64,000 bases of DNA from Polytrichum commune. Taxonomy: Eukaryota > Streptophyta > Polytrichopsida > Polytrichales > Polytrichaceae. Where the stretch lies: contig OX485804.1 of assembly GCA_950295325.1 (NCBI GenBank), positions 24,676,001 to 24,740,000 of the forward strand. Direction: 5' to 3'. The notes under the pieces were generated by a model. That model did no database searches. It saw only the letters and a program-made list of their open reading frames with translations, and was not told the DNA's origin. The translations under genes were made by a program, and so were the position numbers. Positions 1 through 64,000 of the stretch are shown here, in pieces. Numbering within the stretch: the first letter of the stretch is position 1; each line of letters begins with the position of its first letter.

Positions 1-24
1 TTTCAGGCCTTGGACAAATACCAA

Positions 25-190
25 AATAACTATGGTTAACTAGATTTTTTTCAATACATTTTAGGTAACAACCATAGTTAACTAGAAAAATTTCAAACCA
101 ATTTGAAGAACAACTATAGTTAACTAGAAAATTTTAAGACCAAATTCAAGAACAACTTTAATTGATTAGAAAAACTCCAAGTCTTATTAC
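25..190. repeat. AT-rich degenerate tandem repeat
   Basis: About four imperfect units of roughly 40 bp, each containing a core like CTATAGTTAACTAGAAAA followed by a T/A-rich stretch. A second small patch of the same core lies at 841-955, and a single inverted copy at about 9310-9330. There is no open frame of note. This is a minor low-complexity repeat, or the interior of an old transposable element. Confidence 0.6.
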
Positions 191-454
191 ATATTCGAAG
201 AAGTTTGCCTAAAATAACATTATTCATATGCATAGTAATGTTATTTCGGTCTGAGTGTGGGGAATATTCAGTGGAATATTGTCAGTCCCACATAACATTG
301 CAATGCGTCTGAATAATGTTATGCTTGAGTTGCTTGAGTTGAGGGTCTTTAATATGCTCGGGCCATCAAGAAGCATCAAGAAACTCCTTTATACCATCAC
401 TCACATTGTTGGGCTCCAAAACAACCTCCATGTACACCACCAACACAAATAACA

Positions 455-795
455 CACTACACCATATATGATATTTAGTGTTTGATTAGATTTAGTGTTG
501 TTACCACCCTGTCTTGCTCAACACTAATTTTCAATTCTTTGATAATTAGTGTTACACATAAATGTACCACCACCTTCCCTACCGCCACCTCCCTTCTCCT
601 TTTATCATTGTTAAAAAAAAATTCCATATCCTTACTCACACTAACTTCATGCATGTAACTTCCACAGATTACCATAGTTGATATTTAGTATTTGAGTTTA
701 CATTCAATGTTACTTACTTTCATAGGGTTAGTGATGTTTAGTGTATGCATTCGTATTTTGTGTATTAAACACTAAATATAATATCTAGTGTAGTG
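455..795. mobile_element. CACTA-type MITE, 341 bp
   Basis: The element starts with CACTACACCATATATGATAT and ends with the inverted version (ATAATATCTAGTGTAGTG). It is flanked on both sides by the trinucleotide ACA (452-454 and 796-798). CACTA ends plus a 3-bp target duplication are the signature of the CACTA superfamily. It contains no transposase, so it is non-autonomous. Subterminal copies of the motif ATTTAGTGTT occur inside both ends. Confidence 0.75.
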
Positions 796-1617
796 ACATT
801 ACAACACCGCAACAAAATTCCGTGGATAAGCTGCGCTCAACTTTAGTTAACTAGATTTAACTAGAGTTAACTAGATTTTTTGGCGAAACAAATTTAAAAC
901 AACTATAGTTAATTATATTTTCTGACAAGTCAAATCGCAAACAACCATAGTTGTGAAAGGCAAGTAGTTAACTAATACTTGAATTAGTTGGCTAGTTGTC
1001 CAAGGTTTGGAAGATTTTGCTTTCGGCCTTGATGGGTTAAAATTCCACGTGAGGGCCCTACATCTTATGCAAGTGGCATAGATGTCCAAGAGTTCTAGTA
1101 ATAACATCATGGGTCATGCCATAACTGTGTAGGCATGATTTCCGATGCCATTCAACACGTACCGAGCCTTCAACACGTACTAGCAATCTGTCAAAGTTGC
1201 TAGTTATGTTTCAAATACTTAACTTTCAAGTCCCTCGTAAATCAAGGTAATAAAATCTAGGTTAGAATTATATGTGTGTGCATAATGTAAAATCTAGACC
1301 AATTATCTGTAAGAGAGGACATAGAAAAATGAACTATTTAGAAATAATTAAACCCTTCATGTTTTCTTCAGCTCGATTCGGACTCCTCAGTGACATACTG
1401 CATTTTGTAATTGTACAACATGAATATAGATTATGACATGGCTTTGGGAAATAGTGATAACTCAATGTCTTGCAAGGCTATTCTTCTTGGAGTTTGAACA
1501 CAAATGAACAAGGAGAGTTTGATGAAGATTTTATTTCATCTAGTATAAAGAAAGAATACACAATTGGTACAAACAAGTTAAAAGCAGTTAGGGTCAATAT
1601 GTGAGTTGGAGGTGCAA

Positions 1618-1978
1618 AACTACACTAAAAAGGATATTTAGTGTTTGATACAGTAAATACGAACGCTTACACTAAATGTCAATAACCTTATGAAAGTAAG
1701 TAACATTAAATGTAAACTCAAACACTAAATATTAACTATGGTAATATGTGGAAGTTTACATGTTTGAAATTAGTGTTAGTAAGGATATGAAGAAAAATAA
1801 TTAAATTTAAAAAAAAATGATATCCATGCTTCACAAAAAGGGAGGTCCAAGTAGGGAAAGCAACAACATATTTATGTCTAACACTAATTATCAAGGAATT
1901 GAAAATTAGTGTTGAACATGGTAGGGTGGTAACAACATTAAATATAATCTAACACTAAATATCCTTTCTAGTGTAGTG
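1618..1978. mobile_element. CACTA-type MITE, second copy of the 455-795 family
   Basis: The right end (AAGGATATTTAGTG read inward, ending CTAGTGTAGTG) and the left end (ACTACACTAAAAAGGATATT) form a terminal inverted repeat related to the element at 455-795. The interior also matches that element, in inverted orientation. The first base of the left CACTA end is mutated and I see no clean 3-bp duplication, so this copy looks older. It is non-coding. Confidence 0.65.
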
Positions 1979-4098
1979 GGTTATTGTGGGAATTATGTAA
2001 GGTATCTAAAACGCCTTGAACAAACAATTTCAACAATTTTCCCTCTTATACAACTTGGGGTAATATTTTCATAGACTAATTTTTGAGATAGCAATTCAAT
2101 TATGATCTCGACTATGTTGATTGTCAAAGTGAGGATTTTTTGCATTTGTGGTCATAGTTATATTTGGAGCCTCAAATTGGTTAGTGTCAAGCATGTCCCA
2201 ATTTGTTGAAAACAAGAAAGAACCAATAATAATCCTTGCCCAACAACACATGATCCCTCCCATCCTAACTCCCTAACTCCCTCTTCCTTCTTTGAAGAGC
2301 CCACTTTCCAAAAGGAAGGTAAAACATCTTATCCATGTATCAACTCGCAAGGGGCAACCTCTGCACAACTTAAGATCAATGGGCTCAAATTCACGTTGGG
2401 TGGAAAACACAAATGTTTGTTTGTTGTTTGTTTTACGCCATTGAGACAAATAGAGTGCATCTTATCTCTTTAAAATATCCATAAAACGTCAGTTGGGGGG
2501 ATGTAATTCCCTTATACAACCATGAACCAAGTGAGATAAAGGGATATCCTCAAGGGGACATAATGCCCATATTCATGAGATGTTCGGCACTTTTGACAAA
2601 TATATGCAAGAATACACCTGACACATTCCCAATTTCTTTTGTAAAGATCCTTTATTGATAGTTTGATAAATTATACTATGAAGTATAAACTAAGACCCTA
2701 TCTTTCATCCCATTTGAAGATATCATGACAAGTGACCACTTTTATGACCACACTTATGCTTTTAAAGGTACACATGCCAAAATCGGTTTTCATACTATAT
2801 ATGATGATTGAATAAAAAGCCCATCTACCTTTTTTTTTCTTGGGGGGGGAGGGGGGGGGGTCGCAATATTGTTGTCAATATTATGATAAATTAAGCAATA
2901 AGGTGCATGGTTGTCAATCGGTTCATTTTCATGTTCTCCAATTTCTATGGATTAGATCAATACAAGAAAACTTGTGATACATTGGCAAATCTACGACAAA
3001 GCATCAACAAAAATCAGATTGAAATCAAACCTCTCCTGATTTAGTTATGATTATTGAAAGTGCACAGTTGTTGACTCCTTAACTTAAACGCAAAGGTCCA
3101 CCCGATTGTGTTCACTATTGAGTGTAGAGCCCGGAGGGTGGACTCTTCATTGGAAACCTAAATGATGTACATGCGTGAAATCAACCCATTACATACGAGA
3201 AATTTATAAAGCAAAATAAAATGTATACGTACTAAGGGCATGCTAGAAAATGGTATTATGTATTCATCCTAAGCTTCTCAATTTAATGTGATAAATGCCT
3301 CCACTACATATACAAACTATATGTCATGAATTGAATAGGCCTTTACTGTATATAAAACTCCAATTTCATTGTTCAATGAGAAAGTCATTGAACGTTTCTC
3401 ATCTATAGCATGTCACTCAACGATTGTATCAAGCAAACAAAGACAAGAGCACAACACCTTAGTGACAATCCGGAGAGAAAAACTAAAGGAAGCCCATGAG
3501 AGCTCCAAGAGCCTCTAGGTTGTAAATACTTAGAACCCAAATGCAAACCCTAACAAAATAGACATGCTAGTCATTGAGGACTATGTCCATATGACAACAA
3601 TGGATGGAAACATGAAGTGGATGAAACTAGCACATCTATTGTCAATTCTATCTCTAAACCTTAGAGGCCCCTCTTTGTACACTTACCTTTACTTCAAGAA
3701 ATTAATAGCCTTTTTAGATGTACACACTAGAGAAAATTTATACATCTCCCTTATGTATAGTATGCCTCATATAATACCCCTTTTTACACTCACATTAGTT
3801 CATGGGTGGTGTGAAGAGTCTGCCCCCAGGGGGTGTAGAGTGTGTGATAATAGTCGAAGACATAGTCCGGTCGCTTTTAAACATGTGTCTTCATGATGTT
3901 TGCTTTGTGGTCCTCACTAAACCACATACCAATCAAATGTAGGGATACAATTAAGAAGAGGAACCAAATAACAACCGGATACCTTACTAAGTATTCATTG
4001 CTCTTTCATGGATTGCATTTGATGTTGATAACTCATTTCGGTATAAGGTACAAATCTCGAGGACTCTGAGAAGGATCCTCCAAAGCACCGTACTTCTG
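1979..4098. other. Non-genic stretch with dispersed repeat
   Basis: No gene is supported here. A homopolymer G tract lies near 2845-2863. The part from about 2905 to 3990 belongs to a dispersed repeat family that recurs, diverged, at about 9540-10200, 29297-29679 (a short TIR-bounded form) and 62640-63075. Shared landmarks are the text around AATGTGATAAATGCCT and the block around GGAAACCTAAATGA. The 110-codon open frame at 3564-3896 lies inside this repeat and shows no recognisable domain. Confidence 0.5.
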
Positions 4099-4771
4099 AG
4101 GTAGACGAGGCTAATGTGGACACCTTTGACTTTGTGGAATCATCCAACCGATGGATTTGAGCATTAGAAGCTTGAGCATGTTAGCAATTGTGAATTAGGA
4201 CCAAAGACTTTGAAATTGTTGAAGAGTTGAGGAGGGTGTTGATATAGGCTCCGGAATCAAAGATTCTCTACTTCCCAATGTGGTGTTATAGGGTGGGATT
4301 CTTTTATCGTTCATTGTTGTTTAATGTGGACAACATCAATAGTAGATTCTACATGGGTCATTTGCCAATGAAAATCAAGTTGGATGTTGATGTTGGTTGT
4401 GTCATGTCTCTCAAGTGGTCACATGTAAGATAATATGTTGTTGGATTGTTTTTTCATTATAGAATACCCACAATACAAATTGGTCGGCACCTCACAACCA
4501 CATATCGCCTCCTAATCAGCCCAAGTTGTCGCCTCCTAATTAGCCCACCTCGGGCACAAATATCAAGCGTATCGATGGATAGCACTCCTTAGTATGGAGG
4601 ATAGTGGGTGTAGTTTGACTTTTGCAAAGGTGACTAACCCAAATATCATCAATCAGGTGGCTAAATCACCATGTATTACTCACCCACCAAATTAAAGTAA
4701 TTGTACTAACAATTGAGAACCAAAAATAGGTGTACAATTAAGGAAGCTAACTAAATTAGCCTCGTCTACCT
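4099..4771. mobile_element. TIR MITE (AGGTAGACGAGG family), copy A
   Basis: The terminal inverted repeat AGGTAGACGAGGCTAAT at the left is matched by ATTAGCCTCGTCTACCT at the right. A second, inverted copy of the whole unit lies at 32569-33209, where the flanks are a clean TA duplication. Here the right flank is TA and the left is TG, probably mutated. It is about 0.67 kb and non-coding. TA flanks suggest a Tc1/mariner-type origin, but I cannot confirm the superfamily. Confidence 0.65.
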
Positions 4772-5120
4772 TAAGCTTCATACGGTTGTGCAATGGACAG
4801 ACTAGTAAGATATATCATATGAGTATAAGTAGACCAAGCAATAGATTATAGAGGCTCCCTTGTATGTAAGGTACAAACTTTCACTACAACCATAATACAT
4901 ATGCGTCTTGGGCAATTGACATGTGTCACTTGAAAAATTGTCATGTGTCACTAAAATCTGTAAATCTATCACATTTCTAGGTTTGCAGTTTTCCTTCAAT
5001 GACACATCACTACCAACATATGAGTACTTGTCTTGCTTGGTGAAAGAATAACGCAAATCTATCACTTTGTCATATTTGTAATTTTTCTATATGACAATAG
5101 GACAAGTTTTTAGTGATGTG

Positions 5121-5659
5121 CACTAGTTATGGTATTTAGTGTCACGCACTCTATTTGCGAAGGGCCTAAACTAGATGCCTAGAGGTGTCAAAGTGCCACG
5201 CTTGCTAATTGCCAATACGATTTCATTTGTCAACGTAAGTAACTTCTTCAAGTGATAACATATACATTATGACATTTAGAGTAGCACATCGGAATACTTT
5301 AGATTAAAGTCTTGCGTTTTAGTATGCAAGGAGAAAGAGATTTTTGAGTGTACTAATGGTAAGTGTAATGTGTTTACATTTTAGTATGCAAGAAGAAGAT
5401 ATTCTTGAGCATTCTAATGGCAAGTGTCATTTGTGTACACTTTAGTCAACTTTTAGACCACTGTGTAACATAGGTATGCAACTCATAACATTATTGAACA
5501 TACTCATGCCAAAATATTGATAAGCACGCTTGAACACCAAGTGTCATGAGGTGACACTTATGTGAAGTTCTTAATCTTCAATGCAACCAAGCATATGGCT
5601 TAAAATAAGATGAGTGACACTATTACGCATGTGACATTGAATACCATAATTGGTGTAAT
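5121..5659. mobile_element. CACTA-like MITE, about 540 bp (copy 1)
   Basis: The ends read CACTAGTTATGGTATTTAGT and, inverted, (TAT)TACACCAATTATGGTATT. A related copy at 45418-45965 aligns over its length in the same orientation (for example the shared text around AAACTAGATGCCTAGAGGT). The subterminal ATTTAGTG motifs resemble the shorter CACTA MITEs at 455 and 1618. It is non-coding, and no clear 3-bp duplication is visible. Confidence 0.55.
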
Positions 5660-6038
5660 ACAATTGTCCAAGACTCGTATGCTTGTAGTGCATGTTGATT
5701 CCCAAGACTTGTATGTTGGTAGTGATTACTAAGCATGGGATGCTACTCAGCATGCAATAGGGAATCATTCACCAAGGGCATATGAATATTTTGGATGAGG
5801 TTTCAACTGCTAACAAACTTAGCCTTAAGTGGAAGGGCTCGAGGGTTGCATTATTTTAATGAAAAATGCAAAAGGCCTCAATCTTTAAGGGGGATTGTGT
5901 TCCCTTAAATAAAAAGGGAAAGCCGTATGTATGATTCATTGTTATGCTATGTGGGCCATATGTGTATCTTATGTGGTCACTTTTCTTAATTGGACACGCA
6001 AATCAAGTAGTATATGATATGGATCTCACTTTAGAATA

Positions 6039-6397
6039 CCGTAACACCATAGCAGGTTCGCCACATGCCGCACGAATATTTAATTTTTTTGAAAAAATAA
6101 GGTTCGCGTTCCAAAAATAGATTTTTTTGAATTTCGTCTTCTCATTTATTGGATTAAAAATCATTCGTGTTTAGGGTGGGAAAGATGTGCAGAAATTTCA
6201 TTCTAATTGCGTTTTTCATCCATTTATGGCGACCCAACTTGTTTAAACCTAAGTCATTACCCTAATCCTGATTTTATGTCTTTTCGTTTTTATCACAGTA
6301 TAATTTGAGAGTTATTCGTTTCTCTTTGCCTGTAATTTTTGTTTTTTTACGTTTTTTTTGGGAATTATTTATGAACGAACCTGCTATGGTGTTACGG
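6039..6397. mobile_element. TA-flanked MITE, 359 bp
   Basis: A perfect terminal inverted repeat CCGTAACACCATAGCAGG (continuing to TTCG) occurs at both ends, with TA on each side (6037-6038 and 6398-6399). The interior is AT-rich and non-coding. It appears to have landed inside an older dispersed repeat whose two halves lie at about 5940-6036 and 6400-6450. The intact inverted repeats suggest a fairly recent insertion. Confidence 0.75.
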
Positions 6398-7465
6398 TAG
6401 ACACCAAATTGACACATGATATGAGGAGATTGTATGTGTGCTAGAAATTTAAATATCACTATATGATCAATAATTAGCACAATGGAGAGCATAACATTTA
6501 GTAGCAATGCTAGCAAAGTATCCTATGAGTACCCATAATATTACCTCAACAAGAAGGGAAAAGCTTGCAAAGCAAGAGTGAAGGAATAGGGCATTAATAA
6601 TAATAAAATAGTAGCTTCAAAAAGGTGTGAAAAGGTTTCCAAGGTGAGTTGCGGAAGACATTTCAAAAAGTACAACTACCTTTTTGACCCAACTGACTTT
6701 TCTTGTTGCTTTTATAGCTGTTTGGATTTGTTTAGATTTTGATTTAACCTAGATTAGAACATGTACCACCATTTGGCATTAGTGTTGTTCTAGAGACCGA
6801 CATAGTTAATTCTAAATAGTGAAAGTAAATATCCAAATAAATCTAAAAAGTAGCTTTGGAAGAACTTAAAGGTATTACTCTTTTACTAGAAAAAGAGCAT
6901 CAAAATGGTGTGTGCTCATCTTATGCTCTTTTGAAGAGGTCATTTTGAGCTTTCTACAAGTTAATGGTATGAAAGCCTAGCAATCACCGAAAGAGAAAGA
7001 AAATCTCAGGGTGGCAAATATTCGTATTACATATTATCGTGTTTTGGTTCAAGTCATTTTAGAGTACTGATCTCATACTCCATAATATTTATACTCTTAA
7101 TGGGTTGATGTAAATTTGTAGGCTGAAGCTAGAGAGTTTAAAAAACATAACCTTATATTATATTGAGTCATGGTACAATATGATTATATGTATTTAATCT
7201 CTCATGTTTAAAATTTTGAATAGGTATCCTAGGTTAAGAACCTCCACAAATTTGTCATTTATTTAGAGTTATATATATTTTTTGGTATTATGTCAAAGGT
7301 AAGGGCCACCCCCCACCCCCCCCCCCAAAAAAGAAAAAAATCCTCCTCCGATGGGCCCGTCCAAACTCTATGTACATTATATAGTGTTTCAAGAGGGTTC
7401 AAGATTATTACAAGCCCACACTAATTTGAAGGCCGAACTAACGCAGTGTCAATGTAAACTCATCC

Positions 7466-8133
7466 ATTGTGGATAAAGGGGCTCAAGTTAAAACAAGTCC
7501 CTTGCAAAATTGATGGCGCTATCGCATTCTAGTTAAACCCCGCTACTCTAATTTGAGGTCTTTTGATGTTATTTATAGAATAAAATTGTCAAAATATGGT
7601 CATTTGCAAGCTATAACATAATTCATTGCATTTTCATCTACACAATGGATGAGTTTACATAGACACCACAAACCCGTAGCCAAAACCATTGCCTAGGCCC
7701 AAGATAGCTTGTTTCTAGTGTAAGTTTCCACATATGGAGGCAAAAATGGTAAGTTTCAAAACAACCCGTGGGGCCATGCAAACTGCGGTTGGAATTCTTT
7801 GCAAGAAGGGACTTGAGTAAAAACAAGTCTCCTGCAAAATTGATGGTTGATGCATTCCTGTTAGACTCCACTGCACTAATTTGAGGTCTCTGATGCTATT
7901 TACATGATACAATTGTCTAAAATGGTCATTTTACAAGCTGTCATAAAATTCACTACATTTTCACCTACACAATGGATGAGTTTACACAGACACCACAAAT
8001 CCCTAGCCAAAACCACTGGCTGGGTCCAAGATAGCTTGTTTCTTGTGTAAGCTTCCACATATGGAGGCAAAGATGATAAGTTCCGAAACAGCTCGTCAGG
8101 CAGTCTAAACTGCAGTTGGAATTAGGGCAAAAG
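7466..8133. repeat. Two-copy tandem duplication, about 330 bp per unit
   Basis: Unit 1 (about 7466-7807) and unit 2 (about 7808-8133) align along their lengths. Shared landmarks are CACAATGGATGAGTTTACA, CAAGATAGCTTGTTTCT and TTTCCACATATGGAGGCAAA. Divergence is modest, with small indels. Short reverse-strand open frames exist (for example 7638-7871), but the two units do not keep a common frame, so I do not call a gene. The origin of the unit is unknown. Confidence 0.65.
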
Positions 8134-8139
8134 GTGTCA

Positions 8140-11100
8140 CCGTGCCCGCAAATAAATAACTTAATGGAAACGAGTCAAACGTTACGGGAGGATTTTAAAA
8201 ATTTTCATATGAAGAAAGCTTCCGTAACTTCCTCAACGTAAGTTAACATTTACAGGTTCAGTTTTTACGGTGGTTATTTTTTACCCCACACTCGACCTGC
8301 CTGTGGTAACTGTAGGTAACATGAAGCCTAGCCTACTACTAACCTCCCCTACCCTACAAGTTTCACCCAATCTTGAGGTGGCTATCTGCAAGACATACTA
8401 CTTATTAGAGGAGCCTATCTTAGGGCCACTTCACACACGAGACTGAGAGCCCGTGACCAGTACATGTCAAGCACTCTCATTGGTGGAAAAGGCGGTGCCG
8501 GTCCAAGTTCGCTACTTCACACTACGCTTGAGGGACCAACGGAGTATGTATGTGAATGCAAGATGGACGTAAACGTGTACATGGACCTACATGGCATTGA
8601 ATGGATCATGCTTCATGGTCACTTGGACTCTTTTCAAAAATCATCTCTTGGAGGTAGGCCTAACACAAAACTGAAAGACCATGACACTCCGAGTGCTCAC
8701 GACTGTTGGTTTATTCTATTATATCATGTGTGAGGACCCGCATGAATAACAATTCATTGAAATAGCATTTGGTTGAGGGTCAAATAAGGAGCATAACGGC
8801 TAATACGTTGGAGTAATAAGTTACCGATCTAAGTTATTGCGGACCGACAATTTTGTGGGCAGCTTTTATGGAGCTTAAGTTGTAACTTCCAGTTATGTGA
8901 GGTACATGGTACCTAGGTGGCCAAAAAGGTGTAAAGTTCCAAGTTCTCTAGCTCCCAATTGCTTTGGGAAAGTTCAGTTTTGGAAGAGTACATGACTGGT
9001 ATTGTCTTCAAAAGAAAAGAAAAGAAAAGAAAAAGAAAAAGAAGAAGAAGAAGAAGATTTAATGCCATTCACGTATCTAGAATGATGATCTCACATTTAT
9101 TGGCTCTGTCTGTAGGACAGAGACTATGCATCAACTTCTTCGTTTTAAGAGCAAATTTCCTAACCACTTTGTGTTTACACTTGGACGTTACTTGTTCTTG
9201 TTATTTTTGGTCCACTTTATTTAATGTGGATGTTAACTATAGTATATATAGTATATATATACACACACACACACATATATAAGTGCTCCCTAAAATGCAT
9301 TGAAAGAAATCTAGTTAACTATAGTTATTTCGGCAGTTCTTGATTATTTATTTTAAAAATTTCGGGTGATAAATGAATAGCTTCAATCCTTGACCCGTAT
9401 TTGAGAAGAAGGTGCACAAAATCTAATAAAGGTTTGGTATAGTGAATAGCCATGAATTGGCATGAGCAAAGTGGACAACTACAATTGTAGTCTTTCATAA
9501 TAAAGGACAGAGCCTCACGGTTCTACCGTTTTCTTGTTGATAGTACATTGATGATCCCAATCGGAGTTTAGCAAGGTGGACTTTTCATGGGAAACCTAAA
9601 TGACGTGCGTGGGTGACTGTGAATTAACATCCCCTATAGATGGGAACTTATATAGAGAAAAAAACCAAATGTATATGTACTAACATTAGGCTTGAAAATG
9701 GACTCATGTACTTGTACTAATATTTTCATCTCATTTGTATTTGTATTGAATCTAATATTAGAATGTGATAAATGCCTACACTACATACACAAAATATAAA
9801 TCATAAAAGAAATGGGCCTTTATTACATATATAATCCACTTTCACTTTCCAAAGTGAAAGATATTGAACCATTTTTCATCTATAGGATGTACTCATAATA
9901 ATATGACCCTAAAACACATGTCATTTGGATGAAATAAGGTAAATTGGATGAAACTAGCACATCTAATTCAATTTTCCTCTAAACCACAGGCCTGGGCCCC
10001 TATTGTACATCTACCTTTAGTTCAAAATTCTCGGTAGCCTTTTTAAATGCACACACTAGAGAAAAACAATACCTCTCCCTCATGTTTACTATGTACGCTA
10101 TTGCCTCAAATAATACCCCTTCTCACATTAGTTTGTACGCGGTATGAAGAGTCCACCCCCGGGGATTGGCATGTGTTATTATTCGGAGTTACACAATGCT
10201 ATAACTATTTAACAAGAGTGTAATGTTACCAAACATAGTCATTTATGTTCAATAATGTTTAAACAACCTACCGAACTTTCGTTAGTAAGAATGGAAATCC
10301 TGAATAAGATGTTATCGCATTGCATAACTTTGAATAATAACACACATTGAATGGGATAATGTATATAGTAGGGTATGGATGTTTGAGGATATTTTTTGTT
10401 TCGATACCATTCGGAAATGGGGGTTTATAAATCATGCTTGATATTTCATATCTACATTAAATTATTCAAGTATCAATATGATTTAAAACAATATTGACCC
10501 AAATAACAACTCGGGTATGCAACGATTCTCTCACTTGGAGATACATGGTAAATACCCATCAAATATCAAAATTTGATTGTGATTACTGCTCATCATTGAA
10601 TTGACATGTACTTATTGCATTAAACCTCAAAGTTAAAAGCACCTTAGAAGGCTCCGTATCAACATCCTTATCAAAACCTTGGCAGGCAACAAACACCGTT
10701 GGATAAGCACCACAATAAACACTTCACAAGAGACATGGCATGTGAGTCAATCTCCTTGATCGAACACCTATATTTAATTGGTGCATTAAAGTTAAGAATG
10801 GACACCAACAAGCCCCCGACAAGATATTGGGCACAATGAGATTGGACTATGGGCTCAAATATATTAGCCATTTAAGGTTTAATAGCTAACACAATTGGTG
10901 AGCATGTGTGATCACTCAAAGAGAAAGGGAATCTTCACGATGATTTGCTTTAACTTTTGTAAAGCTTATTTGAACTCCCATCCAAAGCTTTGAATGACAA
11001 CATGCGTGATTCACACTTGATGATACAATTTTCAGACGTTCCAATGGCACGGGGTCGACATTCCCTAAAAATTAGAAACTACGTGCGGCCAAAAATAGGG

Positions 11101-11384
11101 TCTTTTTTGATGATGGTATCAAAAAATTTGAAGTGGTTTCAAAATAAAAATAAGCCCCACACAATATGTAAATTTGAGTTCAAAATAACGTAAGAGGAAT
11201 ACTTAAGTCTTGTGGGAGGTTTTAGAAGTCTTTTGGTCATGCACGTCCAAGGCACTACAATTTTCTCCCACTGCTGGAATATGTAAGTTATAGGTAGGTC
11301 GAATGTTTTTGTAAGTGGTTTCTAGAAGAAAAAAAACTATTGTTGTGTATTCCCAAAGTTGAATAAATTAATAATTTGGGTAAA
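8140..11384. other. Non-genic stretch with microsatellites and dispersed repeats
   Basis: No gene is supported. It contains an AG-rich tract near 9010-9057 and a (TA)n(CA)n microsatellite at about 9241-9282. About 9540-10200 is a diverged copy of the repeat also seen at 2905-3990. About 10790-10990 is a copy of another dispersed family that recurs at 23870-24060 and 36905-37090 (shared text around AATGAGATTGGACTATG and AGAGAAAGGGAATCTTC). Confidence 0.45.
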
Positions 11385-14059
11385 CACTCTAAACTGTGTA
11401 ATATCAACCTCCATAATGTCACTCACTCTCTAATATCCCTAAACCCTAGGGAACGAATGTTCTTGGTTCGAATCTCACTCCTAATTGTCACATTTTGCCA
11501 TTAATGCAAACCACCAAAGAAGTCAACCCACACCCTTGCATTGTGCCATGTGTCATTATGTGGAATGTTTCCTTCTTATTCTTTTTCTTCTTCTTTTTAT
11601 GCCTCTTGTTGAATTGTTGGTGCATGCATTTGTCACATTGCCTAGGAAGGCCAAGTGGGAGGTTGATATATGAAGATGGATCATGTGTATTGATGCTGTA
11701 GATTTCCCATGCGATGATTTGTTCTAAATACTAAACCCTAGTCTTGAAACTGTAGTCTTCTCCCTCTCACTTGGCAATTCGATCCACCAATGTGGTAAGC
11801 TCTTTAGGAGTTGAATATGCATAGGTGCATGCACTACTCATTGTGGAGGTCACCACTTACTAATTTCAAATGCAAGCCAAGCTATTAATTATGCTTTCTA
11901 CGTATCCTTAGAACTTGAGTTGTTTTGAATTTAAGATCGAGCACCACAAAACTGGCATTGTTGCAGGTGACTTCCATCAATTGCCGATGAAGATTTAGAG
12001 GCAATTTTTTATGCATTGGACAATAGTGGCGACTTCAAGGTTCGTTTGCATGCAAAAAAATTAAAACACTATAAATATCTTCTTAGCAAACCTTGGAATT
12101 CTTCACCAGTTGCTTGGGGTTTTGTCCATGGTAGGAGATTTGATATGTTGGTTGTCTCTAGATCGACAAGGAAATTTTTGTTGATCTTTGCAATGCCACC
12201 TCTTTGAAATTTGAAAAGGCAAATGGTGTGAGTTGGGCGCAAGCATGGTCAAGTACACAACTCAATTACCTTGCATAGGTTTAAGTGAAAGTAATTCAAA
12301 AATATATACTAACTTTGAGTTTTGTGTGGAAAAAAATCAAAAGATTTGAAAACACATTGATGTACAAAGCAAGCAATTTTTGTTGACAAATGTTTTACAA
12401 GATAAGTTTGCATATTTTAGAAGACAATGTAAATAATGTGCAAGTAGATATATTGAACAAGCAATTGTCTAAAATTTGGTTAAAATATGATAAAATATGA
12501 TAAAATAGATTTTTTACAATTTTTTATAATGATGCCCTCAAGTTTATGATAAATTCAAGGATTATGGAAAAATTAAACTTCAAAATATCTAAAATCATGA
12601 AATCTACACGTGTCCAAAACCAGATTTAGCCATTACCATTTGGGCAATACTTTTAATGATAAGTTTTGAAGATCTCACCTTGATACCCTATATTTGAATA
12701 CCTAACACAAAAATAGAGTGCATCATAAAAAAAACACCCAATTAAATCAACACTTTGCTGCTACTTTTAGGCGTTTGATAAAAACATTATGGTTTTAATA
12801 TGCCGGACCATTTTTTTTCGTATACTTGACCGTGCTTGCTCCCAATTGCAATCTTGTCTACATTTAATTAACATCCCTTATACTGGTATTTCTTTTCAAC
12901 GTATGTTTCTTGAGATGAAATTTTGGTGTGCTCAAATGTGTAGAATGTATCCCTCATGATTGTTAGTTAGTATGTGAAAATAATGGATCCCATTTGCATG
13001 AAGCTCGATGTGGTGCTAGATTATAGGCTCATGAGAGGGGGATCTATGAGTCAAAGTTTTGACCATTATGCATACATGATTGTTAGTGTTCGAGGAGGAT
13101 TTTGGACATAATCGGTCAAGATCCTAGTGTTTTCAAGACCCACCAGTGACTTGTTGACATCTTTCATTGTTTCTTTGTTACATTGAGGAATATTCTATAA
13201 ATTCCTCTCAATGGATCAAATCGAGATAAAAAACCTTCTCTTCTCTCTCAAATTGGAACTATTGCACCTTGAGCTTCTTGTCTTCAATGTTTAGCTTTTG
13301 CACATAATTTGATACCATCACTTCATTATCATGGTCCACACATGATATAAATTAGCAGTGCTAGAAAATTCCCTTTCACCATTTAAACAAAATGTAATTT
13401 TCTACTAAAATTGAAATTTACAAAGTGTTTGCTTGAAGTTAAAAAAAAATAGCAAGATTCAACTTCTCAGAAAGGTTCACTCATGTGGACACATACACAC
13501 CAGGAGTCCACCGCACAACTGTTGTCATCCAAAAATCATTATTTTCGTATTCTTCATCATCATCTTCATAAAGCCCACGTTGGAATGCCTTGGCTCTTCA
13601 AATGCCTCCCTCCTACATCCAAAGATTCCATATCTTCACTTAACCCAAAATCAAGATCATCCGGTTGCCCACCCACCAAAGAACCTCACCAATTTTCATC
13701 ATCTCCCAAGTTTTGTAGGTCCACAACTATATCATTCTCCCCACCACCCTCTTCATAATCTTCCCGATCTGCTCCGTGTTGGGGTCTTGCACCAAACTCT
13801 TGTACAAAGTGTTTCTCGACTTCTTGGACCGCCCGATCATACCATAAGCTTTGCGTATGTGTGCAACTTTTGGAGACTATCCATGTCCCATGTATGAAAC
13901 CATCAATTTCAACATCACAATGTTGCACTTTGTGTTGTTCCATAACGCCACACGCTACATTAATTCTCTATTATCATGCATCCATGTTAACACTACAAAA
14001 CTCTGTAATATCACGTGCACTTTGGTTGCCACGGGTGTGATACTACGGAGCTTAGAGTG
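11385..14059. mobile_element. Pack-type TIR element carrying a TPC1 gene fragment, 2675 bp
   Basis: The left end reads CACTCTAAACTGTGTAATAT and the right end, inverted, reads CACTCTAAGCTCCGTAGTAT. About 280 bp of left subterminal sequence (to about 11665) and about 130 bp of right subterminal sequence (from about 13928) match, inverted, the short element at 46952-47436. In that short element the two parts are nearly adjacent. The 2.2 kb between them here is therefore cargo, and it includes exons of a two-pore channel gene (11971-12225). A reverse-strand open frame at 13686-13943 lies in or near the cargo and is unidentified. No convincing target duplication is seen, so the superfamily is not assigned. 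The CACTC ends are CACTA-like. Confidence 0.65.
11971..12225 (+). pseudogene. TPC1: TPC1-like (two-pore channel) fragment: two exons and their intron
   Basis: Exon A (11971-12039) encodes 23 residues including the EF-hand stretch ALDNSGDFK and ends at a GT donor (AAG|GTTCGT). Exon B starts at 12162 after TCTCTAG and continues in frame with IDKEIFVDLCNATSLKFEK. Joined, they match the second EF-hand region of plant TPC1, where the family reads roughly LDxSGDFKIxxxEFxDLCNAIALKFQK. TPC1 is the vacuolar Ca2+-activated cation channel, and its EF-hands sense cytosolic calcium. The intervening 122-bp intron is intact (GT...AG), so genomic DNA rather than an mRNA was captured. An in-frame TGA lies just before exon A and a stop follows exon B. 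No other channel exons are present, so this is a non-functional captured fragment inside the TIR element at 11385-14059. Confidence 0.7.
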
Positions 14060-14242
14060 CATAATGATGACGGGGATTTTCGTGCTTCTGCCTTTGTTGC
14101 TGTTGTGCCCCAAGTTGCTGCTACATGAATAGAGGAGCCAAATGTGAATAATACTGGTTCATTTACTTGGTCAAAGAAGGAATTCAATCATGGGCAATGG
14201 ACCATGGAAGGTGGTTGTGCCCTCCCCCCCCCCCTCCCCACT

Positions 14243-14660
14243 TCGAGAACAGTTGGGAACAACCCCGACCACCGTCCATCCATGCGGAAGAAGTCGAGAA
14301 CAGTTGGGAACGGCCCCGACCAACGTCCATCCATGTGGAAGAAGTCGAGAACAGTTGGGAACGACCCGACGACCGTCCATCCATGCGGAAGAAGTCGAGA
14401 ACAGTTGGGAACGACCTGACGACTGTCCATCTATGCGGAAGAAGTCAAAAACAATTGGGAACGGCCCCGACGACCGTCCATCCATGCGGAAGAACTCGAG
14501 AACAGTTGAGAACGGCCCTGACCACCATCCATCCATGCGAAAAAAAATCGAGAACAGTTGGGAACGGCCTCAACGACCGACTGACCGTCCATGCGGAAGA
14601 ACTCAAGAACAGTTGGGAACGGCCTCGACAACCGTCCATGTGATGTGGAAAACACGAACA
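14243..14660. repeat. Minisatellite, about 8 units of 50-55 bp
   Basis: Units begin near 14243, 14294, 14345, 14395, 14445, 14496, 14548 and 14603. Each holds GAGAACAGTTGGGAACG followed by a GACCACCGTCCATCCATGCG-like block. The array is bracketed by a direct repeat of about 30 bp containing TCATGGGCA and GGCCATTGAAGG (at about 14178 and 14734). Several overlapping open frames on both strands cross the array. They are by-products of the repeat, because period changes of 50, 51, 52 and 55 shift the frame. Confidence 0.85.
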
Positions 14661-14779
14661 ATGGGGACATTGAACAAGTGGCCGGCTTGAGGTGGAGCAG
14701 TGGAGGGATGGAAAGAGGGGGGGGGGGGGGGGGATTCGATCATGGGCAGTGGGCCATTGAAGGCGCAGCCAACCCACGT

Positions 14780-15765
14780 AGTTAGAGGACGCCCCGGGAT
14801 CGACCTCCCGCGCGCCCACCCCTCCCCTGACTGACTTGACTTGCCCCCAACAGCCCAGCCCTCCCCTCGCCTCGCAGTCTCGACCCATCCCCAGTCCCGG
14901 CTGCTGCCCCATCCAACGCCTCCCTCCCCTCGCCTCGCCTGGCGTGGCGTTCGATCGATGCTCAGACGGTGGCAGCATCGACCTACCACGTCGTGCCCAC
15001 CCACCCGATCACCACAACTACAATATCAGCAACAACAGCACCACTACCATCAAGTAAGTCAAGTCATCAGCCACTCACTGAATAGCAATATCATCACCAG
15101 AAAAGGAAGCAGCAGCCCACAACTCCACCTCTCACCGCTCAATCTCTCTCTCTCTACCTGCCTGCTTGCCTGCCTCCGACAATAGGTAGTAGCGTCATAG
15201 CTGAGTTAGCTGCAGCGGCTGCAGCGGCTGCAGCGGTGTGGATGATGTCTGCATGCATGTGTGAGTAGTTAGCTCGGGGGTGGATCATTCTCGGTTTTAG
15301 CAACTTTCTTCTTCCGACACAACCTTGCATACATTCGCCGCTGCAAGAAAGCTGCTGCCAGCATTGCAAAGGTTCCAGTTTTGGGTCGTGTGCCACTGCA
15401 GCTGATTTGTCCAGCTGGGGAATTGGTTGAGGACATTACACACCGATCCACCGATCGACGTATCGATCGGGAGGCGGGTGGGGATGGCGAGGATCGCTTG
15501 GGCAATGGGTGGTGGTGGTGGTGATGAATTGTAGGTGACCCAAAGGATTGTTGTTGTCGTGTTGTTGTTGTTGTCACCGAGTTCCTTTCGGGGGGTTCAT
15601 CAAGAATCGTGAGGGCTGGATCCTCCGTGTGGGTTGCATGCGTGGGTGGGAGGGGGGAATCGGCGGCCATTCTTGACACGGAGACTTTCTGCACCGGATG
15701 ATCTGCTGCAGGTGGTGGTAGAAGGAGGAGGAGAAGAAGACATCGAGGGAGTGGGAGGAGGTGGA
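14780..15765 (+). promoter_or_regulatory. Presumed promoter and 5' leader of the methyltransferase gene
   Basis: This stretch is richer in G+C than its surroundings. It has C-rich tracts, a CT microsatellite (about 15145-15158) and a GCAGCG triplet run near 15212-15235, as is common for plant promoters and leaders. Two short upstream open frames precede the chosen start: 15484-15534 (16 codons, with a run of glycines) and 15638-15676 (12 codons). The coding frame itself is open upstream to 15634 but has no ATG before 15766. No TATA box can be assigned with confidence. Confidence 0.45.
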
Positions 15766-18369
15766 ATGAGCCTGGAGGCCAACATGAAGGCGGAGACGGA
15801 CAACGGGCACAAGAGCCGCAGCTTCCGGAACAAGGTGTTCGCCATCGTCGTAATCCTGCTCCTCAACGTGCTCACGCTGTACGCGTTCACCACCCTCACC
15901 AACGTGCACAAGTACAACCAGATGCTTCGCCAAGCTTCGGTGCGGGAGAGCCGCCTGCACTCCTCCATGATCACATCCGAGCTCGCGCTTTCGACGCAGC
16001 TCAACAACACACATGACGAGCTCCAGCAGGTTCGCCGGGAGCTTCGACAGGCGTTGGAGCAGTACCGCAAGCTGTTCGAAGAGCTCAACAGCGTCTCCAG
16101 AATTTTCCAGCAGGAGAATCATGGGAACAACGACAATGAGGGGGAGCGGGAGCAGCAGCAGGGGGATGACATGAAGAGCCGGCAAGCGGTGAGGGATTTG
16201 GTGGAGAGGTTGGCGACCTTCGAGGAGGATCCTTACCACGGATGGATTTTGCAGAAGAGGCAAACCCTACCCGCGGAGCTTCGTGAGTATGTGACACCAA
16301 GAAAGCTTCCCCTGGGATGGAACCCGTCGCTTAACACGGACAGCATGATGTCCAGTGTGGGACATGCATGTGTTGCTGCGCAGGAAGACATCGAGAGGTT
16401 CATGAGCTATGAGGTCGGTAAGTTGTGCCCCGATGACGATAACCTCGCGCAAAAGCTGTTGCTCGAAGGCTGCGAGCCTCTTCCTCGCCGCAGGTATGTG
16501 TTCACTCGAGCGAGCGATGCCATCTCTGACTTTCTTGATTTCATCATGGAATTGTTATCTTTATTTCTGTTTTTTTCTTGACATCATCATCAATCCTTAG
16601 CTTGTGTGATAGTGATGGTAGTTCCCCTCCTGTTTTCACCGATCTCGGAATCGATGAGCTGCTTTCTTGGAGCTATCTGCCGCCTTCCATGGATCACCGG
16701 TTATTGCTCTGCATGTTGCGCCTCTCTTTTCTGGAATCAAGATTTTGTGTGATTTGTCTCATTCTCTCGACAGCATAATTTTCAGCAGCATCCATCCTTC
16801 CTAGCCTGTGCGATGGTGGTAGTTCCCTTGCTATTTTCACCGGCTCGGAATCGATGACCTCATTTCTTGAAACAATGTATCTTGCCGCTTCCGTTGTGCA
16901 CTGGTTATTGATCTGCATGTTGAGCCACTCTTTTATGGAATCAAGATTTGAACTAATTTTCTCGAACCGAGTAGGGAATTCTTCAAGTTGTAAATCACTT
17001 GTAACCTGCTATGTATGGAGTCATTGAAACACACGTACCCTCTTGTTTTCGGTCCCGGATTGGTTCCAGAGGTTATCTGCAAGCTTGGTCTTTAAATTTA
17101 AGAGTCGTCTCGATGGAGATTGTTAAAGGTCTAATGGCGAGTTTAGCCGGGTTCTTGTACGTCTGCGCCACTTCCACACAGCAGGTTAAGCTTGAGGTCT
17201 GCGTCCAAATTGTTCACCCCATCAGTTAGTTCTGGGGCTGGAATGTCGATTAGGTTATCAGCTGTGGAGAAGTCTCCAGTTTGTAAGTATTTGGTCGTCA
17301 TCATCATCATCAGTGGCTGTGAGTTCTGTTCTGGACATTCGTAGCCGGCTTAAATCCCCCAGTCCGTGCTTTTCCCACAGCCTTCATCTCGTGCCTTCCA
17401 TTGTCGATACGTGTTGAATTTCAGTGTAAATCCTCAATCCTACAGTTTGACTTCAATCCTGTGTGCCATTGCTACGATAGGGAACCCGAATTAAAACCTA
17501 AATATATCATCACCTCAATTCTCGCAATGATAATTCCACACGTTCTTCCATTCCTTCACATGTAAGTGTTTGTTGCAAGAATTAACCTCCTTATCATCCT
17601 CATCATCCGTGGTTGTCTGAATTCCAAATGTAGGTGCTTTGCAAGGGGCCCACTGAACGCGACCGAGCCGGTGCAATTCCCCGAGAGCATGTGGACTTCA
17701 CCCCAGGATGGCAACATCAACTGGGAAGCCTACCAATGCAAGAGCTTCGAGTGCCTCAACACCCGAGCTGCGAAGAAAGTGTTTGCAGACTGCCTAGACT
17801 GCTTCGATCTGACCGGCCGCGAGAAGAACCGGTGGATGATTGCACCCGGTGGAGTAGACTTCACCATCGAAGAGGTTTTAGCCCTAAAACCCCGCATTCG
17901 GATCGGCCTGGACATCGGTGGAGGCACAGCATCGTTTGCGGTCCGGATGAGAGAGCACAACGTGACCATCGTCACATCGACATTGAATTTGGGAGGGCCT
18001 TTCAACAATTTTATCGCCCAGCGAGGGGTGATGCCCATTTTCATGTCGATTTCCCAGCGCCTGCCATTCTGGGACAACACTCTGGACTTGGTGCACTCAA
18101 TGCATGTGCTGTCAAATTGGATCCCCGATGAGTCTCTGGAGTTTATCCTGTACGACATCGACCGAGTGTTGCGTCCCGGTGGGGTTTTGTGGCTGGACCA
18201 TTTCTTCTGCGTCAGATCGCAGCTGGAGAACACCTACATTCCCATGATCACCCGCTTGGGGTACAAGGAGCTCAAGTGGGAAGTGGGGAAAAAGCTCGAC
18301 CGCGGGGAGAAATTGCAAGAGGTTTACCTCTCTGCCCTTCTGGAGAAGCCACACGCAGCTCGACTATAG
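15766..18369 (+). CDS. Type II membrane SAM-dependent methyltransferase-like protein (At1g29790 type), 487 aa, 2 exons
   Basis: The exons are 15766-16493 and 17634-18369. The intron begins AG|GTATGT, ends ATGTAG|G, and gives an in-frame join at Arg243. The first in-frame ATG is used. The protein has a short basic N-terminus, then one membrane segment (about residues 24-44, VFAIVVILLLNVLTLYAF), making it a probable Golgi or ER type II protein. A coiled-coil-like, Glu/Gln/Arg-rich stalk follows (about 50-125). The C-terminal half carries a class I methyltransferase fold with the SAM-binding glycine loop GLDIGGGT (334-341), a later HSMHVLSNWIPD segment (397-408) and RVLRPGG (420-426). It matches the plant family of uncharacterised methyltransferases typified by At1g29790. 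The substrate is unknown; a link to cell-wall or secretory methylation is inference from the membrane anchor. The 3' end seeds the tandem array downstream. Confidence 0.88.
16583..16990 (+). repeat. Tandem duplication inside the methyltransferase intron
   Basis: Two units of about 200 bp (about 16583-16786 and 16787-16990) share GTGATGGTAGTTCCC-like text, TCGGAATCGATGA, the TGCCGCTTCC region and GGAATCAAGATTT. They lie wholly within the intron between 16494 and 17633 and do not affect the coding frame. Confidence 0.7.
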
Positions 18370-20470
18370 GTAAAAATCAGGTCTCGGTAGCATTTAGGCA
18401 TTCCATTTTGCAAATTACAGTGAGAATTAGTTGTTGCTGTGTGTATATTGGAGAGACTGCATACATGCGCCCCAAATTATATATCACACGAAAACATAAC
18501 AGAAAGTAAGTTAGTCAGTGGAAGGCCTCATTATGTTGTTTCACATTTGCATGTAATTTTTGTAGCTTATAAAATCTGACTTGCAGCTCAGTGGGCTATG
18601 CATTTGATATGCCGGTTACTTCGACAACACTCTTTGCCCGGTTTACCTGCAGATTCCTTGATGCTTTTGGTCTGAAAGAAAACATACATTAGCTTCTACT
18701 TAGGGAGCTTGCAGTGGTATTAGAAAGCATAGTCGGCCTTATGGAGAAGCCATTGACAACTTGATTATAGGCAATTAGGTCGGCAACATTTAGGCATTCC
18801 ATTTTGCAAACAATGGAAGTTGTTGCTAGCTCTGCATTTGAAGAGATTGCATGCATGCACCCCAAATATTTATAACACGAAAACTTTACACAAGTTAGTT
18901 AACTTGTAGAATTCCTTATTATGTTTCACACTTGCATTTAATGTTGTAGCTCATAAAATCTGTCGTTCAGCTCAGTGAGCTATGCATTTGAGTATGATCA
19001 CTTTGAGAACATTCTTTGCCTGGTTTAGCACATTCCTTGAATCTGCTTTTGGTGTGACAGAAAACATACATTATCTTCTACTTTGGAGCTTGCAGTGGTA
19101 TTAGAAAGCAGGGTTGGGCTTCTAGAGAACTGCTGTTCACAGCTCGACCATAAGTAATTAGGTCAGTAAGTTTGAACATACCATTTTTCCAACAGCGAAA
19201 GTTATTGCTGTGTACTGGAGAGACTGTATGCGTCCGTTATCAATGGATCCTTTCACTTCAACACTTGTAACACGAAAATGTAACAGAAATAAGTTAGTCT
19301 TGAGAAATTATAAAGTTTCATGCTTGCATATATTTTTGTAGCTTATGAAATGTGACGTGCATCTCAGAATCTTGAGAGCTGTGCATTTGCATTGATTTCT
19401 TCAAGAACATTCTTTTCTGCCTGGTTTAGCACATCCCTTAATAATACTGTTACTGTGAAAGGAAAGAAATGGGTGTTGGTGGGGCCATTCCTCCGTTTCT
19501 CCTTTTGAGCTTCCAGTGGTATTAGAAAGGAGGGTTGCCCTTATGGAGAAGTCATTCAGAACTTGACTAAGGTAGCAGTGCCTTAAAGTAACACCTCCCT
19601 TTTGGCGTCAGGCAAGATCTATTTTTCATCCTTAAAATGTCATCAAGTGAGTGTAACGGTGCCATTGACTAAGGGATTGTTAAAAGCGATTAACCATATG
19701 CGGCATTCAATACAAAATAACATCACTTTAGTCATTCATAGGAGCAGTTTAAGAAGATTGCAAGAACGCTTTGCAAAGAGTTTTGTACCAATTTTGGCCA
19801 ATCTCAATGGCTAATTGAGATTTTACATGTCAATGAGGAAGTGTAAGAAGGGGGACAACAACGTGATTTTATAGAAGACTCTCGCTTAATAAGATTGATT
19901 TTGTGATGATTCTCACCTAGCAATCCCACATCAATGGACTCCCTTAGTGGATAGTAAAAGGCTCAGTTTGAATTTATGTAAGTTGCACATGAATCTTTTT
20001 TTTTTTGAAAATAAGTTCTATAGACTCTTTATAGTTTTGCAGATCTATGGAAATTTTCTTTGAACAGTTTTCAAGGTCTTCAACCTACCTGGGGTACCAA
20101 CATTTTCTGAAAGTGTCACTTTTAGGCTGACTACCTTATAGGCAATTAGGTCCATAGTAATTAGGCAATCATTTTGCAAACAGTGAAGTTACTGTGTATT
20201 GGAGAGACTGTGTAAAGTACCAATAGGTCAATTTACTGCACACCCACATTTAGAAATGATAACATCATTTGATGTATAAATTCATCCAGCAAATGAAGTT
20301 TAAGTGACACTCTATATGTAAATCTGTAGCTTATGGATTTGAATATGATCACTTCGCGAACATTCTTTGCCCAGTTTACCACATTCTTTGACACTCTTAC
20401 CAATTGGGTGTTTGTGGTCTCTTATACATTTGGAGCTTTTTGTGGTATTCAAAAGCATGATTGCAAGGAT
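18341..20470 (+). repeat. Tandem array of the methyltransferase 3' end, 4-5 units of about 380-570 bp
   Basis: Unit 1 starts in the coding sequence (CTTCTGGAGAAGCC, codons LLEKP) and runs through the stop and 3' flank. Related units start near 18742, 19122, 19544 and, more diverged, about 20112. Each begins with a TTATGGAGAAGCC-like block followed by a CTTGATTATAGGCAATTAGG-like block, then CATTTAGGCATTCCATTTTGCAAA in pieces, TGGAGAGACTG, CGAAAA..TAACA, and a tail ending CAGTGGTATTAGAAAGCA. The later copies encode only a few residues before stops and are not genes. They may contribute 3' UTR or polyadenylation sequence. Confidence 0.75.
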
Positions 20471-21453
20471 AAGACAAGTGTTGGTCTGGTATATAGGTAA
20501 TGTATTATATCAATAATCAACATCACTAATGCTATCAAAGAACCTATATGTGGATATCAAAATTGTAATATTGGTCAAACTTTGATATTTGGTGGGCATG
20601 AAAAGGTGAGAGAATCTTTGTGCACCCAAGTTATTATTTTGGTCAATTTCATTCTAAACCATATTGATATTACGGCGAGTTTCCCCAAGTATCAAGTTTC
20701 TTGGATGGAATATAGGTCCAAATGGTATCAAAAACAAAAATACTTTTAGATACCAATACTCTAATGGTATCAAAAACTGTGAATCCTCATTATAGATACC
20801 TGAATGGTACCTTAAAAAGATAGAACCAGACCAACACTGTTTAAGACATCGAGAACTTCACTTGTATCAAATTCCCAAAGCCCCGGAGTATGTGCTCCTT
20901 CATATGAAGAAAGTATTACTTGATGTAAGAATTCATCCCAAAAATCTTTTCTGATGACCATTGTTCCAGAGATGCAGTAAAATTAGAAAACATTTCATGT
21001 CCATCAGCTATTCAATTGATTGCCATCAACTCTAGCCTCGGGAGCAGTTATGCACTCCACTGCATTGAAGAATTAAATAGACTGATGATCAGAGAAATTA
21101 TGTCATATAGCAATACACTGGCAAGTAGGTATTTGGAGATTCTCTGGCCACCATTTGGACGTTTCAATTCAGACATGTTTCAAAAGTACACTCCAAAATC
21201 TTGTTACATTGGTGGTAAAGTACTCTACATTCAACCAACCCAAGTGAATCTATTGGTGCTTCAAGCATACAAGCTCAACCAAACCTTAAGGTTAAGACTC
21301 TATTGTGAATTTTGATATTTTGTATGTGTGATTTTCTCATAGCCTCTGCTCCACAAACTTGAGGAAAAAGATCAACTCCAACTGCAACTTGATTCTCGAC
21401 CAGGTTATGAGATCAACAACCTGACTACCAGGTCAGTGTGATTGTTTATCAAT
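20471..21453. other. Intergenic region between the convergent methyltransferase and transporter genes
   Basis: About 1 kb separates the end of the tandem array from the transporter stop codon. The two flanking genes are convergent (+ and -), so this should hold the 3' UTRs and polyadenylation signals of one or both. The 99-codon frame at 21016-21315 has no recognisable domain, and I do not call it. Confidence 0.4.
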
Positions 21454-24400
21454 TTAGCAATTCCCGTTTGCACTAGTAATGTCGGTGGAGTTCTCAAGAA
21501 GAAATCCATGGCACCAGTTCCTGTGACCTCGGGCTCGTTCCTCCAACATGTCCTCTACTTCTTGAAACGACAAACCTTTTGTTTCGGGTACAAAATATAT
21601 GACGAAAAGCAGCGCGAGAACGGATATGCACCCAAAGAGCAAGAACGTCATCGAGGTGCCAATGCCTTTGACAAGAGAGAGGAAGGACTCGGATATGATA
21701 AGGTTGGCGACCCAGTTGGCCGTCGCAGCGATCCCACCGCACAACCCCCGGTATTTTAAAGGGTAAATCTCAGAGTTGACGGCCCACGGGACCGGACCCA
21801 TTCCTGGAGAGAACGCCATAATGTACATAGCAAGGCCCAGAATTGCAAGCCATCCATAATGGCTTGGGCACCCTTTCGTGAACCAAGATGTGTCGCCACA
21901 AATGCTGTTCATTGTTGCGTTGGATATTAGACATGCTCCAGGTAGATTCTGGTCACAGGCCAATGCACAACATGTGAGAGAGAGACTCTCTAAGGTACAT
22001 GGGTCTTGACTGATTACTTTTTCCAATGACTAGCTTGCTTCTCCTAGGATATGAAACACGGGATTAGGATGAGATGGTTAGCAAATTCAAATTGAGGCTG
22101 TACCTACTTCCCTCATAATTTTTGGAGCTCATATGAATATTTTATTCATTCTTAAAGTGAAGATTCTTGTGCTCATTAAATGGTTATGTAGGTCCCCCCA
22201 ACTATGTCCACTGATGAATCTAGGATGGTTATCTTATTTTGAGCATGTAGTTCAATTTCTTTTGAGCAAATATATTCTTGGTATATGTTCTTGAAGCCAC
22301 ACCTAACCACATACGACTCAAATATCCCAGGTACGCAACTCCCATATTAATGATGAGGGGTGGCAACATTGAAACAACCTAGAAAATCTTCCCTGAAATG
22401 AAAACTAATATATGTAGAGAAATAAAGTTATGTGGGATGAGTAGATTGGAGTGAAAAGGCCTTGCCTGGTTTCCCTTGGCAGCACAGAATCCACATCCAG
22501 GTTTTGCTTGTATGCAACTATTGCAGTCCCCTGCTTGCAACAGGGATGGATTCGGGCACGCCAGGTGGGTGAATTCGCTGCTCACATTGAAATTAATAGC
22601 TGGAGAGTCATGGGAGGTGAGGTGAAACGCTGCAGTTAGAACAGCAAGAGCAACAATTACCCCGCTCAAACTGAACATCAGAAGACGTCGTCTCCCACAC
22701 CGATCTATCAACACCATACCTGCAGAAAGAAGCACAAACGATGGCATTGAGTAAGGTATGTGGGTATTTTTCCTTTTCTTTTTTCTTTTTCCTGTTTTTG
22801 AGACAAACGCAACAAAATTGATTTCATTGCCCAAAAAGAAACAAGGCCATTGGGACCCATTAAAAGAGAGCAAGGAAATTGTCTTGGGTGCACCCAATGG
22901 AACCACCAAACCCTAAGAAGGCTGAACAATCTAGCCTTGGTTGGACAAAACCAAGCCAACATTACTAGATGCCCAATTGTTCCACATGATTTTAGAATTC
23001 GACATGTGGTAGAGGAGGTTGTTGCCGCCCCAAGTAGTGTTGAACTTAGCAAGGACATCATCATGAAGAGTCTCCTTCGTTGAGTTTGTGATAGCTTTTT
23101 CCCCATGCAATTCTAGCATAGTCAAGTAAACCTTGCCAAATTGTTCGCTATACCTTGCTAGCGTGGACCATCTAGTGTTGTTGAAGGTAAGGCAAGATCA
23201 TTCCCTCAATCTGAGTGGTCCACAATGTAATGCCTCCAAGGAGGAGCCAAATTCTAGAGTACTTACATAAAGAGGCTGAGATCTTTTGGCCAAAAAGTCC
23301 CATGATACAATCCACCCTCTATAAATGTTAGGCTCTGGAGTAAAATTTTCCTAACATTTATGGTGAGTTGACATTGTAAGAGTTATAAAGGGAGCTTTTT
23401 GAATGCTTAACAAATATAAATTCATTACAATTATGGAGGGAGAGTTTTGCAAAATTCTCATATATAAAATATGTGTATCAAATCAATCTTTTATTTTTAT
23501 GAAACAAAATAAGAATCAATATAGTTCAGATGAATAATTTGATCACAAAAGTCAAATTTGGTGGCTTTTGCCACTTTGAAAGGTTGTGAGTCAATGTAAT
23601 GGATGTCATCACACAATATTGGATGTATTTTGTAGGTTAACATTTATAAGTGACAAATTCACAAAGAGGGGAGTAAATTATTGTTAACATTTAACATAGT
23701 TAACATTCTAGTTAGCAATATGAGGGGAGTACGATTTTGCTAACAAATATAATGAGCTAACGTTTATAAGTGTAACATTTATCAAGGGTGGACTGTACCA
23801 GAGGAAAACTCTCAAAGAGTAAGGTATGTGGGCCTCATGTTGTCACTATTCTTAACCAGACACCTGTATTTTAGTGATAATGAGACAAGGCTAGTAGTTA
23901 AGACACGTGTAACAATGAGATTGGACCATGTGCTCCAAATTTAGACACCATTCTAGGTTCAATTGTTTACACATTTAGGGGGGCCTACATGACCACTTAA
24001 AGAGAAATAAAATCTCCACTTTCACCTCCTATATCTGTTGTATCTAAACTCTAGCGATTCTTGATACTTGAGATGACAATCTTTGTGATGTGCATTTGCT
24101 GAATGGATGGGACGCTTCCCAATCCATTCCAACGAGGAAAAATAAATAAAAATGGGTCTGTAGAGTTGGAAGTGCCCGCAATAGGGCTGCATACCTTACT
24201 GCATCTGTTGTTGGTACTCCTACAGAGCACAAGTCCAACACACACACTTACATGTCCCACAAGCTCTCAGACTCAGGTGGTGTTTTTGTTTCAAGATTTC
24301 AGCACCGGGCTTGGTTTGAAACCTTATACTTATATGAAAATGTTTCTGTACACATTTCCATATAAGTATAGCCAAGTTTCCTCTGACTTTCAAAGAAATC

Positions 24401-25720
24401 TTTGGGAAAATTAAATTTGGGCCCGTCGCAATGCACTCGTCCCTAAAATTAGAAGCCCTGGATCCTTGAAGGCTCGATCAACTCCCAGTAATTGGGGGCT
24501 TATTCAATCATGTTTAGGATTGTTACCTTACTCGAGGGTTGTTTGCTTCGGCGGGTGCACCCATGAGAGCTCTCCTCACTCTCTTTTTCGGGTCTCCATG
24601 GCCCAGTATGTTCTTTGGCAATGAAATATGTCTTGTTTTGTTTGTCTACCAGAAAAGAAAAAGAAAAACAACAACAGTTATGGTAGTTAAGAGATTAGAG
24701 GGGTGACTTAAGAGTTACCAACTATGGTTCCCAGAGCGTTCAATCCAGATGTGATGAGCGAGAGAAGCAATGCTGTTTGGTGTGATGCAAATCCTGCTAG
24801 TTCCACAATGGAAGGGCTGTAATACATCACTGTATTAATTCCCACAAGCTGCTGGAATATCTGCAAAAAGGAAAGTCACAAGATTAAGTTAGGATGTCCA
24901 CATCACCAGTCTCGATGATGTGGCGTCTTTCTAGTGGCTATGAAGAGGATAGGTATAACCCCCCTAAAGCCGCCCAAAATGTTATAAAAATCTTCATTTC
25001 TTGCTTGAATTCTCCTCACACTGGTTAAGGTAGACTGTGCTAAAACCAACACCCCACCTTACAAACATGCACTTTAAGTACATATTGACTTTGAGAATGT
25101 CCATCACCTTAACATCAGGCTCCCGTGTTGGTTTTGGATCACCTACCAATAGAACTTTTAATAATCACAAAACTTCAAGGCACACCGATATGTGCAATTA
25201 GGTTGCCCCAGGCTAATTTATTGACAGTCCACACTATTTTGAATATTCATCACCACAGTAACTAAACACAATATTTTATTTATTTATTTTTAATACCATG
25301 GGTGCTATATGGATGAATAAACAAAGCTATGAAAAAAAAAATTGTGGTTGGGTTTGACCCAACGTAGTTTGCATCCCTAAGGAGGCAACCTAATCACACA
25401 TATCAGTCACGTAGTTTTTTGAAATCACATTGCATGAGTTTATGGAAGCTGTCCAACCTGGAGACCGACACCTGCAGTGAGTGCCAACCGTGTTGGTTTG
25501 TATGAGAATAACTTCAGCATTGCTCTTAAAGTTGACTCAGACTGTGCTTCCATGTCAGTGTGAACGGCCACTTCCAGCTCTTGGACCTCTTGGTGCAGTA
25601 CAGAGGATGGATAAATCTGTTCCAACACTTTAACGGCCTCGGCACGTCTTCCCTGGTCACAGTTAATGTAGAAGAAAGTCATTGATGAAACTGATAACAG
25701 CCCTGACATCAGAAATGTTC

Positions 25721-25775
<55 letters not shown>

Positions 25776-28675
25776 CTCAAGGTTGAAATCATTCAAGACA
25801 AAAAAGATACCCCTTGTGGAATCAAAACTACACTAAATTGTCCTACTAAATGGTCCTATTGGTGTGGGTGAGAAATTAGCGTGGAAGTATTCAACGTGGG
25901 CCAACTCCCATTTCTAGTTGGGGTGGAAATAACATGGGTCCTGGAAGTCATCCCCCTCAGTCTTCCTTGGGACTTCCGACCAACACCTTAAATAGAATTA
26001 AAATAGTCACCTGTACATCAAAAGTAGGATATTATGAAATTTTCACCCACATCGATTTCCTAGAAAGCAGTTAGTGTCGCTGCCCACAGTAATTTCAAAC
26101 TAGAGATTCGGCGTGGGTTGAAAATGAATGCGGGCTCTAGAGAGCTACTGTGGCCTACAGAAATAGGACTGTTCAGTGGACTGAATTTTCTTCTTTGGAA
26201 GGACACCATGCATGATCAATGGATATGAGACAAGTAAGGACATCAAAGGAGGACAGAGGATTATGTGGAAGTTTCAACCTGTCGAAAAAGCCAGCGAGGG
26301 GATTCAGGTAGAAACAGCATGAGAATTCCCTGTATTACTGCTGGAATCCCTGCTACGCCCAACATCCAGCGCCATGTTCCTGGTACCTGTTATCATGCAT
26401 GAAAAACATACTTACAAGTAAACCATCAGACTGGTCAGTCAAAAAAATTGTAACAGCCAAATTTTAATCACCCTCTGGTCTTAAGATGTGAGCAATTGAT
26501 GAGGAAAGCTGATCAAAATGCAAGTGACCAGGATTGTAGCTAATGATTCTCTGAACATCGATTCACCTCAAGACTCATTTGATCGACTAAGTTACATCTT
26601 ACCTCTGTAGCCTATGTGAAGGCTAAGGTTGATCAGGTACGCAACAAACTAATGTAGACGCATTCATCATTCAGAGAAAACCATGATCAAATCTTTCAGG
26701 TATAGATAGGCGGTAGGCATTGATTCATTCATGTGGATATAGTTCTAATGTGACTGAATAAATGTGGAATGAACGCTGGAAGAATTCATGTGGGCAATGT
26801 GTTTGACTTATCTTACCTGTGTGAAGGCAAGGTTGATGAGGTAGGCAAAAAACTGTCCACCAGTAATGAATAGCACATTGAGAGTGACCAGGGCTCCCCT
26901 AATCTTGGCAGGGGAAGCTTCGGCAATGTAGAGAGGAGCTGTCATGGAAGCTACACCCACCCCTAACCCCACAAGTATCCGGCCTGCAATGAGGAGAGCC
27001 ACGTTGGGAGCAGCCGCCATGAACACAGCCCCAATTGCAAACACAGCATCTGCAGCTAAAATGGCCGGTTTCCTTCCAAACCGGTCATTTATGCGTCCCC
27101 CAAAGGCCGCTCCAATTATAGCCCCTGCTATCGCCATGCTCACTATGGTTTCCTGCCCATTGTCATGTCATCAAAACTTATTCAGTTACTCTCATTTCAA
27201 ACGTCAAGTCAAACATTCAATTGGGCAGGAGATTTCTTTTCAGAACCCATTGTAACTAAAACCCAAACGGGTCAGCGCCTTCAAGAACTGGGTTTGTTTG
27301 CTGTTTTCCAATTGAATGGCGACTTTCCATTGACAGACAAAATTACACTCACAAAACACCTCAGTGACCCCAACCGGGGCCTGGGAGATGGGCAAGGGGA
27401 TTGAGATTAGAACCTGGTTTGGAGCTGGGAAAACATCATCACTTTTAAGCATAAGCATTGATTTGGATCTGCATTTGTGTTATGAGCATTTTCGAGACTA
27501 TAAATTCTAAGAATTATTTTCAATCTCCTTAGAATCGACAACAAATAACTGGGGTCAGGCTGGATGGTGACAGACCAATGGCTTTGGATTAACCGCTTCC
27601 AGTTAGTTTCTAAAAACATTGACATTTAGAGGTGTATGCCTTTTCTAAATTAGACAGGATTGGTATCAATGGATCTTCTCTTTCCAAGCATGCTGCTCCT
27701 CCTTGTGAGATAGCTAGTCACAAGCATAAGAAAAGGATTTAGATGTAACTGTTCCAAGGGGAATATCTAGTTGAATTAAGTTTGCACATGCCAAGGAAAT
27801 AGAGAAGCGTACCTGAAGAATTGTGCTGTTGTCCACAACTTTAAAGTCATCACGAATGTACAGCAAGGCGCCAGATATCACACCTACACCACCACCACGG
27901 CCAACACAGGAAATTAAACCTCGAGTATTGACGTGTTAATGAATTCCTGTAAGATCGGAAACAAGATGCGCAATGCCTGCATCAGGCCAATTTGGCAAGT
28001 CTATTGCAACATTTGTGCCTAATTCCTTTACAGCTAGTTAGCAACCCGAGGTGGCAACTCTCCCTTTTAGAACAGTTATAATTAAATATCTGCATTGATG
28101 ATTTTTTCTTTCACAAATTGGGGAAACATGCTTGGAAAGAGGGCATTAAGAGATAGATATCCATTGATACGATTTGAGTCTGGATTAAAAAAGGTTTTCA
28201 TTTTCATATGTCATTTTTAGAACTAATTGGAAGCAGTATTTTAAAACAGGGATCACCATCCATCCAGACCCCTTGAGGCGTTGAATTTCACTTCGAAGAA
28301 AATTCATAAAATCACTTAGAATTCATAGTCTTAGAGATGCTTATAATGGGAAAGTAGCTCTCAAATTCGAATGCTTATGCTTAGAAATGGTTTAGCAGCT
28401 CCAAACTGCGTTCCAGAGATAATTGCCACCTGGTGTTAGTAATGAGTCTAGTGTATGTAGACATGCATAATTATACCTGTGTCGTAGCCAAAGAGAAGAC
28501 CACCGATGCCAGCTGAGAATGTCAATTTCATGATGTAGAAATTCAGACTTGAGCGAGAAGATAATGAGGTGGGGCTTTGGAAATCCAAATTTTTCTCCGA
28601 CCCCTCTGTCGGCTCTGCCACACTCTTCATGCTGGAGTGCGCTGGTTTCTCAGCCGGCATTGTTTCAGACTCCAT
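21454..28675 (-). CDS. INT: Inositol transporter, INT2/INT4 type (major facilitator superfamily), 599 aa, 8 exons
   Basis: Exons in transcript order: 28477-28675, 27813-27883, 26817-27152, 26279-26386, 25458-25652, 24719-24860, 22466-22719, 21454-21948. All joins keep frame. The protein shows sugar-porter hallmarks: [10 protein letters not shown] (58-67), [11 protein letters not shown] (108-118), PESPRWL (229-235), [14 protein letters not shown] (306-319), [11 protein letters not shown] (488-498) and PETKG (556-560), consistent with 12 membrane helices. Between helices 9 and 10 lies a long extracellular loop (about 383-465) with eight cysteines including CNSC and CGFC. This PSI-like loop is typical of INT2/INT3/INT4 and separates them from vacuolar INT1. 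The family imports myo-inositol by H+ symport at the plasma membrane. Length fits the family (about 580 aa), with a longer N-terminal tail of about 50 residues. The intron after exon 7 uses a GC donor. I cannot tell INT2 from INT4 orthology. Confidence 0.92.
23820..24065. repeat. Dispersed repeat copy inside transporter intron 6
   Basis: The text from AAGGTATGTGGGCC to about 24065 is a diverged copy of a family also seen at 10790-10990 and 36905-37090 (shared CAATGAGATTGGACCATGTG-like and AGAGAAATAAAATCTCC-like blocks). The left end resembles the TIR of the MITE at 29297. It lies entirely within the intron between 22720 and 24718, about 2 kb long, and explains part of that intron's length. 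Confidence 0.5.
25720..25771. repeat. (TA)n(GA)n microsatellite in transporter intron 4
   Basis: A run of TA dinucleotides passes directly into a long run of GA dinucleotides. It lies in the intron just upstream of exon 5 in transcript sense, where it reads as a (TC)n(TA)n tract starting about 68 bases from the splice acceptor. Confidence 0.9.
26598..26650 (-). repeat. Degenerate duplicate of the transporter exon 3 end within intron 3
   Basis: On the minus strand this segment reads like the last 35-40 bases of exon 3 ([11 protein letters not shown]|), with the shared TACCTSATCAACCTT core, and then a GGTAAG-like donor. The real exon end lies at 26817-26855. The copy has a 1-base insertion and several substitutions and lies about 160 bases past the true donor, so it is a non-functional exon echo or a potential cryptic donor. 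Confidence 0.6.
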
Positions 28676-28689
28676 TTCAGTGCACTTAA

Positions 28690-29770
28690 CACTTCACCTG
28701 CTGAATTGAGCAGATCAAAATAATAAACAAGTTTTTGATCAAATGATGGTGATGTTGTGAGGGGAAATTAGTACCCTACATAGCTCTACTCTTGCAGAAT
28801 CTGCACACATAAAGGACCACTGTTGCGGTAATTTTGGGCCATCCAGAGAGAGAAGTTATGATTCAATCAGCCGTTTCTGCTTGAAAAGTACTACTACCCT
28901 TCAACTCATCTCAGAGGGATGGAACCAGCCAACTGAAACCTGTAAGCTTGACAGCCCCTACAATAAACATGCTATACCATATCCTCACCAAAAGCTAAAT
29001 GGAAGTTGCAATGAAGTTGCAAAATCACAAACTTGTGTCAGATAAGAAATACAATTTTGAGTGATGATGTTGCGAGGGAAATCAAACCCTACTAATTACT
29101 CTTGCACATCTGAATTTGTACAGATACTGGGACACCTCTCTGATGTGGATGCTGCGAAAATGTGGTAATTTTGGGGCATCCCAGAAAGCAAACTTATGAT
29201 ACAACCATTGCTTGAAGGTACTACCTACTACCCTTCAACTTATCTCATCGGGACGAGACCAGCCAATTGAGAGCTTGCTTACTACTTTAACTCTTAAGGT
29301 ATGTGGGTGTTATTCTGTTCGTTTTTCATGTTCTCCAACTTCTACCAATTAGATTTACACACAACGAAAATTGTGTTGCATTAGCAAATCTTCAATGAAG
29401 CATCAGCAAAAAAACGGATCAAAAATTGCACTTCCCCCAATTTAGTTACAGGTATTGGAGATGGATGTTTGTTGATTCTTCACCCGAGTACATAGGTCCT
29501 CCCAATTGTGTTCAATATTGAGTGTGGAATAGTTTATAAAATTTGAAGACGTAGTCCAATCTCTTTTAAACAACGTATGTGTTTATGGTGTTTGTTCTTT
29601 GATCCTCACCTACCCACACACTAATCAAATATAGGTTTCCAATTAAGAAAAGTAAACGAATAATAACACCCGCATACCTCACCAGTGAACATGATATACT
29701 ATACCTTCAGCAAAAGGGGACCAAAAGCTACATGAAAGTTGTATTAAAGCTGCAAAGCGCAGACGTTGGT
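28690..29770 (-). promoter_or_regulatory. Transporter upstream region, tandemly duplicated and hit by a MITE
   Basis: Two units of about 330 bp lie directly upstream of the transporter start: about 28720-29040, and 29041-29296 continuing at about 29685-29770. Shared landmarks are GGTAATTTTGGG, ACCCTTCAACTYATCTC and CCAAAAGCTA. The second unit is interrupted by the MITE at 29297-29679. Being immediately 5' of the start codon, this is the probable promoter and 5' leader. No core promoter element can be assigned with confidence. Confidence 0.6.
29297..29679. mobile_element. MITE, 383 bp, in the transporter upstream region
   Basis: The terminal inverted repeat AGGTATGTGGGTGTTATT is matched by AATAACACCCGCATACCT (one mismatch). 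Its interior matches parts of the dispersed repeat at 2905-3990. It interrupts the second unit of the duplicated upstream region, which continues at about 29685, so the insertion followed the duplication. I do not see a clean target duplication. Confidence 0.65.
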
Positions 29771-32568
29771 TGCAAGCCCTGAGTACTCCAAAAAACTATC
29801 AGGTTGTCAATCTCCACATTATCTTTCCTCTAAAAGATAATGCATGACCATGACTGTAAGGAGTTTGGGAGTTTCATGAGTTCTTGGACTCCTATCCTTC
29901 ATTCAACAATTGCATTCAATTCCGGGGACACCTGACTTGGGCCTTACAAAAATTCATACAGATCATCAGCATCATCAAGACTGACTTCGCGTAGAAAACC
30001 TAGTTGTGTTTTCATCAAGAATGCCAGGGGGGCGAGCCTTTGTTAATTAGCTGGAAATCCGCACATGCATAATTGTTCGGGGAGCTGGCACAGAAACAAA
30101 GAAAGACTAGTAGTGGGTAGTTTGTATATCAATTTTTTTTGAGAAATTAGAAAGGGCTTGCCTGAGCCTAACCTGAACATTTGCTCGGCTCCACCAGCAA
30201 CTAATCGACGGTTGCGAAGAACTCCCTGCTTAAAAATTCCTCCTTGGGGCTTCCTTCCGAGCTGTGGTGCATTCGGGAAATTGAATTAATCTTCAACAGC
30301 ACCACACAAAAAATTAGAAAGTCCCTTAGAAAACCTCCTGTAAAACCCCCTGTACAAACTTTCGTCTTAACAAGTTGAATTAAGAAGAAGACTAGCTGCT
30401 ACAGCGCCCTATATAAAGATTCAAACAGCCTACTAATTCATGGCTACAAAAACAGTTGTGGCTGCAGGCTCTTTCGATGCATTCCGCTTTTAATTCAATG
30501 CTCAGCAACAAACATTGACAGCCTGCTTCAGGACTGCTTAAACCCCCCTCTTACTTAATCTTCTTCCTGCCTAAATTTGTAATTTTGTGGTTCAGAGGAT
30601 GGAATTAAATCTCCAGCAACACCATCCAAACATTTACAACCATGTCCAGGACGGGAAAGAGGGAGGGAGTAATAATGAAGGACCATACACACACAATTAG
30701 CAGAATTAGGTCCTATAAATTCACTAACCCCCCGGAAATCTTTCATCTACAAAGGAAAGACATGGTATTTGCACATCGTTTGGTAGACTTGCACACTTGT
30801 AATAAACTACAGCACCCTATATTGAGATTGCAGCGTAATTCATCTTGGAATAAAAATTGGGAGATTCCTGCTCCTTACCCACAGCACCCTAAAACAGCAG
30901 AATCACTGCACACAACACCCACAAACTTGAAGGCACCAGATTACACTCCATGCAACAGCTGCAACTACATAGAATATGCATCGAGACCAAACTAATAACC
31001 CAACGAAGAAGTTGGAGGAGCAAAGTCCACAAAGACATATATATTGAACAAAGGTGCACCATGAGTACCTACATATAACATATATAATTATATAAAACAG
31101 ACATATTTCATAGCCCACAAGGCAAGGTGGGAGATTGGAATGTGCATGTGTGATGTTTGAAGAAAGCAAATGATGAGTGAATGAGCGATTTGTGGAGGTA
31201 CCAAAGTACCTTAAGATAAGTTATAACCTTTTGCTTGGACTTTCCTCCCTTTTTTTGTACTGCAAGGACCCTTGAGTTCCGTGTGGGAATTAGGAACGCT
31301 GTAGCTGGTACACTTACAGATGGACAGGAGTCAGGACTCGTCACCCAAGCAAGCAACCAAGCATGCACACAGAAGATTATGAGGTAAGATAAGCAAATGT
31401 AAGTATATTCTTATAACACAAACAAATTACATTGCATTTGATGATGATGCAGCAGCTTAGGCACTTAATTAGCCACCAGCAGCAATAAGTTATGCGTGCG
31501 GAAATTATTATAAGTGTCTCTGTCCATAGAGAAGAGACTACGTATCTGTGCATGAGTTCTTACGAAATAGTGTAACTTATGGTGACCTGCATGTGGTTAC
31601 GGTTGAAACTTGTGTAGCTTTATAGTGGACTGCGGGTGCGAAGATTTAAAATTAGAATTAACTTTATAGTGAACTGCACAATGCAAGGCCTCAACTCACA
31701 CACTACACAAGACATGTAATGTTTCAATACTAGACTTGTTGATTTTGTGCCATGTTTAGGGTTTATGATGGGTACATTTTTTGGCAGAGTCACTATGTGA
31801 CGAGCCAAGCACAAGTCATTTGTCTATTATATTATACATGGAGGGGCAGTATTTTTGTCTGCGACCAGAAGACAGTTCCGGCCATAGGAAAAAATACCAC
31901 CCTTTTTATGGTGACAAATACTTGAAAGTGGCAGTAACTTCCGGATTGGAAGTTCACATCCAACCAAAATAAATACAAAGGTCGTGTGAAACATTGACTC
32001 AATGTATATTCACATATGAGTTCCATGTGAAAGATTGAGTGGGATCCATCTTGGGATCTCCCGAGCACAATGGTGGGCCCCATTGAACCTGGCAAGCAAG
32101 CACGGCATGGAGTTAGAAACATCACAGAGCACATATAATAGGCATTGCCATGTCACACCTAGAATATAATTCAAAGGCTCAAAGGAGCCACTAGCCTTTC
32201 CATGGCAATTGCCACACATGCCTCAAAAACAAAATAAATAATAAATAATAATAAATAAATGAAAAGGAAATGTATCCAGGTATTGACATGAATGTTAGCC
32301 CGTTAACCTAATGCCACATGCCTCACAAGCAACTTCATGTGTCCACATGTTGCACCCTAACCACAAAGTGGGGTGTATGTAAGTTATTTGTAGTTGGGCA
32401 AATATGTTATAAGTATTTTTGGATTGATGGTCACTGAGCCGGTGTTTGACGCAGGCCATCACTAGTTTTTAATATACCCGTTCATAGATGGTAAGTTTGA
32501 AAAAGTTATAATGTCAAAAGTGTAGCTAAAAAATCTATAGTTATTGTCAATTTTTATTTTTACCAATA
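29771..32568. other. Non-genic stretch
   Basis: About 2.8 kb with no gene I can support. Short open frames (30642-30995, 31108-31368, 31832-32134) have no family match that I recognise. The minus-strand frame at 31108-31368 ends in a lysine-rich stretch followed by a GT and could be a lone first exon, but no continuation was found. Nothing else notable. Confidence 0.4.
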
Positions 32569-33209
32569 AGGTAGATGAGGCTAATTTGGTTAGTTTCCTT
32601 AATCGGACACCTATTGTTGGCTCCTAATTGGCAACACAGTCGATCTAATTCGGCGGGTGAATAATACATGGTGATTTAGCTGCCACCTTGATAATATTTC
32701 GGTTAGTCACCTTTAAAAGTCAAAGTACACCCACCATCCTCCATAATGAGGAAAGCTATTCACCGAGCTATGATACGCCTGATTTTTGTGCCCGAGGTGG
32801 ACAAATTAAGAGGCGGCATGTGGTTGTGAGGTGCCAACCAAATTGTATTGTGGGTATTCTATAATGAAAGAAAAAAATCGGCAACATTTCAACTTACATG
32901 TGACCACTTTAGAGGCATGACACAACCAATATCGACATTAAACTTGGTTATCATTGGCAAATGACCTATATAGAATTTGTTGATGATGTTGTCCACATAC
33001 ACAACATGGAACAATAAAAGAGTTCCCCTCTATAACACCACATTGGGAAGTAGAGAATCTTTGATTGCGGAGCCTAGATCAACACCTTTCTCAACTCCGA
33101 ATTCAACGATTTCAAATTCTTTGGTCCTAATTCACAATGGCTAATGCTTGAATCCATCAACCAGATGATTCCACAAAGTTGGAGGTGTCCACATTAGCCT
33201 CATCGACCT
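32569..33209. mobile_element. TIR MITE (AGGTAGATGAGG family), copy B
   Basis: The ends AGGTAGATGAGGCTAATTTGG (first 12 bases diagnostic) and, inverted, AGGTCGATGAGGCTAATGTG are flanked by TA on both sides (32567-32568 and 33210-33211). The interior aligns in reverse with copy A at 4099-4771 (shared blocks around CTACTTCCCAATGTGGTGTTATA in pieces and GGTGACTAACC). It is non-coding. The TA duplication suggests a Tc1/mariner-like origin. Confidence 0.7.
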
Positions 33210-34585
33210 TAGTATAGATTCTTCAAGTGTGTAGTATTCAAATGGGGCCACCACCCCTTCCTCCATAAATAGATTTGCAATAAAAAAAAGTTAGAGAGGG
33301 AGAGAACTACCTCACCATGTGCACACCTTTAAAGTGGAGAGGAAAACAAATCCACCATCATCTGAGTTGGACATGCAAGGGAGACATTGTTGCCCTACAA
33401 AAAGAACCCACCAACCCTAGTTTCAAAGAGGACAGGACTAGAGCAGGTGCAAGATATTTCATACAACAAGTTGTCCACCTTGCAAAAAATATTGGCAACA
33501 AGTATACAAACGAAAACAATACAAGGGGTTTAGAGACTCATAGCATGCCCGTACTAAGATCAACAACTAGCCCACAACATTGAGAGAGTTTCCATCTTGA
33601 CATGAGTTTTTGTCTTGCATGTAGTGAAAGTGAGTGGGCGAAATTGCAATACATAACATCCATTGAAGGTATTGTGAGTAGGACAAAAGAATCTTCTTGA
33701 TAGTAGTATATGTTGAAAAGAGATGAACTTTCCCTACCAAGAGGGACTTATTTCATGTCATATTTCATGTCACTTTGTCATCCATCCTCGAACATGATCA
33801 TTTCAATCTTTGGTGACGTTGTCTTAAACAACGTGGAACTGCCACTCATGTTTTAACCATTGAGTTTAGAAAGTTGTGGTCATGTTCAGTGGTCACTAGT
33901 GTAAAGAAGCCCTTGTTCTTGAATTATCTATAGATCATTATTTCTGTATTGTACAAATTTGTATTTTTGGGGTACTTCTCTGATAAACTCACAAGCTGCA
34001 GTATAAATACGGGTGCAGATATACCAAAATAGCTAGGTACTCTACTTATCATCCACTCTAAACAACTCAATGTCCATGTCCACTGGATGAAATCTCAAGA
34101 TCCAATGCACATATCTCAAGCTAGATCTTCCCATGATCAAAGTGTTATTACCAACCTTCAAAATCCATAGCCCCAAAGCCTAAATATGTACAAGGGAATC
34201 TCCTAAGGGGGTCCACTACAACAATATGGAGTCCTTGTTGTTCAAGATTTAACCCCTAGCTTTCTCAAGTAACCCAATTTGGGTTGACGGATGATCTCTT
34301 CCTTACTTCAACCCCACCTAACTCATTCATCCATAATCAAAATAAACATGAAGTGAACACAAACATCTATTCATAGACACATAAACCGTACAATTTGGAG
34401 ATGATTAGGGTTATTCATGCTCATTGTTTTCCCTTGAAACAGCTCATCTCTCATGTATAAATCTCAGATTACTCTCAAAACTTGTCCATGAAAAATCCAC
34501 AACCAACATTGAGTGAAACGCCCTCAAAACAACCCTTTCATAGACTTGGGAAGTTTGGGGGTTAAGTGTAAGTATATAGACTGTT
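33210..34585. other. Non-genic stretch 3' of the dioxygenase gene
   Basis: The only frame of note (33317-33583, 88 codons) has no recognisable domain. The part next to 34585 should contain the 3' UTR of the dioxygenase gene. No transposable element with defined ends was seen. Confidence 0.4.
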
Positions 34586-37500
34586 TCAGTATTGTTGTTT
34601 GTCAAATGCCTTCTCTGAATAAAAGCCCCTGTGCGTTGTTTTGAACTTGCCCAGCAGGTACTCTCCACTCGTAGTTGGTGGGTACCTACAAAGAGTCCCA
34701 AAAAAGTGGTGTCAGTACGGCATCGAGAAGACCATAGCCCGGTCATCATTCAGTACGTTGGACAATACGTAGAGAGTTTGTCGCATGAGTGCATTTAAAA
34801 AAATGTCAACATTAATCTTTCGATTTCTCCAGTTGGGTTAATGAGAAATGAAAATTTTAGGATTTTCTAGAATGGATAGCTTCCCATGACCTGCTATTTC
34901 ATTAGGTTCTAATGAGTAACAATATTCACATGAGCCTCAAGAAATGGTTCCCACAACATGAGATGGGACTCAGGAGTGTGTAATTGACTTTACTTTGGAG
35001 GGTTGTCCTCTGAGCAGCAAGTAGGCAGACATTCAACCACGCAGTCATAACTAGGTTCGAGAAAGAAGGGAATCTGCATTCCATCCAGGGAAGAAAGGTC
35101 AACGAAAGGCAAAAGAACCAAAAGTTTCAAACATAGGAGAAGAAGATGGGAGCCACAGGAATTTAGCTCTTTCAACACTTAAAGCATTCAAGAGTCCTTG
35201 AGAGACGCAGGTAAACCTTATGTGAAGACCATCAACTGAATACACTATCACACAGCTAAAAATATCCCTTGGTATAATTTAAGTTGACACTTTTGAATTA
35301 GCACTTCAAAAATTGGTGACATTCCTTGGAGGTATCCTGTGAAATTCTAATATACTTGGAGACAGGCAGATAACTATGGATGCTATATGCCTCGAAAATT
35401 ACTAATTTGCTTCAATCAAGAGATTGTCTACAGAGAACCTCCTGAAGCAAGTTCATTGAAAAACATGATAGTAGATAAATTAAAGAGAGCAAGGGGGACA
35501 TGAGAACTGGCTGATTGGGAGCTCACTGAATATCGCTCAATTCCAGTACTTAAAACTCGGTGAAGCGTAGATCTGCACAGACCAATTACAAGTAACTAAA
35601 GAAACCCAATCTACTGCAATGTTTTGTACTTTCCCCCAAGAGAACAGTTACAAGAAGAGCCAAGGTAAGGGCTTCCAGACATATATCAGACTTTCATCAG
35701 TGAAAATGGGAAGAAAACTGAAGAAATATAATCAAAGGTGTCAGCATTACCGAAACAACCCATTACTCCACCGCTCAAGCATGTCGCCAATATTTACAAT
35801 GAAGCCCCTGGCAATCAAACTTCTACACTTGTGAGATGAAAACTTGTTGACCCTTAAAGGGTATCAAGGTATGGCCATAAACACGATTTATACAGGCCTT
35901 ACCAAGTTCAGAAATCGTGTTATATATAATTATGGGTTGATCCTTATTTAATACGTTGTATTATGTCAAGGAGAAAATGAAAATATAGTCATACTTGACA
36001 TTGATGATTAGAATACAACGTGTGTATTTGCATAAAAATGGGCACCCAGGCTGCATACTTGAACTAGAATCTTCAACATCATCAAGGTATTGAACCGATT
36101 TAAAAAAGAGCACTTGGAGAATAAGTTGATTTTAGATAGGTCACTTTTGACATAACTAGCTTAAAATGGAAACATAGAACTCAAATACGTGCCTTTTGTG
36201 CATGGACAGGTCTAAGTCATTTAAGGGTTGATAAGACTATGCTAAATATTGTTATTAGTGTCAGCAAATCTATTCGTCTTGATCAATACTAATTGTATTT
36301 CGCCCATATAATGTCATGAACACTAAATGCAAACCTAACAGTAATTGTCATATCTTGCTAAAAAAATTGGGCATAATAGATATACATTCTTGCAAGCATT
36401 GTCACTTATTAAGTGATTGTTCATCCAAATTTCAATCATTCATGAGACTACAGTATATTTCATTATATGATTTTTAGGATGCCAAATATACCAACTTGAT
36501 TTATCAATTGGCATTTGGATGAACTAGAAGTAAGCTAGAACTAAAAGACAGCACTTGCACACTAATTCACAAGGGTGATTAGATAGTTACCACAGTGACA
36601 TAAAATATCATAGGACACTAAATACAATATTTGGTGTAGTCTACAGAATCAGTTGCGACAAGGTAACAGGTTCGTTTTGCAATTATGGCATTACCGTTTT
36701 CTTGGTGGAATGTCCTCCCAAACCTGGTGCTCGTCATCTTTATTTCTGCAGATCTGGTAGTAGCATTGCCATGGTCCATGGTGGTGAAGAGGGTTGCGTC
36801 AGTAACTTAATTAACAAGGAGACATTTCAACAACGCAAACTCTTAACCCATCTGGACCTTAATCATGTGGTCACTCCTCCTAATTTGAGTGGTATATGGC
36901 AAGGCTTGTAGTGAAGAACAGACACCAAAATGACACGTGTGAGAATGAGAATGGACTATGTGCTCTTAATCTACTGACAATTCTAGGTTAGTAGTTAGCA
37001 CAATTGGGAGGGCTTACTTCATCATTTTAAGAGAAAGAGAATCTTCGTGTCAACCTCTTACAACTTTTGCATCTCAACTTCAATTGTGATCTGCAATTGC
37101 TTTACTGGAGTGTTAATCCTCTTATCTAACAGACTACTCTATTTACATAAAATTTTGTCAATTGGATCCGAAAATAAACTGGCGAAAATGTTACAAAAAC
37201 AAAACCTGAAGGCCAGGCACGTCGTCTGTAGCTAGAAGAGTTATGAAGCCCCAATCGGAATGTGCACCTGCACCATATATCCCAAGTTCCACATCTGACT
37301 TCTCCGCTGCACATTCAAATTTTCTTTGTTAGATTCCTACATCTCTAGTCAAGGAGTTCAAACCAACAATTCTTTTTGGATATACATCTATGGTGGGAGC
37401 AAGAAGAAACATATGAACTCAAACGAACTTAGGGTGCATTGATGATCACAATGACATTTTTAAATTCCAATTCTCCCTTTCAAAAATCTCTTGAAAGTGA

Positions 37501-40500
37501 TGTAGTGGGGTATCAAATCCAGATGGATTTTCGCCCAAAATTTCAAGAATTCCTCAAGACATAATATGTTAAAGACCATGATATGCTTATGTTATTCCCT
37601 AAATACGCAGCCTAGACAAGCTAGCATGTTTTGGGTAAGCAGAAACCCAAATAGGCTATATTCAAATTTCATGCATATAATGGAACCAACCCATTATGCT
37701 TGCTGAAACGGCCTTTGATTCCTCATCTACAGGTGGTCCAATAAGAAGCGGAACAGTGTTATGAAGGCTAACCAGAGTAATGAAGAAGCCGCACACTGGC
37801 TAAGGAGGAGTCAAGAGCGCCTTGTTTCTCAAAATAAGTCTCCTCAAGGTTGAGCGCCAAAGCAATTAGCCCTGCCACCCTTTTTGACAGCTTCCTGCAA
37901 TTACAATGGTCAACTATTGATCAAATGGAGAAACCTTATTTGACATGGCTATCCCAGAAGTGCCATGTATTGATTTATGCAAACAAAACATTTACATAGA
38001 AAAAAAACCAAAAAGAATGCAAATTTATTATGATAATGTCAACCCCTACCTAACATTTTCGATGACCAAAACATCACTGCAGTCTGTGCAGCACTTGAGG
38101 AAAATTTATCACACAACAAGGCTATCAATCTACAGAACTTCATCACAAACCTCTAGAACAGTATATCAAACACTGATATCACATTGGTTCAATCACATCA
38201 AACTACAGCAGACATATAAAATAGGATGCCCATCGGACATAGGGTTGTAATTTTAATTGTTTGTTTCTATATTCTATAACTGCAAGATCTAAAAAGATCA
38301 TAAAGCTAAATGTTGAAAGAATCATAAAGCTAAATCTTAAATGAACCATGAAGCTAAATGTTGAATTAGCATTGCAAATCTTAAACCCTGCAGTGGTATG
38401 TAATGACATTGACTCAACATTAAATGATGATCACTTGCATACTGAGATGTTCTAAATACGAATGGAAAAGCTTACAAGAGTTCGCCATGATAACGGTCCA
38501 TAATCTCTCTCCACCCAGGTAGCAGCTCTGTATGCACCTTCATTGAATAAATATTGCCCAAGCTTATAACATAAAAAGAATAGAAAAAATTGTACATACT
38601 GAATTGAACCCTTCATTCTCATTTGATAATCAGGTAACCCATCCACCCGTAAGTGAGGATTTGAGGATTGACGATTTTTCTTTTCTAACATGGACACCTT
38701 GGGTGGCAACAACTATTTCTTGGTCCTTAATGCATATTGCATTGGCTTTTGGCCTTCTGTCTCAGAAAAAGATAACTATATGCAGCATCTATTTACAAGG
38801 GTTAGCATCTTTAAAAACCTAGTTTGGAGTTATTAGAACATCAATTTTAGATCATTCTAAAATTCTCTTAAAATTGAAGAGGTGGAAAGAGGAAGTCCCA
38901 AAAATTTCACTCAACTTTCAAGATAAGAAGCTCTTAATAATGAGTTTTCTTAAAGAAGGATCAAACCCACAGTTCTGTCCCTCTTTGAGAGATTTTGCCG
39001 ATAACTCTAATATTTTGGAGTTGCTTTCCTACTATAAACATTAAATTTAAAAAATTAAAATTTCTACTAAAATTTCTACTAAAATTTAATAAAAAAATTC
39101 TAGCAGAAAAAATAAATACTTAGGAGGTTTGGATGGTGACCCATGCTTTAGAGAAAATGCTTCCAATTGGTTCTTAAAACGTTGACATTTGAAAGTGTAA
39201 ACATTGTCTAATGTGGGCACAATTGGTACCAACGGATTGAACCCTTTGTGAATTACAAATCATCAATCCATTGGAAACATCATGTGGCAACCCAAGCCCG
39301 AGAGATGTACCTTCAGAAGGATATATGTTCGGTCCATGTAAAGGCTTCTTTGAGAGAGGGTCGCTTGGGGGTTTGTGAACTCCTATATAATATCCTTCCT
39401 TCCCATCACCTGTTCCAACCAACATCAACAAGTTTGTCAGCTAGATAAATCTCACTATTAGAAACATGCACAAGGTTCAGGATTATATACATGATTGTGT
39501 TTGACTACTTACCTTATGGTGCCTATATATTAAATATCATTCATGGGCCTCTCAAGGAGTTGGATATCTTTGAGTATCAAGCTAGTAATTTAATTAAGTT
39601 AGTCTCTATGGTGGCCTTGTCCTCTTCCTTAAACCCCTAAACTTGGCTACTGGACTCTTACAACCCAAGACATGCACATATGAAAACCAATTTTTCTCTT
39701 TGGTTTTATTAGTATGTGCATGGTGGCTACACAATGCACAATGAAGAATGCCATTTGGCTTCTTGTGTATTATATCCAAATTTCATTTTGATGATGGACT
39801 ACAACTATTTAAAAAAATTCAAGGTTAGGTCATCAAGGGACCATTAACATGCTAGATGTGTTGGTGACAACATAGATTATGTACTAAGATGCTGATATGG
39901 AGTTGGCAGTGACCCACCAAACCATGTTGTCCCATCGACTTTTTAGCCCTTTTGGTGTTTAAGGAGAAAAAATAACCTTGTAATTTAGAGCACAATTTGG
40001 TCACATGGAACCAACAAAAAATAAACACGCAGACACACACCTCAACACATTTGAGTTGCACTGACTGATCAATTCTAAACCTTCATGTGTAAATGTAACC
40101 CTAAACCACTTGAGAAGCACTTGAGTCAGTGAACGGGGAGAACAGACAACTAGTTACAGATGAACCGGTTGAGTTTGAGAAATAACCGGTTGAATTTCAA
40201 CAGTGCAGGAAAATTACCAATCACTTTAGAGGAATTTAGAGAATATACCTCAAATTAGTAAAGAAAATCCGAAAGATGCCAACATGTAACCGGTTGGGCT
40301 TGGAAACACTAGAATCTCGATCGATTTGCCCAAAAATATCCCGGGACATTGACTTGAGTGGTACCTTTGGATTGTTTAGCTGGATCCAGTAATTGCTCCT
40401 GGAAGGGCGTGTAGCCACGGTGGTTTTCGTCATGGATGACCTTCATTTTCTCCTCTATGGGGAGAGCGAAGAACCTCTTGCTTTGCTCAAACGCCTCATC

Positions 40501-41553
40501 CAGCAGGTTCACATCCACTCCGTGATTGACGACATAGAAGAACCCTACATCAACGCACGCCTGCACACATTTATCCATGTTCTGCACTTCAATAACTTTC
40601 TCATCCGGTTGTCATTAACACCCTCAGATTTACTACTTGTGTCATAAAAAACCTGGCTGGATTTTGGGATTTAAGGAACTTTGTGGGGCGGATGCCACAT
40701 CCAGAGGCTGAAGAGAATCGCGGACTACGGGAAACAAAATGGACGGGTTCGGGAACATGAAGTAGGAATCAGAACACCTGGACTTCACGCTAGAGAAGGG
40801 TACACTAAACATATGATTTAGTGTGACCCACAATGTTCATCGTCGTTGACCCACATTATTGTGTATAATCACTGTGTGGCAACTAGAGAGGGTGTCATCA
40901 TACGACACTTCGTGAAACATGACAAGTCGTGAAGACCGCTCTAATTAACAGGGCACATCAATTTTGATGCCAAATTAAATCCAACATTTACTATAGCTAC
41001 CTCGGACGTCCTTGGAATCTCGGTTGGAAACTAGAGCTCCCGTCTCATTCCCATACACTCCAATCCTGAATGAATACTCGGCTACTAACTTAGCAATCAA
41101 ATCCTTGATTTTTTTTTAAAAAATTTGAGAGCTTACCAAAATCTTTCCCTCAGATAAAAATCAAATCAAATCAAGGATTGATTGCTAAGTTAGTAGCCGA
41201 GTAGTCCAGGCTCACTATTCATGCACACAGGAGGATGACCAGGTCCCGACCAGGTTCCTCCTGGATCAGATCACCAGAGCACTTTGGAACGCGGATTAAT
41301 GCACCAGGCGTAAGTTTAAAATCTCAATCATGCAAATCTCTTGCAGTAGGTCGAGCAGCGAGGTCTCCCTGAACAAGAGATTAATCAAAGCAGACACACA
41401 AGGAGCTTCTTAATCAATTAATTAGTTGCTGACCTTCCAAGTTTCGAAGTCACCGCAAATTAACCGGAAGCGCACTACACCACACCACACCACTCCTAAA
41501 GACCTTCAATAAACAGACGAAAGAAAAGTCTGTTGACGATTCGTCAACTTTCA

Positions 41554-41600
<47 letters not shown>

Positions 41601-41669
41601 GTTTTTTGGATTTCAAGTAGCTACCTTGCGGAGTTGGCTTGCGGTTTTGGCTTTGTCTGAAGACGCCAT
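34586..41669 (-). CDS. 2-oxoglutarate/Fe(II)-dependent dioxygenase, At1g35190 type, 325 aa, 11 exons
   Basis: Exons in transcript order: 41625-41669, 40365-40581, 39311-39409, 38476-38527, 37773-37894, 37206-37306, 36695-36753, 35751-35807, 35527-35572, 34994-35073, 34586-34685. Every junction has GT and AG and keeps frame. The N-terminal DIOX_N part has GFFYVVNHGV and ALPIEEKMKV...HRGYTP. The jelly-roll core supplies the iron ligands His194 and Asp196 (GAHSDWGF) and His255 (STLHRV), and Arg264/Ser266 (ERYS) for 2-oxoglutarate. The C-terminus PSYDCVVECLPTC is characteristic of the At1g35190 family, and length fits (about 329 aa). The enzyme should hydroxylate or oxidise a small molecule in the cytosol; the substrate is unknown. 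Exon 1 is the least certain: it encodes 15 residues without the usual LxCIDL strand, although the splice is in frame. If it is wrong, the start could be Met in exon 2. Confidence 0.88.
36905..37090. repeat. Dispersed repeat copy in dioxygenase intron 6
   Basis: A diverged copy of the family also at 10790-10990 and 23870-24065 (shared ACACCAAAATGACAC and AGAGAAAGAGAATCTTCG-like blocks). It lies wholly within the intron between exon 7 (36695-36753) and exon 6 (37206-37306). No ends are defined. Confidence 0.5.
38288..38368. repeat. Three-copy 27-bp tandem repeat in dioxygenase intron 4
   Basis: Three imperfect units of about 27 bp each contain ATCATAAAGCTAAATGTTGAA or a close variant. They are located between exons 4 and 5 and are non-coding. 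Confidence 0.7.
41075..41203. repeat. Long-stem inverted repeat in dioxygenase intron 1
   Basis: The left arm (about 41075-41112) and right arm (about 41165-41203) are complementary over about 35 bp with a single bulged base; the arm starts TACTCGGCTACTAACTTAGC. The loop is about 55 bases and AT-rich. An outer CCTG/CAGG pair continues the symmetry. It is transcribed as part of intron 1 if the gene model is right. It could be a tiny MITE or a precursor-like hairpin. Confidence 0.75.
41558..41597. repeat. (CT)n microsatellite in dioxygenase intron 1
   Basis: About 20 CT dinucleotides, read as (GA)n on the gene's strand, lie about 28 bases downstream of the exon 1 donor. GA runs near the start of plant genes are common in 5' regions. 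No function can be read from the sequence. Confidence 0.9.
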
Positions 41670-42171
41670 GTCGATACAGGCCAAACCTCCTGCGTCGACC
41701 CCGCCATCTTCGTTACTTCGAAGCCCCATAGCTCCCAAGATTTACAAACTAATTCGATTGCAACTGATACTTCACCGTTTTACCTAGCCTCCGAAGCCGT
41801 CACAGAGCATCTCACTCCAAAACAAAACGAAACACAGCACGACGACAGAAGACGCACTAACAGTGACTTGTAAAGTGTCTGGGACCTTTCCGTGCAATAT
41901 CCCCCTGCAAGAGTGACTCCATTCACATAAGATGCCTTCCCACCCAATCACTTCAGAGTCAATTCCTCCGTGAATCAGCCGCGCCGGCCATGTCCATGAT
42001 TCCATTCACATCCAGTGCTATTATTACAGTGCCCATTCACAGCCCACTGCCAATGATGTCCTTTCTGTTTCATGTCTTATATGGGAAGCTGTGCAGATTA
42101 GGTATCGGGGAATTTGGCACAACTTGTCTGCATCTTTCCATGATTTGGGGTCATTGTTTGAGGACTGAGGG

Positions 42172-43277
42172 CAGGGGTGTTTTTTCACAAGGTCCCTAAC
42201 ATGTCTAGGGACATGTTCATAAAAAAAAAACATTTCCAGTGGACGGGTTCTTAGAAAATGAACCGGTTTTGGGACGTGTCAAATTCACTTTGGACGGGTT
42301 CTAAAAATAACATTTTTTAAATTAAAACAAATGGTACAAATATCAATTACGTTATGTCATATATGACATGTGAATATAAGCATAATGCAATCAAACCACT
42401 AATACCCAATCAAACTATCAATCTTGAAATGCTTGATTCACCTACATACATTAATTCATCAACCACAAAATTTAGAACCTTTTTAACATAATGTCAAAGA
42501 TTACAATTGAAGGTAAACTTAGTAATTGAATAAGAATTAGTATATATAAACATGTTAAAAAGTTTCAAAATAAAGAGCTACTTACCCTTCAAAGAAGTGG
42601 ATGAATTCTCCTATCCTTCATGTTTCTCCAAACAAGCATCACTGCATTCCAATCGATGTTTTCAACTGGAATATTTGCACATGAAAACATTGTTGAAGTT
42701 CAAGATTGCAGGAGGAGATTGTTCCAGCGGCACTCTCCAACTTCTTGAATTCGAGTTAGTTTCAAATGAACTGGTTGAGTTTGAGAAAACGCATGTTGAA
42801 GTTCAAGATTGCAGGAGGAGATTGTTCAAGCGGCACTTTCCAACTTCTTGAATTGGAGTTAGTTTCAAATGAACCGGTTGAGTTTGAGTGACTGAGTCTA
42901 GTTCAGTTTCTCTGAACTAGTTTGTGGACAAACAGACAAAATGGGGCAGTGGCAGGCTGGCAAATTGGTAATTATAATAGAAAAAGCAGAAATGAACGAA
43001 GATAGTAAGATACTATTGTTTCCAAGTGGCAAGTGCACCAATCACATGCCGACATCTTTCGGGTTATCTTTATCGATTTGTTTTTTCCTTTAACCTTTTC
43101 ATGGACGGGTTGGTTTAGAAATTACCGGTTTTGGGACGGGTTGTTTTTTCTTCAACCTTTCCATGGATGGTTTGGTTTTGAAATTACCGGTTTTGGGACG
43201 GGTTGCAATTTTTTTTGCCTTTCAATTTGAGGTTTTGGGACGTGGACGGGTAAAAACTTTGTGAAAAAACAGCCCTG
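42172..43277. mobile_element. Non-autonomous hAT element, 1106 bp
   Basis: It starts CAGGGGTGTTTTTTCACAAG and ends with an inverted counterpart (CTTTGTGAAAAAACAGCCCTG). It is bounded by the 8-bp duplication ACTGAGGG (42164-42171 and 43278-43285). CA(G)GG ends and an 8-bp target duplication define the hAT superfamily. It has no transposase. Internal tandem duplications of about 105 bp (42682-42889) and 64 bp (43092-43215) are present, with repeated GGACGGGTT motifs near both ends. It is related to the inverted copy at 43896-44998. Confidence 0.85.
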
Positions 43278-43282
43278 ACTGA

Positions 43283-43585
43283 GGGTAAGCTCACACGGGG
43301 TCCCAAGTCCCAAGTCCCACTCATGTTAGCAAGTCCCACCATGGAGGCAAAGTGCCAACTTTTGAGCTTCAAGAAACCATTACAATATGGGTAATTATCA
43401 TTACAGTCGAAACTTTATTATATTATGCAAAAATATTCACAGGACTTGTGTTGAGAGTTGGGTCTAGCTTTTTGCTCGACCCAACTCTTAACACAAGTCT
43501 CAAGCCTCACCTCCAAAAAGTGTTACCATGTGGGCATTCATGTCATACTTGGGATTTAGGACTTGGGACCTGTGTAAACCAGCCT
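43283..43585. mobile_element. Fold-back MITE with Harbinger-like ends
   Basis: The left end GGGTAAGCTCACACGGGGTC and right end, inverted, AGGCTGGTTTACACAGGTCC form an imperfect inverted repeat. A nearly perfect inner hairpin lies at about 43443-43499 (GACTTGTGTTRAGAGTTGGG arms). The flanks show TGA on both sides (43280-43282 and 43586-43588), a 3-bp duplication like that of PIF/Harbinger elements. Its left edge coincides with the insertion point of the hAT at 42172-43277. Confidence 0.5.
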
Positions 43586-43620
43586 TGAGCCCCATGGGAA
43601 TTTAGAGCTTATATATCTTA

Positions 43621-45251
43621 TGCCCCCTCCCCACCTGACTTTACCAAATAACCAAAGTTTTTCCTAAAACCCGAGTAAAGCTCCCTTGGTTATAGCGGAG
43701 GCGTCCGGCTATCCCAATGCACCTACAAGAACTTGCTTTGGAGATTGTCGAGTAGGTTTAAGTTAAGTAGCTTTCACTTATGGTCATTGTTTTATCTATC
43801 AAGCAATGAATGTTGGATAGTTTTTGTCCCATCCCCAAATGCCTTACTACTTATCTATCTTACCATCGGTTTTTGATAATGAAGCTCCTCGTGCCCAGGG
43901 TTGATTTTTCACAAAGTTTTTGCCCGTCCACGTCCAAAAACCTTGAATTGAAAGGCAAAAAAAATTGCAAACCGTCCCAAAACCGGTAGTTTCTAAACCA
44001 ACCCGTCCATGGAAAGGTTAGTGAAAAAACAACCGTCCCATAACCGGTTTGGAAATGAAAATACTTATCCCGCAATACGTATAAATAAGTCTCTTACAAT
44101 GTTGGTAAAAAAAAATTAAAAAAACAATAAACAACAAAACCAAAAGATGTTGACATGTGACTATTTGCACTTGGAAACAATAGGATCTTCACAAATTATG
44201 CCTTCAATGCCCGTCAGTTATCTGTCTTTTGTTATCGATTCTCATCTTTCCAGTTCACCCCATTCTAATTTCCTATGCCACCATCATTACTTTTTATTTC
44301 TTGTCCTTCAATCTCCCATTTCTTTCCCCACACTCTATCCTCAAGGTGTTTCCATCACCCGTTATCGCCCGTCCGTCACCACCCGCATTCCCTCCACAAG
44401 AGGGGTTTTTCTAGATAAAACCTAATCAAAAGTCATCTACGTGCTAGTTTGAAGTTAGAGACTTTAGATGCTTTGATGTGCATTTCATGTGCAAATATTC
44501 CAGTTGAAAACATCAATTGGAATGCAGTGATGCTTGTTTGGAGAAACATGAAGGATAGGAGAATTCATCCACTTCTTTGAAGGGTGAGTAGCTCTTTATT
44601 TTTAAATTTTTGAACATGTTTATATATACTAATTCTTATTCAATTGCTAAGTTTACCTTCAATTATAATCTTTGACATTATGTTAAAAAGGTTCTAAATT
44701 TGGTGGTTGATGAATTAATGTATGCAGGTGTATCAAGCACTTCAAGATGGATATTTTGATTGGGTATTAGTGGTTTGATTGCATTATGCTTATATTCACA
44801 TGTCATATATGACATAATGTTACTAATATTCGTAACAAATATATTGTTTGGAAAAAAATATTATTTTTAGAACCCATCCAAAGTGAATTTGACACGTCCA
44901 AAAACCGGTTCATTTTCTAAGAACCCGTCCACTGGAAAGGTTTTTTTTTATGAACATGTCCCTGGACATGTTGGGAACCTTGTGAAAAATCACCACTGCT
45001 CGTGCCCTCATAGCTAAGATTAAAAGCAACCAATCACAAGGACGGGAGGTGACACTTTTAAAGGTCCTACATTCTTGCCTCATGTCTAGGTATTGATGGG
45101 AGGGTCGGTGGTTGAGGCTTAAAATCTCCACTTTTAAACCATGCCACATCATTTGCCAACTAGTCTCGGCACTAGGTAATATCGATGGTGTGAAGGCCAT
45201 GTTTTTAGAACCAACTTTTAGGCTTAGCTAAAGTCAAGTGGGGAGGGGGCA
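43621..45251. mobile_element. MITE family M, copy 1, interrupted by a hAT element
   Basis: The ends TGCCCCCTCCCCACCTGACT and, inverted, TGCCCCCTCCCCACTTGACT are flanked by TA (TTA on the left, TAA on the right). Without the 1103-bp hAT and its 8-bp duplication the unit is about 520 bp, equal to copies 2 (47617-48128) and 3 (51119-51637). A shared short open frame (NECWIVFVP...) is a repeat by-product, because it occurs with different breaks in each copy. Confidence 0.75.
43896..44998. mobile_element. Non-autonomous hAT element, 1103 bp, inverted relative to 42172-43277
   Basis: The ends are CAGGGTTGATTTTTCACAAA and, inverted, CAGTGGTGATTTTTCACAAG. The 8-bp duplication CTCGTGCC lies at 43888-43895 and 44999-45006. 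The right part matches, inverted, the left part of the hAT at 42172 (shared CGTCCACTGGAAA and AAAACCGGTTCATTTTC). It has no transposase. It sits inside MITE family M copy 1 and is therefore younger than that MITE. Confidence 0.87.
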
Positions 45252-45417
45252 TAACTTCAGTGGCGCTTTAAGTAAGGGTCCAAGGGGACTAAGGGTTTGA
45301 CTAATTGCCATTTTGTTTCCTTTACTTTCATTAGAATTGAACGCCTTTAGTTGAGGGACCAAGACCAAGAAGAGGCAATGTAAGGTGTCTCTTACACAAC
45401 ATCCATTTGGAGGGAAA

Positions 45418-45965
45418 TTCTACACCGTTTATGATATTTAGTGTCACGTACATTATTTGCAAAGAGCCTAAACTAGATGCCTAGAGGTCTCAAAATGTCA
45501 CGCCTGCTAATTGCCATTATGATTCCATTCATCGATGTAAGTAACTTCTTTAAGTGAAAAACATTTTACATTATGACCTTCAAAGTAGCACATTGGGATA
45601 CTTTAGATGATAGTCTTTATGTTTTAGTATGCAAGGGGAAGATGTTGTTGAGCGTACTAATGGCAAGTGTCATGTGTTTACATTTTAGTATGCAAGAGGA
45701 AGATATTCTTGAGCACACTAATGGCAAGTGTCATTTGTGTACACTTTAGTCAACTTGTAGGTCATTGTGTAACATAGGCATGCACCTCATAACAGTATTG
45801 AGCACACTCATGCCAAAATATTAGTAAGCGCACTTGAATACCAAATGTCATGAGTTGCCACTTATGATGAAGTTCTTAATCATCAATGTAACCTAGCATA
45901 CGCCTCAAAATAGGGTAAGTAACACTATTTAGCATGTGGCACTAAATACCATATATGGTGTAATG
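45418..45965. mobile_element. CACTA-like MITE, about 548 bp (copy 2 of the 5121-5659 family)
   Basis: The ends CTACACCGTTTATGATATTTAG and, inverted, CATTACACCATATATGGTAT bound sequence that aligns along its length with 5121-5659 (for example AAACTAGATGCCTAGAGGT and GTCATTTGTGTACACTTTAG). It is non-coding. No clear 3-bp target duplication is seen. Confidence 0.6.
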
Positions 45966-46951
45966 GTCCGAACCAAGAAACAAAACATCACATATGTACT
46001 TACTAGGAAAAGTGTTGGCCGCATGCCATTACCTAATAAAGCTTTCCACTTGTTATGAAATTCACAAAGATTTGAGAGACATTCTACCTTTCATAACAAA
46101 CCATGCTCTTGTCCAACTAGATTGTGATTGTAAGAGATAGATCTTTATAGTGGACACAAGATCAAAAACCTCACATTGAAGTGCTTGTTGGGAGGTGACA
46201 CAACCAATAGATTAGACAACCAATGAGAGGAGAGTGGATGACAAGCCATGGGAGGAGTGATACTCGAGTTGGGTTATAAGTCATCACCAATCATCTCATG
46301 GACATAATCTATGAATGATAAATAATAACACACCTCCATTGATGAGAATTGTGATGAGTTCTTACAGGTTTTTTCCTTTCTTTTGGATGAGCGATTAGTT
46401 ATGCACATAGTACATCAATCAAGTAAGATAGTTGCAAGCTTAATTAAGCTCCATGTATAACTTAGGGTGCGTTTCCATGTAGACCACTCACCCATCATAT
46501 TCTAGTGTGAATAAGGACAAACCCACCCAAATGTAGAGGGAATCTAGTGTGGTAAGGTTATGTGCCAACTAGCTACTCCCATCTTCTCAAATTTGGGCCC
46601 ACCTACTAACATTCTTCTCCTTCTAAAACATGTCTTCAATCGTGTGGTGACTGGCACTTGTAGGTTGAAAATTCTATAGTGGGACACATGGAAGTCTAGC
46701 AGCCCGTGTCCATGGCCCTTAACATTCTAAGGGTTTGCCAGAATGTGGTTGGATGGTGGTTTGTGCTTAAGTACATGCGAATGCCTTTGACGCACTATTT
46801 TCTAGAATATAGTGGGCGAGCAGCCTACATTGAAACTCACCCTAAAGAATTATGAAAGAAACAATGCCTAAGCGAGTATTAAGCATGAGAAGATAAATAT
46901 TTTGCTTGACATGTTGAAGGGAACGTTTGATCAATCCACAACAAATTAGTA

Positions 46952-47436
46952 CACTTTAAACTTCATAGTATCACACCTGTGGCAATCAAAGTGCATGTGA
47001 TATTATATAGTTTTGTAGTGTTAACATGGATGTGTGGTACTATAAAATTAGTGTAGCATGTGACATTATGGAATAACACAAAGGAGATGTGAGGACAATT
47101 CAAATCCGTTCTCTCATCACCTACACTAGTGTGGTCCACTCCACTTGGCCTTCCAACGATGTGGCGGACGCATGCACCAACATTCAACAAGTGGCATAAG
47201 AGGAAGAAGAAAAATAAGAATAAGAAGGTGACACTTCACATGCTGACACATGGTGCAATGCGAGGGTGTGGGTTGACTTCTTTGGTGGTTTGCATTAATG
47301 ACAAATTTTGTGATATGAGGGAGAGAAATGTGACAATAAAGAGTGAGAGTTGAACTACGAACATCCGTTTCCTACGGCTTTGGGATATTAGAGAGTGTGT
47401 GACATTATGGAGGTTGATATTATGGAGTTTAGGGTG
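46952..47436. mobile_element. Short TIR element, cargo-free relative of 11385-14059
   Basis: The left end CACTTTAAACTTCATAGTAT and the right end, inverted, CACCCTAAACTCCATAATAT form the inverted repeat. In reverse orientation both subterminal parts align with the two outer parts of the element at 11385-14059, such as the AGTGTTAACATGGATG block and the CCACCAAAGAAGTCAACCCA block. It lacks the 2.2-kb middle found there and has no transposase. Confidence 0.6.
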
Positions 47437-47616
47437 TAGTATGTTTAGGAGTATGAGTCTACTCTAGCAACACTACATGCTAAGTTATGTCTATGATTGG
47501 AAAAGACAAGTCCTTGAGGTGTGAGACGAAGTCGTGTATATTGCACTACTTCTAAAAGGTATTTATGATGAACATAATTGAGATGAATAAATTACATCCA
47601 TCCAATACTTTGCTAA

Positions 47617-48128
47617 TGCCCCCTCTCCACCTTACTTTACCAAATAACCAAAGTTTTTCCTAAAACCATGGTAAAGTTCCCTCGGTTCTAGTGGATGCAT
47701 CTGGTTATCCCAATGCACCTACAAGAACTTGCTTTGGAGATTTTCAAGTAGGTTATAGTTAAGTAGCTTTCACACATGGTCATTGTTTTATCTACTAAGC
47801 AATGAATGTTGGATAGTTTTTGTCCCATTCCCAAATGCCTTACTACTCATCTATCTTACCTCGGTTTTTGTTGATGAAGCTCCTCGTGCTCTCATAGCTA
47901 AAACTAAAAGCAACCAATCACAAGCGGGAGGCAACACTTTTAAAGGTCCTACATTCTTGCCTCATGTTTAGGTATTGGTGGAAGGGTCGGTGTTTAAGGC
48001 TTAAAACCTCCACTTCTAAACCATGCCACATCCTTTGCCAACTAGGTTCAGCACTAGATAATGTTGATGGTGTGAAGGCCGTGTTTTTAGAACCAACTTT
48101 TAGGACAAAGTCAGGTGGGAGGAGACAT
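47617..48128. mobile_element. MITE family M, copy 2, 512 bp
   Basis: The ends TGCCCCCTCTCCACCTTACT and ...AGTCAGGTGGGAGGAGACA are flanked by TAA on both sides (47614-47616 and 48129-48131), consistent with a TWA target duplication. It aligns throughout with copies 1 and 3. It lies 90 bp from the left edge of the Harbinger element at 48222. Confidence 0.75.
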
Positions 48129-49128
48129 AAGAAATAGAGCTTCACTATCCTAAATATTACTAGATATTTCCTCCAACTTGCAAGGTCAACTTGAACAGAA
48201 TGATGCCAATTATATGAATAAGGGCCGGTTTACACTACGGTGGAGAAGGCCTCCGGTCGGTCAAGAATGCTTGGCCAAGACATGGTTATATGAGGCAAAT
48301 GGTGGATGTGCCGGAGAAGAATTAAAGGCAATAAAATATTTCTTAAGGAGTCTTGACCGGTTGAAGTCTAAACGCCTAGAGGAGAAGTTTAGCGGAGAAG
48401 TCCACCGGTGAAGAGAAGTTCACCTAATGGTGAAGATTTTTTGTGATAAAAAACCATAATTCTCTACATTCACATTGTATCAAAAGATTTCAACAAGAGT
48501 TGTGTTCATAAGAATTGTGTAATATAATGTTCAATTTTATTCAAAAGATAATGAAAATTGCCAAATTGCCAATTGTCAAGTTTGGCCCATGTAGGAAATA
48601 AATGTCTCCTTGGGTGTTTAAGAATGAAGAGGGGAAAACCCATACACATTGGACAAAGCACTACTCTTTGGTATTATTTAAGACATGCTCTCATCTTAAT
48701 CATCCTCATCAATTTCTCTCTTCTAATCTTTGATCTTCAATCATGGATAATCGAAGGAGAGAGATTTTGTGCTCTCTTATGATCTTTATGGTTTTGAAGT
48801 ATTTTATCGTTTCTCCTCTTGGCTCTCCTCTTGGCCGGAGCTTTCTTCTTTGCTATTGGACCTCTCTTCTTCCTTGTGGTCTCAATCGGCCGTTCCACAA
48901 TTTCTACATCATTCTCTTCCTCCTTCAAACTCTTCCCTCAAATTCCTTGCAAGTGGAGAAGGGTGTTGAACATAAGCCCTAAAAGCACTTCCTGGAAATT
49001 GCCTTGACTAATAATTCTCACTACCAATGAGGTCATCCTCATCTTGGCTACTACCAAACTGAAATTGTGAGTAACCAGCCATTGCGAAAAAAAATCGCAC
49101 AAAAAAAAATCGCTAAGGAGCTACTACA

Positions 49129-49130
<2 letters not shown>

Positions 49131-49197
<67 letters not shown>
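49131..49197. repeat. (GA)n microsatellite
   Basis: More than 30 GA dinucleotides, immediately upstream of the ORF1 start remnant inside the Harbinger derivative. Confidence 0.9.
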
Positions 49198-49199
<2 letters not shown>

Positions 49200-49432
49200 C
49201 TTGCCAACACCTTAGGTTTTGAAAAAAACCAGATCTGAAATCTACGGTCCATATCTGTTTTTGAAATTTAATTTTTTATTGAGTTGGGCTTCTCCGGCCT
49301 CTTGAGGCCGGACAAGAAACTCCTCCTCCGGAGAAGCCCAACTCCAAAAAGTGCCGCCATGTAGGCGGCCATGTCATTTTATCATCCATGAGAAAAGTTC
49401 ACCGCCATTGTTTTCTTCACCTAGTGTAAACA

Positions 49433-50810
49433 CGGCTAGGGTGAACCAGCACCTACACTCGTACCTTCGGGGGATGAAGGCCTCGCGGATGACACTGAAA
49501 ATGTCATCCTTCTTTATGGGAAAGCCACCTGACATTTTTTGTGCACCCGACCGAAAACTGCTGCCCGCCCGCCTGCCAGATTTCGAAAAAACTAGTGTAC
49601 TTGCATTTTTGAAGGCTACTTGTCTACAAATCCCATATTGAGTGCACTTCATTTTCAAGGTCTCAAATCCAATATATTTGTTCACTTCCATTGAGTAAAT
49701 AAGCAATTGACTAGATTTCATTTTCAAAGTTAAACCGTCAATAAAGCATGCAATTAACTTGGAAGTCAAAAACATTACAAAATCCTCATTAATACTGAGG
49801 TTATCATTTTTGTCACTTACGATTGAAAGGGACCTTGTCATTCTAAAATGAAACTAAAATTCATGATTTATTTTTAATATTTTTAATATAATATAGTTAT
49901 TACCTTCTACTATCACAAAGTTTCCATACGCATATAAACTCGTTAAGTAAGATTGAATGCAACTAAGTCTAATATATTTTGATTAATCCTAATTAAACCC
50001 AATTAAATCAGAAAATATGCTTACCAAATTAATTAAGCCTAATTAATCATAAATTATATTTACTGGAGTTAATTCCATTTAAATCATGACTAATTCCAGT
50101 AAGTACATTTTATAATTAATTAGGGTTAATTAATTTGGTACGCATATTTTCTGATTTAATTGGGCTTGAATACGATTCATTAGGATTAACCAGAAATTAT
50201 TAGACTTAGTTGCATTCAATCTTACTTTACTAGTTTAAATACGTATGAAAACTTTGTGATTGTAGAAGGTATTAAATATATATATATTATTACATATTAT
50301 ACTATAGTATATACTATATTTAAAATACATTATACTAGAATACATTATATTATATTTAAAATAAAATAAATAAATCATGAATTTTAGTTTCATTTTAGAA
50401 TGACAAGGTCCCTTTCAATTGTAAGTGACAAAAATTATAACCTCAGTATTAATGAGGATTTTGTAATGTTTTTGACTTCCAAGTTAATTGCATGCTTTAT
50501 TGACGGTTTGAAATTCACTTTGAAAATGAAATCTAGTCAATTGCTTATTTACTCAATGGAAGTGAACATATATATTGGATTTGAGACCTTGAAAATGAAG
50601 TGCACTCAATATGGGATTTGTGGACAAGTAGCCTTCAAAAATGCAAGTACACTAGTTTTTTCGAAATCGGGCGGGCGGGCAGCAGTTTTCAGTCGGGTGC
50701 ACAAAAAATGCCGGGGGGCTTTCCCATAAAGAAGGATGATGTTTTCAGTGTCATCTGCGAGGCCTTCATCCCCCGAAGGTACGAGTGTAGGTGTTGGTTC
50801 ACCCTAGCCG
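49433..50810. mobile_element. Fold-back (long inverted repeat) element, 1378 bp
   Basis: Two arms of about 650-690 bp are near-perfect inverted copies around a centre at about 50085. The outer ends read CGGCTAGGGTGAACC. The 8-bp sequence TGTAAACA is repeated directly at both borders (49425-49432 and 50811-50818). The two mirror-image open frames (49374-49841 minus, 50400-50729 plus) are the same sequence in each arm, with indels, and show no known domain. The superfamily is uncertain: 8 bp fits hAT, while long inverted repeats are more typical of MULE-type fold-backs. Confidence 0.8.
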
Positions 50811-51118
50811 TGTAAACACCCACCGGTCAAGAGTTGCATTTTCGACCAATCACAATTGAGAAACGCCCTTTTTTTCATGACCGGTGGACTTCTTCACCGT
50901 AGTGTAAACCGGCCCTAAGAACCTCCTTGCCAAACATCTTATTCCCTACCAAACAAGAAAAGATATTGCATGTACCCAACCAACATTTTTTTAAAGAGCG
51001 CCCAAAACACACAACCTGATTTGTCTTGCATGCAAAAGGGAGCATATACCTATGATTGCCCAAAACTTGGATCATCACAAAGTGGGCATAGGTGTTAACT
51101 TCATTGATAGGGTACTTA

Positions 51119-51637
51119 TGCCCCCTCCCCACCTGACTTTAGCTAAGCCTAAAAGTTGGTACTGAAAACACAACCTTCACACCATTGACATTATGTAGTG
51201 CCGAGCCTAGTGGGCAAAGGATGTGGCATGGTTTAAAAGTGGAGGTTTTAAGCCTCAAACACTGACCCTTCCATCAGTACCTAAACATGAGGCAAGAATG
51301 TAGGACTTTTAAGAGTGTCGCCTCCCGCTCTTGTGATTGGTTGCTTTTAGTCTTAGCTATGAGGGCACGAGGAGCTTCATCAACAAAAACCGAGGTAAGA
51401 TAGGTGAGTAGTAAGGCATTTGGGGATGGGACAAAAACTATCCAACATTCATTGCTTGGTAGATAAAACAACGACCATGTGTGAAAGCTGCTTAATTAAA
51501 ACCTACTTGACAATCTCTGGAGCAAGTTCTTGTAGGTGCATTGGGATAGCCAGACGTCTCCGCTATAACCAAGGGAGCTTTACCCGGGTTTAAGGAAAGA
51601 CTTTGGTTATTTGGTAAAGTCAGGTGGGGAGGGGGCA
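51119..51637. mobile_element. MITE family M, copy 3, 519 bp, inverted
   Basis: The ends TGCCCCCTCCCCACCTGACT on both sides in inverted orientation are nearly perfect over more than 20 bp. Flanks are TTA and TAA. It is inverted relative to copy 2, so copies 2 and 3 bracket the Harbinger element at 48222-50915 symmetrically. Confidence 0.78.
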
Positions 51638-53410
51638 TAAGGCCTTAATGCGACACTTTAGGAAACATTTACTATTTCAGGGAGGCTAAGTATTTTGAAA
51701 AAAGTTCAAAAGCATTTCATAGATTAGCAAATCTATACAAATCTACAAAAACTATTTCAAAAAATAGTAAATTTGAGTGCAACCTAGAGAATTCCTCAAA
51801 GTCGTCTTAAGGAAAGAGCCTTTTACTTTCAACTAGGGGGTCTATTGATCTTGGATTGCTTAGTGAGAATCACCACAAAATCCACCTTATTGAAGGTGAG
51901 GTTATTCTATTTAACGAAGGTGTTGTCCCCCATTTGTGGATCAATTCTTAAATTGCCTCATTGAGTGGATAAATTCACGAGTAGCTATTAAAATTGGCCA
52001 AAGTTGGTGCTCTTCTAAAAGTGTTCATGCATCCTTCTTACACCACTATTATGAATAACCAAAGTGGTGTTATTTTATACTTAATGCCGGATATGATTAA
52101 TCTCATTTAACAATGACTTACTCAATGGCACCATTGCACTCACTTGTTAATGGCTTAATGATTAAGAATAGTTGTCACCCAAGGAACGGTATTACTTTAA
52201 GGCCTCAACACCTTAACAATGAAAAACTAGTCTCACATTAAGCAAAAATTCTACACAAGGCACCACACCATACTAATCCCTTGCTAAGCCAAGACAAGAG
52301 TTTCATTGTAATTTTGAGTGTTGCTATATTTTTGTTTTTTTTTTGGCACAATTTGAGAAATCAATTGCAAAAGGACCCAAAATACAACCAACCCGAGCAA
52401 GTCAGCGTGTCGCAACCCTTGCTAATTCCCCTTAACCATCTTAATCATTATTATTTCTAGCAAGGATCACAAGCGCTAACCCTTCGCATTCCGCCATGCT
52501 TATGGTTAGCTCTTCCTACCCCGGACCTTATAGTTCATAAGAAGGAACCAACCCTCCTACTTTGCTTTCGGGACTCACCCCTTAATCGGTAATCAATTCT
52601 TAGATGTGGACTTTCATCCATGAAAGTCCAATCTTATGTTGATCATCGCATTGCCGGAGCAACACTATAACAACCCAAACCATACTAGGCAAGTATGGCC
52701 TCACATTGGGCCAAAGCCCATGGAGGCCGTACCGTTCGGCCTCGGGTGGGTGAGGCCACACCACCTCACCCATATAAGCCTCTAGGACTTTTGGTAGGGC
52801 CCCTACACCACCGTCAAGAAACCTTTTGTCTCTCTATCAAGAGTTGGGGCCAAGTAGATATTTTCCTTTAGCTGTTGGGCCTAGAAGCCCCATCAGCTTC
52901 AGACCATCATAACTTCCTTATATAATATCTGATGCTAACAAGCAACCACTCCATCTTCATCTACGGTCCACGTAGATGCCAATGGACACCTCACTTGCTC
53001 CATTCACGCAAGTAGTGAGGAAGTTGTGCATGTTCAAACCTTGGCAGTCCCAGGAGCCACTGCTGTACCAGGGCGTTGTCCCACTGCTGTACCATCCAGG
53101 ACAGCGCCCCACTCAAATTGCCATAACTCCTAGCTCACACCTCCGATTGAGGTGTTCTTGAGCATTCTAGAATCTACACGCCATAAGCTAAGCTTATGCA
53201 AAGCTCACGGCCTTACCCTCGTGCCTCCTAGTCTATGTGGGTGGGAGGCGTTCCCAACGTCCGGGGCCCTCACCCACACTAGGATCACTTGGGCTCTCTC
53301 ACCAACGGCACCACAAGTCCCGGGTATCACTCCAGGGTCCCCCTTGTGCCCATGGTGTTTTGGGCACTCCTCATGAAGAGGTGCGCGACATAGCGCAACC
53401 CAAGTGGAAA
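51638..53410. other. Non-genic stretch, unclassified repeat
   Basis: 51638-52660 is AT-rich without a supported gene. From about 52660 to 53410 the base composition becomes more G+C-rich and reads like the untranslated part of a retroelement (for example a TTGTTATAG-like minus-strand start near 52675). No second copy or repeat border lets me define it. It directly adjoins the 3' end of the LINE coding remnant. Confidence 0.35.
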
Positions 53411-55359
53411 TCAAGAAATGATGCTCATCTGGGGTCTATCCATCCACATGATAACTAAGTTCCTACGAGTCGCAATAAGGTTTTTGACCCCCAACGTGTA
53501 GTCAAACTCATTAAGGATGTCTTGGTAGGCCACATCCGGGGCCTCTTCCAAATCCTTCAACGTCCGTTTCCACTCAATCCTACCATAATCTTGTAATGTG
53601 TCCCGAATGATTTGACGTGTTTTTTCAACGGGCCATTGCAGATTGTTGAAAACCAAGCCATTCCGTTGGCGCCAGATAATCCACGAAATTTCACTTTTGA
53701 GAAAAAAACCCATATTTGACTGAATTGTTTAAGTGTTTTGCCAAGAGGTTGATCAAAAAGACATTGCATCATAGAAAAGGACTTCCGTGGGCCAAGATTC
53801 TTCTTATTAGCATAGAGTTGCCAAATGATGTTGGAAGCGTATTGCCACCCTTGTTGAGCCAATGGACAGCTGTAGAACGTGTGTTCAATAGATTCCACCG
53901 TTTGGGGACCACAATGGGGGCAACTCTTGTCAATGTACATCGAGATTTTCCCACGCCATCCGTTAACCGCGACCGCCTTATAGATGACCAACCAAAGGAA
54001 TACCACTTCTTTTTGGGCCTTAGTTTTATGCCAAATGATATTCCACTTGGGGGAGGTGGAGGGAGGGATTTCATTATGTCATTTGTATGAAATTGGCTTC
54101 TTAATAGCTGTCTGCTTTGTAAGTCATTTCCTCCCCTCTTTGGCCGAGTAAGCGAGGAAAGAGGTAGCCTCTAGCTACCACCACCGAGTTGGGTCAAAGA
54201 AGAGTTGATCAAGTTTCCCATAGAACAAATTGAATTTCATTTTGTTGCTCCCTCTTGTGAGGCCACCTACCCTTATGCGCATCATCCAACCCTCGAAGGC
54301 CATAGGAGGAATTTAACTCCCGTTGTTTGGTTTGAATTCGGTAAGTGTAAAGTATTGCGAGCCCACGGTAGATTTGGGAAACGTATTCATGAACTCAGCG
54401 CTAAACTGAATTAGGCCAGGCCTATGCTCCTTAAGGTAACCAACACAAATAACCCATTATGGTAAAGCATCCTCCATGCTCGTATAAAGGCCCACCCATT
54501 CCTTTGAGGTTAGTTGGGCATTTTGTTGGTTGATTATCCCTCATAAAGGTCGGTAGAATTCAATTAATTTGACCCAAAAATCTATGTGGGCTTCTTCCAA
54601 AGAGAACTTAATTCAAGAGTCCTCCCAATTCATAAAGCCATATCTCCATGGGTCCCAAATATCCCTAAAAATCCTTAATCTGCTCTTGTACAAGGTATAT
54701 GCCCTGCTCATGATGATGCCAAAATGTAGGCCTTAGTACTCTGTTCTCCACCAAAGATTGAGTTGCAAGATGTCTTCTGGAATTGTCAGGGGTAGGTAGG
54801 CAACCGTTTGAGCCATCACCTTCCATGATTGGGTAATATGATGCCAAACTTTGGACCCTCCCTTTGTAGAGAATTGTGGGGAGAACAACCACAAGGAGGA
54901 TGGGCCCAATGGACCATGGGTGGAAGGTTGCAACTACTTGATGCGATAATGCAAAATGGTTTGTAGGTTTGATTTTCCGGGAAGTAGGGCTTGAATAACC
55001 CATTTACTCATGAGAACTTTCATTGCATCATCTGGCGAGGTGAGACTAAGGGTTGCTTTACACTATGGTGGAGAAGTCCACCAGAGAAGAAGCGTAGGGG
55101 AATTATGAAATTTGATTGGTAGAGAGTGATACTCTTGTCTGTTGGTGGTTTACACTACGGCCAAGAGTCCTTTGGTGGAGAACTTTGCACATGGATGAAA
55201 AAATGACATGGCTGCCAATGTGGCAACATTTTTTTGAAGGGGAGTTCTCTGGAGGTCAAGTTTCTTGGGCAACCTCAAACCCTTAGACAAGAAACTTGGC
55301 CTCCGGAGAACCCCAACTTGAATAAAAAAAAATTCCTTAGAGAAATCTGAACCGTTAGA

Positions 55360-56850
55360 TTGAAAGCTTGCCATGTTCAAAACCTATTGAGGTGGCTGGT
55401 TCTTCCTCTTTCACTTCGATGGTCTCTTGCTTGGTTGTAGAAGCAAGTTGGAGGTTCATGTGTGAGAAATTTGTATGTAGAATTTTTTTTGCAAGATGGT
55501 TGGTTACTCGCATCTTCCATTTATTTGTAGCCAAGATGAAGACTACGCTGGTAGTGAGATTTTTTTCAACAACCAAGTTAATTTGCAACTAGTGCCTTTA
55601 GATCCTACAATCTAAATTCTTCTTCAACTAATAGAAATTTGATTGGAGAGTTTGAACCTTGTGAAGACAACATAGATGTTGGAGGAAAAGAAGTAGATGA
55701 AGGGAGTGACGTGCAAATTATAGAACATTTTGTCAAACCCCTAAACAAGAAGAGAGATGCAGTAGGAAAGAAAAAAGCCCCAGCAAAGAGGAGAGCTACA
55801 AAGGTGAAGGTGGAAGGAGAAGAAGAAAAAGAAGAAGGCGAAAAGAAAAAAAATTGGTTGGACAACAAAATTGAGTACTTGATCACACTTCAAGGGGATG
55901 CAGCCAGAGTTTGAAGAGAATGTAAAAAAATGTATATCACCAATCTATTCAAGGATTTTTTAATTTTAATTTGTCATATAGTAGTTGTTTTTAGTCTTTG
56001 CCTTCGCTCGTAGACGAGAAAGGCCGGATTGGCCCCGATATGTGCCCCCCCCTTTCCCCCCCATTTGAATTTCAAATGGAATGAGATTTCAGTCAAAATA
56101 ACGCCACCAAGCATTGAACCACGGACCTCACGAGTTTAAAGCCTTATCCGTACACTTTACCAACCAACCTTTATTCTCTTTCTTTAATGCTAGAAGATCC
56201 ATACATTGTTTTTATATTCATTTTACATAACCCAATCATAAACTACCCTAAATATTTCAATGTCATTTTTGAAGGTTAAAACCATGTTTTTAAGCATTTT
56301 AACACTATCGAATACATCATATTGCATAGTATTCTAATGTTATAATTCATTTTGAGCAGAAGTTGATACATTGATTCGACTTCAAACACAAATGTTAGCT
56401 GCAATGCCTAGATTTTCTCGTATTACTGAAGCATGTCGCAAGAAACTTGAAATTGTTTTTAAGTCGTACAAAAATGACAAACTCGCCAATTCAGTTTCAG
56501 GAAATGATAGGCATGAGTGCAAATTCTAGGATCCTTTGGAGTAGTGGTGGCACCAATCCGGCTCCGTAATGAAGCATGTGAGTGCAACTACAATGGATAG
56601 TACAAATGATGATGTACAAGACAATTATGATGATGCAAATCAATATATATCTCATGATATACAAATAAAACGCAGTTTTCAATCCGAACTGTCATCGGCT
56701 TCAAATAAAAACAAATTTCAATACCAAACTTTATTTTATTTCGGAAAGATGGTGGACAATAGAACTACAATGTTGGACCACTTTGCCAAGACCAATGAAT
56801 TGCTGCAAAATGTAGATCATCAAATGGATCGACTCATTGATAAGCTCTAG
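55360..56850 (+). pseudogene. Harbinger ORF1 (MYB/SANT-like companion protein), decayed
   Basis: Three separated blocks are visible: an acidic N-terminal part with a CSQDEDYAGSE-like motif (about 55535), the lysine-rich stretch KKKAPAKRRATK followed by WLDNKIEYLITLQGD (55760-55910), and a C-terminal block (56360-56850) with KSYKNDKLANSVSGNDRH and QNVDHQMDRLIDKL. This order matches the MYB/SANT-like DNA-binding proteins that accompany PIF/Harbinger transposases and are needed for their nuclear import and activity. Stops and frameshifts interrupt it. The gap at 55915-56355 may be an intron. Confidence 0.65.
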
Positions 56851-57199
56851 TCTTCTTCTATATCAATGCTAGTATCCGCTGGAAATGTTTTTTTTTTCTT
56901 CCGAACTGCTCCATGTAATAGCTATATACCAACATCAAATGAACTCGGGTAGCTTCTTTTAACATATTTTTTATCATTTCCTCACGGTCTACTTTTATTT
57001 TAGCAATATTTTCTTTAGATTGTACAATATCCAAGTTGTTTGTATCATTCTCTACAGGATCATTGAATTCTACTTACACCTCTTCATTTTGTATATTCCT
57101 TATCTCAGCTATGTCTGCTTCTAGATATAAAATGTATCTATATTTCTGAGATCACCAAATGTTTCTGATGATGTCATTTTCAGATATTCTTATGCACAC

Positions 57200-59249
57200 T
57201 TTGCCCAATTCAAGCTGAATTCATCACTATGTCTGATGCATAAGTTGTGGAGGCACAAACAAGCTGTAATAATATTTGGAATAGTTCGTAAGGGTATATC
57301 AATTATCTTCAATAACATTCTCTACCTCCCCTTCAAGATGCCAAATGCATGTTCAACTCCCATCCAAATGCTTGATTGGATAAAATTCCCATACACCCTA
57401 ACCTTGATTATGTCACACCCTCCGTTTCACCAAAAAATGTGATATAAACAAGGTGTGACATAATTCATAATGTCACATTTTGTGCATAATGTGATATTAT
57501 CAAAAAATATGTAAAAAAATAAAAAAAATTATAATGTAAAAAAAAAAACAAATACGATACTTCAATGTTTTTTAATGTAAAATCTAATTCAAAATTGTGA
57601 ATAACAACAAGAGCACATCATAATGTATCATTCAGATAAGGTAAAGACCCTTCACTAGAGACAAAGAAGCTTCTAATGTCACATTGGTTTGTTGATGTTA
57701 AATGTGCAACACCAATGCTAATGAGTTTTTCATGGGATTTTTCCATTCCTAACAACTCTAGAGCGTTGAAAATCTCAGAACCTTGGCTAGCTATAAAATT
57801 CAAAACATCTTCAGCATATTTTTGTGCATCACTTAGCTTCACTACTTTAGACTCATCATCACCGCTATCAACAATCAATGGGTCTACTTCCATGGAATCA
57901 AGTACATGTTCACCATCTTGCACTAATTTCACAAGCTCTTTAGTAGAATATTCCACCTCAAAATCATCTTCACCTTCCATGTTTAACATGAACCATCCCA
58001 TGAACCATGCCCACCCATGCCCATCCATGAACAAGAATATCGCACCCATGCCCACCCAAAACCCATGGGCATGGGTATGGGCACCCAATGTAGGGCTCTT
58101 CAAAGAAGCTCCTACAGAGAAGTCACATTGTTTTGCCCAAAGGTAGGTGGAGATGCCGATGTCATCCATATAATTTGTTTTCCATCCGGCATTTTCATCC
58201 ATATTACTTGTTATTATCACACTTACACTCCAAATTTTGGGAAAAAATAGTTACATTATCAAGGGTGATAGTGATAATAACGAGGAAGTTTTACACTATG
58301 AAAATCGGTTTCAAACTTTTAGGTGACAATATCAAGGTGTTCTATTACCAAGTGTGACATTATCAAGGTTAGGGTGTATTGTTTTTCTCTTGAAAGACAT
58401 GTCTTTGCTCCCTTAAAAGGTGAATAAAACCAGAGACGCATTGGATATGCAGCATCCCCAATGAGTTTGTATGGTAAAAAAATTTATTCATTGTTTTTTT
58501 TTCAATTCTTGATTTTGGGAATAAAGACTAGTCATGTATACTTCCCGCCCAACCGAAATTGTAATCCCAAAATTTGCATTGATAATCTACTACACCTTGA
58601 AGTAAAACTGAATAGAATCTTTTTCTACAAGCAGGATCTATACTTGGAGCAGTAATTGGAATGTGGTTACCATCTATTGTTCTAGGATGTATGAAATTTC
58701 ATGCAAACTCTCAAATTCTTCAGCTATTTGCTTCATTTTCTCTAGTGTTGGTCTTTGAAAAACCAATAGCTCCAACACCCTTTTAATTCCCTCACAAGTA
58801 TCTCTAACAATGATCGAAGCACTTGGCCTTGATATACCATACAAATTCGCAAGTGTATGCAAACTATTACCGGAACTCAATCAATGCAATGTAATTGAAA
58901 TTTTAACATCTATTGGAATACAAGGCCTAAATTTCGTATATTTCTTGCTCAAAATGGGTCCAAACAAACTGAATAAATATGTGAATGTAGGTCTACTCAC
59001 CCATAAACGGTCTTGAAACATTATTGTACTATATGATCCAAAAAGATATTGTGACACATATCTACTTGGCCAATCGAATTTCCACACAACCCTCTCTTTG
59101 CTCCCAAATAAAAGAAATGTCATCATCATAATTGCAACATTATGTTGATAGATGATGGTTTTTTAAACCGCCATAACTGAAACAATAATATATTTCATAA
59201 CCATAAAGTAACCAAGAGATCCTAGAATGATCTCTCTCCGATTGTCCAT
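57200..59249 (-). pseudogene. PIF/Harbinger (HARBI1-type) transposase, decayed and split by a pogo element
   Basis: Reading from the start at 59249 (MDNRREIILGSL): SRPTFTYLFSLFGPIL, then the helix-turn-helix-like NSLHTLANLYGISRPSASII, then after a frameshift TIDGNHIPI (first catalytic Asp) and WAGSIHDWSLF (second Asp), IGDAAYPMRLWFYSPFKGAK, and beyond the pogo insertion GVEHAFGILKGR (catalytic Glu) and PNIITACLCLHNLCI. This is the full HARBI1 DDE order. Stop codons, at least one frameshift and the 983-bp insertion at 57394-58376 make it inactive. Confidence 0.82.
57394..58376. mobile_element. pogo/Tigger-like (Tc1/mariner) element, 983 bp
   Basis: The terminal repeat CACCCTAACCTTGATWATGT (over 25 bp, near-perfect) occurs at both ends with TA on each side (57392-57393 and 58377-58378). 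It holds a 200-codon minus-strand open frame (57618-58220). The C-terminal half of that frame (SKVVKLSDAQKYAEDVLNFIASQG...QCDIRSFF) resembles the C-terminal tail of plant pogo/CENP-B-type transposases, which end in a short xSxxxFF motif. The DNA-binding and DDE parts are missing. The N-terminal part of the frame includes a His/Gly/Met-rich stretch that comes from a local GCCCATSCCCA-like repeat. Non-autonomous. Confidence 0.72.
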
Positions 59250-59904
59250 GATTAAAATCAATGTAGAAGGGAGAGAAATTAAAGAGGATGATTAAGAGTA
59301 ATGTATGCATTATATAGTGGAGAAGAGTAACACTTCCTACAATGTATATGGGATTTCTCCTCTTCACTCCTAAACGACCTTAACTATGTTCCCCAATGAT
59401 CCCTCAAAATTTGCTTTACAAGTACAAATAACAAAACTTGGAAAAAAATACAAGCCATTTAATTTCTAACCGTAAGATCTTGTTTTGGATTTTTAAACAC
59501 ATCTATGGAAATTTAGGGGGATTTTTTAACCGCATGGATTATAAAATTATAACAATCCAAGTGAATACAATTACATTTTTAGACCATTTTTTATAAGGTC
59601 ATGAAAGAAATTCTAAAATATTGTCATATACATTTTTTTTTCAATTATGTTTTTTAAAATTTCCATACAATGATCCTTTAAGGGGTAAGGTTTCTACTAT
59701 GACTGGCTATGACCATTTTGTGAAGTTAGCCGGTGGACTACTTCTCTTGGTGAAGTTATCCATACACTTTTCCTCTAGGTGGTTACACTACGGCCGGTCA
59801 AGACTACTTAAAGGATTTTTTTATTGTCCTAGCCTCTTTTCCGGCACACCATCTTAAGCCATGTCTTGGGCGAAAAATCTTGGCCGGCCGGTGCACATCT
59901 CCAC

Positions 59905-60945
59905 CAGTGGTAATTTTTGACAAGGGGTCCCATCTATCTTGTGACGGGCTGTAATTTCTTGACCTGTTTTTGTGACGGGTTCATCCAATATAAACCAGTT
60001 TTTTGACGGGCAAAATTCTCATTTGACGGGTTGAATTTATTTAATGCTCATTTATAAAGTAAACTTCAACATGTATTCAAAGAATGAAGTCCCTTTGCAA
60101 TACATCATAAATTCTTGTACTAAAATACCAATAAACTCTTATATCAAAAACATTTATATGTAAATGTCCACTATCCACAACCTCAACCCAAAAAAATTGG
60201 GATCACTCAATCCAATGCTAGAATACGTCTATCTCGCATATTTCTCCATTCTTGCATAACAACTAACCAATCTATATCTCCCACATCTATGCCACATAGA
60301 GATACGCGCATTAACGCGTCCAATGTATTCAATCGAAGTCGAGAACGCAATGCACTCTTCACCAAATTTTGCTTTGAAAATTCCCTCTTGCATATTGCAA
60401 TACTCGATGGTATTACAAGCACCTTCTGCCATAATCTTGTGAGATTGGGCCAATTGGTCCTCCACTGAGTCTACTGCTCTACGTTAAGTGATGTGCGAGC
60501 TTCTCAAAGAGACAACATTGCAGGACATTATGGCAACCGCATATACGCTACGAAAAATGCATAAGAACATACCTCGGGTACTCAACAGATCCCAACTTGA
60601 CGAGCTGAGAGAAGCAAACCTCAACAGATAAGGCTGATAAGCTGTTGTCTATGAAACAATGTTTAACTTGTCGTGGCGGCTTCTATCATGCTTTACGGGA
60701 GCCCTAGCATGAATGAATGCCTGTTGGGAATTTAAGATGATTAGTAGATGAATGTAGGGAACTTGTAAAGTTAAATATGTGACAGGTCATCTCAGACTGG
60801 GTCCTGTCATTTGACGGGCATTTTAAAAGCTTTATGTCTTTTGACAGATTCAGTTTTACATTTTTCTGTCTTGTGACGAGTTGTGGTAAAATTCGACGGA
60901 AATTTGACATGTGACGGGCTGTGACGGGTGCAAAAATTAACCCTG
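59905..60945. mobile_element. hAT element, 1041 bp, with transposase C-terminal remnant
   Basis: The ends are CAGTGGTAATTTTTGACAAG and, inverted, CAGGGTTAATTTTTGCACCC. The 8-bp duplication ATCTCCAC lies at 59897-59904 and 60946-60953. The minus-strand frame around 60207-60422 encodes PSSIAICKREFSKQNLVKSALRSRL...LDALMRVSL, the hAT dimerisation domain found at the C-terminus of these transposases. GACGGG motifs repeat near both ends. It inserted into the right terminal repeat of the Harbinger element at 55050-60971. Confidence 0.88.
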
Positions 60946-62639
60946 ATCTCCACCGTAGTGTAAAGTGGCCCTAAGCCCCCCTACTTTCTTGGGCATTGTG
61001 CAATCGTCCCAGCTAACGCGAGCTTTGGCCGTGCTCTCAGAACCGGACCAAAGGTAATTACGGAGAAAAGCTTTAATTCTCCCAAGAACTTTCTTTGACC
61101 CATCCCATACCGCAATAAAGTACCAAAGGGAAGACATCAGCACTTGGTTAACAATGAGAGTGCGTCCTACAAGAGACAAGTTGGTAGAGCTCCAATACTT
61201 GAGTTTGCCCTTGATCATGTTTATCAAAAATTGGCCAATGTCCTTAGTTGTTAATTTAAGACCAAAAGGCGTGCCTAGAAGTTTTGATAAGTCTCCATTA
61301 GCGGCCCACTTCCATTGGTATATCCCCATCCATCCCGAAGGTCGCCCTCGGCCACACCAATATGCCACATTTTTTTGCCAGTTGATTTCAAATCCGAAGG
61401 CCATATCAAACTTGTGTAAGATTCCTACAAGGTAATTTATGCTAGCTTCTTCCGCCTTAACCGTGAAAGATGTGTCATCGGCGTATTGGCTGATGATCTG
61501 TTGGGAGACACCTTGTGGAAGGTTAATACCTTTGAGATTGCCAGTGCCCGTTGCGTGTTTAACTGCTGCATTTAGTGCCTCTGCCATAATAATGAAAAGA
61601 TAGGGGGCAAGAGGGCATCCTTGGCGAACTCCTTTGTGGAGTCCAAAAGGTTATGTTGCTTTGTTATTAAGATTAACAGAGACTGTTGCATCAGATAACA
61701 ACATTTTTTTTTTTTATGAATGTGTTTGGCATGCCTAATTTCCCCATAACTTGGAACATGAAGGCCCAATCTATTCTATCGTATGCTTTGCTAAAGTCAA
61801 GTTTAAGGTAAATGGATTCTTTAGCCCATTGGATTGTTTCATGCGTAAGTAGGATATTGTCTAATATGAACTGAAGTAGTAGGAAGGCGGTTTGGTCAAT
61901 TACCTCTACCAACAAAGGTTGGAGTCGATGTTGGAGGGCCTTCGCAAATATCTCGTAGGTGGTGTTGTGTAGTGTGATTGGTCGCCAATTGGTTAAGCTC
62001 AAGCGGTCCCCATCTTTGAAGAGCAAAGCAATGTGTCCTTTTGTTAATCCCTTGGGGAACCGCTCCTCTACTAGTGATTCATTCACCATCCTTGTGAAGT
62101 CACTATTCATGAAGCTCCAGTAAGCTTGAAAGAATTTTGCTGTCAAACCATCTAGGCCTAGGCCTTTACCTCTTACAAGTGCCTAGACAATTTTGGTGAG
62201 TTATGCTTCGGTAAGTGGGGCCTCCATAATCTTTTGGGCAACTAGGGAGAATTTGTTTGGTACATAACTTAATAACTCCTCCTCATGCACTTGTTGTTGC
62301 TCATCCATGATTGGGCGCACGTATAGCTTGAAGTAGAAGGAGTTGCATACTCTAGCCAAGTCCGCGCTTGATGAGACGGTTGTATTATCTTCATCATAAA
62401 GTTCCGTGATTAGCCTGCCTGCTGATCGTTCCCTTACTGAGGAGAAGATATACTTGTTCATTTTGTCCCCTGGTTGCATCCATCACGTTTGAGACCTAAT
62501 TCTACGCCCTTCCTCTTTCTTCTCTGCTAGACTTCGGAGTTTATCTGTAAGTTTCTTAGTCCAGGCCTTTGCTGTTCCATTCATTGAGTTGAGTGTTGCT
62601 ACTTAAAACAATAAACCTCCCTCCAAATTGCCCTGGGGT

Positions 62640-63075
62640 GGGGGGCATATACTAAGTTTTTCAAAATTTAATGTGATAAATACCTTGATTATATAGACAA
62701 AATATATAATATGAATTAAATAATCATTTATTACATATTAATTCCACTCTCACTTTCCAATGAGAAAGTCATGGGAATTTTTTATTTATAGCATGTAACT
62801 CATCGATTGCATCAAACAACAAAAGGCAATAGCACGTAACTTAGCCACAATCCATAGAACAAAACTTAATTTGCAATAACCTAGAACACAAATGCAAACC
62901 TTAACAAAAATAGACATGGTAGTCATTGATGACTATTACCACATGACAACAATAGATGACTTTAATTAAATTTAAGTAACACAATTGTTGTCAAAAAAAT
63001 TTGCTAAACCTTAGGGCCCGTTTTTGTACATCTACCTCTACTTCAAAATTCTTAATAAGATTTTTAGGGTCAAGC
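62640..63075. repeat. Dispersed repeat copy
   Basis: A diverged copy of the family at about 3240-3720 and 9690-10030 (shared AATGTGATAAAT, CTTTCCAATGAGAAAGTCAT, and GGGCCCGTTTTTGTACATCT-like blocks). It begins just beyond the 5'-truncated end of the LINE. It is non-coding. Confidence 0.5.
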
Positions 63076-64000
63076 CATAGATTGTGATTAAGGCTCCGAT
63101 TAGAGTAAGCAACCACTCAAATTAGTTACAATGTGCTCGCACTGCCTAGTTTAAAGAGTTAGCTAACATATGAGGTAGCTAACCTATGTGTAAAGTAATC
63201 TATCTCACAACCGCACCACCTAGTTTAAATTAAGATATAATTAAAATTTATCAAAATAGAAGTTAGCTAACTTTTGGGACCTTGCTTTTGTGAAGAAATC
63301 TCAACTCATCCACACCCATGATGCTAAGTAACTTTTACAAGTGAGTAGCCCAAGGATTTTTCTTGAATGCTTGCTTTTCATTTTCATCAAATCTAATATG
63401 TTCCACTATGAGGACCACACTATTTCTTATATCATCCTAAATTAGTATATATTTTACATTTTAAATGTTTTTAATGGTATATACTATTAAATTATAATTT
63501 CAGTGCTCAAATTGATATAATCATATTAATAATAATTTATCCTATTTGAATTCTAATATAACACAAATGATGTGGGCCGCATAATTATAGTGTATCATAA
63601 TTAGTGTCATATTCATAGCTTGGGCAAGTTGAGCAAAACTTTGTACAGTCAACCTTAACTCCTCTCTTAAAATTGGTCAACCTTTGGTTAGTGGTTACCA
63701 GGATGTGTGTCCGTGTAATCAACAAGCTCACATATGAGTTATCAGAGAGAGCCCCTTATTCCATCTTTACATGTGCTGAAATGTAATTTCAAAGTGGAAT
63801 AAAAGTTGGTTGTGGTGAATGTGAAAATGACATGTGGCATATTTTAAGAGGGAAATAAAAATATATTGTGTTGGAATAGAAAGCCCTCTACAATAGTTTA
63901 TTTCACCAGCTTATATTATTATTTGATATTCGTGGCTAGGTGGTTTGGCCATGATTTTAGTTAGCTAGAAATTTGGTTAGCTAATCCTCACCTGCAGGAT
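63076..64000. other. Non-genic AT-rich end of window
   Basis: No gene, repeat border or RNA gene is supported. Two AGTTAGCTAAC-type stretches occur near 63165-63280 without forming a defined element. Confidence 0.4.

Follow-up and report, generated by a model that had tools for sequence, protein, structure and literature searches.

The 64,000-nt stretch of Polytrichum commune DNA analysed here (the window; 39.4% G+C) contains two related elements with terminal inverted repeats (TIRs). The larger element occupies positions 11385-14059 (2,675 bp, reverse strand) and is inverted relative to the smaller one, which spans 46952-47436 on the forward strand, is 485 bp long and lacks the interior of the large copy. 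The ends of both elements are defined by a 22-bp consensus TIR, CACTYTAAACTYCRTARTATCA. With up to three mismatches allowed, this consensus occurs four times in the window, once at each end of each element, and finds a match in none of the 100 shuffled controls. The two 22-bp TIRs of the large copy, at 11385-11406 (forward strand) and 14038-14059 (reverse strand), are 82% complementary to each other. From the ends inwards, the two copies share a pair of arms. One arm of the large copy, 13928-14059 on the reverse strand, corresponds to 46952-47083 of the small copy (132 bp, 84.8% identity, E 2e-39), and the other, 11385-11658 on the reverse strand, corresponds to 47141-47436 (about 275 bp, E 4e-74; identity of 79% with gaps counted and 87% across 271 aligned columns). 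The K2P distances between the copies are 0.176 for the 132-bp arm and 0.144 for the arm of about 275 bp. The initial annotation had described two elements with common ends and subterminal parts, and both are indeed present, with alignable arms. In the right arm the two copies are identical over 38 consecutive bp; this was considered as an instance of special conservation and rejected, as shuffled alignment columns equal it in 2,373 of 20,000 trials.

A shorter form of the TIR, AAACTYYRTARTATCA, occurs 33 times in the window with up to three mismatches, against 11.8 occurrences expected. Our tally places seven of these in the 485-bp copy, four in the arms of the large copy and two in its interior, and they are found in both orientations; four of the matches within the two elements are the element ends themselves. 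The presence of TIR-like subterminal repeats in both orientations seems, judging by the sequences of the two copies, to be a trait of the family. Exact words taken from the best-conserved stretch of the arms have no match in viral contigs (31-mer) or in prokaryote contigs (24-mer), as expected for plant DNA, and a Rfam scan of the window returns nothing at gathering scores.

Between its arms the large copy carries 2,269 bp (11659-13927) that are missing from the small copy, and in their place the small copy has a centre of 57 bp (47084-47140, forward strand). The centre is no more similar to the large interior than shuffled sequences are, and its homology to the interior was rejected on this ground. 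When compared with the whole window, it scores 114 at its own locus, and its score on the reverse strand of the window is equalled by 7 of 100 shuffles. The extra sequence of about 2.2 kb proposed in the initial annotation is thus present as the 2,269-bp interior, but securely TPC1-like sequence fills only about 250 bp of it, about a tenth. Alignment to the small copy had been suggested as a way to fix the borders of an insertion; it reveals no clean insertion, the 57 bp being replaced rather than interrupted. Likewise, the contrast drawn between a filled and an unfilled form holds insofar as only one of the two copies encloses TPC1 DNA, but "unfilled" might mean "deleted": the family is known from two copies, and the contrast therefore fits a gain or a deletion alike.

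The TPC1-like part of the interior corresponds to the second EF-hand of the channel and consists of two exons on the forward strand, at 11971-12039 (LPSIADEDLEAIFYALDNSGDFK) and at 12162-12218 (IDKEIFVDLCNATSLKFEK). They are separated by a 122-bp intron (12040-12161, forward strand) with GT...AG borders (GTTCGT...TCTAG). The peptide obtained by conceptual splicing, with the splice picked after the sequence was read, has AtTPC1 as its best match in PDB, where 11 distinct sequences give E values between 1.3e-6 and 3.3e-6; the next-best protein is a polcalcin, at E 8e-4. In the region of EF-hand 2 the peptide is identical to AtTPC1 (PDB 5E1J) at 21 of 42 residues, and its Pfam matches are to EF-hands, all of them sub-threshold. 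We also searched the window by tblastn with a whole-length query that we take to be the sequence of AtTPC1 and that differs from 5E1J by one residue, as read from the alignment. With SEG filtering on, this search links the two exons at E 8.6e-4; with filtering off, the first exon alone is found among the matches up to E 10 (E 0.25), the second being absent. None of 100 shuffled AtTPC1 queries reaches 8.6e-4, the best of them giving 0.003, and each exon taken singly outscores all 1000 of its 1000 own shuffles against AtTPC1. The AtTPC1 match and the 122-bp intron bear out the earlier reading of two TPC1 EF-hand exons split by an intact GT...AG intron. The piece includes an intron, and capture would therefore have taken place at the level of DNA.

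The sequence departs from AtTPC1 in several respects. An in-frame TGA is located at 11968-11970, just upstream of the first exon and directly after an apparent acceptor CAG. In the second exon, the residue at what we take to be position 12 of the EF loop is Ile, in place of the Glu that the PDB alignment gives for AtTPC1. The initial annotation envisaged a chimeric transcript or small RNAs from the fragment; such products would be hypothetical, and the first exon has the in-frame stop just described. The TPC1 piece is decayed and probably without coding function, and the shares of decay and of species distance in its divergence are separable only with the parent gene. The two six-TM channel domains of AtTPC1 and its membrane-helix parts have no secure match in the 64 kb, and tblastn with whole AtTPC1 detects no TPC1 exon outside the element in the same stretch. 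Further TPC1 exons flanking the element had been named as the finding that would speak against captured DNA; none is detected in the window.

Farther into the interior, 13312-13473 (forward strand) bears a weak collinear resemblance to residues 404-462 of AtTPC1, interrupted by three stops and a gap. This stretch gives the top score, 43, in a comparison of AtTPC1 residues 402-520 with the forward frames of 12219-14059. Equally high scores are given by 7 of the 252 other, mutually overlapping stretches of the window, by 11 first-order resamples in a set of 300 and 126 in a set of 2,000, and by 6 of 300 shuffled queries, or about 2-6% of controls; among the 2,000 resamples, 16 alignments also begin at residues 402-406, a condition set post hoc. 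The resemblance is a weak hint that 13312-13473 might represent a third decayed TPC1 exon, next in order. If so, the captured gene piece would measure about 1.5 kb, with its second intron enlarged by inverted-repeat and repeat sequences. A further hint at 13784-13870 (E 3.3 in tblastn) is weaker than the one at 13312-13473: shuffles of its frame reach its score in 17 of 1,000 cases with the 402-520 query and in 27 of 300 with the whole protein.

The remainder of the interior has the appearance of a patchwork. A 26-nt inverted repeat (88%), with arms at 12233-12258 and 12820-12845, surrounds AT-rich DNA and possibly delimits a small nested element (12233-12845). The repeat reaches E 0.003 in self-blastn, no target site duplication (TSD) is visible around it by eye, and the nested element is unproven because an AT-rich self-palindrome in the same stretch scores equally. 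A dispersed repeat at 13100-13211 (forward strand) recurs twice on the reverse strand, once at 40225-40335 (79%) and once, with a weaker match, at 44130-44200 (74%). Near one border of the interior, an acidic open frame of 93 aa (13686-13967, reverse strand) crosses from arm to interior; it has no match in Pfam, and an 81-residue piece of it has none in PDB up to E 10. A Pfam scan of every frame of 55 aa or more that overlaps the large element (14 of 14) gives no transposase, although shorter or broken coding sequence could escape it; the matches it does give are weak, sub-threshold and to unrelated families. A copy of the dispersed repeat lies just downstream of the first of two pieces of a 2-oxoglutarate dioxygenase N-terminal domain (39311-39440 and 40363-40611, reverse strand; DIOX_N E 9e-24 and 8e-4 (below the curated cut-off)). 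Upstream of a dioxygenase piece, 41072-41206 forms a short hairpin-like element with 29-nt arms that are 97% complementary and 77 nt apart.

The two copies differ in their flanks. The small copy is bordered by a perfect 5-bp repeat, TAGTA, at 46947-46951 and 47437-47441; for places picked at random in the window, the probability that the flanks match exactly over 5-10 bp is 0.002. The large copy has no TSD of 2-10 bp, the 5-bp comparison giving two of five identical positions, and shifting its ends by up to 6 positions recovers no exact duplication of 5-10 bp. A 5-bp duplication, a length that for this family is based on one copy, would have accumulated at least three mismatches in five positions with a probability of 0.009, 0.027, 0.044 or 0.10 at a divergence of 10, 15, 18 or 25%, respectively. 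As the large copy has no TSD, it may or may not have transposed as one unit. The four termini read CACTC, CACTC, CACTT and CACCC, none of them being CACTA or CACTG. The dinucleotide TA, the target site duplicated by Tc1/mariner elements, flanks the small copy on both sides within TAGTA, and the flanks of the large copy are AA and CA. The repeat at the small copy is 5 bp and not 3 bp long, the large copy has neither, and no TSD of 7-10 bp is found at either copy. The family, with its TIR of the type CACTYTAAAC..., is apparently non-autonomous and has a MITE-sized small form.

These features overlap with those of several known systems. As in Pack-CACTA elements, the ends start with CAC and finish with GTG, the TIR is short, and TIR-like subterminal repeats are present in both orientations. 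The termini differ, however, from the CACTA or CACTG described for CACTA elements in PMC10741241, and neither copy has the 3-bp TSD given there; the sources conflict on this length, which is stated as 5 nt in PMC8903248. The large copy resembles Pack-MULEs in carrying an intron-containing gene fragment between TIRs, but its TIR measures 22 bp and duplications of 7-10 bp are found at neither copy, the TSD of MULEs being given as 7-12 bp in PMC10741241. The 485-bp form, with its TIRs and flanking repeat, and the lack of a coding match in the scanned frames of the large copy are reminiscent of MITEs; on the other hand, the large form is not miniature, and the copy number is known for this window only. 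The initial annotation had proposed a non-autonomous TIR element with captured gene DNA, known from Pack-MULEs and Pack-CACTA elements. The TIRs are there and no transposase is recognised; the ends do not agree with those of CACTA elements, and no duplication of the MULE type is seen up to 10 bp.

The closest published parallel is provided by the Pack-TYPE elements of Gisby and Catoni (2022, PMC8903248), for instance Zm-Pack-PIF cluster 18 and Os-Pack-Mariner cluster 217, which likewise comprise TIR elements with and without a fill. That account shows the two kinds side by side: one maize cluster has 52 empty copies to 72 filled ones, and one rice cluster has 8 to 3. There as here, the fill lies between conserved ends and includes a stretch of gene sequence that measures at most a few hundred bp. 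In contrast to those clusters, the present family has two copies separated by K2P distances of 0.14-0.18, its filled copy has no TSD, and about a tenth of the interior is securely traced to a gene. The Pack-TYPE features found here are TIRs at both ends, one relative of the family in the window and host coding sequence, which was judged at the level of protein, the published comparison with host coding sequence being made at the level of nucleotides. The large copy is Pack-TYPE-like by behaviour, but is without the TSD on which the published pipeline relies. A literature search found no paper joining TPC1 with Pack-MULE, a search for fragments of two-pore channel or EF-hand genes in transposons found none that is on the subject judging by its listing, and sequence words from the TIR returned no plant-transposon title among the matches listed.

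Taken together, the two elements with common ends, the TPC1 exons with their intron and the absence of these exons from the small copy are probably best explained by a Pack-TYPE-like capture, which would have brought about 2.3 kb, including the TPC1 piece (two exons and the intron, possibly more), into one member of the TIR family. The difference between the copies would then represent a gain, and the gene piece would have moved with the element by means of a transposase supplied in trans to the non-autonomous family. In favour of capture are the confinement of the TIR consensus to the four ends, the matching arms around non-homologous centres, the specificity of the AtTPC1 match, the lack of a detected TPC1 exon elsewhere in the 64 kb, the 5-bp repeat around the small copy and the published families with both forms. 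The filling of an internal gap in an element is a proposed route of capture, and an internal gap in one element might here have been filled from chromosomal DNA. This route would account for the arms being complementary, without overlap and with a gap of 57 bp, an arrangement that independent break points would produce with a probability of about 0.12. Alternatively, two neighbouring elements might have fused with the loss of their inner ends, which would account for the missing TSD if the hybrid has not moved since. The missing TSD and the complementary arms favour opposite routes, and we choose neither. Against the capture reading as a whole stand the large copy without a TSD, the replacement of the 57 bp, the number of copies, which at two is compatible with gain and loss alike, the secure TPC1 similarity of only about a tenth of the interior, and the tblastn result with SEG off (E 0.25 for the first exon, the second being absent).

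Fusion could also have happened in place, with two members of the family settling to the left and right of a TPC1 fragment that was there already, their inner ends being deleted later and the product never moving; the locus would then merely look like one filled element, its TPC1 piece having been trapped at its original site. We regard this as possible, though doubtful. Fusion of neighbours is the published model of Pack-TYPE origin (PMC8903248; PMC13317346), and the large copy lacks a TSD whose loss by divergence is improbable (0.009-0.10 at 10-25%). Complementary arms without overlap, however, are predicted by one opened element and have a probability of about 0.12 with independent break points; in addition, no TPC1 exon is detected outside the element in the window, and the 5-bp duplication of the family is inferred from one copy. 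It is unlikely that the large copy represents Pack-TYPE birth arrested at an intermediate stage, two members on the flanks of a TPC1 fragment having fused after losing their inner ends, without the hybrid having transposed so far; a hybrid of this kind would have matching outer ends and yet no TSD. The probabilities we assign to these explanations overlap, because fusion in place is one route of the capture favoured above.

The direction of the change could be reversed if the large form were the older one, with TPC1 DNA present in the family earlier and the small copy derived from it by an internal deletion with a 57-bp filler. The 57 bp resemble nothing in the large interior, as would be expected of a filler, and what was once coding sequence of the element could survive in the 93-aa frame close to one arm, but the interior combines TPC1 exons with a dispersed repeat in place of a recognisable autonomous element, and the 14 overlapping frames of 55 aa or more include no transposase match; we consider such a derivation unlikely. 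The patchwork interior, with an inverted repeat and a dispersed repeat of its own, would also be compatible with the arrival of another mobile element, such as a Helitron, carrying the TPC1 piece into a copy of the small type with some loss of sequence. This seems improbable in view of the junction, which is not clean and misses 57 bp, and, of the 43 inverted repeats, the 25 longest include no evident second pair of ends that spans 11659-13927. Least credible of all is a TPC1 gene decaying in place between arms that match by coincidence. Adjacent exons in the right order, a plausible intron and the faint sign, at 13312-13473, of the part of TPC1 that comes next in order agree with it, but the exons sit between matching arms, and the membrane-helix parts of AtTPC1 are undetected outside the element in the 64 kb.

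Under the favoured capture, the locus is an ordinary-looking example of a kind already described in plants, and filled and empty forms have already been compared for published Pack-TYPE clusters (PMC8903248). The locus is a further example of a plant TIR family that encloses part of a gene, in a family whose superfamily is unassigned by these data. If the absence of the TSD is original rather than a result of decay, the locus would show the step between the trapping and the mobilising of host DNA; if it is not original, we are dealing with a routine capture, now decayed, that has no evident function.

The window has other features besides the two elements. A minisatellite of 51-bp units (14243-14639, 7.7 copies) begins about 180 bp past the large element, upstream of a gene. 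A methyltransferase-like gene occupies 15613-18369 (forward strand); in it, the frame at 17566-18369 matches Methyltransf_29 (E 1e-9), the frame at 15613-16581 gives sub-threshold matches only, and the distance from the large element downstream to the likely start codon, placed by eye near 15766, is about 1.7 kb. A sugar/inositol transporter-like gene follows in pieces at 21454-27167 (reverse strand), with a Sugar_tr match (E 4e-37) at 26808-27167 and the rest recognised by eye. Two large structures, at 42171-44999 and 47613-51641, have inverted arms of about 520 bp that are 92.7% and 89% identical, respectively, and are possibly long-TIR elements. They have stretches in common, 43617-43896 resembling both 47613-47889 and 51363-51641, and the second structure encloses a nested palindrome at 49424-50819. 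Towards the end of the window, a reverse transcriptase fragment at 60937-61650 (reverse strand; RVT_1, E 4e-9) probably belongs to a LINE-like element.
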